Source: Sphingobium sufflavum | GTDB lineage: Bacteria; Pseudomonadota; Alphaproteobacteria; Sphingomonadales; Sphingomonadaceae | Reading direction: 5' to 3' | NCBI RefSeq assembly: GCF_021403115.1 | Contig: NZ_JAJSSH010000004.1 | Span: 62,001-126,000, forward strand | DNA length: 64,000 nucleotides | Part shown: piece after piece, positions 1 through 64,000 of the stretch | Numbering within the stretch: position 1 is the first letter of the stretch | Layout: every line of letters starts with the position of its first letter | Notes under the pieces: model-generated | Seen by the model: only the letters and a program-made list of their open reading frames with translations | Database searches by the model: none | What the model was told of the DNA's origin: nothing | Translations under genes and position numbers: made by a program

Positions 1-1018
1 CGCCGGTGCAGACCGGCAGGTCGCGATCCGGGCGGAAGTTGCAGGCGGCAGGGTTCTGGATGATGCCGTCCTTGACCCCGTCGAGGCCGTCGCACTGCTT
101 TTTGACGATCGTGTCGAGCAGGCCATAGAGCGATGCGGACAGGCGGTTGGCGGGCGACTGGGACAGGCGCAGGTCAACGCCCGTCGTGTGGATGCCCATG
201 CCCACGGGATCATAGGGCGACCCTGCGATGATGCCGTCGAACTTCTCCGGGAAATAGGACACCGCGACCATCGCGTCGCGACCGCCGCCCGAACAGCCGT
301 TGAAATAGGAGCGGGCGATGCCGCGCGGGGCACCCTTGGCGCTGGCGTAGAAGGCGGTGGTGAACTCCTTGCCCATGTCCGCCAGCACGACGTCGGCGCG
401 ATAGAGGAAATCGTCGATCGCATCCTGATCGACCGACCCGTCCTTCTTTACGGCCCAGTCCGCGCTGCCCATGCCGGTATGCCCCTCGTTGGTGGCAAAG
501 ATGGCATAGCCTTTTTCGAGGAGCTGGCCGGGATAGCCCTGCGCGGTGACGATGACCGACGGCATGGCGGGATTGCTGACATAGAATTGGCCGCAATGGC
601 CGCTGCACCCGAGCTGGAGATATTTGCCGTTCCAGTTGGTGGGGAAGCTGGCGAGGAAACCGGCTGTCTTGCCGGTCTTGGCATTGGTCACGAAATTGCC
701 CGACACCTGGCAGAAGGCGGGGACCGTGCCCTTGGCCGCGACGAAATGAGTCGCGCTGCCGAAGTTGGTGGTTTGCACCGCACCGAGCGTGACGGCCGTG
801 CTGGTCAATTTGGCGGCGACCGCACTGGCGGCGGTGGCATCGCACATTGTCTGCAAGGATGCGTCGGACACCAGAGGTGCTTTTGGCGCGGTGTCACCAC
901 TGGCGGCAAAGGCAGCGCCGGGCGCAAGGCTCATGGCGAGGCCCGCGATGCCGCCCGCCGCCAGCAACCGCGAAAACCGGCTGCCATTCCGCGCGGAAAA
1001 ACCCCCGTTGATAGTCAT
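1..1018 (-). CDS. Tannase/feruloyl esterase family hydrolase, partial (3' end outside window)
   Basis: The minus-strand frame is open from an ATG at 1018 to the window edge, giving about 339 residues with the C-terminus missing. The N-terminus is a signal peptide: a basic start, then a hydrophobic Ala/Gly-rich stretch ending near AFAA. The diagnostic GCSGGGRDAM motif, equivalent to the family's G-C-S-x-G-G-R with the nucleophilic serine next to a disulfide cysteine, is clear, followed by FPEKFDGIIAGSPYDPVGMG. Family members cleave galloyl, feruloyl or related aromatic esters in the periplasm or outside the cell. The catalytic Asp and the His-Cys lie in the part beyond the window. A second family member lies at 1550-3256. 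The promoter faces the ankyrin gene and shares a palindrome with the tetR promoter. The actual ester substrate cannot be told from sequence. Confidence 0.88.
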   Translation of the reverse strand, partial: MTINGGFSARNGSRFSRLLAAGGIAGLAMSLAPGAAFAASGDTAPKAPLVSDASLQTMCDATAASAVAAKLTSTAVTLGAVQTTNFGSATHFVAAKGTVPAFCQVSGNFVTNAKTGKTAGFLASFPTNWNGKYLQLGCSGHCGQFYVSNPAMPSVIVTAQGYPGQLLEKGYAIFATNEGHTGMGSADWAVKKDGSVDQDAIDDFLYRADVVLADMGKEFTTAFYASAKGAPRGIARSYFNGCSGGGRDAMVAVSYFPEKFDGIIAGSPYDPVGMGIHTTGVDLRLSQSPANRLSASLYGLLDTIVKKQCDGLDGVKDGIIQNPAACNFRPDRDLPVCTG

Positions 1019-1087
1019 GTCGTGCATCCTCATTCCTGTGGGATCGGATGGTCCGTTGCCCCGGATTCTCCTCTTCCCCTATTGCCT

Positions 1088-1101
1088 ACCAATCATTTGG
1101 T
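1088..1101. promoter_or_regulatory. Candidate TetR operator in the esterase/ankyrin divergent promoter
   Basis: The site ACCAATCATTTGGT is an imperfect palindrome with ACC..GGT ends. Read on the other strand it is ACCAAATGATTGGT, which differs at one base from the site at 3557-3570 in front of the tetR gene; flanking bases (GGTAG, upstream ATA) also agree. It lies between the starts of the esterase (1018, minus) and the ankyrin gene (1119, plus), so it could control both. Binding is inferred from the repeat and placement only. Confidence 0.6.
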
Positions 1102-1118
1102 ATATATGACAAGAGACT

Positions 1119-1517
1119 ATGATGAGAAGCTGGAAAAATAGGCGCGGCCTGCTCCTTTTGGCGGCATGTCTGGCGGGTGCGCAGGGGTCGCTGGCCATGG
1201 CCGGTCCCCTCGACGATGCGCGGGACAATATCGTCGCGGGCCGGGTGTCGGAGGCGATCCTGGCGATCAGCATCGGCGCTATCGGCGTCAATGCGCCCGA
1301 TGAGGAGGGCTATACGCTGCTCCACCATGCCGCGCGCGTAGGGTCGCTGGATGGCGTCACCCAGTTGCTGGACCGGGGTGCCGACCCGACGATCGCCGCG
1401 CGCAATGGGGACATAGCGCTGAAGCTGGCGACGAACCCGGACGTGCGGGCCGCGCTGATCGCCGCCATGCCCGCGCAGCCTGCCACCCCCGCGCCCGCGC
1501 CCGCCAAGGCCCCCTGA
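1119..1517 (+). CDS. Small secreted ankyrin-repeat protein
   Basis: The product has 132 residues. A basic N-terminus (MMRSWKNRRG) and a hydrophobic stretch ending near LAMAG form a signal peptide, so the protein is probably periplasmic. Residues about 58-105 contain ankyrin repeat consensus: EEGYTLLHHAARVGSLDGV followed by LLDRGADPTIAARNGDIALKLA. The tail is Pro/Ala-rich. Ankyrin repeats bind proteins; a partner is not evident. The gene is divergent from the partial esterase and convergent with the second esterase, and the candidate TetR operator at 1088-1101 lies 18 bp upstream of its start. Its only obvious link to the catabolic cluster is this shared control region. Confidence 0.8.
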   Translation: MMRSWKNRRGLLLLAACLAGAQGSLAMAGPLDDARDNIVAGRVSEAILAISIGAIGVNAPDEEGYTLLHHAARVGSLDGVTQLLDRGADPTIAARNGDIALKLATNPDVRAALIAAMPAQPATPAPAPAKAP

Positions 1518-1549
1518 CGCGAGGCTGGCCGGGGGAGGCCGCCACGCCA

Positions 1550-3256
1550 TCAGCGGCGGGCGGGCGCGCGACATTCATAACTGGCCGCGACATCTGGGTT
1601 TGCGCCCGGCCGCAGAACCGCCTGTTTGGGCAGGGCGCACAGCAGCCATTCCTTGGGCTTTGCCTGCACCGCGGTGGGCGCCATGCTGCCCCCGTTCCAG
1701 CCCGCAATCACGCTATCGGGCGACCGCCCCTTCTCCACCCATGCGGTGAGAGCCGCCGCCAGGCTGCGATCCGGAGTGGCATCACGGAGCGCCGCGCCGC
1801 CCTGCCCAAAGCTGTTGGGACCGGGACCGCCCGCGCAATGCTGCATGCCGGGGGCGAGGAAGAAGCGGGTCTGCCCCGCCGCTTTCGGGCCGGACTGGCG
1901 CAGAATATCGCGGTGGAAGTCGATCGTCCCCTGTGCGGGCAGCAATTGATCCGCCCAGCCATGATAGAGGATGACCTTGCCACCCCGCGCGAAGAAGCGC
2001 CCAAGGTCCGGCTTGGCATCCAGTTCGTCCGACAGGACCGCAAGCCGGGCCGGATCCCTGTCGAAGTCGAATGTCTGCATCGTCGCGATCGGCGAAGGGG
2101 CCAGATCCGCCAGAAAGGATTCCGCCAGCGGACGCATCGCAATCGGCGCGGCGTCGCCGCCTGCGGGAATGAAGCCAGTAATTACGCCGCCATCCCAGCC
2201 CGTTCCCGGCATCGGATAGCCCACCTCCGCCCCCGTGACGGGAAAGCCATAGGCCAGCAACTGGCCGGTCGAGGAGCGACGCCCCGCCTGTATCCGCTCC
2301 AGCGTGAGCAGTTGCGCCTTGGAGAAGCATTGCGCCGACGTCGACGTGCCGCACGCGATCGTCGACGCATCGAAGCGGCAGAGGCGAGGATCGATGACAA
2401 GGCCGTCCTTCAACCCGTCCCGCCCGTCGCACTGGGCCAGCACCTCCCCTTGCAGCAAGCGCAACTGGTCCGCGCGGATTGGCGCGCCGGGAGCCTTTTG
2501 CGCCTGCCCCGCGCTGATCATGGACATCATCGAGACGGTGATGCGCGCGGCGGGCGCACCGGCGATGACGCCGTCATAATCCTCCGGGAAACGCGACGCT
2601 TCCATCAGCGCCTGCCGCCCGCCGTTGGAACAGCCGATGAAATAGGAGTAAGTCGGCGCCTTGCCATAATAGGCTTTGATGACCTGTTTCGCGACGACTG
2701 TCGTTTCATGGACGCCCCGCCAGGCATAGTCGCGCACCTTCTCCGGGTGCCCTTTGGCCCAGACGCCCGAACTTTCGGTATGGCGATGGCCGGTGTCGGT
2801 CACGGCGACCGCCTGCCCCGCGCGGATCCCCGCCGACAGGTCCATATAATTCATATAGCCGGCAAGGCCGCCGCCATAACCGCCCGTGAACCGGCCATCC
2901 CATCCCGCGATGGGCAACCAGACCTCGAAACGGATATCGGAATCGGCGGTCGGATGGATCGACCCCAGCACGCGGCAAAAAGCGGGCAGCCCGGACACCG
3001 GCGATGCCTCCGGGCCAAGGCCGATGAAGTTGAGCATCGCCGCGCCCGGCACCGGGACATTGGCGGGATGCACCTGCGCGCTGGCGATGGTGACGTTGGG
3101 GAGCGTCAGACCCACCAGCCCCGCGCAGGCCTGCGGCGGCATCACACCGGCAGCCTCGCCGGGAGCCACGGCAGGCTCCGCCGCCGCGGCGGTCATCGCG
3201 GTGCCCGCCATCAGGGCGGCGCTGGCAATAACCGACAAGCGGGACATGATCGTCAT
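1550..3256 (-). CDS. Tannase/feruloyl esterase family hydrolase
   Basis: This is a secreted serine esterase of 568 residues. I chose the ATG at 3256 because a strong GGAGGAGGA site precedes it; the frame stays open upstream. The signal peptide is about residues 1-26. The family CS-D-HC catalytic pattern is complete: GCSNGGRQ with Ser about 210, the Asp in VILYHGWADQLLP, and the His-Cys in LAPGMQHCAGG. In tannases and feruloyl esterases the Cys pair next to Ser and His forms a disulfide that holds the active site. The length is normal for the family. It is a paralog of the partial esterase at 1-1018 and is divergent from the tetR gene at 3587. The likely role is extracytoplasmic hydrolysis of an aromatic ester before uptake by the cluster's TonB receptors; the substrate is inferred only as a class. 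Confidence 0.9.
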   Translation of the reverse strand: MTIMSRLSVIASAALMAGTAMTAAAAEPAVAPGEAAGVMPPQACAGLVGLTLPNVTIASAQVHPANVPVPGAAMLNFIGLGPEASPVSGLPAFCRVLGSIHPTADSDIRFEVWLPIAGWDGRFTGGYGGGLAGYMNYMDLSAGIRAGQAVAVTDTGHRHTESSGVWAKGHPEKVRDYAWRGVHETTVVAKQVIKAYYGKAPTYSYFIGCSNGGRQALMEASRFPEDYDGVIAGAPAARITVSMMSMISAGQAQKAPGAPIRADQLRLLQGEVLAQCDGRDGLKDGLVIDPRLCRFDASTIACGTSTSAQCFSKAQLLTLERIQAGRRSSTGQLLAYGFPVTGAEVGYPMPGTGWDGGVITGFIPAGGDAAPIAMRPLAESFLADLAPSPIATMQTFDFDRDPARLAVLSDELDAKPDLGRFFARGGKVILYHGWADQLLPAQGTIDFHRDILRQSGPKAAGQTRFFLAPGMQHCAGGPGPNSFGQGGAALRDATPDRSLAAALTAWVEKGRSPDSVIAGWNGGSMAPTAVQAKPKEWLLCALPKQAVLRPGANPDVAASYECRAPARR

Positions 3257-3383
3257 GCAATCCTCCTCCGGCGGCCCGCGCTGACGGCCGCGACTATCCG
3301 TGCCCCCTGTCCCGCGCCGGACAGGCGGCACGGGGAGGGGGATCGGTCGGCAGGGGTAGGCGGGCGGAGGGGCAGCCGACTAT

Positions 3384-3437
3384 CCCTGATTGGGGGTTTG
3401 GCCCTGATCGGGGGTTTGGCCCTGATCGGGGGTTTGG
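3384..3437. repeat. Three tandem copies of an 18-bp unit
   Basis: The unit CCCTGATCGGGGGTTTGG is present three times head to tail (3384-3401, 3402-3419, 3420-3437; the first copy has T for C at one position), followed by a partial fourth. It lies in the non-coding gap between the esterase and the tetR gene, upstream of both. It could be a replication-slippage repeat or clustered protein sites. Confidence 0.85.
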
Positions 3438-3556
3438 CCCGGTTGGCAGTTCGCCCTCATGGGAGGTTGGGGCGGCGCGCCGTTCCCCGCCCGGTCAGGC
3501 GCGGCCAGACGATGCCGGGATTACCGGCTTGCGGTCCCTCCCTACTGTCCATATAA

Positions 3557-3570
3557 ACCAAATGATCGGT
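3557..3570. promoter_or_regulatory. Candidate TetR autoregulatory operator
   Basis: ACCAAATGATCGGT lies 16 bp upstream of the tetR start codon and matches the inverted site at 1088-1101 except for one base. TetR-family repressors usually bind palindromes of this size overlapping their own promoter, so autoregulation plus control of the esterase/ankyrin promoter is the simplest reading. Confidence 0.62.
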
Positions 3571-3586
3571 AGATAGTGAGGCAATA

Positions 3587-4210
3587 GTGGCTGCAACGGG
3601 ACAGAAGCGGGTGCGGGAAGATCCGACCGTTCGGCGACAGAAGATTTTGGCCGCAGCCGAAATCCTGATCGGCGAACGCGGCTTCAATGGCGTGACCTTG
3701 CAGGATCTCGCCCGCCATGTCGGCCTGTCCAACGCGGGCCTGCTGCATTATTTCGCGTCAAAGGACAAGCTTCTGCTGGGCTTGCTGGAGGATATCGGCC
3801 GCCGCGAGATCGCTCTTTCCGAACCGTTCAACGCCGCTATCCGGGAGGCGGAGCGGAACGGTGTGTCGACATTGCCCGCCGTGCGCATCTTCCTCGACGT
3901 TCTGGTGCAGCGGTTTTCGGACCAGCTGGCGCAAAGCCGTTTCCTGGTGGTTCTCCAGACGGAGTCCATCGACCCGGCCCATCCCGCCCATGACTGGTTC
4001 CAGCAATATGAGGTGCAAGCCCTTCATTTCATGGGCCAGATTCTCGCGCCCTTCGTACCCCGGCCGGAGATGACGGCGCGGTGGCTGCACGCTTTGCTCA
4101 ACGGGCTGGGCCAGCAATGGCTGCGCGCGCCGGACACGTTCAATCTGCTCGACGAATGGCAGGAGGCGCTCACCCTGATCCTGCCGAAGGATGGGACCGG
4201 AGCGCGCTGA
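3587..4210 (+). CDS. TetR/AcrR family transcriptional regulator
   Basis: The regulator has 207 residues and starts at a GTG preceded by GAGG. The N-terminal HTH is typical: RRQKILAAAEILIGERGF, then VTLQDLARHVGLSNAGLLHYFASKDKLL at about residues 17-62. The rest is a helical ligand-binding and dimerisation domain without recognisable ligand residues. It lies between two esterase genes and an SDR gene, with a palindrome in its own promoter and a near-identical palindrome at 1088-1101. It is probably a repressor released by a substrate or product of the esterase pathway. The gene converges on the SDR gene, with a strong hairpin between them. Confidence 0.93.
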   Translation: MAATGQKRVREDPTVRRQKILAAAEILIGERGFNGVTLQDLARHVGLSNAGLLHYFASKDKLLLGLLEDIGRREIALSEPFNAAIREAERNGVSTLPAVRIFLDVLVQRFSDQLAQSRFLVVLQTESIDPAHPAHDWFQQYEVQALHFMGQILAPFVPRPEMTARWLHALLNGLGQQWLRAPDTFNLLDEWQEALTLILPKDGTGAR

Positions 4211-4212
4211 AC

Positions 4213-4251
4213 CCATGGGGCGGGATTGCCACATCCGGCCCCGCCCCATGG
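4213..4251. terminator. Bidirectional hairpin between tetR and SDR genes
   Basis: The arms CCATGGGGCGGG (4213-4224) and CCCGCCCCATGG (4240-4251) are perfectly complementary with a 15-nt loop, in the 48-bp gap between two convergent genes. There is no clear U-tract on either side, so termination efficiency is uncertain. Confidence 0.6.
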
Positions 4252-4258
4252 CTCCGCA

Positions 4259-4999
4259 TCAGTTCAGATAACGGCCGCCATTCACGCTGAGCGTATGCCC
4301 CGTGATATAATCGGCATCGTCGGACGCGAGGAAGGCGACGGCGGCGGCGATATTCTCCGGCCGGCCGGGACGCTTCATCGGGGTCATGGGCGAAAAAGCC
4401 TCCACATCCACCGGCGACTCCTGCAATCCCTCCGTGTTCACGAAGCCCGGCGGCACATTGTTCACGGTGATGCCGCGATTGGCATATTCCATCGCAAGCC
4501 CCTTGGTAAGGCCGATCACACCCCCCTTCGACGCCGCATAATGGGCGTGGAAGGAGGAACCGGACTGGGCGGAGGAGGAGGAGATGTTGATGATCCGGCC
4601 CCATCCTGCCGCGACCATGTCCGGGATCATCGCCTTGCAGCAGAGGAACGGCCCCTTCATGTTGATCGCCATCAGATCGTCCCAGATGTCCTCGGTTATG
4701 TCCTCGAAATGGAGGAAGGGCGACAGGGCGGCGTTGTTGACGAGGATGGTGACGGGGCCGAGTTCCGCGCGCGTGCGCTCGACCGCCGCCGCGATCTGAT
4801 CCGCCTTGGCCGAGTTGCACGCGATGGCGATCGCCCTGCCCCCGGCCGCGCGGATTTTCGCGGCGGTTTCCTCGGCCCCGTCGCCGTTCAGATCCCAGAC
4901 CGACACGGCGGCCCCATCGGCGGCCAGCTTGACGGCGATGGCGCGGCCCAGACCGCGCGCGGCGCCCGTGACGACAGCAACCTTGGCAGGAAGCGACAT
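4259..4999 (-). CDS. Short-chain dehydrogenase/reductase (SDR), paralog of 12054-12794
   Basis: This is a classical SDR of 246 residues. The nucleotide-binding TGAARGLG is at 11-18, NNA at 88-90, the serine run around 140, and the catalytic YAASK at 154-158. WDLN after the second strand, with an acidic residue, favours NAD over NADP (inference). Family members interconvert alcohols and ketones. About four-fifths of residues match the SDR at 12054-12794, and the stretch around EDITEDIWDDLM is nearly the same in both. A GGGAG site precedes the ATG. The gene lies downstream of the PQQ dehydrogenase on the same strand, separated by 85 bp that contains alternating inverted repeats. Working together on one alcohol substrate is plausible but not shown. 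Confidence 0.92.
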   Translation of the reverse strand: MSLPAKVAVVTGAARGLGRAIAVKLAADGAAVSVWDLNGDGAEETAAKIRAAGGRAIAIACNSAKADQIAAAVERTRAELGPVTILVNNAALSPFLHFEDITEDIWDDLMAINMKGPFLCCKAMIPDMVAAGWGRIINISSSSAQSGSSFHAHYAASKGGVIGLTKGLAMEYANRGITVNNVPPGFVNTEGLQESPVDVEAFSPMTPMKRPGRPENIAAAVAFLASDDADYITGHTLSVNGGRYLN

Positions 5000-5016
5000 G
5001 ATATTCTCCCAATGAA

Positions 5017-5066
5017 ACGGGCCATGCCCATATTATCCAGATGGCCCGTACCCCATGATACGGGCC
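5017..5066 (-). promoter_or_regulatory. Three alternating inverted-repeat copies between the PQQ dehydrogenase and the SDR
   Basis: ACGGGCCAT (5017-5025) is complementary to ATGGCCCGT (5041-5049), and GGCCCGTA (5043-5050) is also complementary to TACGGGCC (5059-5066). The middle copy can pair with only one partner at a time, giving two mutually exclusive hairpins just upstream of the SDR start. This could be a leaky terminator or attenuator, or an operator array. Confidence 0.5.
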
Positions 5067-5084
5067 GCGTTCAAAATGCGCGCG

Positions 5085-7205
5085 TCAGTAGGTAACAGGC
5101 CCCTTCAGCGGTGCGGCGGGGGTCGGATTGCTCCCCTGTCCGGTGGCAACCGCCTTGCGCGTGCCCAGCGATTCCCGCGCGCGGATGCGGATATAGGTCC
5201 ACACCTTGCGGATCTGGTCGTCGGTCATCCACTGGAAAGCGGGCATGCCCTGCGCCATGCGGCCTTCCTTCACCACCTGCCGGAAACTCTCATAGTCGAG
5301 CGCGATGCCGGACTCGCGCAGGTCCGGCCCCGGCGCGCCCGATCCGCGGAAGCCGGCACCATGGCAGGACGCACAGGCAATCGACATGCCGCGCCCGGCC
5401 AGTGCCTCCTTCTCGTCGAGGACCAGCTTGGGATCGTCGAGCGCATGCACTTTCATGTCGCGCGGCGGCTCCTTGGGCAGCGCCGCCTTGCCGTCGAGGG
5501 CGAAGGTCAGAAGGCGGCGGGTCTGCGCGCCATATTTCCAGCCCACGTCCATGACGCCGCTCATCGCGGCGACCGTACCGCCCCAGCCGACCAGCACGGA
5601 GACATATTGCTTGCCGCCGACGCTGAAGCTCATCGGCGCGGCTATGATGCCCAGCCCGGCGTTGAACTTCCACAAATCCTTGCCGTCGCGCGCGTCATAG
5701 GCGTGGAAATAGCCATCGGCGAGGCCCTGGAACACCAGCCCGCCCGCCGTCGCCAGCGTGCCGCCGTTCCACAGGAGATCATGCTGGACACTCCACGCCT
5801 CCTTCTGCGCGACCGGATCCCAGGCGACCAGCTTGCCCTTGCCATCGCCGGGGTGCTTGACCACCGGACGGACAACCAGCCCCATGATGTTGAACGCGTC
5901 GTCGCCCTGCTCCGCCTGATTGCGGGAGAAGCGCGCACCGACCTGCTGCACCGGGATATAGGTGAGACCGGTCCGGGGGCTATAGCTCATCGCCTGCCAG
6001 TTATGACCGCCGACCGTGCCCGGCCAGATGTCCGTCGCGCCCTTCTCATAGCGAATATCCGGGTTTTCGATGGGACGGCCGGTCTTGCGGTCGATGCCCT
6101 TGGCCCAGGTGATGAGCGTGGTCTTGCCCGGCTCGTTCACCAGCTTGCCCGTGTCCCGGTCCAGCACATAGAAGAAGCCGTTGGTCGGCGCATGGAGCAG
6201 CACCTTGGTCGGCTTGCCGTCAAGGGTCAGCGTGGCCATCACGATGTTGGGCGTCGCCTTATAATCCCAGCTGTCGCGCGGATTTTCCTGATAGTGCCAG
6301 AGATATTTGCCGGTGCCGGCGTCCAGCGCGACGATGGAACTGGTGTAGAGATTGTCGCCGCCGCCGGGGCTGCGCTTCTCCGGGTCATAGGGTCCGGCGT
6401 TGCCGACGCCGAGGTAGATGCGGTTCGCCTCCGCATCGAAGGTCATGCCGTTCCAGACGGTGCCGCCCGTGCCGGTCTTCCAATATTCGCCGTGCCACGT
6501 CTTTGCGGCGGCCTCCATGGCCGCGTCGCCCTTATTCTGGTCGGGCGAACCGGGCGTGGTGTAGAAGCGCCAGAGCAGCTTGCCGGTCTTGCTGTCGAAC
6601 GCCGTCACGAAGCCGCGCCCGCCGATGTCCGCACCCGCGTTGCCGATGATGACCTTGCCGTTCATCGTGCGCGGTGCGCCGGTGCTGTTGTTGTATTTCG
6701 CCTCTGGCGGGATGGATTCGGCGGACCACAGGACTTTGCCCGTCTTCGCATCCAGCGCATCGACGCGCCCATCCATTTCGGCGGTGAAGATGCGTCCATC
6801 CTCATAGGCGATGCCGCGATTGGCGCCGAAGTGGAACTTGTCCGGGCGGCGCTTCCACGTCTCCGGGTCATATTTCCACTTGAGCGTGCCGGTCAGCGCG
6901 TCGACCGCATAGACTTCCGCATAGCCGCCGGAGAAATAGAGCGTGCCGTCGATGGCGAGCGGTGTGGATTCCAGCGTCACCTCATCCGGCAGGTCGAGCG
7001 ACCAGGCGAGGCCGAGCTTGTCGATGTTGCCGGGGGTCAGCAGGTCCAGCCGGCTATAGCCCGCCTCATCCGCGCCGCCGCCGGGCGCGGTCCAGTTGGC
7101 CGCCGTGCCCACGCCGTCCTCCGGCTGGGCATTTTTCGGCGAGCACCCCACCAGCAGCAGCGCCGCCCCCGCCGTCGATGCGATCAAGGTGGAAGTGCGC
7201 CGCAT
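5085..7205 (-). CDS. PQQ-dependent quinohemoprotein alcohol dehydrogenase-like lipoprotein
   Basis: The product has 706 residues. It begins with a lipoprotein signal with lipobox LLVGC (Cys 21). An eight-bladed PQQ propeller follows, with tryptophan-docking-like repeats such as VYAVDALTGTLKWKYDP, VDALDAKTGKVLWS and VTAFDSKTGKLLWRF. The C-terminal cytochrome c domain has CASCH (about 611-615) and a GMP methionine ligand near 654. This is the order of type II quinohemoprotein alcohol dehydrogenases, which oxidise alcohols in the periplasm and pass electrons to the respiratory chain. The GDNLY motif with the putative catalytic Asp is present. The usual vicinal Cys-Cys near the active site is not: the equivalent segment reads FHFGANRG (about 124-131). 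The substrate is unknown; the neighbours suggest an alcohol released by the esterases. Confidence 0.9.
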   Translation of the reverse strand: MRRTSTLIASTAGAALLLVGCSPKNAQPEDGVGTAANWTAPGGGADEAGYSRLDLLTPGNIDKLGLAWSLDLPDEVTLESTPLAIDGTLYFSGGYAEVYAVDALTGTLKWKYDPETWKRRPDKFHFGANRGIAYEDGRIFTAEMDGRVDALDAKTGKVLWSAESIPPEAKYNNSTGAPRTMNGKVIIGNAGADIGGRGFVTAFDSKTGKLLWRFYTTPGSPDQNKGDAAMEAAAKTWHGEYWKTGTGGTVWNGMTFDAEANRIYLGVGNAGPYDPEKRSPGGGDNLYTSSIVALDAGTGKYLWHYQENPRDSWDYKATPNIVMATLTLDGKPTKVLLHAPTNGFFYVLDRDTGKLVNEPGKTTLITWAKGIDRKTGRPIENPDIRYEKGATDIWPGTVGGHNWQAMSYSPRTGLTYIPVQQVGARFSRNQAEQGDDAFNIMGLVVRPVVKHPGDGKGKLVAWDPVAQKEAWSVQHDLLWNGGTLATAGGLVFQGLADGYFHAYDARDGKDLWKFNAGLGIIAAPMSFSVGGKQYVSVLVGWGGTVAAMSGVMDVGWKYGAQTRRLLTFALDGKAALPKEPPRDMKVHALDDPKLVLDEKEALAGRGMSIACASCHGAGFRGSGAPGPDLRESGIALDYESFRQVVKEGRMAQGMPAFQWMTDDQIRKVWTYIRIRARESLGTRKAVATGQGSNPTPAAPLKGPVTY

Positions 7206-7403
7206 ATATCCGTCTCCATCTCTGCCTGTTGGACGCGGAACCCGACCCGATTCCCGTCAAGGCGGTGATGACTATTGTATACTTTATTGGCAAGCCCAAA
7301 GCGCGCGAACCGGGAAATTAGGTCATGAAATGAACATCGTTGGTGGGCACCCCAAAAGGCCCACGCCGCGCCTCCCCGGAGTAAATATACGAAATCGCCG
7401 ATC

Positions 7404-7438
7404 AAAAAATGGCCCGTGGCGGGGAGGCGCCACGGGCC
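7404..7438 (-). terminator. Rho-independent terminator of the TonB receptor gene
   Basis: On the minus strand a perfect 10-bp GC stem (arms 7411-7420 and 7429-7438) is followed by ATTTTTTG. It lies 63 bp past the stop of the receptor gene. Confidence 0.85.
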
Positions 7439-7501
7439 GAGTGGGGATGCCACCGGCCCGCCCGGCCCGATGGACCGGAGCGGGACCGATGGCGGCACTC
7501 C

Positions 7502-10327
7502 TCAGAATTTCTTGGAGACGCCAAACTGCACGAACCGTCCGACGGTGTTGCCGTTGGTATAACCCATCTGCGCCACGTTGAACGCCTGGAGCGCATAATA
7601 AGGCGGATCCTGATCCAGCACATTGTTGACGTTGAGGGTGAAGGACAGATCCTTGAGGATCTTGCTCTCGCCCGGCACGTCATATTTGAAGAACAGGTTA
7701 AAGACGTGGAAGCCCTTTACCCGCGTCTGCTGCTCCAGGCCGACCGGGATCAGAAGGTCGTAGCCGCCCGTGTAGTTCCAGGTGAGCTGGCTCCGCAGAT
7801 TGCCGACATTGGCGCCGAGCGTCGTGCTGGACTTGATGCGGCCGCCGATACCGCGCAGCTGATCGACATAGGGCTGCCCCTGCACCGGCTGCGCCTTGCG
7901 GCTGAGTTCATAGTTGGCGTTCACGTTGAAATCGACCGAACCAAATCCCGTTTCGCGGAAATAGCTGACCGCGAAATCCAGCCCGTCCAGCTTGAAATTG
8001 CCGAGGTTCTGCTTGCGCGTGTCGAGGATGGCGTAGCAGTTGCTGGGCTGGGTGCAGCTTGACGGTTCGCCGTCCACCAGATTGGCCTGATTGACGAAGG
8101 AGTCGATTATCGCCTGCGTCGGGTTCACATAGATCAGCGATCCGAACTGAGCATAGAAGTTCGGGCTGGTGAAGCTCGGCACCTGAATCAGGTTGCGGAA
8201 GTCGATGTTCCAATAGGTCACGCTCAACCGCAGTCCGGGGACGATCGGCGGGGAAATATCCGCGCCGACCGACCATGTCGTCGCCTTCTGCGGCTGGATG
8301 CCGGGCTTGGTGCCGAACATCAGCGCCACGTTGCGGTTGCCAGCGGGAACAGCGGGATACATGCCGGATGCCACCAGCGCAGCGGGCGGGAAGATGAAGC
8401 CGAGGTTCCCGGCCGCGTCATTCACCTTGCGCAGGTTGGCGATGTCCACGACGCTGTTGTCCGCCAGGCTGGGCGCGGCGAAGGACTTGCCCCATGCACC
8501 GCGCACCTTGATCCACTCGACCGGCTTGTAGGTCAGGCCGAACTTGGGATTGAAGGTGTCGCCAAAGTCGCTGTACTTGTCATAGCGTCCCGATGCGGAG
8601 ACGGTGAGCTGGCGCATGCCGGCAAAGCCATTTTCGTCGCTGAAAATCGGCACGACCAGTTCGCCGAAGGCTGACTTGGTGTTGCGCCCCACTCTGGCGA
8701 GGGGCAGCGCGCCATAGGGCGCCACCAGCGTCGTGGTCGTATTGCCGGACGTATAATAATAGCCGCCAAAGCCGGTGTTCTCGGTGCCGGGGACCAGCGT
8801 GCCCTTCTGCGACTTGAAGCTTTCCTCATTATATTCGACGCCCGCGGCCAGCTTTACCGCGCCACCCGGCAGGGTGAAGAGGCTGCCGTCGATCACCAGT
8901 CGGGCGTTGAACAACTGCTGGCGAACCTTGCCGAAGGTTTCATAGTTGCGCAGCGCGGTCAGACCGATGGCGGAACTGCTCGCCGGGTCATAGGGGTTGA
9001 ACGCGCCGGAGGACACGGCGGCGTTGACGGCGTTGGTGTTGAGCTGGCCGACATGGTTTTCGGTCGTGCTCTCCCCATAGCTGGCCAGCGCCCGCAACTG
9101 GAATCCCGCACCGATGTCCGCCGTGACGGTCGGCGCAATGCCCCAAGTGCTGGTGCTGAGCCGCTGCTGCTGGTCAGGCCCGAACGCATAGCTGACGGTT
9201 TGCAGTTCCAGCGGGCTGAACGGATTGGCCGTGGTGACATGGCTCCCGTAATAGGGGCTGGTGATGAGCAGGCCGGGGATGGAGAAGGGCGCGAGCAGGG
9301 TCGAATTGACGTTCGGACCCAGGTTCGTGGCAACCTTGCGTTCCGTGAAATAGGTGCGGATGTCCACACTGATCGCGTCGTTCAGTTGCTGCGTCAGCCC
9401 GGCGAAGACGGAATGGCGATGTTCGCGGGGGTAGATGGCGACATTGTCGCTCTCGTCACAGCTGTTCGCCGTACCCGCGCGTTGCGTGCCGGACGTGTAG
9501 GGCAAGGCGTAGAGGTTCGAACCGACAAGGACATTGCCCGGCGAGCAGCGCAGGCTCTGCACCAGAACGCCGCCCGTCCGCACCTGCGGGGTGCGGACAT
9601 AGTCGCGGTCGCGGCCATAAATGTCGTCATGCTCGGAATAGTTGTACGCGATATAGGCGGAGCCGCCCTCCCAGCTCTTGCCCAGCGTGACGCTGGCGTC
9701 GAGGCTGTAATAATTGTCCGCGAAACCATAGTGGGAATCGAGCTGGACACCGTTGAAATTCTTCTTGGTGATGAAGTTCAGCACGCCCGCGACCGCATCC
9801 GAACCATAGATGGCCGAACCGCCATCGGGGACGATCTCCACACGCTCGATGATGGCGGGGGGAATGATGTCCGGGTCGGGGCTGGTCGACTGGATGCCGA
9901 CACCGACGACGCGATGGCCATCGACCAGCACGAGGGTGGGCGACGAACCGGCGGTGTTGAAGCCCGGCAGGTTGCGCAGGTTGGGGCGGTTGCCCGTCAC
10001 CGTGTTGAACGCGCCCGCTGGCTGCTGGAGCGTGTTGAACTGGCCGAGTTGCGGGATGCTCTGCAAAAGCTGCGCGGTCGTGGTGGCGCCCGTCGCCTGC
10101 ACCGCCTCCTGCGTCACGCCGATCACATTGGTGCCCGCGGGCGCGATACCGCGGATCAGCGTGCCCGTGACGACGATGTCGGGTATGCTGGCGCCGTCGA
10201 TCTTGTCCTTGTCCGACTCCGGCTGCGCCTGCGCGAAAGCGGTTCCGGCCACCAGCAGCATCGCGGTCGATGCGACACCGCATTTCAGCGCGGCGGCCAT
10301 GGATGACTTCGTGATTCCTCGTGTCAT
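7502..10327 (-). CDS. TonB-dependent receptor
   Basis: This outer-membrane receptor has 941 residues from the ATG at 10327, which has a GGAGGGGA site and is followed by a signal peptide ending near AFAQA. The plug domain contains IVVTGTLIRG, LLQSIPQLGQF and VEIVPDGGSAIYGSDAVAGVLNFITKK. The C-terminal strand ends in FVQFGVSKKF, the aromatic end typical of outer-membrane barrels. It probably imports a large or scarce substrate with energy from TonB/ExbBD. The plug is of the RIRGI/P-like type often found with sphingomonad catabolic genes rather than with siderophore loci. The gene is divergent from the LuxR-type regulator, and the gap between them holds several palindromes. Confidence 0.92.
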   Translation of the reverse strand: MTRGITKSSMAAALKCGVASTAMLLVAGTAFAQAQPESDKDKIDGASIPDIVVTGTLIRGIAPAGTNVIGVTQEAVQATGATTTAQLLQSIPQLGQFNTLQQPAGAFNTVTGNRPNLRNLPGFNTAGSSPTLVLVDGHRVVGVGIQSTSPDPDIIPPAIIERVEIVPDGGSAIYGSDAVAGVLNFITKKNFNGVQLDSHYGFADNYYSLDASVTLGKSWEGGSAYIAYNYSEHDDIYGRDRDYVRTPQVRTGGVLVQSLRCSPGNVLVGSNLYALPYTSGTQRAGTANSCDESDNVAIYPREHRHSVFAGLTQQLNDAISVDIRTYFTERKVATNLGPNVNSTLLAPFSIPGLLITSPYYGSHVTTANPFSPLELQTVSYAFGPDQQQRLSTSTWGIAPTVTADIGAGFQLRALASYGESTTENHVGQLNTNAVNAAVSSGAFNPYDPASSSAIGLTALRNYETFGKVRQQLFNARLVIDGSLFTLPGGAVKLAAGVEYNEESFKSQKGTLVPGTENTGFGGYYYTSGNTTTTLVAPYGALPLARVGRNTKSAFGELVVPIFSDENGFAGMRQLTVSASGRYDKYSDFGDTFNPKFGLTYKPVEWIKVRGAWGKSFAAPSLADNSVVDIANLRKVNDAAGNLGFIFPPAALVASGMYPAVPAGNRNVALMFGTKPGIQPQKATTWSVGADISPPIVPGLRLSVTYWNIDFRNLIQVPSFTSPNFYAQFGSLIYVNPTQAIIDSFVNQANLVDGEPSSCTQPSNCYAILDTRKQNLGNFKLDGLDFAVSYFRETGFGSVDFNVNANYELSRKAQPVQGQPYVDQLRGIGGRIKSSTTLGANVGNLRSQLTWNYTGGYDLLIPVGLEQQTRVKGFHVFNLFFKYDVPGESKILKDLSFTLNVNNVLDQDPPYYALQAFNVAQMGYTNGNTVGRFVQFGVSKKF

Positions 10328-10514
10328 AGACTTCCCCTCCTGTTTGTTTTTGCCCGGTCCCCACGTCGGCGGTGTCGCTATCGGGGGATTCGATGCGACG
10401 GTCGGGACAAAGCCACCCGATCCGCGCCTGTCATCCCGTCCTTCCGGCAAGCTTCGCCGCCTCGGCATGGTCGGCGCGCTTGTTGCGCGTCCGTTTCGGC
10501 ACCTCAAAAAGTAT

Positions 10515-10529
10515 ACCGATCGTATCGGT
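10515..10529. promoter_or_regulatory. Palindrome in the TonB receptor/LuxR divergent promoter
   Basis: ACCGAT-CGT-ATCGGT is a perfect 6-bp inverted repeat with a 3-bp centre. It resembles the ACC..GGT sites at 1088 and 3557 but has a different length and core, so it may belong to another regulator. Nearby TTCGTAT (10538-10544) and ATACGAA (10566-10572) form another inverted pair. Confidence 0.45.
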
Positions 10530-10574
10530 TTCCCTTCTTCGTATGACCATAAGTGGATTATACGGATACGAAAT

Positions 10575-10587
10575 CCCCAAATGGGGG
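10575..10587. promoter_or_regulatory. CCCC-AAAT-GGGGG palindrome before the LuxR-type gene
   Basis: This short G/C palindrome lies 20 bp upstream of the regulator's start codon. A closely similar one (CCCCC-ACAT-GGGGGG) is at 11940-11954 upstream of the second SDR gene. The recurrence before two adjacent transcription units suggests one regulator binds both. Confidence 0.4.
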
Positions 10588-10606
10588 TCGGATTCGGAGG
10601 GGGGCG

Positions 10607-11791
10607 ATGGACCGGGCGATAACTTTGGATACATTGTCGCTATCCTTGATCGACGGCGTGTTCGAGACGCCGCTCTGGAACGGCTTTCTCGAACAGCTAC
10701 GTCGAAAGACAGGCGCGGACTTTGCGATCCTGCTCATCCAGCCGCCCAACTGGGCGCTGGACGAGGGGGTTCAACTGGTAGCCGGGGACGTCGCGCCGGA
10801 TGCCCACCGAACCCAGTATCGCAAATATTTCCACCCGGTGAACCCGGTGCCGCGCGAATGGGCGGCGGAGGGACAGCCGCTGTCGATGGACGAAATGATC
10901 GCGCTGGATAACGGCGTCCACAGCGATTTCTACGCCAGTATGCGCGAGGATTTCGGGATCGTCGGCGTGCGGCAGGTGCGCGTGCAGGAAGCCAGCGGCG
11001 TGGATGCGTGGCTGACCATCGTGCGGCGATCGCAGGATTTCAGCGAGGCCGACGCCAGCCTGCTGGCCGCGCTGGCCCCCGCCCTGCGCGGCGTGGTGCG
11101 CAGCTATATCGCCAGCGACCGCGACCGGCTCGACGCGCTGGTCTGCACCGATGTGATCCGGCGACTGCAATTCGGCTGGCTGGCGCTCGACCGGACCGGC
11201 ATGGTGCTGGGCACGGACGATCTGGGCCAGCATATGCTGACCCATTCCCGCATGTTGGGCGTCAACAGTGCGGGCCGCCTGTTCGCGCGCGACAGCGCGC
11301 TGGAGCGAGAAATCATCAGGACGGTCGCGGAGATGGCGATCGACCCCGCTATGGCGCCCCGCGCCATCGCCCTCAACAACGACCCGTTCCTCGAAATGCT
11401 GCTGGTCCCCAGTCGGCCGCGGGCGCTGTCCCTGCGCGGCGTGCCCGTCGCGGTGGCCTATATCCGGGGCGACAACTGGCAGTCGATGGATCGCTGCCGC
11501 CAGTTGATCGACATGTTCGGCCTGTCGAAAAGCCAGGCCCGGCTCGCGCTCGCCCTGTGTCGCGGCGTCGCCATCGCGCAGGCCGCCGCCGAACTGGACA
11601 TGACCGTGGAGACAGCGCGCAGCTATTCCAAGATCATCTATGCCAAGACGGGCGCGCGCAGCCTGCACGATCTGGTCCGCGTCATCATGGGCGGCGTGTT
11701 GGCGCTCGCACCCGGCGACGCCAGCCGCGCCGGCGAAGCGCGCGCAACGCGCGACCGGCGGAACGGGCAAGTCGCACAGGCCATGCTGTAG
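10607..11791 (+). CDS. LuxR-type HTH transcriptional regulator
   Basis: The product has 394 residues from the ATG at 10607, which follows a GGAGGGGG site; an upstream in-frame ATG at 10553 lacks one. The C-terminal 65 residues form a LuxR/GerE HTH: FGLSKSQARLALALCRGVAIAQAAAELDMTVETARSYSKIIYAKTG. The motif -TVETARSY- followed by K-x-I-Y-x-K-TGAR is typical of the recognition helix region. The N-terminal 300 residues are a sensing region I cannot assign. It is divergent from a TonB receptor and upstream of an SDR and an AhpD-like gene. It is probably an activator of this catabolic set. Confidence 0.85.
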   Translation: MDRAITLDTLSLSLIDGVFETPLWNGFLEQLRRKTGADFAILLIQPPNWALDEGVQLVAGDVAPDAHRTQYRKYFHPVNPVPREWAAEGQPLSMDEMIALDNGVHSDFYASMREDFGIVGVRQVRVQEASGVDAWLTIVRRSQDFSEADASLLAALAPALRGVVRSYIASDRDRLDALVCTDVIRRLQFGWLALDRTGMVLGTDDLGQHMLTHSRMLGVNSAGRLFARDSALEREIIRTVAEMAIDPAMAPRAIALNNDPFLEMLLVPSRPRALSLRGVPVAVAYIRGDNWQSMDRCRQLIDMFGLSKSQARLALALCRGVAIAQAAAELDMTVETARSYSKIIYAKTGARSLHDLVRVIMGGVLALAPGDASRAGEARATRDRRNGQVAQAML

Positions 11792-11939
11792 GGCATAGCG
11801 CCCTGCGATGCCGCGCCATCCGGGCTGGCCGGATGATGCGCGGCCAGCCCTCCCCCGCCGCTATCGCTGGGTGACGGGGCGGGGCGGGGCAGGTGGTCGG
11901 GTCGGCGCTGCCATGCCTCCGCGCCCCACCCCTATTTAA

Positions 11940-11954
11940 CCCCCACATGGGGGG
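11940..11954. promoter_or_regulatory. CCCCC-ACAT-GGGGGG palindrome upstream of the second SDR
   Basis: This near-copy of the palindrome at 10575-10587 lies 99 bp upstream of the SDR start, in the 262-bp gap after the LuxR-type gene. It is a candidate operator for that regulator. Confidence 0.4.
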
Positions 11955-12053
11955 TGCGACGCACCGACAGCCATGACACCAGCCGCGCAGGTCGCACGGC
12001 CGCACATGGCCCCGCCATGGCGGACCCGGCACGTCAGAGGAAAGGGACGAGGC

Positions 12054-12794
12054 ATGATTCCTGAACGAAAAGTCGCCATAGTAACCGGCGCGGCGCGCGG
12101 GCTGGGCCGCGCCATCGCCTTCAAGCTGGCGCAGGATGGCGCCATGGTCTCCGCCTGGGATCTCAATCGGGAGGGCGTCGAGGAAACGGCCCAGCTCATC
12201 CGGGACGCGGGCGGCGAGGCCATCGGCCTGCAATGCAATTCGTCCAAGGCGGACCAGATCGCGGCGGCCGTTGCGGAAACGCGCCGGGCGCTCGGCCCCG
12301 TGTCGATCCTCGTGAATAATGCCGCCCTGTCGCCCTTCCTGCGCTTCGAGGATATTACCGAGGACATCTGGGACGATCTGATGGCTGTCAACATGAAGGG
12401 GCCGTTCCTCTGCTGCAAGGCGGCGATCCCGGACATGGTCGCGCAAGGCTGGGGCCGGATCGTTAACATCTCCTCCTCCTCAGCGCAGGCCGGTTCGCCG
12501 CTGCACGCCCATTATGCGGCGTCCAAGGGCGGCGTCATCGGCTTCACCAAGGGGCTGGCGCTGGAATATGCCGACCGGGGCATCACCGTGAACAACGTCC
12601 CGCCGGGCTTCGTGAACACGGAGGGGCTGCGCGAATCCCCCGTCGATGTCGACGGCTTTGCGGACAAGACGCCGATGAAGCGGTCGGGTCGTCCCGAAAA
12701 TATCGCGGCGGCCGTGGCGTTCCTGGCCTCCGACGACGCCGACTATATCACCGGCCATACGCTCAGTGTGAATGGCGGCCGCTACATGAACTGA
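12054..12794 (+). CDS. Short-chain dehydrogenase/reductase (SDR), paralog of 4259-4999
   Basis: This SDR has 246 residues from the ATG at 12054. It has TGAARGLG near residue 11, NNAALS, a serine-rich active-site strand and YAASK. It ends in GGRYMN, almost identical to the GGRYLN end of the other SDR, and is of identical length. The two differ mostly in the second and third beta-alpha units and in the variable substrate loop (ESPVDVDGFADKTPMKR against ESPVDVEAFSPMTPMKR). The likely reaction is NAD(P)-linked oxidation of an alcohol. It is followed at 69 bp by the broken AhpD-like gene on the same strand and probably shares its transcript. Confidence 0.92.
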   Translation: MIPERKVAIVTGAARGLGRAIAFKLAQDGAMVSAWDLNREGVEETAQLIRDAGGEAIGLQCNSSKADQIAAAVAETRRALGPVSILVNNAALSPFLRFEDITEDIWDDLMAVNMKGPFLCCKAAIPDMVAQGWGRIVNISSSSAQAGSPLHAHYAASKGGVIGFTKGLALEYADRGITVNNVPPGFVNTEGLRESPVDVDGFADKTPMKRSGRPENIAAAVAFLASDDADYITGHTLSVNGGRYMN

Positions 12795-12862
12795 TCCCGC
12801 CCCGGACCAGCGGCACAGCATGGCGCCGCGTCCGCCCCCCCCGCACAGGCATGAAAGGGACG

Positions 12863-13556
12863 ATGATCTTGTCCGACAACACTCCCGGTTTCGACAATGG
12901 CGCGGTGGACATTCAGGCCCGCGAAGAGATGATATTGGGCCATCCGCCGCGTATCCCGCCTATCCCGCGCGAGTCGGTGGCCGACGAGATCCGGGCGGTG
13001 ACGAACAGGCTGCGGGGCGGCATCGTGGGCGACCATGCCCCCCTGCCCCTCGACGCCATACCGGAAATCATGTTCACCATGTGCCGCTACCCGGCGCTGT
13101 GGGACAGGATCATGGCGCTGTCCCTGCACCTGCAGGGACAGGATCATGGCGCTGTCCCTGCACCTGCAAAGCGAAACCGGCGCACTGCCGCCCCGCCCCC
13201 GGCAGCTTGCGATATTGCGGACCGGATGGCTGCTCCAGGCACCCTATGAATGGGGCGAGCATGTCCGCGTGTCCAAAAGATGCGGCATCACCAGCGAGGA
13301 GATCGAGCGGGTCACGATCGGTTCGACCGCGCCCGGCTGGTCGGACCATGACCGTGCCGTGCTGCTGGCGTGCGAGGAATTGCGCCAGACCGTGTTTGTC
13401 AGCGACGAGACCTGGGCCGCATTGTCCGACTTCCTCGACGACCAGCAGAAGGTCGAACTGCTCGTCCTGATCGGGCAGTTCACCAATGTCGCCTATTTGC
13501 AGAACTCGCTGCGCCTGCGGCTGGAGCCGTCCAACCCCGGCCTGAGCGCACGATAG
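12863..13556 (+). pseudogene. Carboxymuconolactone decarboxylase/AhpD-like protein, frameshifted by a 34-bp duplication
   Basis: The reading frame from 12863 (AAAGGGACG site) encodes a normal start through WDRIMALSLHLQ, then runs into an exact tandem duplication (13101-13168) and shifts by one base, ending at 13249. The frame after the duplication continues the protein with SETGALPPRPRQLAILRTGWLLQAPYEWGEH and ends at 13556 (NSLRLRLEPSNPGLSAR). Removing one 34-bp copy joins the halves into one protein of about 220 residues. The family has an all-helical AhpD fold and acts in peroxide defence or as decarboxylase-like enzymes; the classic CxxC peroxidase motif is not visible. It is downstream of the SDR. 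This may be a real recent knockout, a reversible switch, or an assembly error. Confidence 0.8.
13101..13168. repeat. Perfect 34-bp tandem duplication inside the AhpD-like gene
   Basis: Copy one is 13101-13134 and copy two 13135-13168; both begin GGGACAGGATCATGG and end CTGCACCTGCA with no mismatch. Because 34 is not a multiple of three, the second copy causes the frameshift. Confidence 0.95.
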
Positions 13557-13990
13557 GCGAAGCAGCCTGCCCACCGCGCCATGCGGGGCCGTGAAGCCCC
13601 TGCCCCCCATGGCGGGGCCCTGTTCGGCACCGCCTTTGAAGAAGAGCAATATGCCGGACTTCGGGAACTCCCCTGCCGGCCCTGCGACGCAGCCGGGATA
13701 AAGGCTCCTCGCGCCTCGCGCCTCCGTCCCCTGCGCCACGACCCGGCCCGCCCCGAATGATCGACGACCGCCATCATAGCGGGTCGATACGGCACGCCGC
13801 CCATCCTTCGGGAAACCCGCGCCAGTTGCGGGACTGTGAGCCGTTACGGTTGCAATGGAATGTTGCAGTTAGGCAACACCGCTGTCGGTATCATCATACG
13901 CACTCGTATGGCGCCTGAAATGCTCAAGCAAAATTTAACCATTCGAACCTAACCGTCGCCTTCTATTCCGCAAAATGTGGAATTCACAAT
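13557..13990. other. Intergenic region with two inverted repeats upstream of the TonB receptor
   Basis: I see no gene in these 434 bp. TGTTGC-6-GCAACA (13861-13878) and CATACG-CACT-CGTATG (13895-13910) lie 80-130 bp upstream of the receptor start and are plausible operators. The region is less GC-rich close to the start, as expected of a promoter. Confidence 0.55.
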
Positions 13991-16522
13991 ATGTCTAAGG
14001 GTGGTAAAGTGTCGAACAACCGTCAAGCTTGCATCAAGAATTGTGCGTCCATCCTTGTGATGGCGATCGCATCCTATTCGTCGGCAGCGTTCGCTGGACC
14101 AGCGCCGAAGTCGGTCAGCGCCTGGGAAGCCAGCCGCGAAACGGACGAGAGCGACATGGTGACGACGGGCGTCGCACGTGGCCGCGATCGCCTCGACAGC
14201 GCCACCTCGACCAGCTCGATCAAGGAAAACGAGATCAACAAGCTGGCGCCCCGCTCGCTCGACGATCTGTTCCGCAACATTCCGGGCATCCGCGTTGAAG
14301 GCGGCGCTGGCGAAGGGCTTAACAGCTACACTGTCCGCGGCCTCCCGCTGGTCAACGGCGGCGCCAAATATCTTCAGATTCAGGAAGACGGCCTGCCCGT
14401 CCTGGAGTTCGGCGATCTCGCCAACATGGGACCGGACGTCTTCGTCCGCGCCGACCTCAACCTGGGATCGGTCGAATCCATCCGTGGCGGTTCGGCCTCG
14501 ACCTTCGCATCCAACGCACCGGGCGGCGTCGTCAACCTGATCTCCAAGACCGGCGATGTCGAGGGCGGCTCCGTGCAGCTCTCCGCTGGCGTCAACTATG
14601 AGAGCAACCGCGTCGACTTCGACTATGGCAGCCGCCTGAGCGACACATGGCGCTTCCACATCGGCGGTTTCTATCGTCAGGGTGATGGCCCGCGCGAAAC
14701 CGGCTACACCTCGACCCGTGGCGGTCAGGTCAAGTTCAACGTGACGAAGCAGTTCGACGGCGGCTATGTCCGCTTCTACGGCAAACTGCTGGACGACAAG
14801 TTCCCCGGCTATATGGCCAGCCCGATGAGCGTCACCGGCACCAACGACAAGCCGGTCTATGGCAAGCTGCCCAATTTCGACGCGGTGACGGATACGCTGA
14901 TGTCGCGCAACATCACCGACGTGACGATGCTGGACAGCTCCGGTAACACCGTGACCAACAGCGCGCAGAGCGGCTATCGCGTCAAGGCGAAGAGCGCGGG
15001 CGCCGAAGTGCAGTTCAGCCTGGGCGACTGGAGCTTTACCGAGCGTTTCCGCTACTCCGACATGTCGGGCAGCGCGAACACCCTCGATCCGCAGATTCAG
15101 GTCGGCGCAGCGAGCGTCATGCTGGGCTATTTCGTTCCCGGCGGTTCGATCTCCTACGCATCCGGTCCCAATACCGGCGCGACGATCAACCCGGTGACGG
15201 TCAGCGGCAACGGCCTGGTCTCGCTGACGACGCTCGGCCATATCAACATCCGCAGCCTGCGGAACGTCACCAATGACTTCCGCGCCAGCCGCGTCTGGGA
15301 AATGGGCGGCGGCGACCTGACCACCACTGCGGGCGTGTACAAGTCCTATCAGACGATCGACCGCGAATATTACAGCGCGGTCATCATTCAGGACATCGTG
15401 GGCGGCGGTAATTCCGCACTCATCAATGTGCGCAACGCCGGCGGTGTGTACGCATTCCGCAACGGTCTGCTGGCCTATACCGACGCGCAGAACACGCGCC
15501 GCATGAATGTTGACTATGACGTTCTGGCCCCCTATGGCTCGTTCAACTTCCACAAGGGCAAGGTCTCGATCGGTGGATCGATCCGTTATGACCGTGGCAA
15601 GGTGACCGGCTCCACCGCGCAGGCATCGGCAGCGCAGGTTGTCGACGTCGACCGCAACGGTCTGATCGACCGTGCGGAAGGTGGTTCGTCCGTCGGCCTG
15701 TTGCAGGGCATCCCCTATATCGCAGCGGGCACATCGCGGCCGGTCAACTATCGTTACGACTATGTGTCCTATTCGGCGGGCATCAACTATCGCGTGGCGG
15801 ACTCCTTCTCGCTGTTCGCCCGTCACAGCCTCGGCGGTCGTGCCGGCGCCGATGCCCTCCTCTTCTCGCCCGCCATCAGCGCGTCGAGCGGCGCACTGCT
15901 GAACGAGAAGGCCGGATACGACTCCGTGCGCCAGACCGAGGCTGGCCTGAAGTATCGTCAGAACGGCATCTCGCTGAACCTGACCGGCTTCTACGCCACC
16001 ACGCGCGGCACCTATCTGCCGACCATCCCCGACTATCTGGGCATCAAGACGCCCACGCTGGTGTCGCGTTCCTACCGTACCTATGGTGCGGAGTTCGAGG
16101 GTTCGGTGCGTCGTGGCGCGTTCAGCGTGACCGGCAGCGCAACCCTGACCGGTGGCGAGATCACGGCGGCCGAAACGGCCAATCTGGTCGGCAAGACGCC
16201 GCGTCGCCAGCCCACGCTGATCTACACGCTCACCCCGCAGTATGACGCGGATCGCTTCACGATCGGCGCCAACCTGGCGGGCCAGACGAAGAGCTACACG
16301 GATGACGTGAACCAGCTCACCATGCCCGGCTTCGCGACGGTGGGCCTGTTCGCCCAGTATCGCCCGGTCGAACGCCTGGTCCTGGGTGCGAACGTCTCCA
16401 ACCTGTTCGACAAGACGGCTCTCACGGAAGTCTACAGTGCGGCGGTTCCGGCTTCGGGCATTGCCACGGCGCGGACGCTCTATGGTCGCCTCGTCTCCGT
16501 GTCGGGACGCTTCTTCTTCTAA
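13991..16522 (+). CDS. TonB-dependent receptor
   Basis: This outer-membrane receptor has 843 residues. The signal peptide is about residues 1-35 (hydrophobic SILVMAIASYSSAAFA). The plug has LAPRSLDDLFRNIPGIRVEGGAGEGLNSYTVRGLPL and VESIRGGSASTFASNAPGGVVNLISKTG, and the barrel ends in RLVSVSGRFFF. The plug resembles receptors for siderophore-like or small organic ligands; the ligand is unknown. The start could also be the GTG 18 bp downstream, which has an AAGGGTGG site. It is transcribed alone, with its own promoter region and two 3' hairpins. It has less than usual relation to the first receptor at 7502, so the cluster probably recruits two different uptake specificities. Confidence 0.92.
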   Translation: MSKGGKVSNNRQACIKNCASILVMAIASYSSAAFAGPAPKSVSAWEASRETDESDMVTTGVARGRDRLDSATSTSSIKENEINKLAPRSLDDLFRNIPGIRVEGGAGEGLNSYTVRGLPLVNGGAKYLQIQEDGLPVLEFGDLANMGPDVFVRADLNLGSVESIRGGSASTFASNAPGGVVNLISKTGDVEGGSVQLSAGVNYESNRVDFDYGSRLSDTWRFHIGGFYRQGDGPRETGYTSTRGGQVKFNVTKQFDGGYVRFYGKLLDDKFPGYMASPMSVTGTNDKPVYGKLPNFDAVTDTLMSRNITDVTMLDSSGNTVTNSAQSGYRVKAKSAGAEVQFSLGDWSFTERFRYSDMSGSANTLDPQIQVGAASVMLGYFVPGGSISYASGPNTGATINPVTVSGNGLVSLTTLGHINIRSLRNVTNDFRASRVWEMGGGDLTTTAGVYKSYQTIDREYYSAVIIQDIVGGGNSALINVRNAGGVYAFRNGLLAYTDAQNTRRMNVDYDVLAPYGSFNFHKGKVSIGGSIRYDRGKVTGSTAQASAAQVVDVDRNGLIDRAEGGSSVGLLQGIPYIAAGTSRPVNYRYDYVSYSAGINYRVADSFSLFARHSLGGRAGADALLFSPAISASSGALLNEKAGYDSVRQTEAGLKYRQNGISLNLTGFYATTRGTYLPTIPDYLGIKTPTLVSRSYRTYGAEFEGSVRRGAFSVTGSATLTGGEITAAETANLVGKTPRRQPTLIYTLTPQYDADRFTIGANLAGQTKSYTDDVNQLTMPGFATVGLFAQYRPVERLVLGANVSNLFDKTALTEVYSAAVPASGIATARTLYGRLVSVSGRFFF

Positions 16523-16536
16523 GACAGCATCAAGGA

Positions 16537-16573
16537 CCGGCCTGCTTCCCCGCTCGATGGGGGAACAGGCCGG
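16537..16573 (+). terminator. Hairpin just after the TonB receptor stop
   Basis: The arms 16537-16551 and 16559-16573 pair over 14 bp with a single bulged C. No U-tract follows, so it may act as an mRNA 3' stabiliser with the stronger terminator at 16585. Confidence 0.5.
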
Positions 16574-16584
16574 GACAGGCATCC

Positions 16585-16632
16585 AGGGCATAGCCCGGTC
16601 ATCATGGCCGGACTATGCCCTGTTTTGTGTTG
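16585..16632 (+). terminator. Rho-independent terminator of the TonB receptor gene
   Basis: AGGGCATAGCCCGG (16585-16598) pairs with CCGGACTATGCCCT (16608-16621) with one mismatch, followed by GTTTTGTGTT. Confidence 0.75.
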
Positions 16633-17234
16633 GCCCTGTTTTGTATTGGGCGATCCGCATCGTCCGGGCTGGCGGATTACTCCCCTGTCCGGCAGAGGCC
16701 CGACATCACGCGCCGTTTTTCTTCATGGAAGAGGGGACGCGCCTGATTGCCCGCGGCATGAGCCGGGCTGCACCCTATCGGCAGGCTACCACGGTCGCGA
16801 CATGGGCGAAACGCCTGCGGTCATGACAGGGACCGGGTGGCGCATGGCCGCCCTTGCCTTCTGAAAGCCTCCCAGGCCCGTTTCCGGCGCTATAGCCCTC
16901 CCCCGCCCCGGATGACGCCCTTCCATCACTACTGGCCGCCAGGGTCGATCGACATTCAGTCCTGACGACCTGCAAATGCCACCTGTCCGAGCTTCCGGTA
17001 CTCACGTACCTACTATGCTCCGCTCCGGTTCTCGGAAACCACCCTTTCGGCACGCCATCTTCGGCATGGCGATCGGCCCTAGAGGCGCAATATCGGCTTC
17101 CTGCGCCAGATTTTCTGGTTCCACGACAGCAACGGCAGCGCACGGCCTATACCGATCGCCTATAACGCGCCGTCGCCATCATTCCCCGCCATACGCCGCG
17201 CTGCCCAGGGTAACGACGCCGCGACCAAGAACTC
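16633..17234. other. About 600 bp without a recognisable gene
   Basis: Short frames exist on both strands, but none has a ribosome site or recognisable motifs. The segment 16985-17045 contains imperfect repeats of the type TTCCGGT-CTC-CG / CTCCGGTTCTCGG and a GGTACTCACGTACC element, which might be a non-coding or decayed sequence. I assign nothing here. Confidence 0.5.
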
Positions 17235-18185
17235 CTAGGCGCGCGCCTGATCCCCAAAGCGACCATGCTTGCGATAGCCGGTCAACCATGACGGCGCGAC
17301 GGCCGCCAGCGGCGTGGGCTTCACGCCCAGTTCGGCGAGGCCCGGCAGGGCGGGGTCGACGACATTGTCCGTCGCCAGCATCGCCAGCTGGTCCTTCGTG
17401 ATCGGCGCGCCGGGCGCCCAGCCGGTCAGGGTGGCCAGCGCGCAGGACGCGGCGGCGGGCAGCGGAATGAAGCTCGGCGTGCGACCCGTGGCCTCGGCCA
17501 GCCAGGCGTTGATCTGGGCCATGCTCAAGATATCGGGGCCGCCCAGCGCATAGGTCTTGCCCGCATGGGTGCCGGGGTTGGCAACCGCTTCCGCCAGCGA
17601 CTTCGCCACATCCGCGACGAAGACAGGCTGGAATTTCGTTTCGGCTGCGATCAGCGGGACCACCGGCAGCGACCGGATCAAACCGGCAAATCGGTTGGTG
17701 AACTTGTCATCACGGCCAAAGATGATCGACGGCCGGACGATGGTCGCGGCGGGGAACACCGCCCGCACCGCCGCCTCGCCCTCGCCCTTGGTCCGGCCAT
17801 AGGCGGACGGGCTGGCGCTGTCCGCGCCGATGGCCGACACATGGACCAGCGTGGGGATGCCCGCCGCTGCCGTCGCCCGTGCGATCGTCTCCGCGCCCGT
17901 CACATGCGCCGCCTCGAAATCGCCCTTCAGCAGGCCGACCAGATTGACCACCGCATCGGCGCCCGCCACCGCACGCGCCACGCTGTCCGGCCGGGTGATG
18001 TCGGCCGCGGCAAACTGCGTCTGGCCCAGGCTGCCCAGCGCCTTGACCGCAAAGGCCCGGCGCGGTTCGCGCTGCGCGATGCGGACGCGCCACCCGCGCG
18101 CAAAAAGCTCCTGCGCCAGCGCCCGACCGACAAAGCCGCCGCCGCCGAAAATCGTGACCAGTTTCGTTTCCATCGGAATCGCCAT
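17235..18185 (-). CDS. NDUFA9-like NAD(P)-binding oxidoreductase (atypical SDR)
   Basis: The protein has about 316 residues. The N-terminal nucleotide-binding motif TIFGGGGFVGRAL is the atypical GGxGFxG type. Further conserved parts are DITRPDSV, AVVNLVGLL, LVHVSAIGAD, YGRTKGEGE (YxxxK) and IVRPSIIFGRDDKFTNRF. This pattern is that of the complex I NDUFA9/39-kDa-like family found singly in alphaproteobacteria, usually near housekeeping genes. It may help complex I assembly or quinone biosynthesis, but bacterial functions are not settled. The start is ambiguous: GTG at 18188, ATG at 18185 or ATG at 18173 are all in frame. It lies just upstream of tRNA-Leu on the opposite strand and is probably native chromosome. 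Confidence 0.85.
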   Translation of the reverse strand: MAIPMETKLVTIFGGGGFVGRALAQELFARGWRVRIAQREPRRAFAVKALGSLGQTQFAAADITRPDSVARAVAGADAVVNLVGLLKGDFEAAHVTGAETIARATAAAGIPTLVHVSAIGADSASPSAYGRTKGEGEAAVRAVFPAATIVRPSIIFGRDDKFTNRFAGLIRSLPVVPLIAAETKFQPVFVADVAKSLAEAVANPGTHAGKTYALGGPDILSMAQINAWLAEATGRTPSFIPLPAAASCALATLTGWAPGAPITKDQLAMLATDNVVDPALPGLAELGVKPTPLAAVAPSWLTGYRKHGRFGDQARA

Positions 18186-18371
18186 CACCCTTACAAAGTC
18201 GAACGGCCTGATGAGCGGCCGGAATCATGGCCGCTGTTTGCCCCAGCGCCGGTCGGGTGACAACCCGCAGTTGCGCCTGTGCGAAGGGGAAGGCGAAGTT
18301 TTTCTAAAAATCTTTGACGCGGCGATTGACAACCTCCCGCAACCGCCGCTAGAGGCGCCCTCCTACCCCGT

Positions 18372-18458
18372 GCCCAGATGGCGGAATTGGTAGACGCACC
18401 AGCTTCAGGTGCTGGCGATCGCAAGGTCGTGGAGGTTCGAGTCCTCTTCTGGGCACCA
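18372..18458 (+). tRNA. tRNA-Leu (CAG anticodon), integration target
   Basis: The 87-nt cloverleaf includes an encoded CCA. Acceptor arms GCCCAGA and TCTGGGC pair fully; the anticodon stem CCAGC/GCTGG encloses loop TTCAGGT with anticodon CAG; a long variable arm (GGCGATCGCAAGGTCGT region) and TTCGAGTCC T-loop are present. The type II long variable arm fits leucine. The 3' half from 18405 is overlapped antisense by the end of the serine recombinase gene. Confidence 0.95.
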
Positions 18459-20060
18459 TTCCCGGTCAAAGATGGGCACCGTGCCCATCAGGCGCGGGAC
18501 ACCGTTGCAGACGCCATTCTCCAGCACGGCCTTCGGGCCAGAAATGGTGATCTGTGCATTGGAAACGGTGACCTCGGACACCAACATGCGCAGATAGTCC
18601 TTCCGCAGCGTCGCATCGTCATCGCGCAGTCTGGCGGAGAGAAGTTCTCCAAAACGGCTGATCGTAGCGGGCGTAATCTTGCGCGATCCCTTCGCGAGCT
18701 GCGTCTCAAGGGCATGGATGCGCGTGGTGGCCGCAGCGAGCGCAGAACGATTCTCGTCCATCCGCTTGGCGAAAATGGGATCACGCGGCCCCATCTGCCC
18801 GGTCTCCACCAGGATGAGCAGACGCTCGATACCTGTCCTTAGGCGGGTCTGTTCGGCTCTGGCGTGAGACAGTTCCTGCTCGCGCTGGACGCGCTTTTGG
18901 TCGGAGAGGTTGATCACGTCGGCAAGAAGCGATTGCAGCCGCTCGGGCGCGAGCAATTGCTTTTCGACAGTGTCCAGCACGAGGTCGTCCAGCATCTCCC
19001 GCCGCATGCTCGGGGTGGGGCAAGCCTGTCCCTTATTCACGCGGTTGGCGCAGACATAATAGCTGTATCGCCCACCCTTTCCGGTGCGGATCGTCATGGC
19101 GCAAGCGCAACCCGCCGTCCCGCACTTCGCGATGCCGGTCAGCATCGTGGTGCCGGCGACGATATGGGGAGGGTTGCGGCGCGGATTGCGCGACGCCCGC
19201 AGCGCGTTGACACGGTCGAACCGGGCCTGATCGATAATGGCCGGGCATGGTACTGCGATCCAGTCTTCGGGATCAGGCACATTGCCATCATCGTCCATGG
19301 TCTTGTCATAATAGACCCCGGTATAGGTGATGCGGCTCAGGATTCCGGCGAGATTCCCGTTGGAGAACTTGGCTCCGCGCAGCGTCGTGCCGCGCGCATT
19401 GAGCGTATTGACGATCCAGCGTCCGCCACGCCCCATGTCTGCCCAGTCAAAAATCTGGTCGACCACCGCGGCCTCTGCGGGGACCACGCGGAGCTTCATC
19501 CGCTCCTTCTCACCGTCCTTGTTCGCGACATAAGTCTCATAACCAAAGGGCACCGGACCGCCATTGTAGAAGCCCTGGCGCGCATTCTCCCGTCGGCTCT
19601 TGGCGGTGAAGATGGATGCCTCGACAGCACCCTGTTCGGCGACGAAAGCCGTGAAGGTCTGTCCGAGGCGTTTGACGCGTCCTTGGCCAAAATTCTCGGT
19701 GATGGAGACGACTTCGACACCCTCGTCGGCAAGACCATCCAGCGCATTGAAGAAGATGCGCATATTACGCGCCATGCGCGAAAGACGGTAGAGTAGCACG
19801 ATGCCGACAGGATTGGTGCCGTCGGTTGCCTGGGCGATCATCCGGTTGAAGGCCGGGCGCTTGTCGGACTGGCCGCTCATGCCGCTGTCGACGAATTCCT
19901 CGACGATCTCGATGCCGTTCTTCAGAGCATAGGCCTCAATGGCATGGCGCTGTGCCTCTATGCTTTGCGGCTTTCCATCCTCCTTGTCGACGCTGAGCCG
20001 CAGATAGACATAGGCGCGCAAGCTGGTGCTGCCCCTGGATCCACGGCCACGCTTCATCAT
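18405..20060 (-). CDS. Large serine recombinase (integrase) whose 3' end lies in tRNA-Leu
   Basis: The protein has 551 residues. The resolvase domain starts YVYLRLSVDKEDG with catalytic Ser 23, then VDSGMSGQSDKRPAFNRM, LLYRLSRMARN and the conserved ENARQGF. A recombinase domain and zinc-ribbon (KCGTAGC...YYVCANR) with a coiled coil follow, as in large serine integrases. The last 16 residues, from CPEEDS to IAST, are encoded by the antisense of the tRNA-Leu 3' half, so the att crossover must lie within or before this overlap. The integrase should excise and integrate the element at tRNA-Leu. A small gene overlaps its start by ATGA. Sequence use of the tRNA as the gene's end means the excised form would have a different C-terminus. 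Confidence 0.93.
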   Translation of the reverse strand: MMKRGRGSRGSTSLRAYVYLRLSVDKEDGKPQSIEAQRHAIEAYALKNGIEIVEEFVDSGMSGQSDKRPAFNRMIAQATDGTNPVGIVLLYRLSRMARNMRIFFNALDGLADEGVEVVSITENFGQGRVKRLGQTFTAFVAEQGAVEASIFTAKSRRENARQGFYNGGPVPFGYETYVANKDGEKERMKLRVVPAEAAVVDQIFDWADMGRGGRWIVNTLNARGTTLRGAKFSNGNLAGILSRITYTGVYYDKTMDDDGNVPDPEDWIAVPCPAIIDQARFDRVNALRASRNPRRNPPHIVAGTTMLTGIAKCGTAGCACAMTIRTGKGGRYSYYVCANRVNKGQACPTPSMRREMLDDLVLDTVEKQLLAPERLQSLLADVINLSDQKRVQREQELSHARAEQTRLRTGIERLLILVETGQMGPRDPIFAKRMDENRSALAAATTRIHALETQLAKGSRKITPATISRFGELLSARLRDDDATLRKDYLRMLVSEVTVSNAQITISGPKAVLENGVCNGVPRLMGTVPIFDREWCPEEDSNLHDLAIAST

Positions 20061-20257
20061 CCATCCTCCAAAAACAAGGCAGCGAGGTCAGGACCGAGCG
20101 CTACCAGAACGGTTTGAATCTCTTCGCGGGCAATAGGCAAGTCGGAAGGGAACTGGCTGTAGACCGGAATGGGACGCATGCCGCCGCGCGCGGTTTTCCC
20201 ACGCGCGGCAGCCTTGCGCCCCGCCCCGGAGCAGTCCTTCTGAGGATGCCGGGCCAC
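20057..20257 (-). CDS. Small protein translationally coupled to the serine recombinase
   Basis: The product has up to 66 residues; it is basic at the start and ends IQTVLVALGPDLAALFLEDG. Its stop overlaps the recombinase start (ATGA, 20057-20060), which supports real translation. A second start at 20179 (MRPIPVYSQF) would remove the Lys/Arg-rich part. It has no recognised family. Its position suggests a recombination accessory or regulator such as a directionality factor, but that is inference. Confidence 0.55.
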   Translation of the reverse strand: MARHPQKDCSGAGRKAAARGKTARGGMRPIPVYSQFPSDLPIAREEIQTVLVALGPDLAALFLEDG

Positions 20258-20285
20258 AGCCGTTCCCTCCGCCTGCCTCCTTTCC

Positions 20286-21410
20286 TCAGGCCAGGCCGAA
20301 GTGGCGGCGGATCTCGGCGATGAAGGCCTCGGCGGCCGCCTCGCGCTCCATCAGTGTCATGCCTGCCACATCGGGTAAGCGAAGACGCTCGACATTGTCG
20401 GCCAACCTCTCCCGTGCACCGACCGGTTGGTCGTCATGGCCGAGAATTTCGTCGCTCTCGACGGGAATTATCGGCTTAGCCGTCGGGCCGCCTACGGGCG
20501 TTTCGGCAGTCGGCAAGAGTCCGAGAAACTCAATGGCGTCATTGGGCCTCAGGCACATGCCACCCTCCACGGCCTCTCGTGCGATGTCACGAATCTCCTG
20601 CCTGTCGGCCTCCGACATGGACTTGAGCGCGTTGCTCACCGTCACGCCAAAGCTGATCGGAGCCTTGTGCGGTGCTTCGAGGATATCGAAGACAAAGGGG
20701 AAATCTTCCTGAAGCCGCGCCGCGATGAGCATGCGGCTGACCTTGTGCTCATTGAGTCCGGCATAGCGCTCTGCCAGCGCGATCTGGCTGATCCCGCACG
20801 CGCGCTGGAGGCTGAGCAAGCCGTGGGCCATCTCCATCTTCGTGGCGACAGAAGAGCCCAGCACATCGTCGCACATGGCGGCTACCGCTTCCTCCTCGGT
20901 GCCCGGGAAGACGATGGCGCGAACCATGATCTTCTCATTTCCCGGGTGTGCCGCCTTGATCGCCTCAAGGATGTAGCGCCCGTTCTTGAGATGGTAGCGG
21001 CCGTCCTTCTCCACGACCTCGATCGGCCGGAAGCGCTTCGGGAACGCTGCCGTCAGCGCCAGCGCGGAGGCATGCTCGGCGCGCGTCGGAGAGTGGCGGC
21101 GTAGATGATATTGCCACTCTTCGATGTCGCCGATGGAGAGGGCAATCTCACCGGGCACCGCATGGGCGGCCTTGAACTCCTCGGTGTAGTTATCGCCGTC
21201 AGCCTCGTGGCTTCCATCGTCCGCCTCTTCGTCGGCCTCCTCGGCCGAGTGACGGGCGAGGTCCTGGGCAAAGGCTTCGTCCTCTGCGGATAGGGCATCC
21301 TCATCCTCACCGCCGTCTTGCGCGGCAGGGAGCGTACTGTCATGATGCGCTGTACTGTCGTCATTGCCCTGCTCGAACAGGGTGTTCTCTTCATTGGTCT
21401 TCGCGGCCAT
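20286..21410 (-). CDS. ParB/RepB-like partition protein
   Basis: The protein has 374 residues from the ATG at 21410; an in-frame ATG at 21440 is an alternative. The first 85 residues are acidic and probably disordered (EDEDALSAEDEA, EEADEEADDG). The ParB N-terminal domain follows (IALSIGDIEEWQYHLRRHSP through HLKNGRYILEAIKAAHPG), then the HTH (ACGISQIALAERYAGLNEHKVSRMLIAARL). ParB proteins bind parS and help segregation or act as regulators. No ParA is present in the window, so it may stabilise the excised element or act as a regulator. The candidate palindromes at 24991 and 26631 could be its binding sites. Confidence 0.78.
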   Translation of the reverse strand: MAAKTNEENTLFEQGNDDSTAHHDSTLPAAQDGGEDEDALSAEDEAFAQDLARHSAEEADEEADDGSHEADGDNYTEEFKAAHAVPGEIALSIGDIEEWQYHLRRHSPTRAEHASALALTAAFPKRFRPIEVVEKDGRYHLKNGRYILEAIKAAHPGNEKIMVRAIVFPGTEEEAVAAMCDDVLGSSVATKMEMAHGLLSLQRACGISQIALAERYAGLNEHKVSRMLIAARLQEDFPFVFDILEAPHKAPISFGVTVSNALKSMSEADRQEIRDIAREAVEGGMCLRPNDAIEFLGLLPTAETPVGGPTAKPIIPVESDEILGHDDQPVGARERLADNVERLRLPDVAGMTLMEREAAAEAFIAEIRRHFGLA

Positions 21411-21520
21411 TTGCCTGTTTCCCGCGAGCCGGAGCACCATTGCATCCGAGCTCGTGGGAAACCAATTGTCATCGATTCGCGGAAAATGACTCCCTGACTA
21501 ATCGGCCGCAGGCCTGGATA

Positions 21521-23563
21521 TCAGCTGTTCCAGGCCCCTTCCACGGCGAGGGCCTGCGCCTGCAATGCATTGCGATGTTCGTCCGGATTTTTCTTTTCCA
21601 ACACCTTCATATCTTCCTCCAGCCATAGCATCTCGTAGCGATAGGGATCGTCGGTGATCGGGCTAAGGGCAGGCAGCAGCCGGGCAATCTCATGGATGAG
21701 AGCCTCGTGATAGAGAGCTGACGCCCTCAAATCCGCATCGCGCACGAGGTCGGGCACCTGAAGCAGATCGAAATAAGGCCGGAAGAAATCCTGCACGCGC
21801 TCAACGGGCTGCTGCGTCGGGAGGCCGGTATAACAATCCGGCGATGTCATGGGCCTGCCGCTTCCATGGGGCACGTGACTTACGGCGCGATTCCAGCGCC
21901 GTGCCTTCGCGGCGAGTTTGGCGTCATAGCCGATGAAGCGGCAGGCCTGGCGCAAAAAGCCGATCTCCGCATCGGGCTGCCACCAGGCGTCGAAGTGAAA
22001 GCCCTGCGTCCAGCCGGGTCGGCCCGGACGGGAGGTGCAGTGCCGCGCACGCTTGCGCGCCTCGGCGTAGATGTTCTTGAAGCGGTCGCCAAAATCCTCG
22101 TCGGTCTCTTCCACCTCCTTCACGGCACTGGCGCCCGTTTCCATGCGCCAGCTGATATCGTCTGGGTCGCTGTCGTCGTTACGATCCGGCTCCTGTGCTG
22201 GTAACAGCTGCCGCGCCATGGCGAGCACCCACTCGTCATCGCTTAATGATCCGTCGTTGGCGCCATGGTGCATAAGGGCCCGCGCGCTCGGCAGACAGAT
22301 GGCCCCCGTCATGATTGTCGCCAGGCTCATCACGTCGCGGGACCGGCGGTCAGGATCGCGATATTCCCTGTCGATGTTCTTCTGGACCTCGCGCGTCCAG
22401 AAACGGCCTTCATGGGCGACCATGGTTTCGACCATCTGGATCAGCATGACGGCGAGCAGCATCGCTGGCTCGACACCGCAGAAAAGGCGAGCAGGTATAT
22501 CGCTGGTCGCTGACCGTATGCGGCGAAAGCGGCCGGCATGAAGCGCGCTATGGTCGAAGCCGCTCTTCATCTGTGCAAACACAGTATCCACATGAAGCGT
22601 CGGCGATACCCGGTTCATCGTCGGATGCAGGACGCGAATATGGCCCGCGGCGCCAGCGATATATCTGTGAGTGGGATCCGTGCCGTTATGCACAGCGGTC
22701 ATGGACGAACAGCTCGTCAGGGTGTCGCGAACCGATTGCCGCGAGACGCCGATCTCATCGCGCAGGCCGAACAGCAGATCGAAGCCCCGCTCATACTCGT
22801 TCATGACGCCGCAGGAGATGCGCAGGCAGATCGCCCTGTTCTTGATGCGACTGCGCGCATAGCAGGGTGGCAGATCTTTGTGGGGGATCTGCCTGATGAA
22901 CATATCCGCCCTGTCGATCTGGCGAAGCCAGATGGCGGCGAAGAGATCGAAGAAGTCGCGTTGCAGCCATATCAAGCTATCCAGATAACTGCGTGTGCTG
23001 ACCAGGATGATCCTCGCCTGCACGGCATCCGTGGTATTGGCGCGATCATAGTCGGCATCGCCGCGATAGATGCGGATGGGATCAGCAAGCGGGCTGAAGA
23101 GCGGCCTGTACCGCAGCACGATGAAATAGCGCAGCTGTTCTTCGCCTGCAGGGACAGGCACCCCATGAAGGGTGATGATATTGTCCTCCTGCGCAAATCC
23201 CTTCATCAGCCACAGTCTCTTTACGATCACCGGATCAGGTGTCGGCACAGCATCGGGTGCGGCGCGAAGGGCGCCGAGCAAATCCGTCACCACCTTATGG
23301 TCGCGGTGCAGATCGTCGCGCAGGCCTGGCCAGCACAAGCGATCCCGGCCGGAGGCACGGGTGAGCCTGCGCCGTTCCCGTTCTGGCGGCGTCACTGCCG
23401 AATGAAGTCCCAAGGCTTCAAGCTGGTCTGTGCGGCCCCTGGCCTCGAACGTGCTCACTACAGCATCGCCCACCACCAGAAGGCCGTCGAAGGCGTGAAG
23501 GAGCGCGGTCTCTTTCTGTCGGGACAGGCGCTCGCCATATCGGGGACTGTAATGGGCGGTCAT
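21521..23563 (-). CDS. Large element-encoded protein of unknown function
   Basis: The product has 680 residues from the ATG at 23563, which has a GGAGGAAAA site. I do not recognise the family. Visible features are a long soluble body with no signal or membrane segments, DIPARLFCGVEPAMLLAVMLIQMVETM as a hydrophobic helix near the middle, and a C-terminal charged segment (YRYEMLWLEEDMKVLEKKNPDEHRNAL). Its start overlaps the stop of the upstream gene by ATGA. The three-gene operon 25013-21521 is divergent from the relaxase, which suggests a role in mobilisation or element maintenance. Confidence 0.7.
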   Translation of the reverse strand: MTAHYSPRYGERLSRQKETALLHAFDGLLVVGDAVVSTFEARGRTDQLEALGLHSAVTPPERERRRLTRASGRDRLCWPGLRDDLHRDHKVVTDLLGALRAAPDAVPTPDPVIVKRLWLMKGFAQEDNIITLHGVPVPAGEEQLRYFIVLRYRPLFSPLADPIRIYRGDADYDRANTTDAVQARIILVSTRSYLDSLIWLQRDFFDLFAAIWLRQIDRADMFIRQIPHKDLPPCYARSRIKNRAICLRISCGVMNEYERGFDLLFGLRDEIGVSRQSVRDTLTSCSSMTAVHNGTDPTHRYIAGAAGHIRVLHPTMNRVSPTLHVDTVFAQMKSGFDHSALHAGRFRRIRSATSDIPARLFCGVEPAMLLAVMLIQMVETMVAHEGRFWTREVQKNIDREYRDPDRRSRDVMSLATIMTGAICLPSARALMHHGANDGSLSDDEWVLAMARQLLPAQEPDRNDDSDPDDISWRMETGASAVKEVEETDEDFGDRFKNIYAEARKRARHCTSRPGRPGWTQGFHFDAWWQPDAEIGFLRQACRFIGYDAKLAAKARRWNRAVSHVPHGSGRPMTSPDCYTGLPTQQPVERVQDFFRPYFDLLQVPDLVRDADLRASALYHEALIHEIARLLPALSPITDDPYRYEMLWLEEDMKVLEKKNPDEHRNALQAQALAVEGAWNS

Positions 23564-24384
23564 GTCGTTTTCCTCCTCGACCGCCAATTGGCGGCATACG
23601 CCTTGCACTGTTCCAGATCACGGGCTTCCGCTTCGCAATCGAACCTCTCCAGATCCTGTTTTAGGGAATTAACCATATCCATCAAAGCGACCCCGCGCTC
23701 GACGGTGGCGAACAGCGTCTCCGGCGCATCTTTCACGCCGAGATCACCGCGCAGGCCCTCCAGCTTGTAGAGGAGGGTGATCACCTTGCGTTCGATAGTG
23801 AGCGGATCGACCAGCCTATGGACATGGCCATCGGGATCGGTCCAGCTGAACCAGCCGTCATCGCTGGCAAGGCTGCGCTGATAGCGCGGCTGGCGGTTCA
23901 GCCAGGCCCAGGCGTCAGCGCGGGTCGGTGCGGTCGGCTTGTCTGCCGACCGCACCAGAGAGATGGCGAACAACTGCCGCGGCGTGGCGGGCCCGGACAA
24001 TGCCTCTGCACGCTGATCGGGCGCGCTATGGGTATCGCGCATGAGCTGCGCATGCTCGTCATAGAGGTTCACCAGCAGGCGCACGTCCTGGAGCGCGATG
24101 CCGAGCTGATCGATCTGACGGAGCATGTCGGCTGCGGCCTCTTGCGTTTGTGTGTCCGCATGCGCGTTCCAGCGCAGGATGTCCGCCTGCAACTGGACGA
24201 GGCGATGGTGGCGGCGTTCGATCTGCATGCGCGCACGATCCCGCGCATCGCGATCGGCACTCTCCAGATCGAGCAACAGCGCGTCCACCTCAGCTTCGAC
24301 GACAGCGATCTCGTCGAGCATTGGTTGATAATGGCTGATGATGTGCTGGACACCGTGACGGTCGATCCATGCGAACGCGCTCAT
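23560..24384 (-). CDS. Element-encoded protein of unknown function with helical N-terminus
   Basis: The product has 274 residues from the ATG at 24384, which overlaps the previous stop. The first part (MSAFAWIDRHGVQHIISHYQPMLDEIAVVEAEVD) leads into a long predicted coiled coil rich in Asp, Arg and Gln to about residue 120. A central WAWLNRQPRYQRS...GWFSWTDPDGHVHRLVD segment and a C-terminal helix complete it. I cannot assign a family. Both ends overlap neighbours by four bases, so it is made in a fixed ratio with its partners, as expected of a complex. Confidence 0.7.
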   Translation of the reverse strand: MSAFAWIDRHGVQHIISHYQPMLDEIAVVEAEVDALLLDLESADRDARDRARMQIERRHHRLVQLQADILRWNAHADTQTQEAAADMLRQIDQLGIALQDVRLLVNLYDEHAQLMRDTHSAPDQRAEALSGPATPRQLFAISLVRSADKPTAPTRADAWAWLNRQPRYQRSLASDDGWFSWTDPDGHVHRLVDPLTIERKVITLLYKLEGLRGDLGVKDAPETLFATVERGVALMDMVNSLKQDLERFDCEAEARDLEQCKAYAANWRSRRKTT

Positions 24385-25013
24385 GCCACGAACTCCCTGT
24401 AATTGAGATTGGCGCCATGGTCTTCGAGCCAGTCCGCCGCTTCGCCGCGCAGGAGATGGCCGGGCAGGTCGAGATGGCGGACGCGGCAGGTGACGCGGAC
24501 CAGCCAGCGCTGGCCTGCGGTCATGGGCTCCTGGCGCCAGGCCCCTTCGAGGCGGAACTCCTCGTCGCGCGCTAGCCATTCCTCACGGTCCTCTGCATAG
24601 ATGGCGAGGCGCCGCTGCCATGTCTCGAAGAGGCCGCGCGCGGCCAGTTCACGCTCCTGCGCGTCGAGCAGACGCGTCAGGAGCGTGCCGAGGCTGGCGC
24701 TGGGGTCGGGGTCGACCAGCTCCTCGGCAAGCGCCAGCATATGATAGCCGGTGCTGGCGAGCAGGCCCGCCAGCGCGTCGGCGTCATAGGCCCGCATGCC
24801 GATGTTCACCATGACCGCGCCCAGCGTGATCTTGTGATGGATGTCGGTCGGATTGGCGACCACCGTCTTGATGGCGGGCTCGATAAGGTGCCGCCGCCGC
24901 TCCGCGATGGCGGCGCGCTTCGCGGCCAATGCGGCGATACGGGCGTCCGCCTCATCGAGGCGGTGGTCGATGTCCGGCTGGCCATCGGCGGGATCGTAAA
25001 TTTGCGATTTCAT
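24381..25013 (-). CDS. TraD-like conjugal transfer accessory protein (tentative)
   Basis: The product has 210 residues from the ATG at 25013 with a GGAGC site. The N-terminal half is a charged coiled coil (LDEADARIAALAAKRAAIAERRRHLIEP), followed by HHKITLGAVMVNIGMRAYDADALAGLL, which resembles the short TraC/TraD accessory proteins next to relaxases. The C-terminal half (LVRVTCRVRHLDLPGHLLRGEAADWLEDHG) is unassigned. It heads the coupled operon and is divergent from the MobA/MobL relaxase, which supports a relaxosome role. The first codons overlap a near-copy of the 20-bp palindrome found inside the relaxase gene. Confidence 0.5.
   Translation of the reverse strand: MKSQIYDPADGQPDIDHRLDEADARIAALAAKRAAIAERRRHLIEPAIKTVVANPTDIHHKITLGAVMVNIGMRAYDADALAGLLASTGYHMLALAEELVDPDPSASLGTLLTRLLDAQERELAARGLFETWQRRLAIYAEDREEWLARDEEFRLEGAWRQEPMTAGQRWLVRVTCRVRHLDLPGHLLRGEAADWLEDHGANLNYREFVA
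24991..25010. promoter_or_regulatory. Near-palindromic site at the start of the mobilisation operon
   Basis: This 20-bp stretch matches the perfect palindrome at 26631-26650 in 17 of 20 positions. It lies within codons 2-8 of the TraD-like gene, immediately inside the operon, between two divergent transcription units. It is a candidate site for ParB or an autorepressor. Confidence 0.45.
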
Positions 25014-25156
25014 GTGTGATGCTCCTGCTTGTTCGACAGGCGACATCATCGGTGATTCGCAGAACCCATCATTCCCTGAGTAAGTCGGGGAATGATGGTT
25101 GCAGGAGAGGGGGTAATATTGGGGGGCTGAAGATTGGCGCAAGAAATGTTTCACCG

Positions 25157-27568
25157 ATGGCGAACACCTCCCCCTCCCGCAAAACGGTTCAGGCCGCCCC
25201 CCAATCCGAGGACAGGAAGCTGCATGTCTATGTCCCCGCGCTGATTGGCGACGACTTCGGCCGTCTGTCGACCCTGACCGCAGACACCGCCAATCCCTTC
25301 GTCGCGAAGAAGCTGGGTGCTGCGTCCCAGCGATTGCAACGGCGGGCGGAGGAGAAGCTGCGGCGCGACCAGCGGCGTGACTATATTCTCATGGTTCGCA
25401 GCCTGCAGATCGAGTTTCTGGAGGCAGAACAGGAGCGCCGCAGATGGGGGCGGCTCATCAAGACCCGTGTGCGACCGGAGAAGATCGCGCATCGGCCGCC
25501 GCAGAAGCGCAAGCGGACCTGGCCCTATGCTCGCAGCGCCCTGCCGCACTATCCCAGTCCGATCCTCGACCGGAAGGGCGAGCGCGGCGTGTTCGTGCGG
25601 ATCTTCTATTATTCGCGCAAGAATGCGAGGCCGGGGGTATCCTCCCGTGTCGTCAAATATGTCTTTCATGGCGCCGAGCTCGATGCTGCCGGGCGACCTT
25701 ATTTCCTGTCCAATGTCGGACGGGACGTCGATGAGGCGCATTGCGCGTTCGACCATCTTGAGCAAATCAACGGGGCGGCGCAGAAGAATGCGAAGCTGCT
25801 GATGCACGCGATCATGGCGGCCGACTATCGCCAGGCGCCGGATGAGATGATGCGGACCGGCGTGATCTGGGCCGAGAAGGCGCTTGGCCGCTTCGGTCTG
25901 CCTTATGTTGTCACGCTCCACGCGCCGCCGCCGGATGGCGATCCGCGTAACTGGCACCTCCATATCCTGTTCAGCTTCCGTCCGCTGGCGCGGGTCAGCG
26001 ACCATGAATGGGAAGTGGGTGAGATGTTGCGCACTGATCTCGATAATCCGCAGGCCATGCGGTTGATGCGCGAGATGTACGCGTCGGTGATGACGATCAG
26101 CTCTTACGAAAGCGGGATAAATCAGACCTATACCGCCAGGAGCAATGCCGCACGCGGGCTGGTGCACGAACCGCAGGTGCATCTCGGCGGCGCCCTGACC
26201 AACATGGCGCGTAACGGCCACCATGTTGCGAAGAACGAAGAGAATTTCGAGCGGGTGATGCGCTCCCAGACCGCCGCCCTCGACGAGGAATTGCGGCATA
26301 TCGACCAGGTGCTGGCGAAGGAGCAGGAGACCGCGCGCGCTAAGGCCAGGCGCTGGATGCGAATGCCAGCGATCCTGCCGCCAGTGCCCCAGCGGATCAT
26401 GGCTTCTCTCGTCCCTATCGACATGCCGGTTATCGCGCCGACGCCGCATGTGCTCCAAGCGATCATTGCACCGGCCATCGCGTTGCCCCTGCGCAGCGAG
26501 GTCTCCGTCATGGCCGGTCCTGTCGGCCCGGCGATGGAACCAGTGAAGCAAATGCCTGCGGACGTCGAGCCCGCCGCTCTGACCATCATTCCGGAGCAGC
26601 CACCTGTCGTAGCCAACATGCCGCCGCTCAAAATCGCAAATTTGCGATTTGCCATGCGACAGGTGGGGCCAATGGCGCCATTGCCTGCCATGGCTAGTTC
26701 GGTTGTCCGGCCCTCAGTGCCAGAGATCGTTGCCCAGATGCCGACATATCCTGTGCGCGCTACGCATCGTGAACCGGATCCTGGCACGGCGTCGCCGCCG
26801 CGTGCACCTGTTCCCGCGTCTATCCCGCCCATTCTCCTGGACGGCCTGTCGGCTGTGCGAAGCGTCCCGCACATGCCGCAGCCTGCCCCGGAGTTGCCGA
26901 TGGCAATCAGAGCGGAGCAGATAAGGGCTGTCCTCCCCCTTCAAATGCCGTCGCCCTTTGCCGATATCCAGGCACTCGGCCTTTCCATCACCTATATCAA
27001 TGGCGCGCTGGAGGATCATGCGCGGCGCGAAGACGAGCGTGCGCCCATCGAGAGGGCACGGCAGATTGCCGCTGCGAAGGCGCATGACGATGAACGTCGT
27101 CGGCTGGCGCTTCAGCGCCTCATCGCGCAGATCGTGGCGGAGCGCCGGGCCATCGAGAGACAGGCAGGCAAGCGCCGCGTCGCTCCAGAGCTTATCGAGC
27201 GCCATGGCCTGTCGGAGGAGGATATCGCGGCGGACGAAGCCCAGGCACAGCTGGAGAGGATTGCTGCGGAGCGCGCTGCCGAAGCGGAACAGCTTGCGCG
27301 GATAGCAAGGGCGGTGGCCGCTTCGTCTACGTCGCTTCCACTGCCGGAAGATCGCCCTGCGGTGGACCAGCAGAGCCAGCCGTCTCGTCCTCACGCGCTG
27401 GCCTCGTGGCTGCGCGCTGCCAGACAGGCTGACCGAATGGCGGCACGGGACGATGACCCGCATTGGACCCGGCGCGATCTACAGGATGATGATCGGCCAG
27501 CAGAAAGACAAGTCGATGTCGACCGGCCGCAACGCCCGCCGATCATGCCTCAGGGGCGGGATCGCTGA
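25157..27568 (+). CDS. MobA/MobL family relaxase
   Basis: The protein has 803 residues from an ATG at 25157; no strong ribosome site is visible. The relaxase core (about residues 145-400) has GVSSRVVKYVFHG, ALGRFGLPYVVTLHAPPPDGDPRNWHLHILFSFRPL with the metal-binding HLH, and EPQVHLGGALTNMARNGHH, which is typical of MOBQ-type MobA/MobL proteins. These nick oriT and stay linked to the transferred strand. The middle is Pro/Met/Ala-rich and low-complexity. The C-terminus is a charged helical domain (RRLALQRLIAQIVAERRAIERQAGKRR). With no secretion genes in view, the element is probably mobilised in trans by another conjugative system. Confidence 0.85.
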   Translation: MANTSPSRKTVQAAPQSEDRKLHVYVPALIGDDFGRLSTLTADTANPFVAKKLGAASQRLQRRAEEKLRRDQRRDYILMVRSLQIEFLEAEQERRRWGRLIKTRVRPEKIAHRPPQKRKRTWPYARSALPHYPSPILDRKGERGVFVRIFYYSRKNARPGVSSRVVKYVFHGAELDAAGRPYFLSNVGRDVDEAHCAFDHLEQINGAAQKNAKLLMHAIMAADYRQAPDEMMRTGVIWAEKALGRFGLPYVVTLHAPPPDGDPRNWHLHILFSFRPLARVSDHEWEVGEMLRTDLDNPQAMRLMREMYASVMTISSYESGINQTYTARSNAARGLVHEPQVHLGGALTNMARNGHHVAKNEENFERVMRSQTAALDEELRHIDQVLAKEQETARAKARRWMRMPAILPPVPQRIMASLVPIDMPVIAPTPHVLQAIIAPAIALPLRSEVSVMAGPVGPAMEPVKQMPADVEPAALTIIPEQPPVVANMPPLKIANLRFAMRQVGPMAPLPAMASSVVRPSVPEIVAQMPTYPVRATHREPDPGTASPPRAPVPASIPPILLDGLSAVRSVPHMPQPAPELPMAIRAEQIRAVLPLQMPSPFADIQALGLSITYINGALEDHARREDERAPIERARQIAAAKAHDDERRRLALQRLIAQIVAERRAIERQAGKRRVAPELIERHGLSEEDIAADEAQAQLERIAAERAAEAEQLARIARAVAASSTSLPLPEDRPAVDQQSQPSRPHALASWLRAARQADRMAARDDDPHWTRRDLQDDDRPAERQVDVDRPQRPPIMPQGRDR
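26631..26650. promoter_or_regulatory. Perfect 20-bp palindrome inside the relaxase gene
   Basis: AAATCGCAAA followed directly by its reverse complement TTTGCGATTT. It codes for part of LKIANLRFA in the low-complexity middle of the relaxase. A 17/20 copy is at 24991-25010. A perfect 20-bp palindrome in coding DNA is unlikely by chance, so a protein-binding role is inferred. Confidence 0.55.
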
Positions 27569-27830
27569 TCCGCCCGCTGACGATCGCATAGGCGTCACAG
27601 ATCGTCACGCCGGTGCCCCTGCTGGGAAAGACGGCCTCGCGGAACTCCTTGCAGAAGGCGCGCAGATTGTCGTCGCGCACATACCAGCGCGCGTTCGGGC
27701 AGAAACCGCAGAGTGGCAGCTCGTCCATGTCCTTGCCCAGCGTGAGCATGACCGGTCCACGTGCGGCGGGGTCGCGCTCCCATAATTCTTCCAGGTCGTT
27801 TGCGCTGAAGTCGGTCGGGTCGAAGTTCAT
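27543..27830 (-). CDS. Small cysteine-motif protein, unknown function
   Basis: The product has 95 residues, starting at an ATG with an AGGAGACGA site. The acidic N-terminus (FDPTDFSANDLEELWERDP) is followed by LCGFCPNARWYVRDDNLRAFCKEFRE, a CxxC plus later Cys arrangement that may bind zinc. It overlaps the end of the convergent relaxase gene by 26 bp. I recognise no family. It could be a small element-borne regulator. Confidence 0.65.
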   Translation of the reverse strand: MNFDPTDFSANDLEELWERDPAARGPVMLTLGKDMDELPLCGFCPNARWYVRDDNLRAFCKEFREAVFPSRGTGVTICDAYAIVSGRISDPAPEA

Positions 27831-28132
27831 CGGTCGTCTCCTTGGTATGAGCGTGCATCGGCACGCGGCGAAACAGCGTTTGCGCTGAATGTCGTGGGTT
27901 CATGATGGCTTTCCCGCAAATGGCTTTTCCATGCAGCCGCTTTGGAAAAGCCGCGATGGTCTGGCGGACCGCGCGAGCTGCCGCATCGCTCCGGCGGAAG
28001 CGGTGTCTGTGAAATGTCCCGTCCGTGACGGTTGTCATGATCGGAAGATGTTGGGGAAAAATGGCAGTGATGCCGCCCGGCGGCTCCGGTCCGCGACCGC
28101 CGCCCGGCGGCGCGTCTTCATGGAGAAACGCT
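27831..28132. other. Divergent promoter region with a hairpin
   Basis: This 300-bp gap lies between the divergent small gene and the exonuclease gene. GGCTTTTCC (27922-27930) and GGAAAAGCC (27954-27962) form a perfect 9-bp inverted repeat. No open frame with a ribosome site is seen. Confidence 0.5.
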
Positions 28133-28945
28133 ATGCGTCAATGGCAGCGTCAGCCGCTTCAATATCCGTATGAGAATGTGGTCGTTTATGATCTCGAAAC
28201 CGTGGTCGATCAGGAGATGGAAGACGGCAGCTTCCCGCCCTGGCCCCGCCATCGGCCCGTTGCGCCTGCTTTCCTGACGGCGAGGTGGTCACCAGATAGG
28301 TACAGCTTCCAGTTCAATACGCTTTTGTGTGGAGAAGGGCGGGAAGAGGAATTCTATCGCAAAGTGGACAGCCTGCTGCCAGCGGGCTGCATGGGTGTGT
28401 CGCTGAATGGCCGAAATTTCGACAACCCGGTCCTCCGCCTGCAGGCCCAGCGTCACGGTCTGTTCGACCTGCGCAATATCGCGCGGCAAGCGGATGCTGG
28501 CCGCTTCGATGTCGCCCACCTGGATTTGATGGATGTCTTCGGCGGCGGCGGGCGGGGCACATCGCTGGCCGAGCTATGCAGCGCGCTGTCCATCCCGGCC
28601 AAAACGTCGACTTCCGGCGGGGATGTCGGGGCGCTCTGGCGCGAAGGCAATGCGGCTGCTGTCAAAGCCTATGTGCAGGAAGATGTGATCGCCACCTACA
28701 TCCTGCATTTGCACGCTGCAGCATGGCGCGCTGGTGAGGAGAAGCTGCTGGCCTTGCCGCTTGCGGATATGGGCCTGTGGTTGGAAAGTGAGCCGAGGCT
28801 CAGTCACCTGCTGCCCTTCGCAACATGTCGGCCGGCGTTATGGGCACGATCCCGTGCACCTGCTCTCCGGGCGGAAGCGGCTCTGGCCGATGCCGAAATC
28901 AGGCTGAAGCATCAGCGCGACGAGACCGCATTCTCCGCGCGCTAG
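28133..28945 (+). CDS. Predicted 3'-5' exonuclease of the PolB/DnaQ-like fold
   Basis: The product has 270 residues from the ATG at 28133 (GGAGAAACGCT site). The three exonuclease motifs can be seen: VVVYDLETV with Asp and Glu (Exo I, about residues 15-23), SLNGRNFDNPVLRLQAQRHG (Exo II) and YVQEDVIATYILHLHA (Exo III), as in the family of predicted 3'-5' exonucleases related to DNA polymerase B. It should remove nucleotides from 3' ends. The following gene at 29049 appears to be a diverged paralog without the acidic residues. It is part of a rightward run of element genes and may process transferred or replicating DNA. Confidence 0.75.
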   Translation: MRQWQRQPLQYPYENVVVYDLETVVDQEMEDGSFPPWPRHRPVAPAFLTARWSPDRYSFQFNTLLCGEGREEEFYRKVDSLLPAGCMGVSLNGRNFDNPVLRLQAQRHGLFDLRNIARQADAGRFDVAHLDLMDVFGGGGRGTSLAELCSALSIPAKTSTSGGDVGALWREGNAAAVKAYVQEDVIATYILHLHAAAWRAGEEKLLALPLADMGLWLESEPRLSHLLPFATCRPALWARSRAPALRAEAALADAEIRLKHQRDETAFSAR

Positions 28946-29048
28946 GTCCGCCGCTTCTTCTCCATCTATCCCAAATCCATGTTCGCGCGCCCATCGCTCT
29001 GGCTGCTGCCGGAGACGATGGCGCGCGCCTGCACATCAGGACATGCCC

Positions 29049-29693
29049 ATGACAAACTCCGTTACCTTCGTTTCCCTCGCCATCGCGACCATCGCGATAC
29101 CGCCCGCAGCAAACCGCGATATCGCGGGCAGCACGCATCTCGTCGGCGCAGGACTGTTGATCGCAACGCGCGATGGTGATCAGTGGCGCTTCAGCAGCGA
29201 GGCCGCGACCATCGCAGCCGGGGAGAAGGAGCAGAATCTCCTGCTCTGGCTCGCTGACCGCTTGCCCATCGCAGACACGCTCATCGGATGGCACATCGAT
29301 CCGTATCAGGTGCCTGCTCTCATCAACGCTGCAGCCGATGCTGATCCAGCCATTGCGCACCATTTCATGGTTCGTCTCGCGCGAGCGCTCCGCAACAATG
29401 TCGTTGACCTGTCGATCGACAGCGGCGGCGCTGCGGCGCCTGCTTTTTCGGAGGTCGCTCAGGATGCCGCCATCGCGGCCCCCAGCATGGAGCCGGAGGT
29501 GCTGATGGGCGCCTGGTCGACCGGGCGCCTGGATGCTGTTCGGCATGATCTGGCGACGGAAGCTGTGGGCACCTGGCTCCTGTTCCTGCGGCAGGCGCAA
29601 GCCGCAGGCATGGACGCGGAGGACGCGACACGCGCCTGGATGCATCGCCGCCATCGCGTCCGCTCCGTGAAGAACGCGCCCGGCGCAGCCTGA
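29049..29693 (+). CDS. Probable catalytically degenerate paralog of the exonuclease
   Basis: The product has 214 residues; I chose the ATG at 29049 because AGGA is well spaced, and an ATG at 29043 is also in frame. It aligns by eye with the preceding exonuclease. VTFVSLAIATIA replaces the DLET-containing strand, LIGWHIDPYQVPALINAA matches the Exo II region, and MGAWSTGRLDAVRHDLATEAVGTWLLFL matches GALWREGNAAAVKAYVQEDVIATYILHL. The Exo I acidic pair is lost. It may be a partner subunit or a nucleic-acid-binding relic. Confidence 0.6.
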   Translation: MTNSVTFVSLAIATIAIPPAANRDIAGSTHLVGAGLLIATRDGDQWRFSSEAATIAAGEKEQNLLLWLADRLPIADTLIGWHIDPYQVPALINAAADADPAIAHHFMVRLARALRNNVVDLSIDSGGAAAPAFSEVAQDAAIAAPSMEPEVLMGAWSTGRLDAVRHDLATEAVGTWLLFLRQAQAAGMDAEDATRAWMHRRHRVRSVKNAPGAA

Positions 29694-29783
29694 ACCACAG
29701 CAGTCAAAATTGGGAACCGTGAAAGAGCGGAAAATAGAAATCCCCGGCCGACAGGCCGTCATACCAAATAATGGAGTTTAATA

Positions 29784-30320
29784 ATGACAGACCCTTATCT
29801 CGCACGGGGCCAGCAATGGGTTCTCGCGCTGCGAAAACTCATGGGCTATCCGCTGCATGCGCCTACGCGTCACTCGACCGCCTTCTGCGCCAGCGGCGAG
29901 CGCGACCTGGCGGGCGCCCTGCACATGGCACAAATCGCAGCCGAGATGCAGAAGGACATGCTCAACGTGAGCTTCAAGTCCATCTACGCGCCGGAGCCGA
30001 GTTCCGTATCGCTGGCGGTTCATGGACCGCTTTGCATCCAATGGCTTCCGGACTGCGGCTTGTACGCGGCGAGCGAGACAGCAAATGTGGCGCTGCTGCA
30101 CAAGAACAAGCGCTGGTTCTTCGATGACCGCAATCAGCTCGTCTCTACTTCGCTGCCGCCGCGCCATCGCATCGCGCGTGGCGAACAGGTCGCATGGAGC
30201 CGCTGGCGGATCAAGGCTGCCCAGATGGAAGTCTTCGAGCTTGACGGCAACAGCTTCGTGCCCGCCGGTCGACCGCTGAGCGAGGCCGTGGCCGTCGAGA
30301 GGCTGCGCGTCGTCAACTGA
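29784..30320 (+). CDS. Hypothetical protein of the mobile element
   Basis: The product has 178 residues, with an ATG preceded by GGAG. No signal or membrane segment is seen. It contains LHMAQIAAEMQKDMLNVSFKSIYAP, then a beta-rich middle (SSVSLAVHGPLCIQWLPDCGLYAASETANVALLHKNKRWFFDD) and a basic C-terminal part. I do not recognise the family. It lies between the exonuclease pair and a MobA/MobL-like gene, in one direction with them. Confidence 0.65.
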   Translation: MTDPYLARGQQWVLALRKLMGYPLHAPTRHSTAFCASGERDLAGALHMAQIAAEMQKDMLNVSFKSIYAPEPSSVSLAVHGPLCIQWLPDCGLYAASETANVALLHKNKRWFFDDRNQLVSTSLPPRHRIARGEQVAWSRWRIKAAQMEVFELDGNSFVPAGRPLSEAVAVERLRVVN

Positions 30321-30360
30321 CCTCCACGCCCATCACCCCCCGCGTCACAGCGACGCTCCC

Positions 30361-30387
30361 CAACGCCGCCCCTCATGGGCGGCGTTG
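30361..30387 (+). terminator. Hairpin before the second MobA/MobL-like gene
   Basis: An 11-bp perfect stem (arms 30361-30371 and 30377-30387, loop CTCAT) is followed by GGCGTTTTC. It lies 41 bp after the preceding stop and 20 bp before the next start codon, so it may terminate or attenuate the transcript. Confidence 0.6.
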
Positions 30388-30407
30388 GCGTTTTCAGGAG
30401 AATAGAA

Positions 30408-31124
30408 ATGCTCATCACCAAGGATCAGCTCCGCCAGGCTCGCCGCGAACTCGTCGTCCGTCCCCGTTCCGTATCGCGCATGGAGTGGCCGGATTTCAAA
30501 GTCAGGCCGATCAGCGAAGAGTGGATGTATGTCGGTCGTATGCCTGCGTATAAATCAGCTGTCGCTAATGTCGCCTATATCCTTCGGGACAGCGAGCCGA
30601 CCGATCGCTTCGGGCCGATGCCGCAGCGCTTCGCCGAGCGTCGCTATGAGCTGAAAGGCGGCGGCCTGATGCTGCCCGCCAACGCGCCGATCTGGGCAGG
30701 GGCTGACCCGTACCGCATATGGCGCGAGGCGGACGCGGCTGCGGTGGCGACGAATGATCCCACGGCTATGTCCGCGTGGCACGTCATGGCCGAAATCCCG
30801 CTGCATATACCGCCGGAAAACTGGGTCTGGCTTGTTCAGGGCTTCATCCAGACGCAGCTCACCGACAACGGCGCCGCGGTCGCCTGGGCGGTGCATGCCG
30901 TGGAAGGCGGCGAGGATGGCTGGATCATCGCCCCGCATCTGCACATGATCGTGACCGCGCGGCACTGGCGCCATGAAAAGCGCCATGGCCAGCGGCATTT
31001 TTCCTGGATCGCCAGCTGGGCGCAGCAGATGCAGCTGCAGTTCGCCTGGCGCAGGCGCTGTATCAGCGCGCGCGATTTCGCGCGGGCGGGGTTCACCGTC
31101 AATGACCGCTGGCCGCAAATCTGA
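30408..31124 (+). CDS. MobA/MobL-like relaxase-domain protein
   Basis: The product has 238 residues from the ATG at 30408 (CAGGAGAA site). The core MSAWHVMAEIPLHIPPENWVWLVQGFIQTQLTDNGAAVAWAVHAVEG and the IIAPHLHMIVTARHW histidine motif match the MobA/MobL domain pattern of a palm-like fold with HxH metal ligands. It is much shorter than the 803-residue relaxase and has no helicase or tail domain. It could be a second relaxase for a different oriT, a partner, or a captured domain. A good tyrosine nucleophile position is YKSAVANVAY near residue 55, but this is a guess. Confidence 0.65.
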   Translation: MLITKDQLRQARRELVVRPRSVSRMEWPDFKVRPISEEWMYVGRMPAYKSAVANVAYILRDSEPTDRFGPMPQRFAERRYELKGGGLMLPANAPIWAGADPYRIWREADAAAVATNDPTAMSAWHVMAEIPLHIPPENWVWLVQGFIQTQLTDNGAAVAWAVHAVEGGEDGWIIAPHLHMIVTARHWRHEKRHGQRHFSWIASWAQQMQLQFAWRRRCISARDFARAGFTVNDRWPQI

Positions 31125-31203
31125 CGGAATAAGGCGATGTTAAAGACCCATTGGCATGGTCGCTCGCGAGGGGGACGGTGCCGATGGGATGTGTTTCTAC
31201 ATA

Positions 31204-31266
31204 CTCATGCGCTGACCTGCAAAAATTCGGACGCGCTGTCCGAAAGAAACAGGTTCAGCGCATGAG
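31204..31266 (+). promoter_or_regulatory. Nested double hairpin ending in the ribosome site of the next gene
   Basis: The outer arm CTCATGCGCTGACCTG (31204-31219) pairs with 31250-31266 with a single bulged A. Inside it, TTCGGAC (31226-31232) pairs with GTCCGAA (31238-31244) around GCGCT, with A-rich internal loops on both sides. The right arm runs directly into AGGAGG of the gene at 31280. It may be an RNA control element, a protein-binding site, or oriT. Confidence 0.65.
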
Positions 31267-31279
31267 GAGGTAAGACATA

Positions 31280-31879
31280 ATGTCAGCTGCCAAGAAGACT
31301 GTTGCGGTCCTGAGCAGGCAGGACGTCCAGAAGCGCATGCAGGATGTCAATTTCAAGGTCGGCGCCCCGGTGTCGCAGGCGGCCGATCATTTCGCGAAGA
31401 TGAGCCAGTCCGATCGCGGCGATCTGCTCAACGAAGCCGTGAAGCGGGCGCTCACCTCACGCAACTGCCCGGCCAATGTCGATATCGAACAGTTTCTGAA
31501 CGGCATCCTGCGCAGCCTGGCGTCCGGTATCAACCGGGCGCGGGCCGTCGCGCAGGATGATGGCACCTTCATCCATATGCCCATCCCGGAACTGCTGGCG
31601 GCCGTGGGACTCACCAGCATGACCTCGCCGCCGGCGGACGAGGTGCTGGAGATCGAGCGGCAGCGGGCCGTGTTCGCCGGGCTGATCGAGGAACTCGCCG
31701 GCCATTCCGAGCAGATGGCGGCGCTGATCGACGCCATCGACCAGGGCATGCGCGGCAAGGACATCGAGGCGACCCTCCCGATTTCCACTCACGAACTGGC
31801 CGCGCTCCGCAAATCGCTTAAGCGCCAGGCGGCGCGGCTGCGCGAGTGCAGTCAGGTCGATCAGGAGTTCGAGGCCTGA
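31280..31879 (+). CDS. Hypothetical protein behind a structured leader
   Basis: The product has 199 residues with a very strong GAGGAGG site. It is soluble and mostly helical: SRQDVQKRMQDVNFKVGAPVSQAADHFAKM, MPIPELLAAVGLTS and long C-terminal helices (ELAALRKSLKRQAARLRECSQ). No known family is recognised. The leader upstream is a 63-nt nested hairpin whose 3' arm touches the ribosome site, so translation may be regulated by its folding or by a bound protein, possibly this product itself. Confidence 0.65.
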   Translation: MSAAKKTVAVLSRQDVQKRMQDVNFKVGAPVSQAADHFAKMSQSDRGDLLNEAVKRALTSRNCPANVDIEQFLNGILRSLASGINRARAVAQDDGTFIHMPIPELLAAVGLTSMTSPPADEVLEIERQRAVFAGLIEELAGHSEQMAALIDAIDQGMRGKDIEATLPISTHELAALRKSLKRQAARLRECSQVDQEFEA

Positions 31880-31919
31880 CACGCAAGCCGCCCAGATTGA
31901 TTTTTAGAAGGAAGGAGAA

Positions 31920-32249
31920 ATGCAAATGACGATGAAGGCACCTATCGGAATGTTGGACGAAGACTATTGCATAGCCCTCGATGAGGCCGATTTCGGAGGC
32001 CGTTATTCAGGCGAACGGCTTTATGGAGCGCCGCTGGTTATTTTCGATTCTTATAAAGGAGTCCCCCGCGGCACGGATATCCATCGCGTGATGGGCATGG
32101 TCTATGACCTTACCAGTGGCGAGGAGGAAGGCTCCTGCACCATCGTCTGCACGCAACGCGGACATACCCGAGGATTCATCGTACACTTCCCTGACGAAAA
32201 TCATCAGGTGGAGATCGTGCCGGACGAAGATGAGGATGAGGACGACTAA
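31920..32249 (+). CDS. Small acidic hypothetical protein
   Basis: The product has 109 residues with a strong AAGGAGAA site. It begins MQMTMKAPIGMLDEDYCIALDEADFGG and ends in a run of Asp/Glu (PDEDEDEDD). A second in-frame ATG lies 6 bp downstream. The acidic tail and size would suit a DNA mimic or anti-restriction protein, which would make sense next to a restriction system, but no specific family is recognised. Confidence 0.6.
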   Translation: MQMTMKAPIGMLDEDYCIALDEADFGGRYSGERLYGAPLVIFDSYKGVPRGTDIHRVMGMVYDLTSGEEEGSCTIVCTQRGHTRGFIVHFPDENHQVEIVPDEDEDEDD

Positions 32250-32343
32250 ATTATTAATCTTTTTTGTCGTAGAGCTTTGCTCAGCGACAGGCAGATGTTG
32301 CGGTCTTATGGATAATTGGTGAACGGCGTTGCGATAGGGCAGT

Positions 32344-32535
32344 ATGAAGACCGTACTTTCCCGCACCAGGCTCTCGCATTCTCCCCTTTGCCGCAAAATA
32401 GCGGATGGTACCTTCTCAAAGCAGGTCGTGACCAACATCGATGGCACCGGCTGCTATGAATCCGCCGTCAACGTGTGCATCGCTAATCTCGCCGCATATA
32501 TGCAGGACGATGGTGCGATCACGGTAAGCCTGTAA
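32344..32535 (+). CDS. Possible small protein at the end of the element's core
   Basis: The product has 63 residues and no good ribosome site. It contains two Cys residues (SPLCRKIAD and GTGCYESAVNVCIANL) and no recognised family. It lies between the acidic protein and the convergent restriction operon. It may be spurious. Confidence 0.3.
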   Translation: MKTVLSRTRLSHSPLCRKIADGTFSKQVVTNIDGTGCYESAVNVCIANLAAYMQDDGAITVSL

Positions 32536-32616
32536 GGCTTGTCAGCCGGTAGTTTTCTCCTGAACGGGATAGATCGGCATGACTCACAATTGGCCAAAAT
32601 GATTGGCCGACGGGCT

Positions 32617-35600
32617 TCAATTCAGTGATGCGTCGCCTGCATAATTGTCGTAGATCCATTCATATGTCTGGGCCACTTTGCCTTGCCAGATCACGTCATC
32701 GTATGCGGGAGGAAGAGCGTCCAACGATTGCTGGATCGCGCTCCGCACCGCTGCCTTGGCCCGTTCTTTCAGACGCCAATCGAGCACCAGCTTCTCGCGC
32801 CTAAGGGTTTCCAGCATGGCCTTGGCGACATGCTTGACCAAGGTAAGTTCGTCGGCGGTCAACTCGGGCTCCGGCTTGGTGAGAATGTCCACGATAGCCA
32901 GTTCCTCTTCTGACAGCCCTTCCCGGATCGCCCGGCTTTCCTCATCATCAAGGTCGCGGATGAAGTCCATCAGCGCCTCGAACAGGCGCTCCACATTCAG
33001 ACTGCCAGCGTTGTACTCGGCGATCATCTCCTGAAACCGTTCGACCAGTGATGATCGCGTCGGGTTCTGCGCGGCGAGTTCCTCCAGCTTACGCTCGATG
33101 GCGGTGCGCAGTTTCTGCGTTTGCGTCCGCTTTTGCCCCTGCGCGAAACGCTCGCGCAGCTTATCAAAATCAATTTTCGATAGGTTGAACAGGCCTTCCA
33201 TGTCGTCGCCAGAGCGAACCGGTGCCGTGATATCGACGCCAAGAATGGCCCCATCCAGCAGAGCTTCGATTTCATCGGCGACACGCTGAATCCGAGCCTT
33301 CCTATTATGATCCTCCCGCAGGCCGCGGACTTTTTCGGCCATGACATGAAGTACGGCGGCTTCAACGCGCCACTGATCGGCTGCTGGATCGGGGAGAACG
33401 GCCTTAAACAGCGTCCACACATTACCCGCATAACGCAAGAATGCCTGCTGCTCCTGGTCCGTGCCCATGACGGCTTCGACCGCTTCGGCAAGCCGGGCAA
33501 TCCGGTCAAATCCTTTGGCGCTTACGATACGGGTCGGGTCGACCGAACGACGACGGCAGAAATCCATTGCCTCGTCCACCGCCGTTTTAAGCCTTTCAAC
33601 AAGCGCCGCCTTGTCTTCAATCGGTTCGGAGCCGTCCGCTGAAGGCTGGGCATAGATTGCCAGTGCCTTCTGCAGGTTCCGGAACACACCTACATAGTCC
33701 ACGATAAGCCCTGCCGACTTGCCCGGCGCAGTGCGGTTGGCGCGGGCGATCGTCTGCATCAGCGTGTGGTTCTTCATCGGCTTGTCGAGATAGACAGTCG
33801 AGCAGGTCGGCACGTCGAAGCCGGTGATCCACATCGCGCAGACGAAGACCAGCCGCAGCGGGTCTGCCGGGGCTTTGAACTTCTCGTCCAAGTCTTCCTT
33901 CACAATCCGTTCGCGGTGCGGACGGATGTCGAGGCCTTTAGCCGCCATGTCAGCGATTTCGTTCTGCCCTTGGCTGACCACAACGGCCATGTCCGTTTCG
34001 TGCAGCCATTTGAGTTCCGTCTGGGCGGCCTCGCGGGCTTCGCCGGACAGCGACTGGAGGGCCAGGCCCTTTTCAGTCAAAGCAGCATCCCAAGCGGCGC
34101 GGACTTTGCCATGCATCCGCACAGCTGTTTCCTTGTCGATGGCGATGAACATCGCCTTGCCGCGATAGCCACGACCCATGAAATGGCGGACGACGTCGTC
34201 GGCAATCCGGTCCAGCCGGTCCTCGCGCTTGATAAGGCTGTATTGCCGGGCCAGCTTGCGTTCGAGTGCGCGGTTGTCATCATCGTCAAGGTCTGCCTCG
34301 GCGATAATCGCATCGACGGCCTCGTCCAGGTCCCCTGATGTCAGTTGCAGTTCGGGGATGCGGTTCTCGTAATAGAGTGGAACCGTCGCTCCATCCTCGA
34401 CCGACTGCCTGAAATTGTAGACCGAGATGTAATCCCCGAACACCTCGCGGGTTTTTTCTTCGCCCGCCATCAGCGGCGTGCCGGTGAAGCCGATGAAGGA
34501 GGCATTGGGCAGCGCGCGACGCATGTTCGACGCCAGCACGTCATACTGGCTGCGGTGGGCCTCATCCGTCACGACGATGATATCGTCGCGCTGCGACAGC
34601 TCTGGATAGGTCTCACCCATCTCGGTCCCGAACTTGTGGATCAGGGTGAAGACGAAACGGGCGTTGCCGGATAGCAGTTCGCGCAGGTGCGCGCGGCTTT
34701 GCGCCTGCACCTGCGGCAGCGGGAGCGAGAAGGCCCCGCAGGCCTGGAAGAATTCGGCAATCTGCTCGTCCAGCTCCTGCCGGTCGGTGACGATCAGGAA
34801 GGTCCAGCCGCCTGGTCTCGTACGCAGCACCTTCTGCGTGAAGGCCAGCATGGAAAGCGACTTGCCCGATCCCTGCGTGTGCCAGAATACGCCCAGCTTG
34901 CCGCCAGCCTTGCCGATCTCGGCCACCGCCTTGTTCACGCCGAGATACTGGTGATTCTGCGCGATCTTCTTGATCAGGCCGTCCCGGGTTTCCTCGAACA
35001 CCACGAAATTCTCGACAATATCGAGCAGCCGTTCCGGCGAGCAGGCAGCCGTCAGCGCGGTATCAAGGCTGACGACGCCTTTCGCGCCCTCGTCATCGAT
35101 CCGTTTCCATTCCTTGAAATGGCCCCAGCCGGCAAACGGCGCGCCGATGCGGGCATCGTCGCCGTTGGAAAGCAGGACGATGCCATTGCCCCAGAAGACA
35201 TGTGGCACGGCATCGCGATAATCGCGCAGGTTCTGGTCATAGGCGGCCTGCGCGCTGCGGTGGCTGGCCTTCAGCTCGATGAACAGCAACGGCACGCCGT
35301 TGACGAAGCCGATCAGGTCAGCGCGGCGCTTGTGAATTTCGCTTGCGATCCAGAACTGCTGGGCAATCAACAGGTCGTTGGCCATGGGATTGCGCCAGTC
35401 GATCACACGGGCGATGCGCGTTTCGCTGCTTCCGTCGGGCAGCGTAGTGCGCACTTCTACGCCATCGCGCAGCAGGCCCATGACTTCCCGGTTGGCGGCG
35501 ACGGGGTTCATGTCCGCGCGGCTGCGCATCAGTTCATCGACGACCGCGCTGATGGCATCAGCGTCAAGGTCTGGGTTCAGCCGTTCGATGGCGGCACGAA

Positions 35601-35835
35601 GCGGGCTGGGGAGCATCGCCTGACGAAAGCTGGGGCGCCCGGTGCGCGGATCGGGCGCGAGCGTCAGCGGGTTTTCGGTGTAGAGATTTTCGTGCCGCCA
35701 GCCCAGTTCGACCAACCGGGCGACGGCTGGACCTTCGACCATCTGGCCCTCGCTGAATGCAGACAGTACCCGGCCGAGCGATTCCTCGCGAGTCGGATAG
35801 CGCTCGAGATCGTCCGGGGCGGCGGGCGGTGTCAT
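32617..35835 (-). CDS. hsdR: Type I restriction enzyme R subunit
   Basis: The protein has 1072 residues. The N-terminal nuclease domain has IDWRNPMANDLLIAQQFWI then the GVPLLFIELKA (ExK) motif. The SF2 motor follows with Walker A VFWHTQGSGKSLSM, the DEAH box IVVTDEAHRSQYD and FIGFTGTPLMAGEE, and the C-terminal helicase part has ITGFDVPTCSTVYLDKPMKNHTLMQTIARANR. It translocates and cuts DNA unmethylated at the HsdS target. Its start overlaps the hsdS stop by ATGA, so the whole five-gene operon is coupled from 40622. The C-terminal helical domain normally docks onto the methylase; its length is normal. Confidence 0.96.
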   Translation of the reverse strand: MTPPAAPDDLERYPTREESLGRVLSAFSEGQMVEGPAVARLVELGWRHENLYTENPLTLAPDPRTGRPSFRQAMLPSPLRAAIERLNPDLDADAISAVVDELMRSRADMNPVAANREVMGLLRDGVEVRTTLPDGSSETRIARVIDWRNPMANDLLIAQQFWIASEIHKRRADLIGFVNGVPLLFIELKASHRSAQAAYDQNLRDYRDAVPHVFWGNGIVLLSNGDDARIGAPFAGWGHFKEWKRIDDEGAKGVVSLDTALTAACSPERLLDIVENFVVFEETRDGLIKKIAQNHQYLGVNKAVAEIGKAGGKLGVFWHTQGSGKSLSMLAFTQKVLRTRPGGWTFLIVTDRQELDEQIAEFFQACGAFSLPLPQVQAQSRAHLRELLSGNARFVFTLIHKFGTEMGETYPELSQRDDIIVVTDEAHRSQYDVLASNMRRALPNASFIGFTGTPLMAGEEKTREVFGDYISVYNFRQSVEDGATVPLYYENRIPELQLTSGDLDEAVDAIIAEADLDDDDNRALERKLARQYSLIKREDRLDRIADDVVRHFMGRGYRGKAMFIAIDKETAVRMHGKVRAAWDAALTEKGLALQSLSGEAREAAQTELKWLHETDMAVVVSQGQNEIADMAAKGLDIRPHRERIVKEDLDEKFKAPADPLRLVFVCAMWITGFDVPTCSTVYLDKPMKNHTLMQTIARANRTAPGKSAGLIVDYVGVFRNLQKALAIYAQPSADGSEPIEDKAALVERLKTAVDEAMDFCRRRSVDPTRIVSAKGFDRIARLAEAVEAVMGTDQEQQAFLRYAGNVWTLFKAVLPDPAADQWRVEAAVLHVMAEKVRGLREDHNRKARIQRVADEIEALLDGAILGVDITAPVRSGDDMEGLFNLSKIDFDKLRERFAQGQKRTQTQKLRTAIERKLEELAAQNPTRSSLVERFQEMIAEYNAGSLNVERLFEALMDFIRDLDDEESRAIREGLSEEELAIVDILTKPEPELTADELTLVKHVAKAMLETLRREKLVLDWRLKERAKAAVRSAIQQSLDALPPAYDDVIWQGKVAQTYEWIYDNYAGDASLN

Positions 35836-36953
35836 GCGGCAGCGGCCTCCAACTCTTTCTCGGCAGCGCGGACCTCGATTTCGCCGGAGATCAGCTTGGG
35901 CAGGAGAAGGTCGCGGGTTGTGCGAAGGTTGATGTTGGCGTCCGCCAACGACCTGGTCATTGAAAACATCGGCTTTGCAGCTCGGCCGAACCTCTCGAGT
36001 TGTTCGAGCTGTGGTGATGCAATCTCGAACTGCGCGACCGCTGCACTACTCACGCGTTGCCGCCCCGTTGCCCCACTCATGCTTTTAATCGCGTGCTCCC
36101 GGAAGGCGTTCGAGCGCGCGAGACAATAAACAAATTCTGGCGGCACCACGCGTCCGCGCATGACAATGAACTCCGTTGAACCGAACCCCGCAGCGCCGTC
36201 CGGAAGGAAATCAACGAATGCCGTCTTTCCGTTTTCAAGACACGGCGTAATTCTGGCCAAGAGTGTGTCGCCATTCAAGAACTTCGATCCTGCATTGCCG
36301 TCACGTTCTTCCCAATTGGATACGGCCATCGAATTGGTGGGGACGCATGGCATAGGAAGGAAGAGCTTGCGTCCCTCCTTGGCTACCTTGGTCTTTGGAT
36401 CAAAATCGATCAATGCATCAATGCGAACAGGTTCAGGCTCTCCAGCATCGGCGTCCCGACCAAACCATTCCTCGAACAGGCGGCGGGCCATGTCTTCGAG
36501 GATGGCGATGCGCCGCGTGTTGTTTTCGATCAGGTCGTCATAGGCCGACAGGATTTCGGCGATGCGGCGTTGCATGGCTCGACTAGGAAAACTTCCTATC
36601 AAGCCCTTGAGCGTCCCTTGCGTCAGCAGCGGTTGTGCCGCGCCGCCAGCGTGTCGATTCAGATTCGCATGCTTGAGGTAATAGTATGAAAATACGACAT
36701 CCATTCGGTCGGGCTGCGGTTCGACAACAATCGTGTTATCCGATGCCCAAAACCGATCGTGGCACAGTTCTACAGAGCCGCAGTAGGCACCAACGCGCCC
36801 CAGAATGATGGCATTCTCATACATCCAATCCGGCGATTGGCCGATCAGCCCGTTCGAACCGTACGCTGGAAAGTCGCCATCTGATTTAGGCTTGATGGCT
36901 TTGCCATTTCGGAAGCGGAAGACATCGGCAAAGGCCGCATCTGACCAACTCAC
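35832..36953 (-). CDS. hsdS: Type I restriction-modification specificity subunit
   Basis: The protein has 373 residues from a GTG at 36953 that overlaps the hsdM stop (GTGA). It has two target-recognition halves. TRD1 has [25 protein letters not shown] and [45 protein letters not shown] as the central conserved helix. TRD2 ends with [23 protein letters not shown]. The pair of long conserved helices sets the spacing of a bipartite site. The size is a little short for HsdS but has both halves. The target cannot be predicted from sequence. The nearby 591-residue fusion carries a third TRD-like domain. Confidence 0.9.
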
Positions 36954-38572
36954 GCCAGCAACTCCGCCACATTCAGCGCAATCCGCCCCTGAAACTCCAC
37001 CGCCTCCACGTTCAACCGTTCCAGTTCCTCCTGCAAGGCTTCCAGCTTTTCCAGGAAGTCCTCGTCGTCTGCCTCGCCCTCGGCGACGCCGACATAGCGG
37101 CCGGGATTCAGCGACCAGCCCTGCGCTTCGATCTCCTTGCGCGAGGCCGCACGACATAAACCGGGGACGTCGCGATAGGCATCAAGCCCGCCCAGCCGCT
37201 CACGCAGCAGCGCCTCGGACCCGAAGGCCAATTCTGGCTCATTGCCTCGCCACAGGCGGACGATGTTGGCGAGGAACTCGATCTGATCGTCGCGGAAATC
37301 ACGGTGGGCGCGGTCAACTTGGTTGAAGATGTGGCGTGCATCAATGAACAGCACTTCGTTCGTCCGGTTGGTGTGCGGCTTGGCGCGGTCGAAGAACCAC
37401 AGCGTGCAGGGCAAGGTCACCGTAAGGAAGAAATTCGGACCGACCGAGACGATTACGTCCACCACGCCGCTTTCGATCAGCTTGCGCCGGATTTCCGCCT
37501 CGCTGCCGCGCGCGTCCGCTGCGCTGTTAGCCATGACGAAGCCGGCGCGGCCATTCTCGTTCAGGGCCGAATGGAACTGGCTGATCCAGATGTAATTGCC
37601 ATTGTCGGTGCTGGGCAGGCCAAAGGGGAAGCGCGGCTTCACTACCTCAGTCCCGCTCGCTGTCACCGTCTTCAGCTTGGCCTTGTCCACGCCCGACACG
37701 TTGAACGGCGGGTTGGCCATGACGAAGTCGAACCCATCGACCAGCGGCACGCCTTTGAAGGCTTCGGGCGCATCGTCATAATAGCTGTTGGTATCAGCGA
37801 TGGTGCCGGAAAGGCCATGGACCGCCAGGTTCATCTTGGCGAGGCGGATCGTCTCCTTGGTCTTTTCCATGCCAAACAGGCTGATTTCCTTGTCCGGCGC
37901 GCGTTGGTGGCGCTTCACGAAGTCTGCAGAATGAACGAACATGCCCGCCGATCCGCAGGCCGGATCGAGAATACGGCCGTGGAAGGGCTCAATGATCTCG
38001 ACGATCAGCCTGACGATCGAGCTGGGGGTGTAGAACTCGCCGCCCTTCTGCATCTCCTGCTTGGCGAATTCCCCCATGAAATATTCGTAGACATGGCCGA
38101 AGGCGTCGCCGTCGATCTCCAGCGGTTGGAGCAGGCGGATCAGCTCGATCAGCGTGTCTTTGGGAATTTCATTGAAGTTCTTGGGCAGAACGTCTTCCAG
38201 ATCGACATTGTCGCGCTCGATATCTTTCATCGCGTTGTTAAGCGCGCGGCCGACATCGGCATCCTCTGGCAGGTTGAGAAGGTACGAAAACCGCGCCTCG
38301 GGCGATAGATAGATCACCCCTTGTGCCTTGTAGTCGTCCGGCCCGGGCTTGATCCGTGAGCCGGGCTTGGGAGCCAGGGTCTGCTCCACGCTCGCGAATT
38401 GTCCCTCAGCATAGCGTAGAAACAGCAGGCCGAGCACGGGGCGACTATATTCCGATGGCTTCAGTCCGGAATTCGCACGGAGCTGGTCCGCCATCTTGAA
38501 CAGGCTGGTTTCAATTAGCTTGGGATCACTGGCCACGAATTTTGTGCTCTCGTTTCTGGTTTGCTTGTTCAT
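36950..38572 (-). CDS. hsdM: Type I restriction-modification N6-adenine methylase subunit
   Basis: The product has 540 residues from an ATG at 38572 that overlaps the preceding stop. The N-terminal helical domain ([33 protein letters not shown]) is typical of HsdM. SAM motif I is [19 protein letters not shown] and catalytic motif IV is [12 protein letters not shown]; both are intact. The C-terminal tail is acidic and helical ([25 protein letters not shown]). It should methylate adenine at the HsdS site and form M2S and R2M2S complexes. It is coupled to the preceding 591-residue gene and to hsdS. Confidence 0.95.
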
Positions 38573-40344
38573 GCGTCTTGCTGTTCGGGTGATGTGTTCC
38601 AGAATTTCCGCCACAGCGCATCCTGCATGATGCGGAGGTTGCCGATTCTTGCGTCGATGTCTTCCCGCATGGTGTCGAACTCTGTCAGCTGGCCTTCGAT
38701 CTCAGAGGCTTCTTCCGCATCAGGCACAGGAAGGGTGAGATCCTGAAGCGCGCCGATAGGCAGACTGGGAACGGTCGTGCCGCCTGCCAAAGCCTGAAGT
38801 TTTGCCCGCATCTGTGGTGACGACAGGATACCGGCGAGAACACGCGGTTCGCGAATGGCTGAACCTCGCTCCAGTCTGATGATCGCCAGACTTTGGGATA
38901 CCACAATCTGCGGGGTATCCATCAGTTCGTCGAGGATAGCGCCCATGCCGACAATGCCGACGGCGCCCACATTGCCTTTCACGCTGACAAGGATGTCATC
39001 CATCTCAACGCGTACCTTGCCGACACTCAATCTTTCACTGGCCGGGAAGCGAGCTTCCTTGGACGGCACAACGACCTTGCCATCGACGATGTCGGAAACG
39101 GCGATTTCCAGGCCGATCACGTCGTCTTCCGACGGATCTCCACGAACAGGTTGTGGCGCGCGTGGGCGCAAAATTTTGGCGATATCGCCCAGTCGGACGG
39201 TGTGACGCGCAGACAAAGCTTCGTCCATTCGGACCAGTTCGTCGCTTACGACATAGCGGTTGGGCAGGAGGGTGTAGTTCGCGCCAGCCAGTTCCTGCGT
39301 CCCAATGGTACGCGACGGCGCAGACGGCAGGCTTTCAAGGTGCTTGACGATCAAGTCTTCCTGCTCGCGGCCGCTGCGGCTGATGCGTTCCATGCTCCGG
39401 CCGTCAATGAAGGTCGCGTCGTGTCTGTCCGTCTGGTCGATTTTCAGGAGGTTGACTTGCACGCCGCTGGCGCGCCCAAAAATGCCCGGCGGTAAGCTGG
39501 CGACGGTCAGACCGCCTCGTGTGCAAAGCTGCTCGCGAAATGCGACTTCGTTCCGGCTCTCCCGGAACAGCAGGCCGTCCGCGACGACGGCCACAAAACT
39601 TTTCCGCGCACGGTACGCCAATTGCTCGACTTGCCATGCCTCGAACAGCATGCCTGCAGCGGGGCCATCCTTCATGCGATAGCTGAGTGGGGGCACCGCT
39701 ATCAGGTGGTCATATGCACCGCGCCGTGGGGAGTGGCTTTCGTCGAAAGTGAATGCCCCATCGTCGAAGGGGATGGTTTCGATCGGATTTCTGCGGTCGA
39801 CTTGCAGTGGACGACCATCGGCATATGCAAGCATCGCCATAATAATTTCAGTTTGCCAATTAGTCACATGAAGCGTGACGGGCCTGATTGTGGCGAGACC
39901 CCAGGCGATCGTGGCACTGCCAGCAAACAGGCATGCGACAGTTTCGTCTGCCGGAATGTTAAGTGAGACGCCGATCGCTGTGCCAACGCGAGGGCTGATT
40001 GGAATGAAAGATTCCCGATAGCGGGCATCATCGACCAGCGCTTCTAGTTCCACTGTCCAATCGATGGCCGCCGGAACATTAACCGGAAGAAGGCTCTGAA
40101 CGCCGCGTAACTGCGCTGTAGAAAGATTAATATCTTCAAGCCAGTCGCGAACGCGAGTCAAGGCATCTGCTTCGTTGGTCGGTTGCAGCGTCTGAGCTAA
40201 CGCCGAAAGCATGTCTGCGGGGTTCGAAACTTCGATCCCCTTGGCAGCTGCGATCATGGCCGCAAGAGCGATGGGCATCGATTCAATGCTGCGAACACCG
40301 GTTTGGGTCGACAATGAATGAGCAAGTTTGACGACAAGGCTCAC
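38569..40344 (-). CDS. Degenerate methylase fused to a specificity-type TRD, extra subunit of the type I operon
   Basis: The protein has 591 residues. Residues about 100-320 look like an N6-adenine methylase fold without its catalytic residues: [18 protein letters not shown] is where motif I with its acidic/Gly signature should be, and [17 protein letters not shown] is at the place of [36 protein letters not shown] and the strand [17 protein letters not shown] follow as in HsdM. Residues about 370-590 look like an HsdS half: [66 protein letters not shown] and a final long helix. It may be a second, pseudo-enzyme specificity subunit. Stops overlap starts on both sides. It is not part of standard type I operons, so its role is open. 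Confidence 0.7.
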
Positions 40345-40622
40345 TTGCGGTTGCTCCGGGATTTTGGACGAGCATAGGCCGTGACCAATGCTCCACCAGC
40401 TTCGACGACGGCCAAACCTCCCTTGTCGAGAGCCTTGAGGACTGTTGACCGCAGCATTTCAACTTCGGCTTTGAGCTTGCAGAGATCTTTCCGGTCGAGT
40501 TTGCAGGCATCCCCATCCCAGTGTCCGTGCGAAAGGACCAGGTCGACCAACGCACCAGGAATGCCACGCTGATTCATGCGAAGATCCATGTGCCGAGTTA
40601 CATTGGCCTCAAAGTCACCCAT
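40341..40622 (-). CDS. DUF4258-like small protein heading the restriction operon
   Basis: The product has 93 residues. TRHMDLRMNQRGIPGALVDLVLSHGHWDGD is close to DUF4258-type proteins (H..R..QRGI....V..VL..G), followed by a helix rich in Lys/Leu and ending AVVEAGGALVTAYARPKSR. DUF4258 proteins are often found in toxin or phage-defence contexts, with unknown biochemistry. Its stop overlaps the next start by ATGA. It could be a regulator of, or a toxin guarded by, the modification system; both are inference. A 24-bp inverted repeat lies 28 bp upstream. Confidence 0.6.
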   Translation of the reverse strand: MGDFEANVTRHMDLRMNQRGIPGALVDLVLSHGHWDGDACKLDRKDLCKLKAEVEMLRSTVLKALDKGGLAVVEAGGALVTAYARPKSRSNRK

Positions 40623-40650
40623 GATCTGATCCCACGCTGTTTGATGCCAC

Positions 40651-40705
40651 CCTCCATCTCACAACATTATCCGCAGTTCAAGCGGATAATGTTGTGAGAT
40701 GGAGG
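40651..40705. repeat. Perfect 24-bp inverted repeat with a 7-bp spacer
   Basis: The arms 40651-40674 and 40682-40705 are exact reverse complements; the inner part reads ACAACATTATCCGC then AGTTCAA then GCGGATAATGTTGT. No U-tract follows on either strand. It lies in the gap between the restriction operon start and the 3' end of the ABC operon. The arm-spacer-arm plan resembles tyrosine-recombinase core sites, but it could also be a strong operator. Confidence 0.75.
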
Positions 40706-40905
40706 CTCCGCTGCGGCATTATGGAGACTCGAAACGGGGGGGCTCTATTTGACAGAGGCGGACTGCGGAATCTGGTGGTGTCGACTTCGCCTAGACGGAT
40801 GTCGCAATCGCATTTGCGTAGATTTCTGTCGTCCAGTCGCGATTTCGCGGCGCCAGAGCCGGCGCTCCTACTGATGATTCGGCCATAGAACCCATAGACG
40901 TCTGG

Positions 40906-42810
40906 TTATGGCTGCTCCTCACCGGGAACAGCTTGGCCCGGAGGCGGCGGAGGCGGGGGGAAGAAACCCATACGACCGTCATTTGGATCGCCGGTGAAGA
41001 GATGCGTCGTGATCGATGGAACCAGCGCAGTCGGCGGATCGCTATTCTCCAAAATGATGAATTGTGCTTGATCAGCGAGGCTGGCGAGGTGCCGATAAAA
41101 GCCCTCGTGCAAGGGCGTCGCGGCAAGTGCCTTTTCATCAGCGGCCAATTCGCCATAGCGCGGCACTTTGATCGGCTCGCGATAAGTTAGAAGCGGTGTG
41201 TCGAGGATCAGGATGCCGGGATGAGGGAGGCCCCGATCTTGGCAAAAGAGCAATGTGGCGACCTTGAACGCCGAATGCAGGACGGCTCGAACGCCCTTGC
41301 CATTGGCGCGGCGCTCCTTGCCGTTGAGCCAGATGTCCTGGCTTTGCGAATCGAATGAGACGGTCGGATCACCTGGAAAGCCCCAAGCCTTCAGGACTTC
41401 GGCTACCTTCACCGAAAATTCGTGGCCCGTCGGCCCATCAATGCCCACCGTCAGATTGAGCTTGGCTGGCGCGGGCGCGCTCGAGATTTGGGACAGTTGG
41501 ACCGCGAGGCGATCGCGATCCTCGTATAATTTCAGATTTTCGCGAACTTCATCGCGCTTTTCCAACCGCTCCTGATAGCCCGATCGCAAATGGGCTTCTT
41601 CAGGCCTGAGGGCTGCCAGCAAACGGTCGGCCGCGGCGATCCGTCGGGCGACACGCTGGAGGTCGTCAGCGTGGCGAATGCCATCTTGTTCGAGCAGATT
41701 GATGGTGCTGGTCAAATCCTGACGTTCGCGGTCGATGCGGGCAACTTCGGCGCGGGCCGTTGCTTTGGCGCGCTCGACGTCGCGCTTGCCGTCATGATGA
41801 TGATGCTCAGCTTCCGCGCCGCAGAGCGGGCAAGGTCGGTCAAGGCGGGCCAGCAGCAGATGCCCCCCTTGTTCGAGCGCGTTGAGCCGCTCGACGTCGG
41901 ATTCGTAAATTTCCATCAGCCGCGCAAAGCGCGCCAGGGTGAGTTCAACCTCTCGAGCTTGCGCCGAAGTCTTGTCGCGCTGGTCGATTGCCAGCCTGCG
42001 TTCGCTGGTGGCAGCGTCGATGCGCTGTTGGCGAAGGGCGAGGTCGCTCTGGAGCGTCTGCAGGCTTGCCTCCAGCTGCTTAGACTGATCCGCCAGCTGT
42101 TCGCGATCCTTGCCGACCGCATCGATCTGTTTGTCGATATCGGCGATCCACTGCTCGATCAGCTCCTTCTGACCTGCTTGGCGGGCTTTGCGGATCTTCG
42201 ACGGGATCACAGGGACGACGGCGGTATCGTCGCGTCCGGTCAGCATCAGCCGGAAGGCATTTTTCTCATAGGTGGCGCTATCGCGCTGCCCGGACAGGAT
42301 GGGGCTGCGCTGCTCGATGATCGCGCTCTCATCGACGAAAATGAAGGGATCGAAATTGCGCAGCGTGAAATTATTCTGCTCGCCATTCTCATTTCGGACG
42401 ATCTTACGACCGTCGATATCAAGATAGGCAAGGATCAGATAGGACAGGGTATCGGTCCGGTTCGCTACATGTTCGGCAACCAGGACTTGGGAGGTCGCGT
42501 CGTCGGGGACCTCGCTATGCAGGCCGTCATACAGCCGAAACGCGCCGCCCTTGATTGCACGGTACAGGGTCTTCGCGCCGGAGCCGGGGAGATCAAGACC
42601 AAGGAGCGCAGCCTCATAGCCGTCCATATGCTCGTTGGCGCTCGGTGGGGTCGAGCTGCCGAGCATATATTTCAGAGCCGCGAGTGTGAATGACTTGCCG
42701 GTGTTGGAGGCGCCGTAGACGACGTTCACGCCATCTTCGAAGCGGAGCATTGCCACCGGCCGGCCTTCGCCGACAAAGGCAAGATGGCGCAGGATTATCC
42801 GCCCGCTCAT
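40906..42810 (-). CDS. ABC-3C system ATPase (DUF3732-type, Rad50-like)
   Basis: The protein has 634 residues. The N-terminal ATPase half has VNVVYGASNTGKSFTLAALKYMLG with P-loop GASNTGKS. A long coiled coil with Rad50-like CPLCGAEAEHHHH hook follows in the middle, and the C-terminal half has GILILDTPLLTYREP as the Walker B region. This is the arrangement of the ATPase in ABC-three-component biological-conflict systems. The tail is an odd proline run (PPPPPPPGQ). Its start overlaps the middle-component stop. It presumably senses or moves on DNA ends and licenses the nuclease effector against phage or plasmids; the mechanism of this family is largely not established. Confidence 0.85.
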   Translation of the reverse strand: MSGRIILRHLAFVGEGRPVAMLRFEDGVNVVYGASNTGKSFTLAALKYMLGSSTPPSANEHMDGYEAALLGLDLPGSGAKTLYRAIKGGAFRLYDGLHSEVPDDATSQVLVAEHVANRTDTLSYLILAYLDIDGRKIVRNENGEQNNFTLRNFDPFIFVDESAIIEQRSPILSGQRDSATYEKNAFRLMLTGRDDTAVVPVIPSKIRKARQAGQKELIEQWIADIDKQIDAVGKDREQLADQSKQLEASLQTLQSDLALRQQRIDAATSERRLAIDQRDKTSAQAREVELTLARFARLMEIYESDVERLNALEQGGHLLLARLDRPCPLCGAEAEHHHHDGKRDVERAKATARAEVARIDRERQDLTSTINLLEQDGIRHADDLQRVARRIAAADRLLAALRPEEAHLRSGYQERLEKRDEVRENLKLYEDRDRLAVQLSQISSAPAPAKLNLTVGIDGPTGHEFSVKVAEVLKAWGFPGDPTVSFDSQSQDIWLNGKERRANGKGVRAVLHSAFKVATLLFCQDRGLPHPGILILDTPLLTYREPIKVPRYGELAADEKALAATPLHEGFYRHLASLADQAQFIILENSDPPTALVPSITTHLFTGDPNDGRMGFFPPPPPPPGQAVPGEEQP

Positions 42811-43310
42811 GCCGAAGGCTCGTGCAAAGTTTCGGCACCCTGAAATTCAAGGGTCCAGCGGCCGAGACGATCATGGACGATCGACCGGATCACATCTTCG
42901 GCCAGATCCTTGAAGTGGCCTGCCAGCCATTGAGCGCGCAGTTTCAAGGTGCGCGCATAGGGGGCGTCAAGCAGGTCGACAAAGGAGGGCGATTCGTCAC
43001 CGGCAGCGAAGCGGACACCGTCATCACCTTCGATGACTGTGACGAGATCGGCGTGGAGGAGAAGCTGGATGCCTTGGTCGACGAGATGGCGGCGGACCAG
43101 CAGTTCGCCGCCGCGCGATGGCAGATCGGGATGGAGGCTGTCCGGTCCCTCGATATCGGCGGTATGGACGACCAGATGATCGAACCAGGTCAATTCGCTC
43201 ATCGAACAAGTTCGGGGATGCAAGGCGTCGAGCACGACCAGTGTCCGCAGGCCGGTTTCGAGCGGGCTGTTGAAGAGCAGTACGTCCTCGCTGAGCGGTG
43301 CCGCTGTCAT
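42807..43310 (-). CDS. ABC-3C middle component
   Basis: The product has 167 residues. I chose the ATG at 43310 because it overlaps the previous stop (ATGA). It is mostly helical and contains LLFNSPLETGLRTLVVLDALHPRTCSMSELTWFDHLVVHTADI, HPDLPSRGGELLVRRHLVDQGIQLLLHADLV and AQWLAGHFKDLAEDVI, which fits the small middle components of ABC-3C systems. These are proposed to bridge the ATPase and the effector. Assignment depends heavily on gene order, but the pattern SRGGELLVRRHLVDQGI is characteristic. Confidence 0.8.
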   Translation of the reverse strand: MTAAPLSEDVLLFNSPLETGLRTLVVLDALHPRTCSMSELTWFDHLVVHTADIEGPDSLHPDLPSRGGELLVRRHLVDQGIQLLLHADLVTVIEGDDGVRFAAGDESPSFVDLLDAPYARTLKLRAQWLAGHFKDLAEDVIRSIVHDRLGRWTLEFQGAETLHEPSA

Positions 43311-44305
43311 TTCAACCATGGGAGCTTTCCATCATTGGCAAAATGATGGCAAACGCCCTGTTTGACTGGCACCCGGGCGTAACGCTGCAAAACCCCTGAC
43401 ACCTCGACATTTTTGGCTTCGATCATCACTGCCGCGATCTTGGCCATCGTGTCTGCATGGGTGAGACCATGCGTGTCATAGACGCCGTGAAAGATATCTT
43501 TCTCAAAGGTGGCGAGCACGGCCGGCTCGGTGCTGTCTCGGTAATAGCGCTTAAACGCTGCGGCATCGAAGAACCGGTCGCGCTGGACGCGAAAATGCTC
43601 GCCGAACTCTCCATGCAGTAGGGCTTCCTCGCCGCTCGCAAACTCAGGCGCGCCGCGTTCCTTATAGGCGGCAAGGAGCTGAGCCACATAAGCGGCCTCC
43701 TCGGCCTGCATCTGGTCCGGCGCTTCGCCGACCGGCGCGTCGCCGGGGTCGGCTGAGAACCAGCTGACGAGGGCGGGCTTCATCGCCTCAGTGCGCACCA
43801 ACTTGCCGGCCTCCAGGAGGGAGACCTTCTCGAAGGCGAAAGCATCTATGACCTGGCGGATTGCAGGGGACAAGGGATGATGCTCATTCTCGACCAGATG
43901 TGCGGCGCACCAATTGTCCCACTGTTCGATCAGCCTGGGCGCTATCGTGCTCGGTGTCGCGATGAGAGCCCGAGCTGTGCGGACCGCGCCGCGCGGTGCG
44001 ACGAAGATGAAACGATCAGGTGGCGGGAAATGACCGGCGGCGCTGTGGAAGAAAATCTTGGCGAGCTCGCGCAGCATGGCAGGTTCGCCTAGTGAATTGC
44101 GCAGCTGCTTGCATTGATAATTATCCCAAGGGCCATCGAACCGCGCAGTGCTATGATAGCCGACGACGTCGCGGCCCATGTCACCTGGGCCGGAGAAGCG
44201 GTCGCTGTCGGGATAGCGCGACCGCATCGACGCGACCCAATCGTCGATCAGGCGTTCGAGATCGTCACCGTCGAGCGCATAGATCTGCGCTGCGTAATTG
44301 ATCAC
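43307..44305 (-). CDS. ABC-3C effector with Mrr-like nuclease domain
   Basis: The product has 332 residues. Residues about 40-72 contain GRDVVGYHSTARFDGPWDNYQCKQ, which is the D...QxK pattern of Mrr/REase-fold nucleases. The C-terminal half is an ABC-3C-type domain: FEKDIFHGVYDTHGLTHADTMAKIAAVMIEAKNVEVSGVLQRYARVPVKQGVCHHFANDGKLPWLK. This is the first gene of the three-gene operon (effector, middle, ATPase) with overlaps of 4 bp between each pair. The system probably causes DNA cleavage on sensing an invader. The catalytic acidic residue between the Asp and Gln is assumed from the family pattern. Confidence 0.85.
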   Translation of the reverse strand: MINYAAQIYALDGDDLERLIDDWVASMRSRYPDSDRFSGPGDMGRDVVGYHSTARFDGPWDNYQCKQLRNSLGEPAMLRELAKIFFHSAAGHFPPPDRFIFVAPRGAVRTARALIATPSTIAPRLIEQWDNWCAAHLVENEHHPLSPAIRQVIDAFAFEKVSLLEAGKLVRTEAMKPALVSWFSADPGDAPVGEAPDQMQAEEAAYVAQLLAAYKERGAPEFASGEEALLHGEFGEHFRVQRDRFFDAAAFKRYYRDSTEPAVLATFEKDIFHGVYDTHGLTHADTMAKIAAVMIEAKNVEVSGVLQRYARVPVKQGVCHHFANDGKLPWLK

Positions 44306-44648
44306 GCGTGCCCCCGGTCAACCCTTTTCTGGACCGTGCATAGCAGCACGAACGCGCCAATGGGAGAGGGATGCGCGCCCTTTTGGATGGTCAAATATTA
44401 GGGCACGATGCTGACCAGCAGCTTTGCACAGGCTGAACGGCAACTGTTATCAGGACGGGACATTCACCGAAGCTGACCGGGACGACCGAGCCTGGTCGGG
44501 GGCTGTGGGTGGCCTTGCGCCACATCCCGTCGTTCGAGAGCGACTTTCGCGCCTTCAGAAGCGGACGTTCGGCTTTGGCAGTTTTTATTGGACTGGGGAC
44601 AAAAGGGCATTCGAGCCACAATGGAACGAAGGGGTGGACCGCAAGCGG
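44306..44648. other. Junction region with no convincing gene
   Basis: These bases lie between the ABC-3C promoter and the P450 fragment. Short frames on both strands have no recognisable motif and no ribosome site. I found no copy here of the tRNA-Leu 3' end that would mark the right attachment site. The break in the P450 gene at about 44.69 kb suggests this is where element DNA meets another segment. Confidence 0.5.
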
Positions 44649-44930
44649 TCATTGCGGGCTCAGCCAAGCCGCGACGATGTACGCGACTATGGGGGCGCTG
44701 GAGAAGATGTCCGGGTTGCGCATTACCCGGACAGCATCACCATATTTCAACACCATCCAGTGGCCGCCGTTGCGCGGTGTCCAAAACAATGGCGGTGCCT
44801 CCTCGACCAGCCGCAGAATGCGCTCGTGCGGATCCGTGAGAAGGCCCCGATCATTGTGGATGTCGAAATCATAAACCAGCGCCGCAGGCACATGGGCCGG
44901 ACAGGTGGCTAGCGCTTGGGCATCCGACAT
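44649..44930 (-). pseudogene. Cytochrome P450, N-terminal fragment
   Basis: The ATG at 44930 begins MSDAQALATCPAHVPAALVYDFDIHND, and GLLTDPHERILRLVEEAPPLFWTPRNGGHWMVLKYGDAVRVMRNPDIFSS follows, which is the start of a bacterial class I P450 of the CYP108/CYP153-like type. After NPDIFSSAP the reading frame turns to unrelated IVAYIVAAWLSPQ and stops. About three-quarters of the normal 400 residues, with the heme Cys, are absent and are not seen in other frames nearby. It lies last in the minus-strand operon 47462-45003, so a P450 was once co-transcribed with the oxidase-like subunits. Confidence 0.75.
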
Positions 44931-45002
44931 GGCGACAATGCTCCTGAAATTGGCGTTTCGTGAAGTTCTCTTGGTACACTGCCCTGTCACGGACAGCGGC
45001 TT

Positions 45003-45281
45003 TCAAACGATATACGCAGTGGTCAGGGCAGCTATGAACAGCGCAAGGAGCGCATCGCTCATGTGTCGCAAGCGTGCCGGAGCATGTCTGACGTCCATGA
45101 ACTCGCGAAGGATTACACGAACCTTCACCGCAGTGATGGCTATCGCACCAAAGGCCACCGCCAGGTCAGGCTTCAAAGGGCCAGTTCCATGGTGGGCGCC
45201 AATCCACCAGGCGAGGAGGGTGACGGCCGATAGGCCGAACCAGCTCAGGAGGAGCCGGCTCTGGGTAGAAATCTGCATCAC
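45003..45281 (-). CDS. Cytochrome c oxidase subunit IV family protein
   Basis: The product has 92 residues with three predicted membrane helices: LLLSWFGLSAVTLLAWWIG, LAVAFGAIAITAVKVRVILREFMDV and DALLALFIAALTTAYIV. The AITAVKVRVILREFMDVRHAP segment is typical of the prokaryotic COX4/NorF-like family. These small subunits assist assembly of heme-copper oxidases or nitric oxide reductase. No catalytic subunit I or copper-binding subunit II is in the window. It follows the subunit III gene by 1 bp. Confidence 0.75.
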   Translation of the reverse strand: MMQISTQSRLLLSWFGLSAVTLLAWWIGAHHGTGPLKPDLAVAFGAIAITAVKVRVILREFMDVRHAPARLRHMSDALLALFIAALTTAYIV

Positions 45282-45282
45282 A

Positions 45283-45891
45283 TCACCTCATGATATAGAG
45301 AAGCGCAAAAATGATCACCCACAGGAAATCGACCATGTGCCAGTAAGTGGCGCAAGTCTCGACGATCTCTTGGGAACGGCGCCTTGGACTCGATAGCTGA
45401 TAGATCGCAACGCCGAGAACGATGAAGCCTACCAGTACGTGCAGCAAATGCATTCCGGTCAGGAAATAGTAGAAGGAAAAGAACTCATTACTGGAAAAAT
45501 ACAGTCCTTCGCCAATCTTGAGCGACCACTCGTAAAGCTTCAGGGCGAGGAAGGTGAGTCCGCAGCCAACGGTTAGCCAGACATTGGCAATCGCGCCGCT
45601 AAAGTTGCCATTCCGCGATTTCTCGACGGCGAGGGCGATCGACCAGGAGCTGGTCAGGAGTATGAGTGTGTTGATCACACCGAACAGCAAGTTCAGATGA
45701 GACTGCGCTTCAAGAAAGGCCACGCTATTGGCCTTGTAGCTGTAGGTGTAGACAACGAAATAGGAAAAGAATGTCAGAGCCTCGATCAGGACGAGGATCC
45801 ACATATCAGGCTGGCCCGGTGTGGAGGGCACCGTCCCGACGCCGGCCTTGCCAGGGGCGCGGGACAGACTGTCACGTGCGGCTTTTGTCAT
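45283..45891 (-). CDS. Cytochrome c oxidase subunit III-like protein (NorE-type)
   Basis: The product has 202 residues with a short charged N-terminus and five predicted helices. WILVLIEALTFFSYFVVY, INTLILLTSSWSIALAVE, YYFLTGMHLLHVLVGFIVL and TCATYWHMVDFLWVIIFALLYIM are the classic subunit III signatures, including GMHLLHV and YWHMVDFLWV. This is an orphan of the five-helix type seen as NorE. In known systems it stabilises the catalytic subunit; here its partners would be the two membrane proteins upstream. The genes are in one transcript with an intact ribosome site each. Confidence 0.88.
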   Translation of the reverse strand: MTKAARDSLSRAPGKAGVGTVPSTPGQPDMWILVLIEALTFFSYFVVYTYSYKANSVAFLEAQSHLNLLFGVINTLILLTSSWSIALAVEKSRNGNFSGAIANVWLTVGCGLTFLALKLYEWSLKIGEGLYFSSNEFFSFYYFLTGMHLLHVLVGFIVLGVAIYQLSSPRRRSQEIVETCATYWHMVDFLWVIIFALLYIMR

Positions 45892-45936
45892 GGTTAAATC
45901 TTTCTGTGCTGGAGCGCAGGCTAAATGCGGGCCGCA

Positions 45937-46731
45937 TCATCGAAGGTCGGGGAGAGGCAGCTTCTCCTGGTCCTGCTTTTCGATCATCGTCTTGAGCAGC
46001 GTTATGAAGCAGCCAGTGTAGATACCGAACACCACCATGTTGATATTGAAGGCGATCATTCCGTTCCAGGCGAACGGGCCTTCTTTCATGATGCAACAGG
46101 TTGCAACGACCACCTCCGTAAGTGCGTTGCAGATGTTGAAGTATCCGAACCATTTCGGAAGGATGCTATTTTTGTCGAGCAGAATGGCGACTGCCCAGAT
46201 GACCGACCCAATCAGAAATATGCCCATCGTGCCGCTGAATGACAGAAAGCCCATGTCATAGAGGAGACCGATCAACTTGGGATCGCGGTCCGGACGCAAC
46301 GCACCGACCACCAAGGCAATGCAGGTCAGCAGCATGCCTGGCACAGCTGCCAGCGAATAGATGATCAGATAGATGTTAGCAAAGACCGGGCTGACCGACA
46401 TGCGACGCATTGAGTAGCAAATCAGGGCCGTCGATGCGATGCTGAGCGCACCAATCAGGAACATGATGCCGAATCCGAACAACAGCCCAAAGTGGTTTTC
46501 GTTGAACCACCACATGATCTTTGGGAGATCCCACCATGCCTTTGGCGGCGGCTGTGTCCGCGTAATGAGAAAGAATACAACGCCGAAGATATTGTAGAAT
46601 ACTACAATCGCGTACCATGCCAGCCATTGCTCGATATTCGGGTTATGACGCCAGTTCCACGCGATCTTACCGATTTTGGATAATGGCACCGGCGGGACGG
46701 CCAGCGACCCATTCATCGGGATACTGCTCAT
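45937..46731 (-). CDS. Polytopic membrane protein of unknown function, related to its upstream neighbour
   Basis: The protein has 264 residues and about six to seven transmembrane helices: WLAWYAIVVFYNIFGVVFFLI, FGLLFGFGIMFLIGALSIAS, IYLIIYSLAAVPGMLLTCIALV, GIFLIGSVIWAVAILLD, ALTEVVVATCCIM and FNINMVVFGIYTGCFITLL. The pattern ALRPDRDPKLIGLLYDMGFLSF parallels AFRPERDPSLIQLFNDLAWVTF in the next gene, and LPKWFGYFNICNALTEV parallels LPTWYAHFNLLTAVALA, so the two are diverged paralogs. I do not recognise a named family. Overlap with the previous gene (ATGA) indicates joint expression. Conserved His residues for heme are not evident. Confidence 0.7.
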   Translation of the reverse strand: MSSIPMNGSLAVPPVPLSKIGKIAWNWRHNPNIEQWLAWYAIVVFYNIFGVVFFLITRTQPPPKAWWDLPKIMWWFNENHFGLLFGFGIMFLIGALSIASTALICYSMRRMSVSPVFANIYLIIYSLAAVPGMLLTCIALVVGALRPDRDPKLIGLLYDMGFLSFSGTMGIFLIGSVIWAVAILLDKNSILPKWFGYFNICNALTEVVVATCCIMKEGPFAWNGMIAFNINMVVFGIYTGCFITLLKTMIEKQDQEKLPLPDLR

Positions 46732-47462
46732 ATTTCGGTTCCTTCTTCACGGCGCTGGCGGTGAATGGTGCTGCCGATCGTGAAACCGGTCACGATGATC
46801 CACAGGGCGATTGCGATGTTTTTGACCCAGAAGGAGAGCAGCCCGTCCCACGCCAACGGTCCATCGAGCGCCATCGTGGCGAAGGCCGCCGGTGCCAGCG
46901 CAACCGCAGTGAGCAGGTTGAAGTGTGCATACCAGGTCGGGAGGATCTTCCGCGTCTGCCGGTCAAGGTAGATGGCGAGAGCAAGGAACACGCTTTGCGC
47001 CACGAGGAAGCCCACTTGGCTTGTGAAAGTAACCCAAGCGAGATCGTTGAACAGCTGGATCAGGGACGGATCGCGTTCAGGGCGAAAGGCGGCGAGCAGC
47101 CAGTATAGATCGGCCATGCAGAAGAGCGTTGGGCCACCAGCAATACAGCCGAGAAAACAATAGCTCATGATCGGCGTATTGTGCGCCATCCGACGCATCT
47201 GCGAGGCGATCAGCGCCAGGAACGGAATCAGGGCGACACCGAACCAGTTGAACACAATCATGCTGTAGCGGATGCGGGGAAGATTATCGGGGTCGCGATA
47301 AAAGGCGGCGACAGCATCAGCTGACAACGTCGGCGACATCGGGTGCACGAAACCTGGGAAACCAAGGAACGCTAGAAACCAGATTATACCGATGACCGGC
47401 AGCGACCATAGCAGCAATAGCTCTCCATCGACGCTTGCCCTTTGGCTAACCAGATTTGTCAT
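46728..47462 (-). CDS. Polytopic membrane protein of unknown function, first gene of the oxidase-like operon
   Basis: The protein has 244 residues from the ATG at 47462 with a GGAG site. It has six to seven predicted helices: LLLWSLPVIGIIWFLAFLGF, YSMIVFNWFGVALIPFLALI, IMSYCFLGCIAGGPTLFCMADLYWLLAAF, FLVAQSVFLALAIYLD and a final IAIALWIIVTGFTIGS. The body carries the AFRPERDPSLIQLFND motif shared with the second gene. The N-terminal periplasmic loop has HPMSPTLSADAVAAFYRDPDNL. The pair may form a heterodimer. I know no function for this family; co-occurrence with oxidase subunits and a P450 suggests a redox membrane complex. Confidence 0.7.
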   Translation of the reverse strand: MTNLVSQRASVDGELLLLWSLPVIGIIWFLAFLGFPGFVHPMSPTLSADAVAAFYRDPDNLPRIRYSMIVFNWFGVALIPFLALIASQMRRMAHNTPIMSYCFLGCIAGGPTLFCMADLYWLLAAFRPERDPSLIQLFNDLAWVTFTSQVGFLVAQSVFLALAIYLDRQTRKILPTWYAHFNLLTAVALAPAAFATMALDGPLAWDGLLSFWVKNIAIALWIIVTGFTIGSTIHRQRREEGTEI

Positions 47463-47640
47463 CACGGGACTCCATTCGATAAATTCATGTCGGGAAATGC
47501 AGTCGAAACCGCACCGGGGGGGGGGCGCCTCAAAGGCGGAAATATGGCGATTGGTGATGTTTGGCTCGAAATGCCCGCGCTGCGGATCCGGACCACGGGT
47601 GCGCCACAATTCGCTCGCTCCGGAACCGGACACTCGACGC

Positions 47641-47674
47641 AAAAAAATGGGGAGGTCTCTGACAAGACCTCCCC
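47641..47674 (-). terminator. Rho-independent terminator of the third TonB receptor gene
   Basis: On the minus strand, AGACCTCCCC-type arms (47649-47658 and 47665-47674, 10-bp perfect stem, 6-nt loop) are followed by ATTTTTTTG. It lies 48 bp past the receptor stop and upstream of the oxidase-like operon. Confidence 0.9.
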
Positions 47675-47722
47675 ACCAATGCACCTGAGTATCGGGGAGG
47701 ATACGATGCAGGCTGCATTCGA

Positions 47723-50143
47723 TTATCGAGATCCGAAGGCGACGCGCAGGTTCAATCCGAACTCACGCGGCTGCGTCATCGAAACAGCGAAGTAGCTGCT
47801 GTTAAAGACACGACTTCCCGTCGGGGCCTGAGCGACTTCGCGATAGGCCGTGAAGGTTGGACCATTGCTCCTGGTCAGGACTTTTTCGAGGTTCGCAACA
47901 TTCTTTACGAATGCCGATATTTCCCAGGATCCATCGTGCGCGCGCACGCCTGTGTAGAGGTTGAGCAGGCCATAGCTGCTGATGTTGTCATAAGAATTTG
48001 TCGGGTCACCCTGGGATGCGCCGGTGAACGTGAACAACCCGCGCACATAAGCATCCAGCCGATCGTCGAGGGGCAGATTATACTCCGACTGTATGTTCGC
48101 GCTGAATGGAGAATTGAAGCCCGACCGGGTCGAAACGCGACATCCAGAAATGTCATTGGAACCGGTCGCAGCCCTCAAATCAGTCAGGCTCGGTGCGGAG
48201 CCAGCCCCATCAGGCGTGCCGTCGCTATTCAGGTCATTGCACGGGATAAGGCCGTTCTGGATCTTGCCCAATGAGTAGGCCGCATTGACGCCAAGATTGA
48301 AACGCGAGGAAGGCCGAAACTGAATTTCCGCTTCGACGCCGTTGATCTCGATCGGAACCGCGCTGACAAAATTGAAAGCACTTACGCCCTGAACCAGCGT
48401 GGGCGGCGTTGTCGCCGTGTTAGCCGACGTATTGATGAAGTACACCCCTGCGCCGGGAGCGCGATAAGGATAGTTTTTGAACGTCTGATGGAAGCCAGTG
48501 ACATTTACGTTCAGTCGCCGGTCGAACCATGACGACTTCACGCCGGCTTCATAGGATTTGGATGTCTCGGGTAGAACCTGCAAAAAGCTGGTTTCGAGGG
48601 CAGACCGTTGGAGGTCCGAGTTACCCACCACGTCGATTTGCGGGCGCCAGCTGCTGCCGGTGCTGGCATAGGCCATGATGTCGGGTGTGACCTGATATTT
48701 GACGGATGCCGAGTAGATCCAGGCGTTGCTGGACGGATGAATATCCTGAAGCACGGCATTGAACGCCGGGATAGTCAGGCGCTTGGTTTCATCGAAGCTG
48801 ATGTAGCGAACACCACCAGAGATTTCGAAGCTATCTCCCAGATGCGCGGTCACATTGCCGAATAGCGACTTTTCGATGGCCCGGCCCCGACGCTGAACCA
48901 GAGTTTTGGCGGGATTTGGGGTTGCCGCTGGCAGGGCGTTGCCGAATGCTGTCAGGAAGGTATCTGTCGTGATGTCTGACGGTGGTGTGCTGCGGCGATA
49001 GAAGCCTCCGACCACATAGTCGAACATATCGAAAACGCGGGTCTCGTTCTGGAGACGCAGTTCGTGGGTCCAGTCTGTCGCGTCGGTAACAGTGAGCTGG
49101 CCGAAGTCCCGCCCTGGGAAGGCGTTGGCGCTGTCACCATTGTTTGTGCCGGTATTGAAGATGTTAGACTGAAAACGGTTATACGAGCCGACATAGACGA
49201 GCTGTTGGCCCGCGAAGGCGTAGCGCGCCTGCCAGTTCACCGTGTCATATGTCTGGTTCTGGGTGGAGGGAAGGTCGGCTATGCCGAGGCGATCCTTGGC
49301 GGAAATGAACAATGGACTGGCGGCCGCTCCGGGGATCACTTCGGACAGCGATTCAACCTGCTCCCATCGCCGGGCCTTCAAGTGAAGGTGCTGGTACATG
49401 ACGTCGAACTGGAGCGAACTCGTCGGTTCGACGCGAAGCGATATCCGGTACGCTTCTGTTTTCGAGATTGGCTTGCCAGGTGGAGTGGCGGGCTTGACGA
49501 ATGTTGACCTATTCTCGTCATACAGGCCGGCGATGCGGAGAGCGGCGACACCCTTTATTAGTGGAATATTGACGGCCGCGTTGGCGTTATAGCCTCCCAT
49601 GTCCGTTGCCGTGAAATTGCCATACCCGCCGTAATCATAAAGGTCAGGCCGATGTGTGGTGACCGTGACCGAGCCGGAGGGAGACGCGCGGCCACGCAGC
49701 GTGCCTTGTGGTCCACGCAGAACCTCGATCTGGCCGATGTCGAATACGGACTGGATCAGGGCGCCCGCCTGGATCGAAGCGTCGTTGAAATAGAATTCGA
49801 CCGTGCCATTGTTGCCGCTGGCAAGGACGTCGAAGTTGACGCCACGGACAGAAGCATTTCCGCCGATACCGGTGGAGCTCGTGCCAAGCGATAAGCCAGG
49901 GACAACCGTCGAGATATCGCTGAACTGGCGCAGGTTCAGTTTCGCCAGTGTGTCCGAGGTCACGACGTTAACGACCGTCGGCACGTCCTGCACAGATTCC
50001 TGCTTTCGCCGTGCCTCAACAACAATTTCTTCCGATTCTACGCGGGCGCTCGCTCCCTCCGACTGGGCGGATTGCGCGAAAGCAGGGTAAGCCCATGCGA
50101 GCGAAATCAGTCCGCTACATGCAATTAAGTGATTGGTTTTCAT
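47723..50143 (-). CDS. TonB-dependent receptor
   Basis: The protein has 806 residues from the ATG at 50143 with a GGGGAGG site. The signal peptide is MKTNHLIACSGLISLAWAYPAFAQ. The plug carries EIVVEARRKQESVQDVPTVVNVV and LRGPQGTLRGRASPSGSVTVTT; the barrel ends REFGLNLRVAFGSR. It is of the sphingomonad FecA/BtuB-like type (QSVQDVP TonB box region) associated with catabolic or steroid/terpenoid-like gene clusters. It is transcribed towards the oxidase-like operon but has its own strong terminator. It is divergent from a TetR regulator. Confidence 0.9.
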   Translation of the reverse strand: MKTNHLIACSGLISLAWAYPAFAQSAQSEGASARVESEEIVVEARRKQESVQDVPTVVNVVTSDTLAKLNLRQFSDISTVVPGLSLGTSSTGIGGNASVRGVNFDVLASGNNGTVEFYFNDASIQAGALIQSVFDIGQIEVLRGPQGTLRGRASPSGSVTVTTHRPDLYDYGGYGNFTATDMGGYNANAAVNIPLIKGVAALRIAGLYDENRSTFVKPATPPGKPISKTEAYRISLRVEPTSSLQFDVMYQHLHLKARRWEQVESLSEVIPGAAASPLFISAKDRLGIADLPSTQNQTYDTVNWQARYAFAGQQLVYVGSYNRFQSNIFNTGTNNGDSANAFPGRDFGQLTVTDATDWTHELRLQNETRVFDMFDYVVGGFYRRSTPPSDITTDTFLTAFGNALPAATPNPAKTLVQRRGRAIEKSLFGNVTAHLGDSFEISGGVRYISFDETKRLTIPAFNAVLQDIHPSSNAWIYSASVKYQVTPDIMAYASTGSSWRPQIDVVGNSDLQRSALETSFLQVLPETSKSYEAGVKSSWFDRRLNVNVTGFHQTFKNYPYRAPGAGVYFINTSANTATTPPTLVQGVSAFNFVSAVPIEINGVEAEIQFRPSSRFNLGVNAAYSLGKIQNGLIPCNDLNSDGTPDGAGSAPSLTDLRAATGSNDISGCRVSTRSGFNSPFSANIQSEYNLPLDDRLDAYVRGLFTFTGASQGDPTNSYDNISSYGLLNLYTGVRAHDGSWEISAFVKNVANLEKVLTRSNGPTFTAYREVAQAPTGSRVFNSSYFAVSMTQPREFGLNLRVAFGSR

Positions 50144-50424
50144 ATAGATAACCTCCCCGTTTTGTTTCGTTGAGTTGAGCGAGCGTCCATGTGCTGGACA
50201 TCGTCGCCGCACAACTGTGGATAGCGAAATGACTTATAGAACACAATATCCTAAAAGTGCAATCAGGTTGCAAAAGTGTGCTGAGGCACTACCTGCGAAG
50301 GCAACACGGCAGCCCATGGGGTTTGGCGGCGACCGCGGCGCTGGATCGAACGACAAGGGTGAATTGTGGCGCTCAGTTGCGTTTGCAATGGGACCACGAT
50401 AGCGAAGAGCGAAATGGTGAGCAG

Positions 50425-51021
50425 GTGATTAGAGTGAGTGAAGGTCAGGCGTTGCCACTTGCGGAGCGGTCTGATCCTCGCATCAGGCGGACTCGCAAAG
50501 CGTTCCGGCAGGCGCTGCAGGAATTGTTGCAGGAGATGCCGCTCGAAGCCATTACAATCAGGGACATCGTTGCGCGCGCGGATATCGCATACACTACCTA
50601 TTTCAGACACTATGCGACCAAAGAGGCGTTGCTAGACGACCTCGCCCACGAGGAAATCGGCAAGCTGCTGGATCTTACCTATCCGGTGATGGCATCCAAA
50701 AATGGTTACGCTTCGTGCGAAACGCTCTGTCTCTACGTTTCAGCTAATCGGGCTCTATGGAGCGCATTGCTGACGGGCGGCGCGCAGGGAGCGATCCGCA
50801 CGGCTTTTGTCGAACTGACGCTAGCCCGCGAATCCCAGTGGCCACAGGTCCAGTCCTGGCTGCCCAAGGATATTGGCACGACGCTGGCCGTCACATCAAT
50901 CGTCGAACTCCTGGCATGGTGGCTGAGACAAGTCGAGCCGGTCCTGCCAGCGCGGGTGGCTGAAATAATGGACAGGGTCATCGTGTCGACATTGATGGGA
51001 ACGGCGTATGCCGAGCCATGA
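50425..51021 (+). CDS. TetR family transcriptional regulator
   Basis: The protein has about 198 residues. The start is uncertain: GTG at 50425 or 50434 both fit; the open frame extends upstream to 50257 without an appropriate site. The HTH is RIRRTRKAFRQALQELLQEMPLEAITIRDIVARADIAYTTYFRHYATKEALLDDL. The C-terminal domain is helical and mostly unassigned. It is divergent from the TonB receptor, and a TGCAA-TCAGG-TTGCA inverted repeat at 50258-50272 in the gap could be its operator. It probably controls the receptor and perhaps the oxidase-like operon. Confidence 0.85.
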   Translation: MIRVSEGQALPLAERSDPRIRRTRKAFRQALQELLQEMPLEAITIRDIVARADIAYTTYFRHYATKEALLDDLAHEEIGKLLDLTYPVMASKNGYASCETLCLYVSANRALWSALLTGGAQGAIRTAFVELTLARESQWPQVQSWLPKDIGTTLAVTSIVELLAWWLRQVEPVLPARVAEIMDRVIVSTLMGTAYAEP

Positions 51022-51205
51022 CGCGGACGCCAGTCTTGGAGTGTTGCATTGCTGGACCCGCGCCCCGAAACGGTAATTTATCTTTCGCGGTACGTAGGGG
51101 CAATAAGGTCGCTTCCGCCACTCGGTTATTGGCAGCTATGACCGTTTACCTGCCCGTAAGCTGTCATTCCGCTAACGGCCAAAACGGGACGAGAAAAGAG
51201 CGACC

Positions 51206-51235
51206 AGTTGCCCGCCAAAGTATTGGCGGGCAACT
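51206..51235. terminator. Perfect 13-bp hairpin between TetR and VOC genes
   Basis: The arms AGTTGCCCGCCAA (51206-51218) and TTGGCGGGCAACT (51223-51235) pair fully around AGTA. They sit between convergent genes. The minus-strand side is followed by a T-rich stretch (CGCTCTTTTCTC), so it should terminate the VOC gene, and possibly tetR. Confidence 0.75.
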
Positions 51236-51263
51236 GACTCAGGCTAAACGATGCAAAGCCGCG

Positions 51264-51662
51264 TCATTTGGGAAAGTGGATTCCGCATAGTTTGTTTCCA
51301 TCTAGATCGCGGAAATACGCCAGTACGATCGTACCCATAGACGCTGTTTCGCGAGGACCGGGCGCTACCTCGATCGACGTGCCACCATTGGCAACTGCAA
51401 CATCATGAAACTGCTTCACCTGCTCTGGCGAATCGCAAGAAAAAGCAATGGTGCTGCCGTTCGCAACAGTGGCTGGTTCATCATTGATCGGCTGGGTGAC
51501 AATGAAATTGGCCCCATTCCCACTGTTGTACATCAGGCGCGTGTGGCCACTGTCGGCCACGTTGATCGTCGCCTCTCCAACGCCGAGGGTGCCTAGCACC
51601 GTGTCGTAAAAGCGCTTCGCTCGGTCGATGTCGTTCGACCCCACCATCGTGTGAAAAAGCAT
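51264..51662 (-). CDS. VOC superfamily (glyoxalase/bleomycin resistance-like) protein
   Basis: The protein has 132 residues from the ATG at 51662 with GTAGGAGAA. The beta-alpha-beta-beta-beta modules are clear: MLFHTMVGSNDIDRAKRFYDTVLGTLGVG at the start, then FIVTQPINDEPATVANGSTIAFSC and FHDVAVANGGTSIEVAPGPRETASMGTIVLAYFRDLDGNKLCGI at the end. H4 and a late E/H pair could be metal ligands. VOC proteins catalyse varied isomerisation, dioxygenase or resistance reactions; this one cannot be narrowed. It converges on tetR and precedes the phage integrase region. Confidence 0.88.
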   Translation of the reverse strand: MLFHTMVGSNDIDRAKRFYDTVLGTLGVGEATINVADSGHTRLMYNSGNGANFIVTQPINDEPATVANGSTIAFSCDSPEQVKQFHDVAVANGGTSIEVAPGPRETASMGTIVLAYFRDLDGNKLCGIHFPK

Positions 51663-52073
51663 GTGTATTCTCCTACTTGGGCCACGCCATGACTGAACAG
51701 TGCCCGCGCTCGGCCATAGCAGGATCGAACGCGCGGTCACGCTTGGATCGTTGGGCTGACGGTGGCATGCTTGTATCGATAGGGACAGAAGTCGCACCTT
51801 GGTCGATGGGCGACAGGCCGCTATTTTCCGCCGACGAACGTGTCGCCTGCCCAAGAGAGGACCGGCGGCTATCGCCTCTTACTCATCGGTAAGCAGACAT
51901 TCCGAAATCGGCCAGCCTTCAGCCACGTTTGATAGAAATTTCCCAATGATTTGAGTGCCCATCTTTGGACCCTGCGGGGCACCATTTGTTCTCATGGCAT
52001 TGAAATGCCTGAGAAAAGGCGGAAACCAAGGGTTTTGCGGCAAGTGACTGCTACAAAAGCAGAGATTTGCAAC
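51663..52073. other. Boundary region between the VOC gene and the phage-type integrase
   Basis: No gene is convincing in these 411 bp. GTGCCC (51955-51960) and GGGCAC (51977-51982) form a small inverted repeat directly upstream of the integrase, and GGGCACCATT there equals the last bases of the tRNA-Leu region at 18451-18460. No tRNA cloverleaf can be built. It is the likely location of one end of region D. Confidence 0.5.
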
Positions 52074-53597
52074 ATGCCTTCACACATGTTTCGTCGCGGC
52101 GCGGTCTATTGCACCCGCCTTGTTGTTCCTCCTCGGCTCAGGCCAATTATCGGCAAGTCCGACCTAGGGCGCTCGCTCAAAACCAAAGATGCCAAGGAAG
52201 CTCAGCGGCTCTACCCCGCGTGGCTGGCAACGGCTCAAGCGACGATTGACGCAGCGGAACAGGAATTGGCCCGGCAGCAGGCGTCAGTTGATGAGCAGGC
52301 CGCGCCTTTCGACCCATTTGGCGGAATGACCCAAGAGGAAGCCGAGACGCGCCAGCGGCAACAATGGGCCGATGCTTGGAAAATCTCCGCTGAGGATGAC
52401 CGCATAACGGATGCGGAGGCGTGGCTTGCGGGCTTGCCCGACGATCACCCCGCCGTCATCGTTCGGAACGAGGAGAGGGCGCGGGGCGACAGATACGAGG
52501 GGCGCTATCGCAGGCGGAAGCAGAGGGACGTTGCCCGCCCACCCGCTGAGAAAATGCGGTCCGACTCGGTGTCGCTGCGGGAGGGTTCGGAACCAGAGCG
52601 CAAAGGCGTCTATCTCGACACTGATATTGTCGATGGCTGGGCCGCTGAACGCAAGCCGACCGCACGGGGCAAGGATGCCTACTGGCGAGACGCCAAGTTG
52701 TTCAACACCCTGATGGGCAGGAAGTCGGTCGAACTCATCACTAAAACCGATGTGATGGCCTACAAGCGCCTACTGATCGCGGACCCAAAGCGTTCTCAGG
52801 TCAATGTGCGTGACCGGCTGGCGTACCTCCGCACATTGCTGGAGTGGGCCGCGCAGAATGATGTCATTGCCGATAATCCGGCAAGAGACGTGAAAATGGC
52901 GGTTAAGGAAAAGCGCGCTAAGCGCAAGGACTTCTCAGCCGACGACCTCAACGCCCTATTCGCTTGTCCCGTCCACGCCCTTGGACAACGGCCAAAGGGT
53001 AGCTTTGGCGAGGCTGCATACTGGCTTCCTCTCGTCGCAATCTACATGGGTGCGCGCCGGGAGGAGATTGGCCAGCTAAGGGTAAGCGACGTTCGGCTTG
53101 AGGCGTACATTGATGAGGCGGACGAGCGGCGGGAAGCGTGGTGCATCGACGTCATAGAAATGGGCGACGACGACGATGAGGGTGCGGCCCTCCCTACGGC
53201 TGTAAAGAACGAGGCGAGTATGCGACTGGTCCCGATACACCCCAAGCTGATCGAACTTGGGTTCGTGGACTATGTGCAAAACCTCCCCGATCAGAGCGGG
53301 CGAGTATTCCCTGAACTCAAGCCTGTGGGGATAGGGCAGAAACTCACCGACAAGTGGGGGCAGTGGTTCACTAAATACAAGCGAGCCTGCGGCATCACCG
53401 ACAAGCTAAAGGTCTTTCATTCCCTTCGGCACACATGGAAAACTCATGCGGGCAACATGGGCATGCCGGAGCGGGTTCAGCGGCAGTTTATGGGCCATGA
53501 GGGCAAGGACGCGGCAGAAAAATACGGGTCTGCCCCTGCCATGCACGTCCTTGTCGCGGCCATCGCCTCGTATCGGGTGCCCGGCTTGAAGTTGTAG
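52074..53597 (+). CDS. Tyrosine recombinase/integrase with DUF6538-type N-terminus
   Basis: The product has 507 residues from the ATG at 52074; the frame is open further up to 51951, but MPSHMFRRGAVYCTRLVVPPRLRP is the usual DUF6538 start. The catalytic region has Arg in YMGARREEIGQLRVSDV, HxxR in FHSLRHTWKTH and the Tyr in GHEGKDAAEKYGS. It should integrate and excise the phage-derived island 52.0-63.5 kb. No attachment site can be defined from this window. A second, broken integrase is at 54711, so the island may be composite. Confidence 0.92.
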   Translation: MPSHMFRRGAVYCTRLVVPPRLRPIIGKSDLGRSLKTKDAKEAQRLYPAWLATAQATIDAAEQELARQQASVDEQAAPFDPFGGMTQEEAETRQRQQWADAWKISAEDDRITDAEAWLAGLPDDHPAVIVRNEERARGDRYEGRYRRRKQRDVARPPAEKMRSDSVSLREGSEPERKGVYLDTDIVDGWAAERKPTARGKDAYWRDAKLFNTLMGRKSVELITKTDVMAYKRLLIADPKRSQVNVRDRLAYLRTLLEWAAQNDVIADNPARDVKMAVKEKRAKRKDFSADDLNALFACPVHALGQRPKGSFGEAAYWLPLVAIYMGARREEIGQLRVSDVRLEAYIDEADERREAWCIDVIEMGDDDDEGAALPTAVKNEASMRLVPIHPKLIELGFVDYVQNLPDQSGRVFPELKPVGIGQKLTDKWGQWFTKYKRACGITDKLKVFHSLRHTWKTHAGNMGMPERVQRQFMGHEGKDAAEKYGSAPAMHVLVAAIASYRVPGLKL

Positions 53598-53626
53598 CAG
53601 CCCGCAGAATTGATTGCGGGCACTTC

Positions 53627-53845
53627 TCAGCGTGATCCCGCATGTTGCCCTAGCCTCGTCGCCTGTTGAGGGCGGCGGGGCTGAGAACCGTTCTCCGCGC
53701 ATCTCGCCCACGCCAGCGCGCCCTGCATAAACGGCCCGTCATCCTGTTCCCCGTCGCGCACCTGACGCAGGAACTCCCGGTTGCCATGCCCGCGTTGCTC
53801 CAGCGCGTCCGCCACCGCTGATCGTATCTCCGCAATCTGTTCCAT
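53627..53845 (-). CDS. Small protein, unknown
   Basis: The product has 72 residues from the ATG at 53845 with a strong GAAGGAGG site; the longer frame begins at 53878. It contains MEQIAEIRSAVADALEQRGHGNREFLRQVRDGEQDDGPFMQGALAWARCAE and a basic tail. No family is recognised. It converges on the integrase gene and could be a regulator of it. Confidence 0.55.
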   Translation of the reverse strand: MEQIAEIRSAVADALEQRGHGNREFLRQVRDGEQDDGPFMQGALAWARCAENGSQPRRPQQATRLGQHAGSR

Positions 53846-54145
53846 ATCGTCCTCCTTCGGAGAACATATGATGAACATTGGGCGAGTCGGTCAAGGCCCT
53901 GCGGCGTAACGAGTTGCGGCTAACCTATCCCACGATGACTAGCAGTTGTCATGTTATGAGGGTTGTATAAACTAATCGTAATTTATCATACCCGAATAAC
54001 TTATGGAAAAAGACCAGTAATGGTGAAACTAAACCTTTAGTTATGCAGGATAATTTGCACATTTATTTTATATTACTTCAAAGTTACTATTGACCTCATT
54101 TAGCGAATATAGCACTTGGCGGCCCTCTTTGGCGAATATGGGACA
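53846..54145. other. AT-rich promoter-like region
   Basis: It is much lower in GC than the neighbourhood, with TTGACC at about 54090, repeated TTTAGCGAATATAG and TTTGGCGAATATGG elements (about 54098 and 54128), and no gene. It is the likely promoter of the second integrase operon; the repeats may be operator half-sites. Confidence 0.5.
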
Positions 54146-54541
54146 ATGACCTTGTGTAAACTTTCTAAAATCCTGCCTGTGGTGGAGCAGTACCTAGCGA
54201 TCACGGGCACCGATGCGGCGACCTTTGGACAGGCCGTGGCCGATGCGCCCAGCTTGGTGGAGAAAATGAAGCTGGGGCAACTTCTCGCGTACGGCACGGT
54301 TCACTCTGCGCTGGATTATATGACCGCCCACCTTGAGGCGCTCCTTGCGGACAAGGAGGCCGTGCGCCTGTCTGATACCGTGACGGAGCCGTGGCCGCTG
54401 GTGGTCGGCGCACCGGGTCGGCCATTCCTGTCCTTTGCGGAAGCAGCGGCGCACCTGCCTGTCCCGCTGGCCCAGCCGTTGCCCGAGGGCTGGGCATGGG
54501 TTCCCATTGAGGATGCAATGGCGATGGAGGAGGCAGCATGA
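54146..54541 (+). CDS. Hypothetical protein coupled to an excisionase
   Basis: The product has about 131 residues from the ATG at 54146; a TTG at 54116 would add ten residues but overlaps the repeats. It starts MTLCKLSKILPVVEQYLAITGTDAATFGQAVADAPSLVEKM and ends with a proline-rich segment (PVPLAQPLPEGWAWVP). No family is recognised. It ends in ATGA overlapping the next gene. Confidence 0.6.
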   Translation: MTLCKLSKILPVVEQYLAITGTDAATFGQAVADAPSLVEKMKLGQLLAYGTVHSALDYMTAHLEALLADKEAVRLSDTVTEPWPLVVGAPGRPFLSFAEAAAHLPVPLAQPLPEGWAWVPIEDAMAMEEAA

Positions 54542-54714
54542 CCGACCCGGAACCAATCTTCACGGTGCCCGCCCTCGCAGAGCGTTGGTCCGTATCCGAC
54601 ACCTTCGTCTATACCCTCCTTAATCGGGGAGAACTGGCGGGGTTCAAGTTAGGCGGAAAGCTCTGGCGGGTGAAGCAGGCGGACGTAATGGAGTACGAGG
54701 AGAGGCCAGCATGA
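54538..54714 (+). CDS. Small excisionase-like HTH protein
   Basis: The product has 58 residues and overlaps both neighbours (ATGA). The sequence FTVPALAERWSVSDTFVYTLLNRGELAGFKLGGKLWRVKQADVMEYE is a MerR-type/excisionase winged helix: aromatic and RG-L-x-x-x-R-G-x-L-W-R pattern. Such proteins bind att DNA and favour excision. Its position immediately before an integrase supports this. Confidence 0.8.
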   Translation: MTDPEPIFTVPALAERWSVSDTFVYTLLNRGELAGFKLGGKLWRVKQADVMEYEERPA

Positions 54715-55708
54715 CCCCTTTTAGGCTGGGCAAACTCAAGCGCAAGCGCACGGACGGCAGCGATTACTGGAGTTTCTGCGTTACGTGGCACACACCCACG
54801 GGCCGCGTCCGTCATACCCTCAACACCCAGGACAGGTTCACAGCGGAAGCCAAGGCGCGGAAGCTGTACGAGAACCGGGACAAAGGCGTCGCCAAGGCTG
54901 CGCTAGTCGCAACAGTGGGCGAGTGCGTCGAGGCGTACATTGACAGCCTTGGCGGATTGCGTGACGAGAAGCGCAAGCGCGAGTGTTGGAAAGCTGCCAG
55001 AGGCTTCTGGTCCGCGATCCCCGTCGAGGTGGTCGATGCCGACCTGAGCCACAGCTACATGAAGTGGCGTAACCGGGCTACCAACACCATGCGGAATGAG
55101 TTGAGCCTGATCCGCACGGCCCTGCACTGGAAATACGATAAGCTGGCCCCGAAGGTCATCGTCCCCGGAGTACCAGATAGCGAAGTGGGGGGAGTGACCA
55201 AGGATGAGTTTCGGCAATTCTTGACCGGATGCCTCATGCCCCACGTCAAACTGTTCTGCATACTGGCTGTCACCACGGGCGCTCGCAAGACCGCTTTGCT
55301 TGAGGCCAAATGGGATCAAGTGGATTGGAGCCGGGCGCAGCTTCGTCTTAACGCGGAGGGTCGCACTCAGTCGCACAAGCGCCGGGCAACCGTTCCTCTC
55401 AATAACCTCGCCATGGAGGCGCTGAAAGAAGCGAGGGCGGGCGCGGTCACAGACTATATTGTCGAGTTTCGGGGCGGGCCGCTCAAGGACATAAAGAAGG
55501 CATAACAGCCGCGTCAGAACGAACAGGCGTCAGGGTGCACGCCCATCTCTTACGCCATACTGCCGCGATATGGATGGCAGAGGCCCGGACCCCCATGAGC
55601 GAGATCGCAAGTTTCCTAGGCCACCGCGATACGACCATAACGGCGAGGGTCTACGCGCGCTATTCGCCCGATTATCTGGCTGGGGCAGCACAGGCGCTTA
55701 CATGGTGA
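54711..55708 (+). pseudogene. Tyrosine integrase interrupted by a frameshift
   Basis: The first frame (54711-55505, 264 residues) contains the integrase N-terminal arm-binding and core domains (FRLGKLKRKRTDGSDYWSFCVTW; LAVTTGARKTALLEAKWDQVDW with the first catalytic Arg). It stops after KDIKKA. The rest lies in another frame to 55708: RTGVRVHAHLLRHTAAIWMAEARTPMSEIASFLGHRDTTITARVYARYSPDYLAG, including HLLRH, GH and the Tyr nucleophile. Adding one base near 55498 joins them into a complete integrase of about 332 residues. It may be a real deletion in a G run, a programmed shift, or a sequencing error. It overlaps the excisionase gene by ATGA. Confidence 0.75.
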
Positions 55709-56353
55709 CGCCGGTTGGACGCTGAGTATGCCGCAGAACCGATTTTCAGACTCGCCGGGGGCCTTCACGGTTGCCCGGCGTCTCTGTGTTCGCCGTCGCA
55801 AAATCCGCTTGAGAAGCGATTTATGGGTGGGTTGACGCGGACGGAGCAATCTGCATAATCGTCGGCACCGGAGCGAATGGCTGCCTCCGGTTGCGGTTGG
55901 CGCGATAAAAGCGTTGGCAAGAGAGAGGTCCGATTGCGCGGGCACAGCCACCTCCCACATGACATAACCGACTGGCGCGCTTTGCCAAACTCCGGGTGCC
56001 GCATGATCCTGTGATCTGGTGACTGCGTATCCTAGGGATGCCCGAAAGGGACAGAAGCGTCGGGATGGAAGCCGGTCCCGCTTTCAGCGATCATGGACTA
56101 GATAAGCCCCACGCAATTGAGACTTGCAAGCCGGGGTGACGGGAAAACCGCGAGGCAGCGGGGTCCGTCCGGGCATCTTCGATCAGACAGGCGAGTTCTC
56201 TTTGAGCGTCATGGGCTGGTCAAATGCTCAACGACTTAATTTTGATATGATTATCCGAGGGGCCAACCTCCGATCAAACTAAGGCCGGTTCCCCCATAGG
56301 GGTAGCTGTAACCCGCAGAAATCCGCCAAAAATTGTGCTTGCCAAGTCGATTT
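55709..56353. other. 645-bp gap with no recognised gene
   Basis: Both strands have only short frames without ribosome sites. It includes short inverted segments (for example around 56044-56075, CCCGA..TCGGG) that could be structured RNA. I found no match to known ncRNA. Confidence 0.45.
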
Positions 56354-56385
56354 GTTCACACATATACGAACGTATGTCTGTGAAC
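56354..56385. promoter_or_regulatory. 32-bp palindrome in front of the resolvase gene
   Basis: GTTCACACATATACG (56354-56368), a central AA, then CGTATGTCTGTGAAC (56371-56385): 13 of 15 bases in each arm pair. It ends 10 bp before the start codon. A symmetric site with a 2-bp centre suits a serine-recombinase crossover site or an autoregulatory operator. Confidence 0.6.
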
Positions 56386-56395
56386 AGGAGGCGGT

Positions 56396-57070
56396 ATGAA
56401 CGACCGGAAATGCACCCAAGCAATAGCGTACCTGCGCGTCTCGACGGCGCGTCAGGGCCAAAGCGGCTTGGGACTAGAAGCACAACGTGAGGCCATCCGC
56501 CGTTACGCTGAGGATCAGGGTATGGAGCTAGCCGTACCCGAGTATGTCGAGGTAGAGACGGGCAAAGGGTCGAGCGTCATCGGCAAACGCCCTCAGTTAC
56601 TCGCGGCCCTCGCCCACGCCAAGAAGATCAAGGCGCGGCTCGTTGCTGCCAAGTTGGATCGCCTCTCGCGTAACGTCCATTTCATCTCGGGGCTGATGGA
56701 AACGGGCGTGAACTTCGCGGTCGCAGACATGCCGCACGCCGACGAGTTCCGCCTTCACCTAGAGGCTGTAGTCGCGGAAGACGAGGCACGGAGGATTTCC
56801 AAGCGCACCAAGGCAGCACTGGCTGCGGCCAAAGAGCGTGGGACGAAACTTGGAACGCACGGGAAGCTACTCGCCCAGCAGAACCGGGCCAGTGCTATCC
56901 AGCGGGCTTCACAATCGGTTCCCGAGCTTCTGGAGATGCGGACCAATGGGATGTCGATGCGGAAGATTGTGGAGACTTTGAACGACAGGGGGACGCCATC
57001 GCCTACGGGCGGCAGGTGGCACCTCACGAGCCTACATCGAATTATGAACAGGATAGAACATGGAGAATGA
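56396..57070 (+). CDS. Serine recombinase of the resolvase/invertase family
   Basis: The product has 224 residues from an ATG with AGGAGGCG. The catalytic domain shows [31 protein letters not shown] (catalytic Ser in LRVS), the conserved [22 protein letters not shown] and [33 protein letters not shown]. The C-terminal HTH is [33 protein letters not shown]. It is small, as in resolvases and Hin-like invertases. The palindrome at 56354-56385 is its probable site. It may resolve multimers or invert a segment of the island. Confidence 0.92.
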
Positions 57071-57472
57071 ATGAACGAGAGAAGGAAAGGCCGTAAGGTC
57101 CACGTCGAGCCAGTGGCGGTTGTCCGCTGGCGGCAGGCGTGTAAGGCGACCATTGCTGACACAGCGAAACGGTTCAGCATTAGTGAAGCCACGGTAAAGC
57201 GATATTGCCGGGACTTCGGGGAGCAGGCGGAGCAGGAGCGCGCGCAATATCGGATTGATCGGGAAATAGCAGAGGCTGAGGCCGTCGATCATGCGGCCTT
57301 CATCGCGGCGACCAATATGCGCTGGTTTCAGGAGCGGGAAGAAATCTACCAGAAAGACCCGTCGTGGTACAATTTCTTTGCCATGCTCGGCCACGCCTAT
57401 TCGATGGTGCCGCAAGAGTACCGGAACAAAAGGCCGGGCGACATCGGCCTGTACGACCCGCCAATCGACTAG
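57071..57472 (+). CDS. HTH-containing hypothetical protein coupled to the resolvase
   Basis: The product has 133 residues. The start codon follows the resolvase stop with no gap. A DNA-binding segment QACKATIADTAKRFSISEATVKRYCRDFGEQAEQER (about residues 23-60) resembles a Myb/HTH transposase-type domain, followed by a coil and an aromatic-rich MRWFQEREEIYQKDPSWYNFFAMLGHAYSM segment. It may be a regulator or partner of the resolvase. Confidence 0.65.
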   Translation: MNERRKGRKVHVEPVAVVRWRQACKATIADTAKRFSISEATVKRYCRDFGEQAEQERAQYRIDREIAEAEAVDHAAFIAATNMRWFQEREEIYQKDPSWYNFFAMLGHAYSMVPQEYRNKRPGDIGLYDPPID

Positions 57473-58017
57473 CTCATAATGCCATAAAAGTTAAGCAAAT
57501 ACAGGGTGTTGATGCAGTACCGTAGGATGAATAGAGAAACCATCTCCGTTCACGCCCGCAGGAGCGCATCTTGATACAGCATAGGTAGGCGCAAGCCGAG
57601 GGGACGCCGATCATTCGTGGTCGGTTAGCTGTGACGGCAGGCTCTCAACGCTCAATCCAAACTCAGGATGATGCTTGAACCAGTCGGCCTCTGGTTTCGG
57701 TAGGTGCAGGTTTCTGCATCTATCAGGACCGGGGGACGACGGGCATCTCTAACCTTCTCACTCAAATCTAGGATGATGTATAGCAGCATAGCTGCATGGG
57801 TTTAACCCATAGATAAGCACATGTCGTCTTTATTGATATGATCCTAGGTTCAACAATATAAGCATGAAGCTTGGTTTATGACGGTACTTACGATCAGCAG
57901 TTAGCCCCTGATCGTACGATTATAGCACACTGATGGTTCCCATTCTGGTTTAACCTGTGCGCAAGGGCTATCTCTCTTCGTCTTTTGGACAATTTTTCCA
58001 ACTCAATGGAGGCATAA
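57473..58017. other. 545-bp intergenic region with an inverted repeat
   Basis: I see no gene. ACGATCAG (57890-57897) and CTGATCGT (57908-57915) form a perfect 8-bp inverted repeat. The segment is relatively AT-rich towards 57780-57960 and is probably the promoter and control region of the phage-type operon starting at 58018. Confidence 0.5.
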
Positions 58018-58296
58018 CTGGCTATCCAGCCTATCGACACGTCTATTCTTTATTCGGCAGATACGACGCATTACCTTTCTACCGCTGACCCTCGTATTGT
58101 TAGCGGCTTCCGCTTCGCCCTTGAACGACTAGGGCTTCCTCTCCCCATCGGAGCAACTAGGAAACCGGCAGGTCGCCCCTCGATCGCAAGCCTTATGGCT
58201 GCCGCTGATAGGGACAGTGGGACCATCCGCACCTACCATGATGAAAAGCGCGGGGTCGGGGCTTTCGCTCCTCTGCACCCGTACTCAGCGGCCTGA
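58018..58296 (+). CDS. Hypothetical protein with apparent CTG start, first gene of phage-type operon
   Basis: The product has 92 residues. A perfect GGAGG lies five bases before CTG (58018); the in-frame codon just before it is a TAA stop, and the first in-frame ATG comes only after about 60 codons, so CTG is the only well-placed start. The sequence runs AIQPIDTSILYSADTT, then FRFALERLGLPLPIGATRKPAGR and ends AFAPLHPYSAA. No family is recognised. Confidence 0.55.
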   Translation: MAIQPIDTSILYSADTTHYLSTADPRIVSGFRFALERLGLPLPIGATRKPAGRPSIASLMAAADRDSGTIRTYHDEKRGVGAFAPLHPYSAA

Positions 58297-58311
58297 CCCC
58301 AAATCATTCAC

Positions 58312-58617
58312 ATGCTGGACCTCCCGTTCAACCCCGCCAATCTCGGGGATACACCCCTTGCACGCTATCTCGCTGCCGATCATCGCCGCGTCCCTGTTCT
58401 CCGCAGGATTACCGAGTTGCTTGATGACGATGGCCGCATAGGAGATCGTTGCCGCTTCTATGTCGTCCGGAACTTCTTCCGCAGGGCGATCCTTCGCGGC
58501 GTCCTCCTGACCCTCAACATCAACCTGCCGTCCTGGCTGTTTGAAAACCCCAAGGCATCGGCTGACAACAAGCGGTTCGTCTACGCCTACCGTCACGACC
58601 AGCGCCAAGCCGCCTAA
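58312..58617 (+). CDS. Hypothetical phage-operon protein
   Basis: The product has 101 residues with no signal. It contains HRRVPVLRRITELLDDDGRIGDRCRFYVVRNFFRRAILRGVLLTLNINLPSWLFENP and no known motif. The 15-bp gap to the previous gene and the common direction suggest one transcript. The ribosome site is weak. Confidence 0.6.
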   Translation: MLDLPFNPANLGDTPLARYLAADHRRVPVLRRITELLDDDGRIGDRCRFYVVRNFFRRAILRGVLLTLNINLPSWLFENPKASADNKRFVYAYRHDQRQAA

Positions 58618-58674
58618 GCACTCTCCGACCTACATCCGGCCCTCCGATGAGAGGCCACATATTCAAGGAATACC

Positions 58675-59163
58675 ATGACCGACACGACCTCAGCCGCCAT
58701 CCGCGCTGAACTGAACGACCTTACCCGCGACCTCAACAAGACCCGCGAATATCTGGAACTCGGTGCCCTAATCAAGGGCGCACCTGCCGAACTGGACAAA
58801 CTCACGAAGCGCGCAAACGACTTAACCGCACAGCTTGCGGATGCCGTCACGGTTGAAGCCAAGGCCGAACGCGATGCCTATTTCGTCGGGCTGGACGACC
58901 TCCAGATCACTGAGGTTAGCAACGGCGACCTGCGGAACACGCGCTTTGAGATCAGTTGGACCTACCCCAAATGGGATAGCTACTGGAGCGAGAGCTTTCA
59001 GGAGCGCGAAACCAAAATCGGCTTTGGCAAAGTCGAACGGCGCGTCTTGGAATGGATTGTCGAGCGTCACCCGGAGAAAATCCCGGCGTCGATCCTCGCC
59101 CTTGCGGACACGCCTGCTGATGCGCTGGATCGCTATTTCGTGTTCCATAAGCGCGGGTTCTGA
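58675..59163 (+). CDS. Hypothetical phage-operon protein with coiled coil
   Basis: The product has 162 residues. The N-terminal half (IRAELNDLTRDLNKTREYLELGALIKGAPAELDKLTKRANDLTAQL) is a predicted coiled coil. The C-terminal half has ISWTYPKWDSYWSESFQERETKIGFGKVERRVLEWIVERHPEKI. The ATG is preceded by AAGGAATACC. No family is assigned. Confidence 0.65.
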   Translation: MTDTTSAAIRAELNDLTRDLNKTREYLELGALIKGAPAELDKLTKRANDLTAQLADAVTVEAKAERDAYFVGLDDLQITEVSNGDLRNTRFEISWTYPKWDSYWSESFQERETKIGFGKVERRVLEWIVERHPEKIPASILALADTPADALDRYFVFHKRGF

Positions 59164-59166
59164 CCA

Positions 59167-59724
59167 GTGCCCGCGATGACCCTCAAAGCCCTGCGGCAGG
59201 CTGCACCTGTGCAGGATCGCAACGACCCCGCCCTTGTTCCTACCGCACAACCCGCATGGGCCACTGGCAGGGACGGCGGGCGGCATGTCGCCATCGGCCT
59301 CTATCCCCGGACCCCTGACGAGTTGCGGACAATGGCCCGTAGTTTCGGGGAGGCCGCGCTTGCAGAACTCCGCTGGGGCGCTGTTATAACATGGCAGATG
59401 CGGGACAATCCGTCTATTCTCCAGCATCCCGGCAGGTTGGTTTCGGACGCGGTTTCCACCGCTCGGAACCATGACCGGCATCGGCTGAACTGGCCTCGCC
59501 ATGACGGGAAACCAGCGGCCCCACTCACCGGCATGTCAGCGGATGACTTATCCGAAGCCCTAGCCGTGGCTGGTGACACCCTCACGGAATGGGAAGTGGC
59601 AGGATGCCCCTACTCCGACCAATCGCGGATCGCGGACCTTTACAGGTTCCTCGCATCGACGCCCGCGTTCATCGCTAAATACATTGGCCCCGACCGGGCC
59701 GCAGATTCCAAGGAACCAAATTGA
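59167..59724 (+). CDS. Hypothetical phage-operon protein
   Basis: The product has up to 185 residues from GTG at 59167; an ATG at 59176 is equally possible. It has no signal and contains HVAIGLYPRTPDELRTMARSFGEAALAELRWGAVITWQM and a C-terminal LADLYRFLASTPAFIAKY-like helical part. It ends in AATTGA, whose TTGA overlaps the next start. Confidence 0.6.
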   Translation: MPAMTLKALRQAAPVQDRNDPALVPTAQPAWATGRDGGRHVAIGLYPRTPDELRTMARSFGEAALAELRWGAVITWQMRDNPSILQHPGRLVSDAVSTARNHDRHRLNWPRHDGKPAAPLTGMSADDLSEALAVAGDTLTEWEVAGCPYSDQSRIADLYRFLASTPAFIAKYIGPDRAADSKEPN

Positions 59725-60518
59725 ACACCCCCAACGCTAAAACCCTCGTCAAGATCAATGCAGCCCTCGCCCTCATCCACGACGCTGGCCATGACGCCAA
59801 AGCGGTAGGGCGCGCTGCCCAGACCAATATCAGCGCAGGCATGACACAGCAGGTTGCCTATGAGCGGGCGCTCAGCGATTTCGCCACAGGCAGGCCGGAC
59901 ATCGCGCCCCGGCTTCTGCATACCCTGCGCCTGATCGACGCCAGCGATCCCCAGACCGTCGCCGCCTACGGTCAAGCCCTCGCCGCATACAACCAGACCG
60001 GCGACCCCGCCGCCATGCAATCGGTAGCGGAGATGTACGCTAGAGACAGCATCGCCTTCGCTGTGAAGTCCGGGCAGTTGTCGGCGGCGGATGCCCAGAA
60101 CCGGGAGAAAGTGGAGGCCGCGCTTGGGTTCTCCTTCGATGACCTTGACATGGATACGGGCAGCATGTCCGCCTATGAACCGGCATCGCCAGCGAACACA
60201 CCAGCCATCGCCACGGCGCAACACGCTAGTTCGCCCTCTGGCTTCTCTGGCAAGGACGCTGCCCCCGGCGCTTCCTATGCACCGTCACGGGATCGCGCGG
60301 CCCCTGTCATCCACACCCCAACGGCCCGGATGGCCTTCGTCGGGAAATCTCCCTTCTCGGGGAAGGATGCAGCGCAGGGTGGTTCCTATAGTGGCGGGTT
60401 CCAGAGCGACCGCCGTTATGCCCAGCATCAGGCCGGGCAGCCGCATGTCGTACAAAAGGGATGGACGCCGAACCCCAGCTTTGGCGGGCGCATCGTCAGC
60501 ACAGAGGATCAGAATTGA
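59721..60518 (+). CDS. Phage-operon protein with TTG start and repeated GKDAA motif
   Basis: The product has 265 residues starting at TTG 59721, which overlaps the previous stop (TTGA) and has AAGGAACC upstream. The N-terminal 150 residues are helical (INAALALIHDAGHDAKAVGRAAQTNISAGMT). The C-terminal part is low-complexity with FSGKDAAPGASY and FSGKDAAQGGSY repeats. It precedes the internal virion protein; a virion or scaffold role is possible but inferred. Confidence 0.6.
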   Translation: MNTPNAKTLVKINAALALIHDAGHDAKAVGRAAQTNISAGMTQQVAYERALSDFATGRPDIAPRLLHTLRLIDASDPQTVAAYGQALAAYNQTGDPAAMQSVAEMYARDSIAFAVKSGQLSAADAQNREKVEAALGFSFDDLDMDTGSMSAYEPASPANTPAIATAQHASSPSGFSGKDAAPGASYAPSRDRAAPVIHTPTARMAFVGKSPFSGKDAAQGGSYSGGFQSDRRYAQHQAGQPHVVQKGWTPNPSFGGRIVSTEDQN

Positions 60519-60754
60519 ACGTACCGACCCAGACCGAACCCATGGCAGAGCAACCCGTTGCCATCGGCAGCACTGAACTCCAACCGCTGCACAGCGCGTT
60601 CGCGGCCCTGCTTTTAGCGCATTATACCCCCTGCGGCTGTAAGCCCACCGACGAGCATATTGAGAAGATTTCCCGCCATAGCGAGGCAGCTATCCTAGCG
60701 ATCCGTATGGCGCTCAGCACGGCCATCGCGGCGCACGGGGAGCAACAGCACTAA
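60515..60754 (+). CDS. Small phage-operon protein with TTG start
   Basis: The product has 79 residues, again with a TTG start overlapping the previous stop (TTGA). It contains LHSAFAALLLAHYTPCGCKPTDEHIEKISRHSEAAILAIRMALSTAIAAHG with a CGC motif. No family is recognised. The stop overlaps the start of the large phage gene (TAATG). Confidence 0.6.
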   Translation: MNVPTQTEPMAEQPVAIGSTELQPLHSAFAALLLAHYTPCGCKPTDEHIEKISRHSEAAILAIRMALSTAIAAHGEQQH

Positions 60755-63468
60755 TGCCCTCTGGATTTGAAACCCGCCAACCGGCGAAGCAGACCTTTGC
60801 CTTCACCGGCCCGAACCCTGTGCAGGTTTCTCCCTCCGCACAGGGCAATTCCCGTGGAGCACAGCTTGTCGGCGGTGAAAGCCGTGGCGGCGTGGTCGTG
60901 GGTCAAGATGCCGCCCCGATGCTCGGCCCGCAACTGGGGGCTTTCTTCGAGCGGGTTTTGGAACCCCATGTGCAGCGTCGGCAGCAAGAGGAATATATCC
61001 GGGGCGCTGTGACCCAGATGGGCAAGCAGGCAGGGGAGGAGATTAAGTCCTCCAACGGGGCCTTCTCCAAGATATTCGGGCAGTCCTCCTACGTTGAGGG
61101 CGCTGTCCACTACCGGGTGCAGGAAGCCGTTGGCAATTGGGTCAAGGAAACCCAAGCCAAGGAGGACGACCTCAAAAAGATGACGGATGGGGACCGCGCC
61201 AAATATGTCTCCGATAGCATGGCGAAACTGACGACCGGCGATCCCTATACGGACAGGCTGGTGCAGGGCGCTGTGTTCGAACAGATCGGCCCCGTCATGC
61301 AGACTATCGCCAAGAAGGCATACGTCTGGGGTCAGGAGGAAGCAAAGGCCAGCTATGGCGGCAATGTCGCTACCCAGAGCGATGTGTACCAGCGCCATGC
61401 CGTCGATGCCGACGCCCTCAGCGATCCCACGGACGAGGAAAGCGCGGCCTTCGTGCAGGCCACGAACAACATGCGAACCGCCCTCATCAAGCCGCATGGC
61501 ATGGACGACGCAACCTATGTGGGCAGCCTGAAAGGCGCATATCGGCGGGCAGCGGAGAGCGGCAACGGCTATGTCGTGCGCCTGATGAAAGCGTCCGGGT
61601 TCCTCGACGTGCTAGACGACAAGGACCGCACGACGCTGGAGGATGCGGAAATCAGCTACGCGAAGCGGGCAGAAAACAGCCTCCTTCTGTCCAACCCTGC
61701 GCTTGCCGACGAATATACAAAGCTGGAGAGTGAGGCCCGGCTGGTGAAGCTGGGGCACTCCATGCCGGGCGGCGTCAATGGGCTGGGGGATCGCTGGCGA
61801 GCGTTCAATGACAAGATCAAGCGGCGCACCGGCTTTGACCATGATATGATCGACGCTGACGCCATTCTGGGCAAACAGATGGCCGGGCTTGATAGTGCCA
61901 TCGCAGGCGATCAGCGGCGGCAGGATCGCGAATGGCAGATTGAGGACCGGGAGGACGCCCAGCAGTTCCAGCTTGATCGGGATGCAGCAGAGGACGCGGC
62001 AGAGAATACCGCTGCAACCCTCGCATGGGCTGGCGGCAATGTCCGCACATCCGTTGCCGCTGGCGTCAAGGAACCCCTCATCAACGTCCTCGCCAACAAT
62101 GACTATGAACAGGGGGATTACTCCCGCATCGTCAAAGCCTATCGCGGCGATGGCTGGGTTTCCCCGCTGGTCCGTGACAAAATCCGGGCAAAGGTCACGG
62201 CGTCGATAGGGGAGAATTATAGCGAGGCGACTAAGGTTGCCCACAAGGAATGGTCCGCGCTGAACAAACATAACCCTGCTGCGGCCATGGCCTACTATGG
62301 CAGTCTTTATGAGCAGATGGCCAATTTCGATAGCATCGTGGGAGCGGTTGGGCCGAACGTCGCCTTTGCTCGGGCGTTCAACAATCCCGCCCAATACAGC
62401 ACCGCCACCATGCCACCGGCAGAGCGGAAGAACGCGGAAAGGGAGATAAAGGCAGCGGTTGCCGACATGAGCACATGGGCACCATGGGGCCGCACCAACA
62501 TGAACGAAAGCGCCCAGAAAGTTGTGTATAATGCCATCTGGCGACGGGCAGCGATCATCGCCCGAACGTCCCCGATGCCCATGGCGGACATTGTTAAACA
62601 CGTCTCGACCACCGTGTTCGCGTCCGGGGAGGTGGAGCAGTACGGCCCGGTAGCATGGGAGAACAGACCCAACACGGTCCCCATCGGCCGACTGCTAGGT
62701 CTGCAACCGGACGAGGCCGACAAGATCGTGGCCGGGGCGATAGACTCTCATTTGAAGGCGGCAGGTTATGCCAAGGGTGCCTTTGGCAAGTCCTACGATA
62801 TTCGCCGCCTGCAAGACCCTCGCACCAACAGCCCGGCTATCTCCGTATTCACTGTGAACAGCGACCGGGCCGGGGTGACACAGGTTATCATTCCCATGTC
62901 CGAATTGAAAGCTGCGGCTGCGGCGAACGTGTCCGCGAGGGTGGCTCGCGGTGTAGCCAGTGCGAAAGGGGTAGACCCCTATAGACGTATTAAGGGCGAA
63001 AGCGGCATCGACCGCCTTTCCCGCATCAACCGTGAAGTTGCCGCTGGCGCTGACCCGGTGAACCATTTCAGAAACCGGCGAGATAAACCCGGCGACGGGC
63101 ACTCGTTTCGCGACCCCGTTTACGACAAGATAGAGGCAACGCTGGAGAAGAAGTACGGCCTACCATCCGGGGGCATGAAGGCTATCCGCACCAAGGGTGA
63201 GCGATCCAATGCGGATCAAGTTTCATCCGCTGGTGCCCGGACGGTTTACCAGATTATCCCAGACACTCGGGACCGTTTCCTCAAGCGGTACGGCATCGAC
63301 GCATATAGCAGCCCGAAGGCCGCAGCGGAGGTTGCCGCGCTTCATCTGCGGGACGATTACCAGCGCACAGGCGAATGGCCGCAGGCGGTGGCCAACTACC
63401 ATGGCGGCACCAGCCGCAAGAACCACGGGCCAAAAACCGCAGCCTACAGGGCGCGAGTGACAAGGTGA
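60754..63468 (+). CDS. Podovirus-type internal virion protein with C-terminal lytic transglycosylase domain
   Basis: The product has 904 residues. The N-terminal 650 residues are long helical, Ala/Lys/Glu-rich segments, as in the ejection proteins of T7-like phages. The C-terminal 120 residues carry a goose-type/SLT lysozyme-like domain: KKYGLPSGGMKAIRTKGERSNADQVSSAGARTVYQIIPDTRDRFLKRYGIDAYSS then AAEVAALHLRDDY and VANYHGGTS. The Glu in KGERSN is the probable catalytic acid. In podoviruses such proteins leave the capsid with DNA and cut peptidoglycan during entry. No capsid, tail or portal gene is close by, so the gene is part of a reduced or satellite-like module. Confidence 0.8.
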   Translation: MPSGFETRQPAKQTFAFTGPNPVQVSPSAQGNSRGAQLVGGESRGGVVVGQDAAPMLGPQLGAFFERVLEPHVQRRQQEEYIRGAVTQMGKQAGEEIKSSNGAFSKIFGQSSYVEGAVHYRVQEAVGNWVKETQAKEDDLKKMTDGDRAKYVSDSMAKLTTGDPYTDRLVQGAVFEQIGPVMQTIAKKAYVWGQEEAKASYGGNVATQSDVYQRHAVDADALSDPTDEESAAFVQATNNMRTALIKPHGMDDATYVGSLKGAYRRAAESGNGYVVRLMKASGFLDVLDDKDRTTLEDAEISYAKRAENSLLLSNPALADEYTKLESEARLVKLGHSMPGGVNGLGDRWRAFNDKIKRRTGFDHDMIDADAILGKQMAGLDSAIAGDQRRQDREWQIEDREDAQQFQLDRDAAEDAAENTAATLAWAGGNVRTSVAAGVKEPLINVLANNDYEQGDYSRIVKAYRGDGWVSPLVRDKIRAKVTASIGENYSEATKVAHKEWSALNKHNPAAAMAYYGSLYEQMANFDSIVGAVGPNVAFARAFNNPAQYSTATMPPAERKNAEREIKAAVADMSTWAPWGRTNMNESAQKVVYNAIWRRAAIIARTSPMPMADIVKHVSTTVFASGEVEQYGPVAWENRPNTVPIGRLLGLQPDEADKIVAGAIDSHLKAAGYAKGAFGKSYDIRRLQDPRTNSPAISVFTVNSDRAGVTQVIIPMSELKAAAAANVSARVARGVASAKGVDPYRRIKGESGIDRLSRINREVAAGADPVNHFRNRRDKPGDGHSFRDPVYDKIEATLEKKYGLPSGGMKAIRTKGERSNADQVSSAGARTVYQIIPDTRDRFLKRYGIDAYSSPKAAAEVAALHLRDDYQRTGEWPQAVANYHGGTSRKNHGPKTAAYRARVTR

Positions 63469-63476
63469 ATAGCGAC

Positions 63477-63508
63477 CCGCCCCTATGGCTTAACGGCTGT
63501 AGGGGCGG
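63477..63508 (+). terminator. Hairpin after the virion protein gene
   Basis: CCGCCCCTA (63477-63485) and TAGGGGCGG (63500-63508) are perfectly complementary with a 14-nt loop, nine bases after the stop. The U-tract is weak. Confidence 0.55.
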
Positions 63509-64000
63509 CAGCAATATCTAATTGGTATTAGGCCGTTCCATCTGGGCACCAAGTTTTGGCAGCGCCAGCTACATGGCGATGAGTTGAGCGGCGCAAACTG
63601 ACCGCCACCAAAATCAGCCAATTTGTACGAGGCGTTAAACACCTCGGCGCAGGTACCGCTAAATCTGCTTGCAAGGATGTGTGTGTTGAAACACACTGCG
63701 GACAGCGAAGAGATTGACGTAGGGGCGATCCGTTTGGGCGGGACCGCTTGCTGGCAGGCGGTCAATCTCTTCGCTGCACCCTACATCCTTGGACCGGAAA
63801 TAGAGCCGCTGTGGCCGGGTGGCGATGCACCTTAGCGCAACAGCCTTACTCCCGACACCAACGATAGTGCCACAGCCGAATCTCGACGCAAGAGGATAAA
63901 CGTATGATTAACGGCTCGGCTCATCGCTGAACAGACTCGCTTCGTTGGCACCTAACAACGTCTGAATGGATGCGAATCGTGAGATTCCTTGGCCTTTTCG
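63509..64000. other. Right edge without convincing gene, with a long inverted repeat
   Basis: CAGCGAAGAGATTGAC (63703-63718) and its exact complement (63761-63776) bracket 42 bp. A GTGTGTT/AACACAC palindrome lies just before (63681-63696). An open frame of 70 codons crosses it (63623-63835) but has no ribosome site. The region may hold an att or recombination site, or a decayed gene. Confidence 0.5.

Follow-up and report, generated by a model that had tools for sequence, protein, structure and literature searches.

A conserved gene set of NorE/NorF-like proteins and an unnamed membrane protein family, with a possible role in aerobic catabolism

Comparative sequence evidence indicates that a membrane protein of an unnamed family, here called X, forms a conserved unit with a NorE-like (subunit III-type) and a NorF-like (subunit IV-type) protein, and that this unit is present as the variant X-X-NorE-NorF in a 64,000-nt stretch of Sphingobium sufflavum DNA (the window). 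We tentatively read it as an undescribed X-NorE-NorF membrane module, distinct from the heme-copper enzymes, that may aid aerobic catabolism, a possibility that we favour without calling it probable.

The operon in the window and the spread of its gene set

Five genes lie close together on the minus strand. X_B (46728..47462; 244 aa from its ATG, in an ORF that runs further upstream, to 47684) is followed by its paralogue X_A (45937..46731; 264 aa), with 33% identity between the two over 165 aa (8e-23). Next come the NorE-like gene (45283..45891; 202 aa), which matches PF00510 (COX3; 7.2e-13, 49.4 bits against a cut-off of 23.8) and is assigned by Lys118 and by trees (see below), and the NorF-like gene (45003..45281; 92 aa), which matches PF03626 (COX4_pro; 4.1e-11, 43.5 bits against 28.9) and is assigned by alignment. 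The last is a CYP101-like cytochrome P450 reduced to an N-terminal stub (44649..44990; 113 aa). Since the stop of X_B overlaps the start of X_A by 4 bases, and since the gaps that follow X_A measure 45 bases to the III-type gene, 1 to the IV-type gene and 12 to the P450 stub, the five genes are likely to form one operon. The sequence-only reading had described just such a tight cluster, and the coordinates, the Pfam matches and the paralogy of the X proteins bear it out.

All four membrane ORFs are intact. With Novosphingobium JCM 18896 as reference, where X_A is 76% identical over the best segment, the four genes gave dN/dS ratios of 0.17–0.24, which are rough because dS was 1.0–1.5; this sequence comparison shows purifying selection on X_B, X_A and the NorE-like and NorF-like genes. 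The operon could instead be a decaying remnant that is losing function in its own genome, in keeping with the truncated P450 and with its position between Lamassu genes and an integrase-like gene. The intact ORFs and the dN/dS ratios speak against this and make it quite improbable, although dN/dS, which here spans the whole divergence, would miss a function lost only very recently.

The earlier reading was open to refutation if the set were not conserved elsewhere, and a neighbourhood check found a complete same-strand trio within ~2.5 kb at 33 of 43 X loci (among them the close relatives L045 and L046 and the plasmid copies L066 and L067). The order was X-NorE-NorF at 31 loci and NorE-NorF-X at 2; the pair was on the opposite strand at 2 further loci, and 7 had no NorE/NorF nearby. 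Three additional complete trios were found beyond these loci, and two NorE/NorF-like pairs (L132, L139) had no X in view. Because the set is present at so many X loci and its dN/dS ratios, rough as they are, are low, we consider it beyond chance. Alphaproteobacteria, Betaproteobacteria and Actinomycetota carry the trio, the last known here from plasmids only. Some copies of the trio are plasmid-borne; the plasmid matches left out of the set were H1 (an unannotated Rhodococcus koreensis record), H6 (a second Pseudonocardia plasmid) and H25 (a second Sphingobium amiense plasmid). In a Mantel test over 35 loci, which leaves shared species history in the correlation, X, NorE and NorF show correlated distances (r of 0.69, 0.46 and 0.59; 0 of 5000 permutations as high). 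Profile matches of X were found in 15 of 249 genomes of the family (G069, G174, G193 and G235 being partial or weak), 6 of 289 of the class and 2 of 398 of the phylum, the own genome counted in each.

Family X and the cut P450

The window copies of X were assigned to no family in Pfam or NCBIfam (best E 0.15), and literature searches of incomplete coverage returned no paper on the trio, whose genes the record annotations call oxidase subunits or, for X, a hypothetical protein; the set appears undescribed, as first supposed. X_A is modelled with six membrane-length helices and one short helix (pLDDT 84.6). Foldseek found nothing for this model at E <= 0.001 (best 0.55), and a PDB profile search with X gave no match. 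VIA-align matched the model to designed helical bundles, rhodopsins and receptors (Z up to 11.8), from which we conclude nothing because such values are common among helical bundles. The nearest likeness is to DUF4386 (PF14329), which is similar in length: X members of two genomes (G088 and G415) score above its Pfam cut-off (31.2 and 28.3 bits vs 27.6), and 4 of 26 X members match it at E up to 1, whereas the other 22, window copies among them, do not. An hhalign comparison of X with DUF4386, for which the profile comprised the three clear members only, was negative, and our literature searches found nothing on DUF4386.

The sequence-only reading had placed these proteins in a membrane redox complex that feeds or uses a P450. 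We sought conserved His or Cys residues in X and found none, so a redox role is unsupported; to our knowledge, subunits of types III and IV likewise carry no cofactor. The link to P450s survives in part. A P450 lies within 1 kb of the unit at 5 of 30 sites (window, L021 and plasmids excluded) against 0.42 expected with rounded genome sizes, as judged with a profile built from six motif-selected ORFs, and one Streptomyces plasmid copy has a P450 directly upstream. The remaining 25 sites have none within 1 kb, though a few of their contigs end close by; among the P450s that are near, that of L047 is broken and one of those of L039 is a fragment. P450s are thus over-represented beside the unit, yet not obligatory. 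CYP101-type P450s use a soluble ferredoxin, which also argues against a membrane complex passing electrons to them. With ligands not conserved in X and the linkage incomplete, we rejected the redox complex as very improbable.

Residues 25–101 of the stub align with the N-terminal part of CYP101J2 (4.6e-11), a member of the P450cam group, and Pfam gives no match for it. The ORF ends at 113 aa and lacks the C-terminal half, the catalytic part that holds the heme-binding Cys. Among eight neighbouring P450 sequences, the stub is closest to the one directly upstream of the NorE-NorF pair at L132 (genome G143; 45% over 73 aa). Homology stops near 44688, ~380 bases from the Lamassu defence system; the region 44300-44700 matched no plasmid, and 43900-54800 held no repeats of at least 18 bases. 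What ties the break to the Lamassu system is position only.

A NorE/NorF-like pair away from the catalytic subunit

The pair belongs to the same Pfam families as CyoC/CyoD and COX3/COX4 of heme-copper oxidases, and NorE-like copies retain the core residues E121, H148, H151, W184-H185 and D188. The sequence-only reading had named the two genes oxidase subunits III and IV. The pair differs from those subunits in that the window cluster has no subunit I, in Lys118 and in a tree branch of its own. Lys118, a signature first found by comparing the orphan with other copies and then checked on NorE, is present in 39 of 39 orphan III-type copies and 6 of 6 NorE-type references and in 0 of 12 other subunits III, which have Gln (11) or Glu (the twelfth). 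Of the orphan copies, 37 come from sites with X in view and two (L096, L101) from sites without; L025 and L061, whose pair sits on the other strand, are included. The 12 others include two odd second copies (L086_858 and L087_823) that group nearest to NorE.

A clade of orphan copies plus NorE has an SH-aLRT/UFBoot support of 79.5/92, which rises to 95.2/99 once the two odd Gln118 copies join it. The window copy itself branches outside both known NorE and the remaining trios. Lys118 and the tree therefore disfavour canonical oxidase subunits III and IV, and the window genes are better read, with moderate tree support, as NorE/NorF-like. They share with NorE and NorF of norEFCBQD clusters the adjacency of a III-type and a COX4_pro-type gene, Lys118 and, with moderate support, the clade, but the pair in the trio is as a rule preceded by X. 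The usual partner of NorE and NorF is the nitric oxide reductase NorCB; none of norC, norB, norQ or norD is listed beside the trio in annotated trio loci. The function of the norE, norF, norQ and norD proteins "is not well defined", in the words of a passage from one review (PMC8139620).

That the locus has no subunit I was correctly noted at the outset. There is no PF00115 gene on the contig of the window, and the single PF00115 protein of the whole genome, encoded on another contig (C14), adjoins a full-length subunit III and is presumably of the aa3 type. Taking NorB to be a member of PF00115, we regard the own genome as without a NO reductase of this family, because its sole PF00115 gene has that full-length subunit III beside it. 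Each of 16 genomes searched, like the own genome, encodes subunit I elsewhere. The pair might dock on a resident heme-copper oxidase, or modulate NO/O2 chemistry, with X as an adaptor, so that respiration is tuned during oxygenase-heavy catabolism. That the pair is related in sequence to subunits III/IV and to NorE/NorF fits this account, as does the subunit I found elsewhere in these genomes. We nevertheless think it unlikely: the resident subunit I already has its own subunit III nearby, and the trio has catabolic genes around it and is carried by plasmids as well.

Neighbouring genes and a possible role

Genes called near the trio were compared with control genes using a crude ORF heuristic (near: 129 of 197 genes called, at 29 sites, namely the 30-site set less L045, with L046 kept; control: 140 of 177 genes called, from 20 regions of nine genomes that also belong to the near set). 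Among the first 25 Pfam families listed, with <=1 denoting a family outside those, the near set was richer in acyl-CoA dehydrogenases (PF00441, 7 vs <=1; PF08028, 6 vs 2), enoyl-CoA hydratases (6 vs <=1), acyl-CoA ligases, short-chain dehydrogenases and APH-like proteins (each 5 vs <=1), Rieske oxygenases (3 vs <=1) and P450s (3 vs <=1, at least two and perhaps all of these from L039 and L047). Little or no enrichment was seen for LLM monooxygenases (3 vs 2) and zinc alcohol dehydrogenases (6 vs 3). By these gene-family counts, the trio is shown to lie in neighbourhoods of CoA-type catabolic genes. The neighbouring pathways differ between sites, so no single substrate is indicated. Two Rhodococcus copies have MCE lipid-import genes in their surroundings, no more than ~5 kb away. 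Catabolic regions are in any case rich in such gene families.

The same neighbourhoods would also fit a membrane stress or export module (for solvent tolerance or efflux of toxic intermediates) that travels with catabolic genes and does not supply substrate, and the copies on plasmids suit such a module. The matches of X include no known efflux family, and we consider this explanation improbable, about as much so as an accessory of the resident oxidase.

Two genes next to the operon had also been linked to it. A scan of genome contigs with short X_A peptides led to one close relative (L021), whose homologous operon has a TetR gene beside it that is 45% identical to the TetR-family regulator of the window (50257..51021, plus strand; PF00440, 2.8e-6). 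That association thus persists in the relative, and the regulator is possibly a local one. The TonB-dependent receptor (47723..50212, minus strand; PF00593, 1.7e-32) is a neighbour of the unit; the proposed link to it is weak, because such receptors are common in these bacteria and occur at a similar frequency near the trio (3 of 129 genes) and among control genes (2 of 140).

Returning to the X-NorE-NorF module, we suggest that a NorE/NorF-like pair has been kept with the six-helix X in place of a catalytic subunit. The three proteins would form one non-redox inner-membrane complex, in which X may occupy the docking place of subunit I. Our guess is that this complex would assist an aerobic pathway in dealing, at the membrane, with a lipophilic substrate or with O2, and that the first cytosolic enzymes (a P450, a Rieske oxygenase, an acyl-CoA ligase or dehydrogenase) might then act. 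Transfer of a lipophile or a gas is an extrapolation, because III-type subunits are known to us solely as accessories of heme-copper enzymes. The window module may serve another pathway, because its linked P450 is cut in its own genome. Somewhat more doubtful than the module itself is its fuller version, whereby a III/IV-type pair of respiratory origin was put to a new use in two phyla without a heme-copper subunit, with X as its new partner, and supplies aerobic catabolic enzymes with lipophilic substrate or O2. If it is true, the orphan NorE/NorF-like pairs would reveal what these subunits do alone. A trio with no adjoining NO reductase or oxidase would offer a clean route to the stand-alone role of III/IV-type subunits, and it may point to a conserved membrane step within degradation pathways.

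An orphan III/IV pair beside two paralogous membrane proteins

The probable operon runs on the minus strand from 47462 to 44649 and comprises two genes for a six-helix membrane protein that we call X (X_B, 46728–47462, 244 aa; X_A, 45937–46731, 264 aa), then genes resembling subunits III and IV, and last a P450 stub of 113 codons. The first two genes share 4 bases, and the others are spaced by 45, 1 and 12 bases. The two X proteins are paralogues of each other, and profile searches of Pfam and NCBIfam gave neither a family name. The operon is lower in GC than the window (0.556 vs 0.612), and its four membrane-protein genes are under purifying selection (dN/dS 0.17–0.24, rough values because dS is 1.0–1.5). 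As the sequence-only reading had proposed, no subunit I accompanies the III/IV genes: in the 4.43-Mb genome (37 contigs) the one subunit I gene (PF00115) lies on another contig, C14, close to a full-length subunit III, and the window's III/IV pair is therefore an orphan.

Homology of the stub to P450s stops near 44688, and a Lamassu anti-phage system (LmuA, 43307–44305; LmuC, 42807–43319; LmuB, 40906–42810) begins about 380 bases beyond. The P450 may have been cut by the arrival of these defence genes; among plasmid matches and repeats, no repeat or insertion footprint explaining the break was found. The translations of 32617–40344 read as type I restriction-modification genes, and in a sequence search the protein at 38569–40344 was specificity-subunit-like in its C-terminal part. 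To the right of the operon, an integrase-like (tyrosine recombinase-like) gene at 51951 is followed, up to 63468, by ORFs that by eye resemble a second integrase, a resolvase and phage proteins.

A conserved trio with a NorE/NorF-like pair

The trio is conserved: a NorE/NorF-like pair and its partner X recur with no catalytic subunit nearby. Iterated searches from X_A or from X_B led to one and the same family, with relatives in Sphingomonadaceae, in other Alphaproteobacteria and on plasmids of Rhodococcus, Mycobacterium, Pseudonocardia, Streptomyces, Sphingobium, Novosphingobium, Diaphorobacter and Azoarcus. It is rare among the genomes sampled: at family level the X profile matched 15 of 249 genomes (four with partial or weak matches), at class level 6 of 289 and at phylum level 2 of 398, each count including the window's own genome. 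The earlier expectation that the set would recur held up, since profile searches placed III-like and IV-like genes on the X strand, within about 2.5 kb, at 33 of 43 X loci. The pair lies on the opposite strand at two, a contig end truncates one, and X stands alone at seven (L038, L041, L047, L052, L054, L059 and L070); X is fragmented in L047 and L027. Three additional, more divergent trios were found at pairs located via COX4_pro. Distances of X, III and IV are correlated across 35 loci, a test that still contains shared species history. The tandem-X arrangement also occurs in Novosphingobium JCM 18896, where the adjoining TetR is 45% identical to that of the window. Two plasmids differ in layout: that of Mycobacterium paragordonae (L065) has, roughly 1.5 kb away from the trio, a second X (5772–6473) on the opposite strand, and on a Streptomyces plasmid (L070, 1–8660) the lone X is immediately preceded by annotated mftA to mftG (mycofactocin) and by genes for a hydroxylase and a flavin reductase.

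Judged by sequence, the III/IV pair of the window is NorE/NorF-like. Beyond the trios, some plasmid-borne relatives of the III-like protein belong to pairs within nor operons, in Labrenzia, Rhizobium, Gemmobacter and Agrobacterium. Six plasmid relatives outside trios served as NorE-type references, among them one from Thiothrix (L140), with norQ/norD-like genes but norB absent from the stretch covered, and one from an Azospirillum plasmid (L139, 3489–4364), where the NorE/NorF-like pair adjoins a CoA transferase gene and the annotations of the stretch covered include neither X nor nor genes. Residue 118 is Lys in all 39 orphan copies and all six references; in 12 other copies it is Gln (11) or Glu (1). 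The III-type core residues E121, H148, H151, W184-H185 and D188 are retained. In a maximum-likelihood tree, orphan copies and NorE form one group with moderate support (SH-aLRT 79.5, UFBoot 92; 95.2/99 with two odd Gln118 copies added). Inside this group the window and JCM 18896 copies branch together (99.3/100), apart from known NorE and from the remaining trios; the Thiothrix copy is sister to the one in an Azoarcus trio (L069), so that trios are not cleanly separable from NorE.

P450 genes and catabolic neighbourhoods

The suggestion that a P450 belongs to the set held in part. P450s are over-represented, lying within 1 kb of 5 of 30 sites in sampled genomes (L039, L041, L047, L063 and L132), where the P450 density of each genome predicts 0.42 (Poisson P = 7e-5). 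When the distance is widened to 5 kb the count stays at five (1.34 expected, P = 0.012). The neighbouring P450s share only 23–33% identity, except L041 and L047 (44%), so the set has no single P450 partner. At L132 (3338–5675; genome G143) a P450 resembling the window stub lies directly upstream of a NorE-NorF-like pair with no X in view; an X gene sits next to another P450 on a different contig of G143. In genome G203 (L047, 9513–11246), X and the adjacent P450 are both fragmented.

For 29 sites, the genes lying up to 5 kb away (129 of 197 called) were set against control genes drawn from nine of these genomes (140 of 177 called). Acyl-CoA dehydrogenases, enoyl-CoA hydratases, acyl-CoA ligases, short-chain dehydrogenases, APH-like kinases and Rieske oxygenases were enriched, while LLM monooxygenases and TonB receptors did not differ (3 vs 2 each). 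P450s numbered 3 vs at most 1, and since at least two came from L039 or L047 they add little to the 1-kb result. MCE import genes lie within about 5 kb of two Rhodococcus copies. Judging from gene families, these neighbourhoods are aerobic degradation regions, and several of their enzymes are typical of hydrophobic substrates.

Protein X and a possible role

Six residues (R123, D136, P169, W171, G195 and G201) are invariant in 26 aligned X members. No His or Cys column is conserved in this alignment (maxima 8/26 and 13/26), making heme or metal binding by X unlikely. Kinship of X to DUF4386 is marginal. The X_A model (pLDDT 84.6) has six membrane-length helices, and positive charge peaks in loop 160–172, which suggests that this loop is cytosolic and that PP (38–39), RP (123–124) and loop 195–201 are periplasmic; as the remaining loops are nearly neutral, this topology is tentative.

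We infer that X and the NorE-like and NorF-like proteins would form a single complex in which X may take over the docking place of subunit I. A lipid-filled cleft is a known feature of III-type subunits. Our leading guess, though less likely than not to be right, is that the complex could assist an aerobic pathway at the inner membrane in dealing with a lipophilic substrate or with O2.
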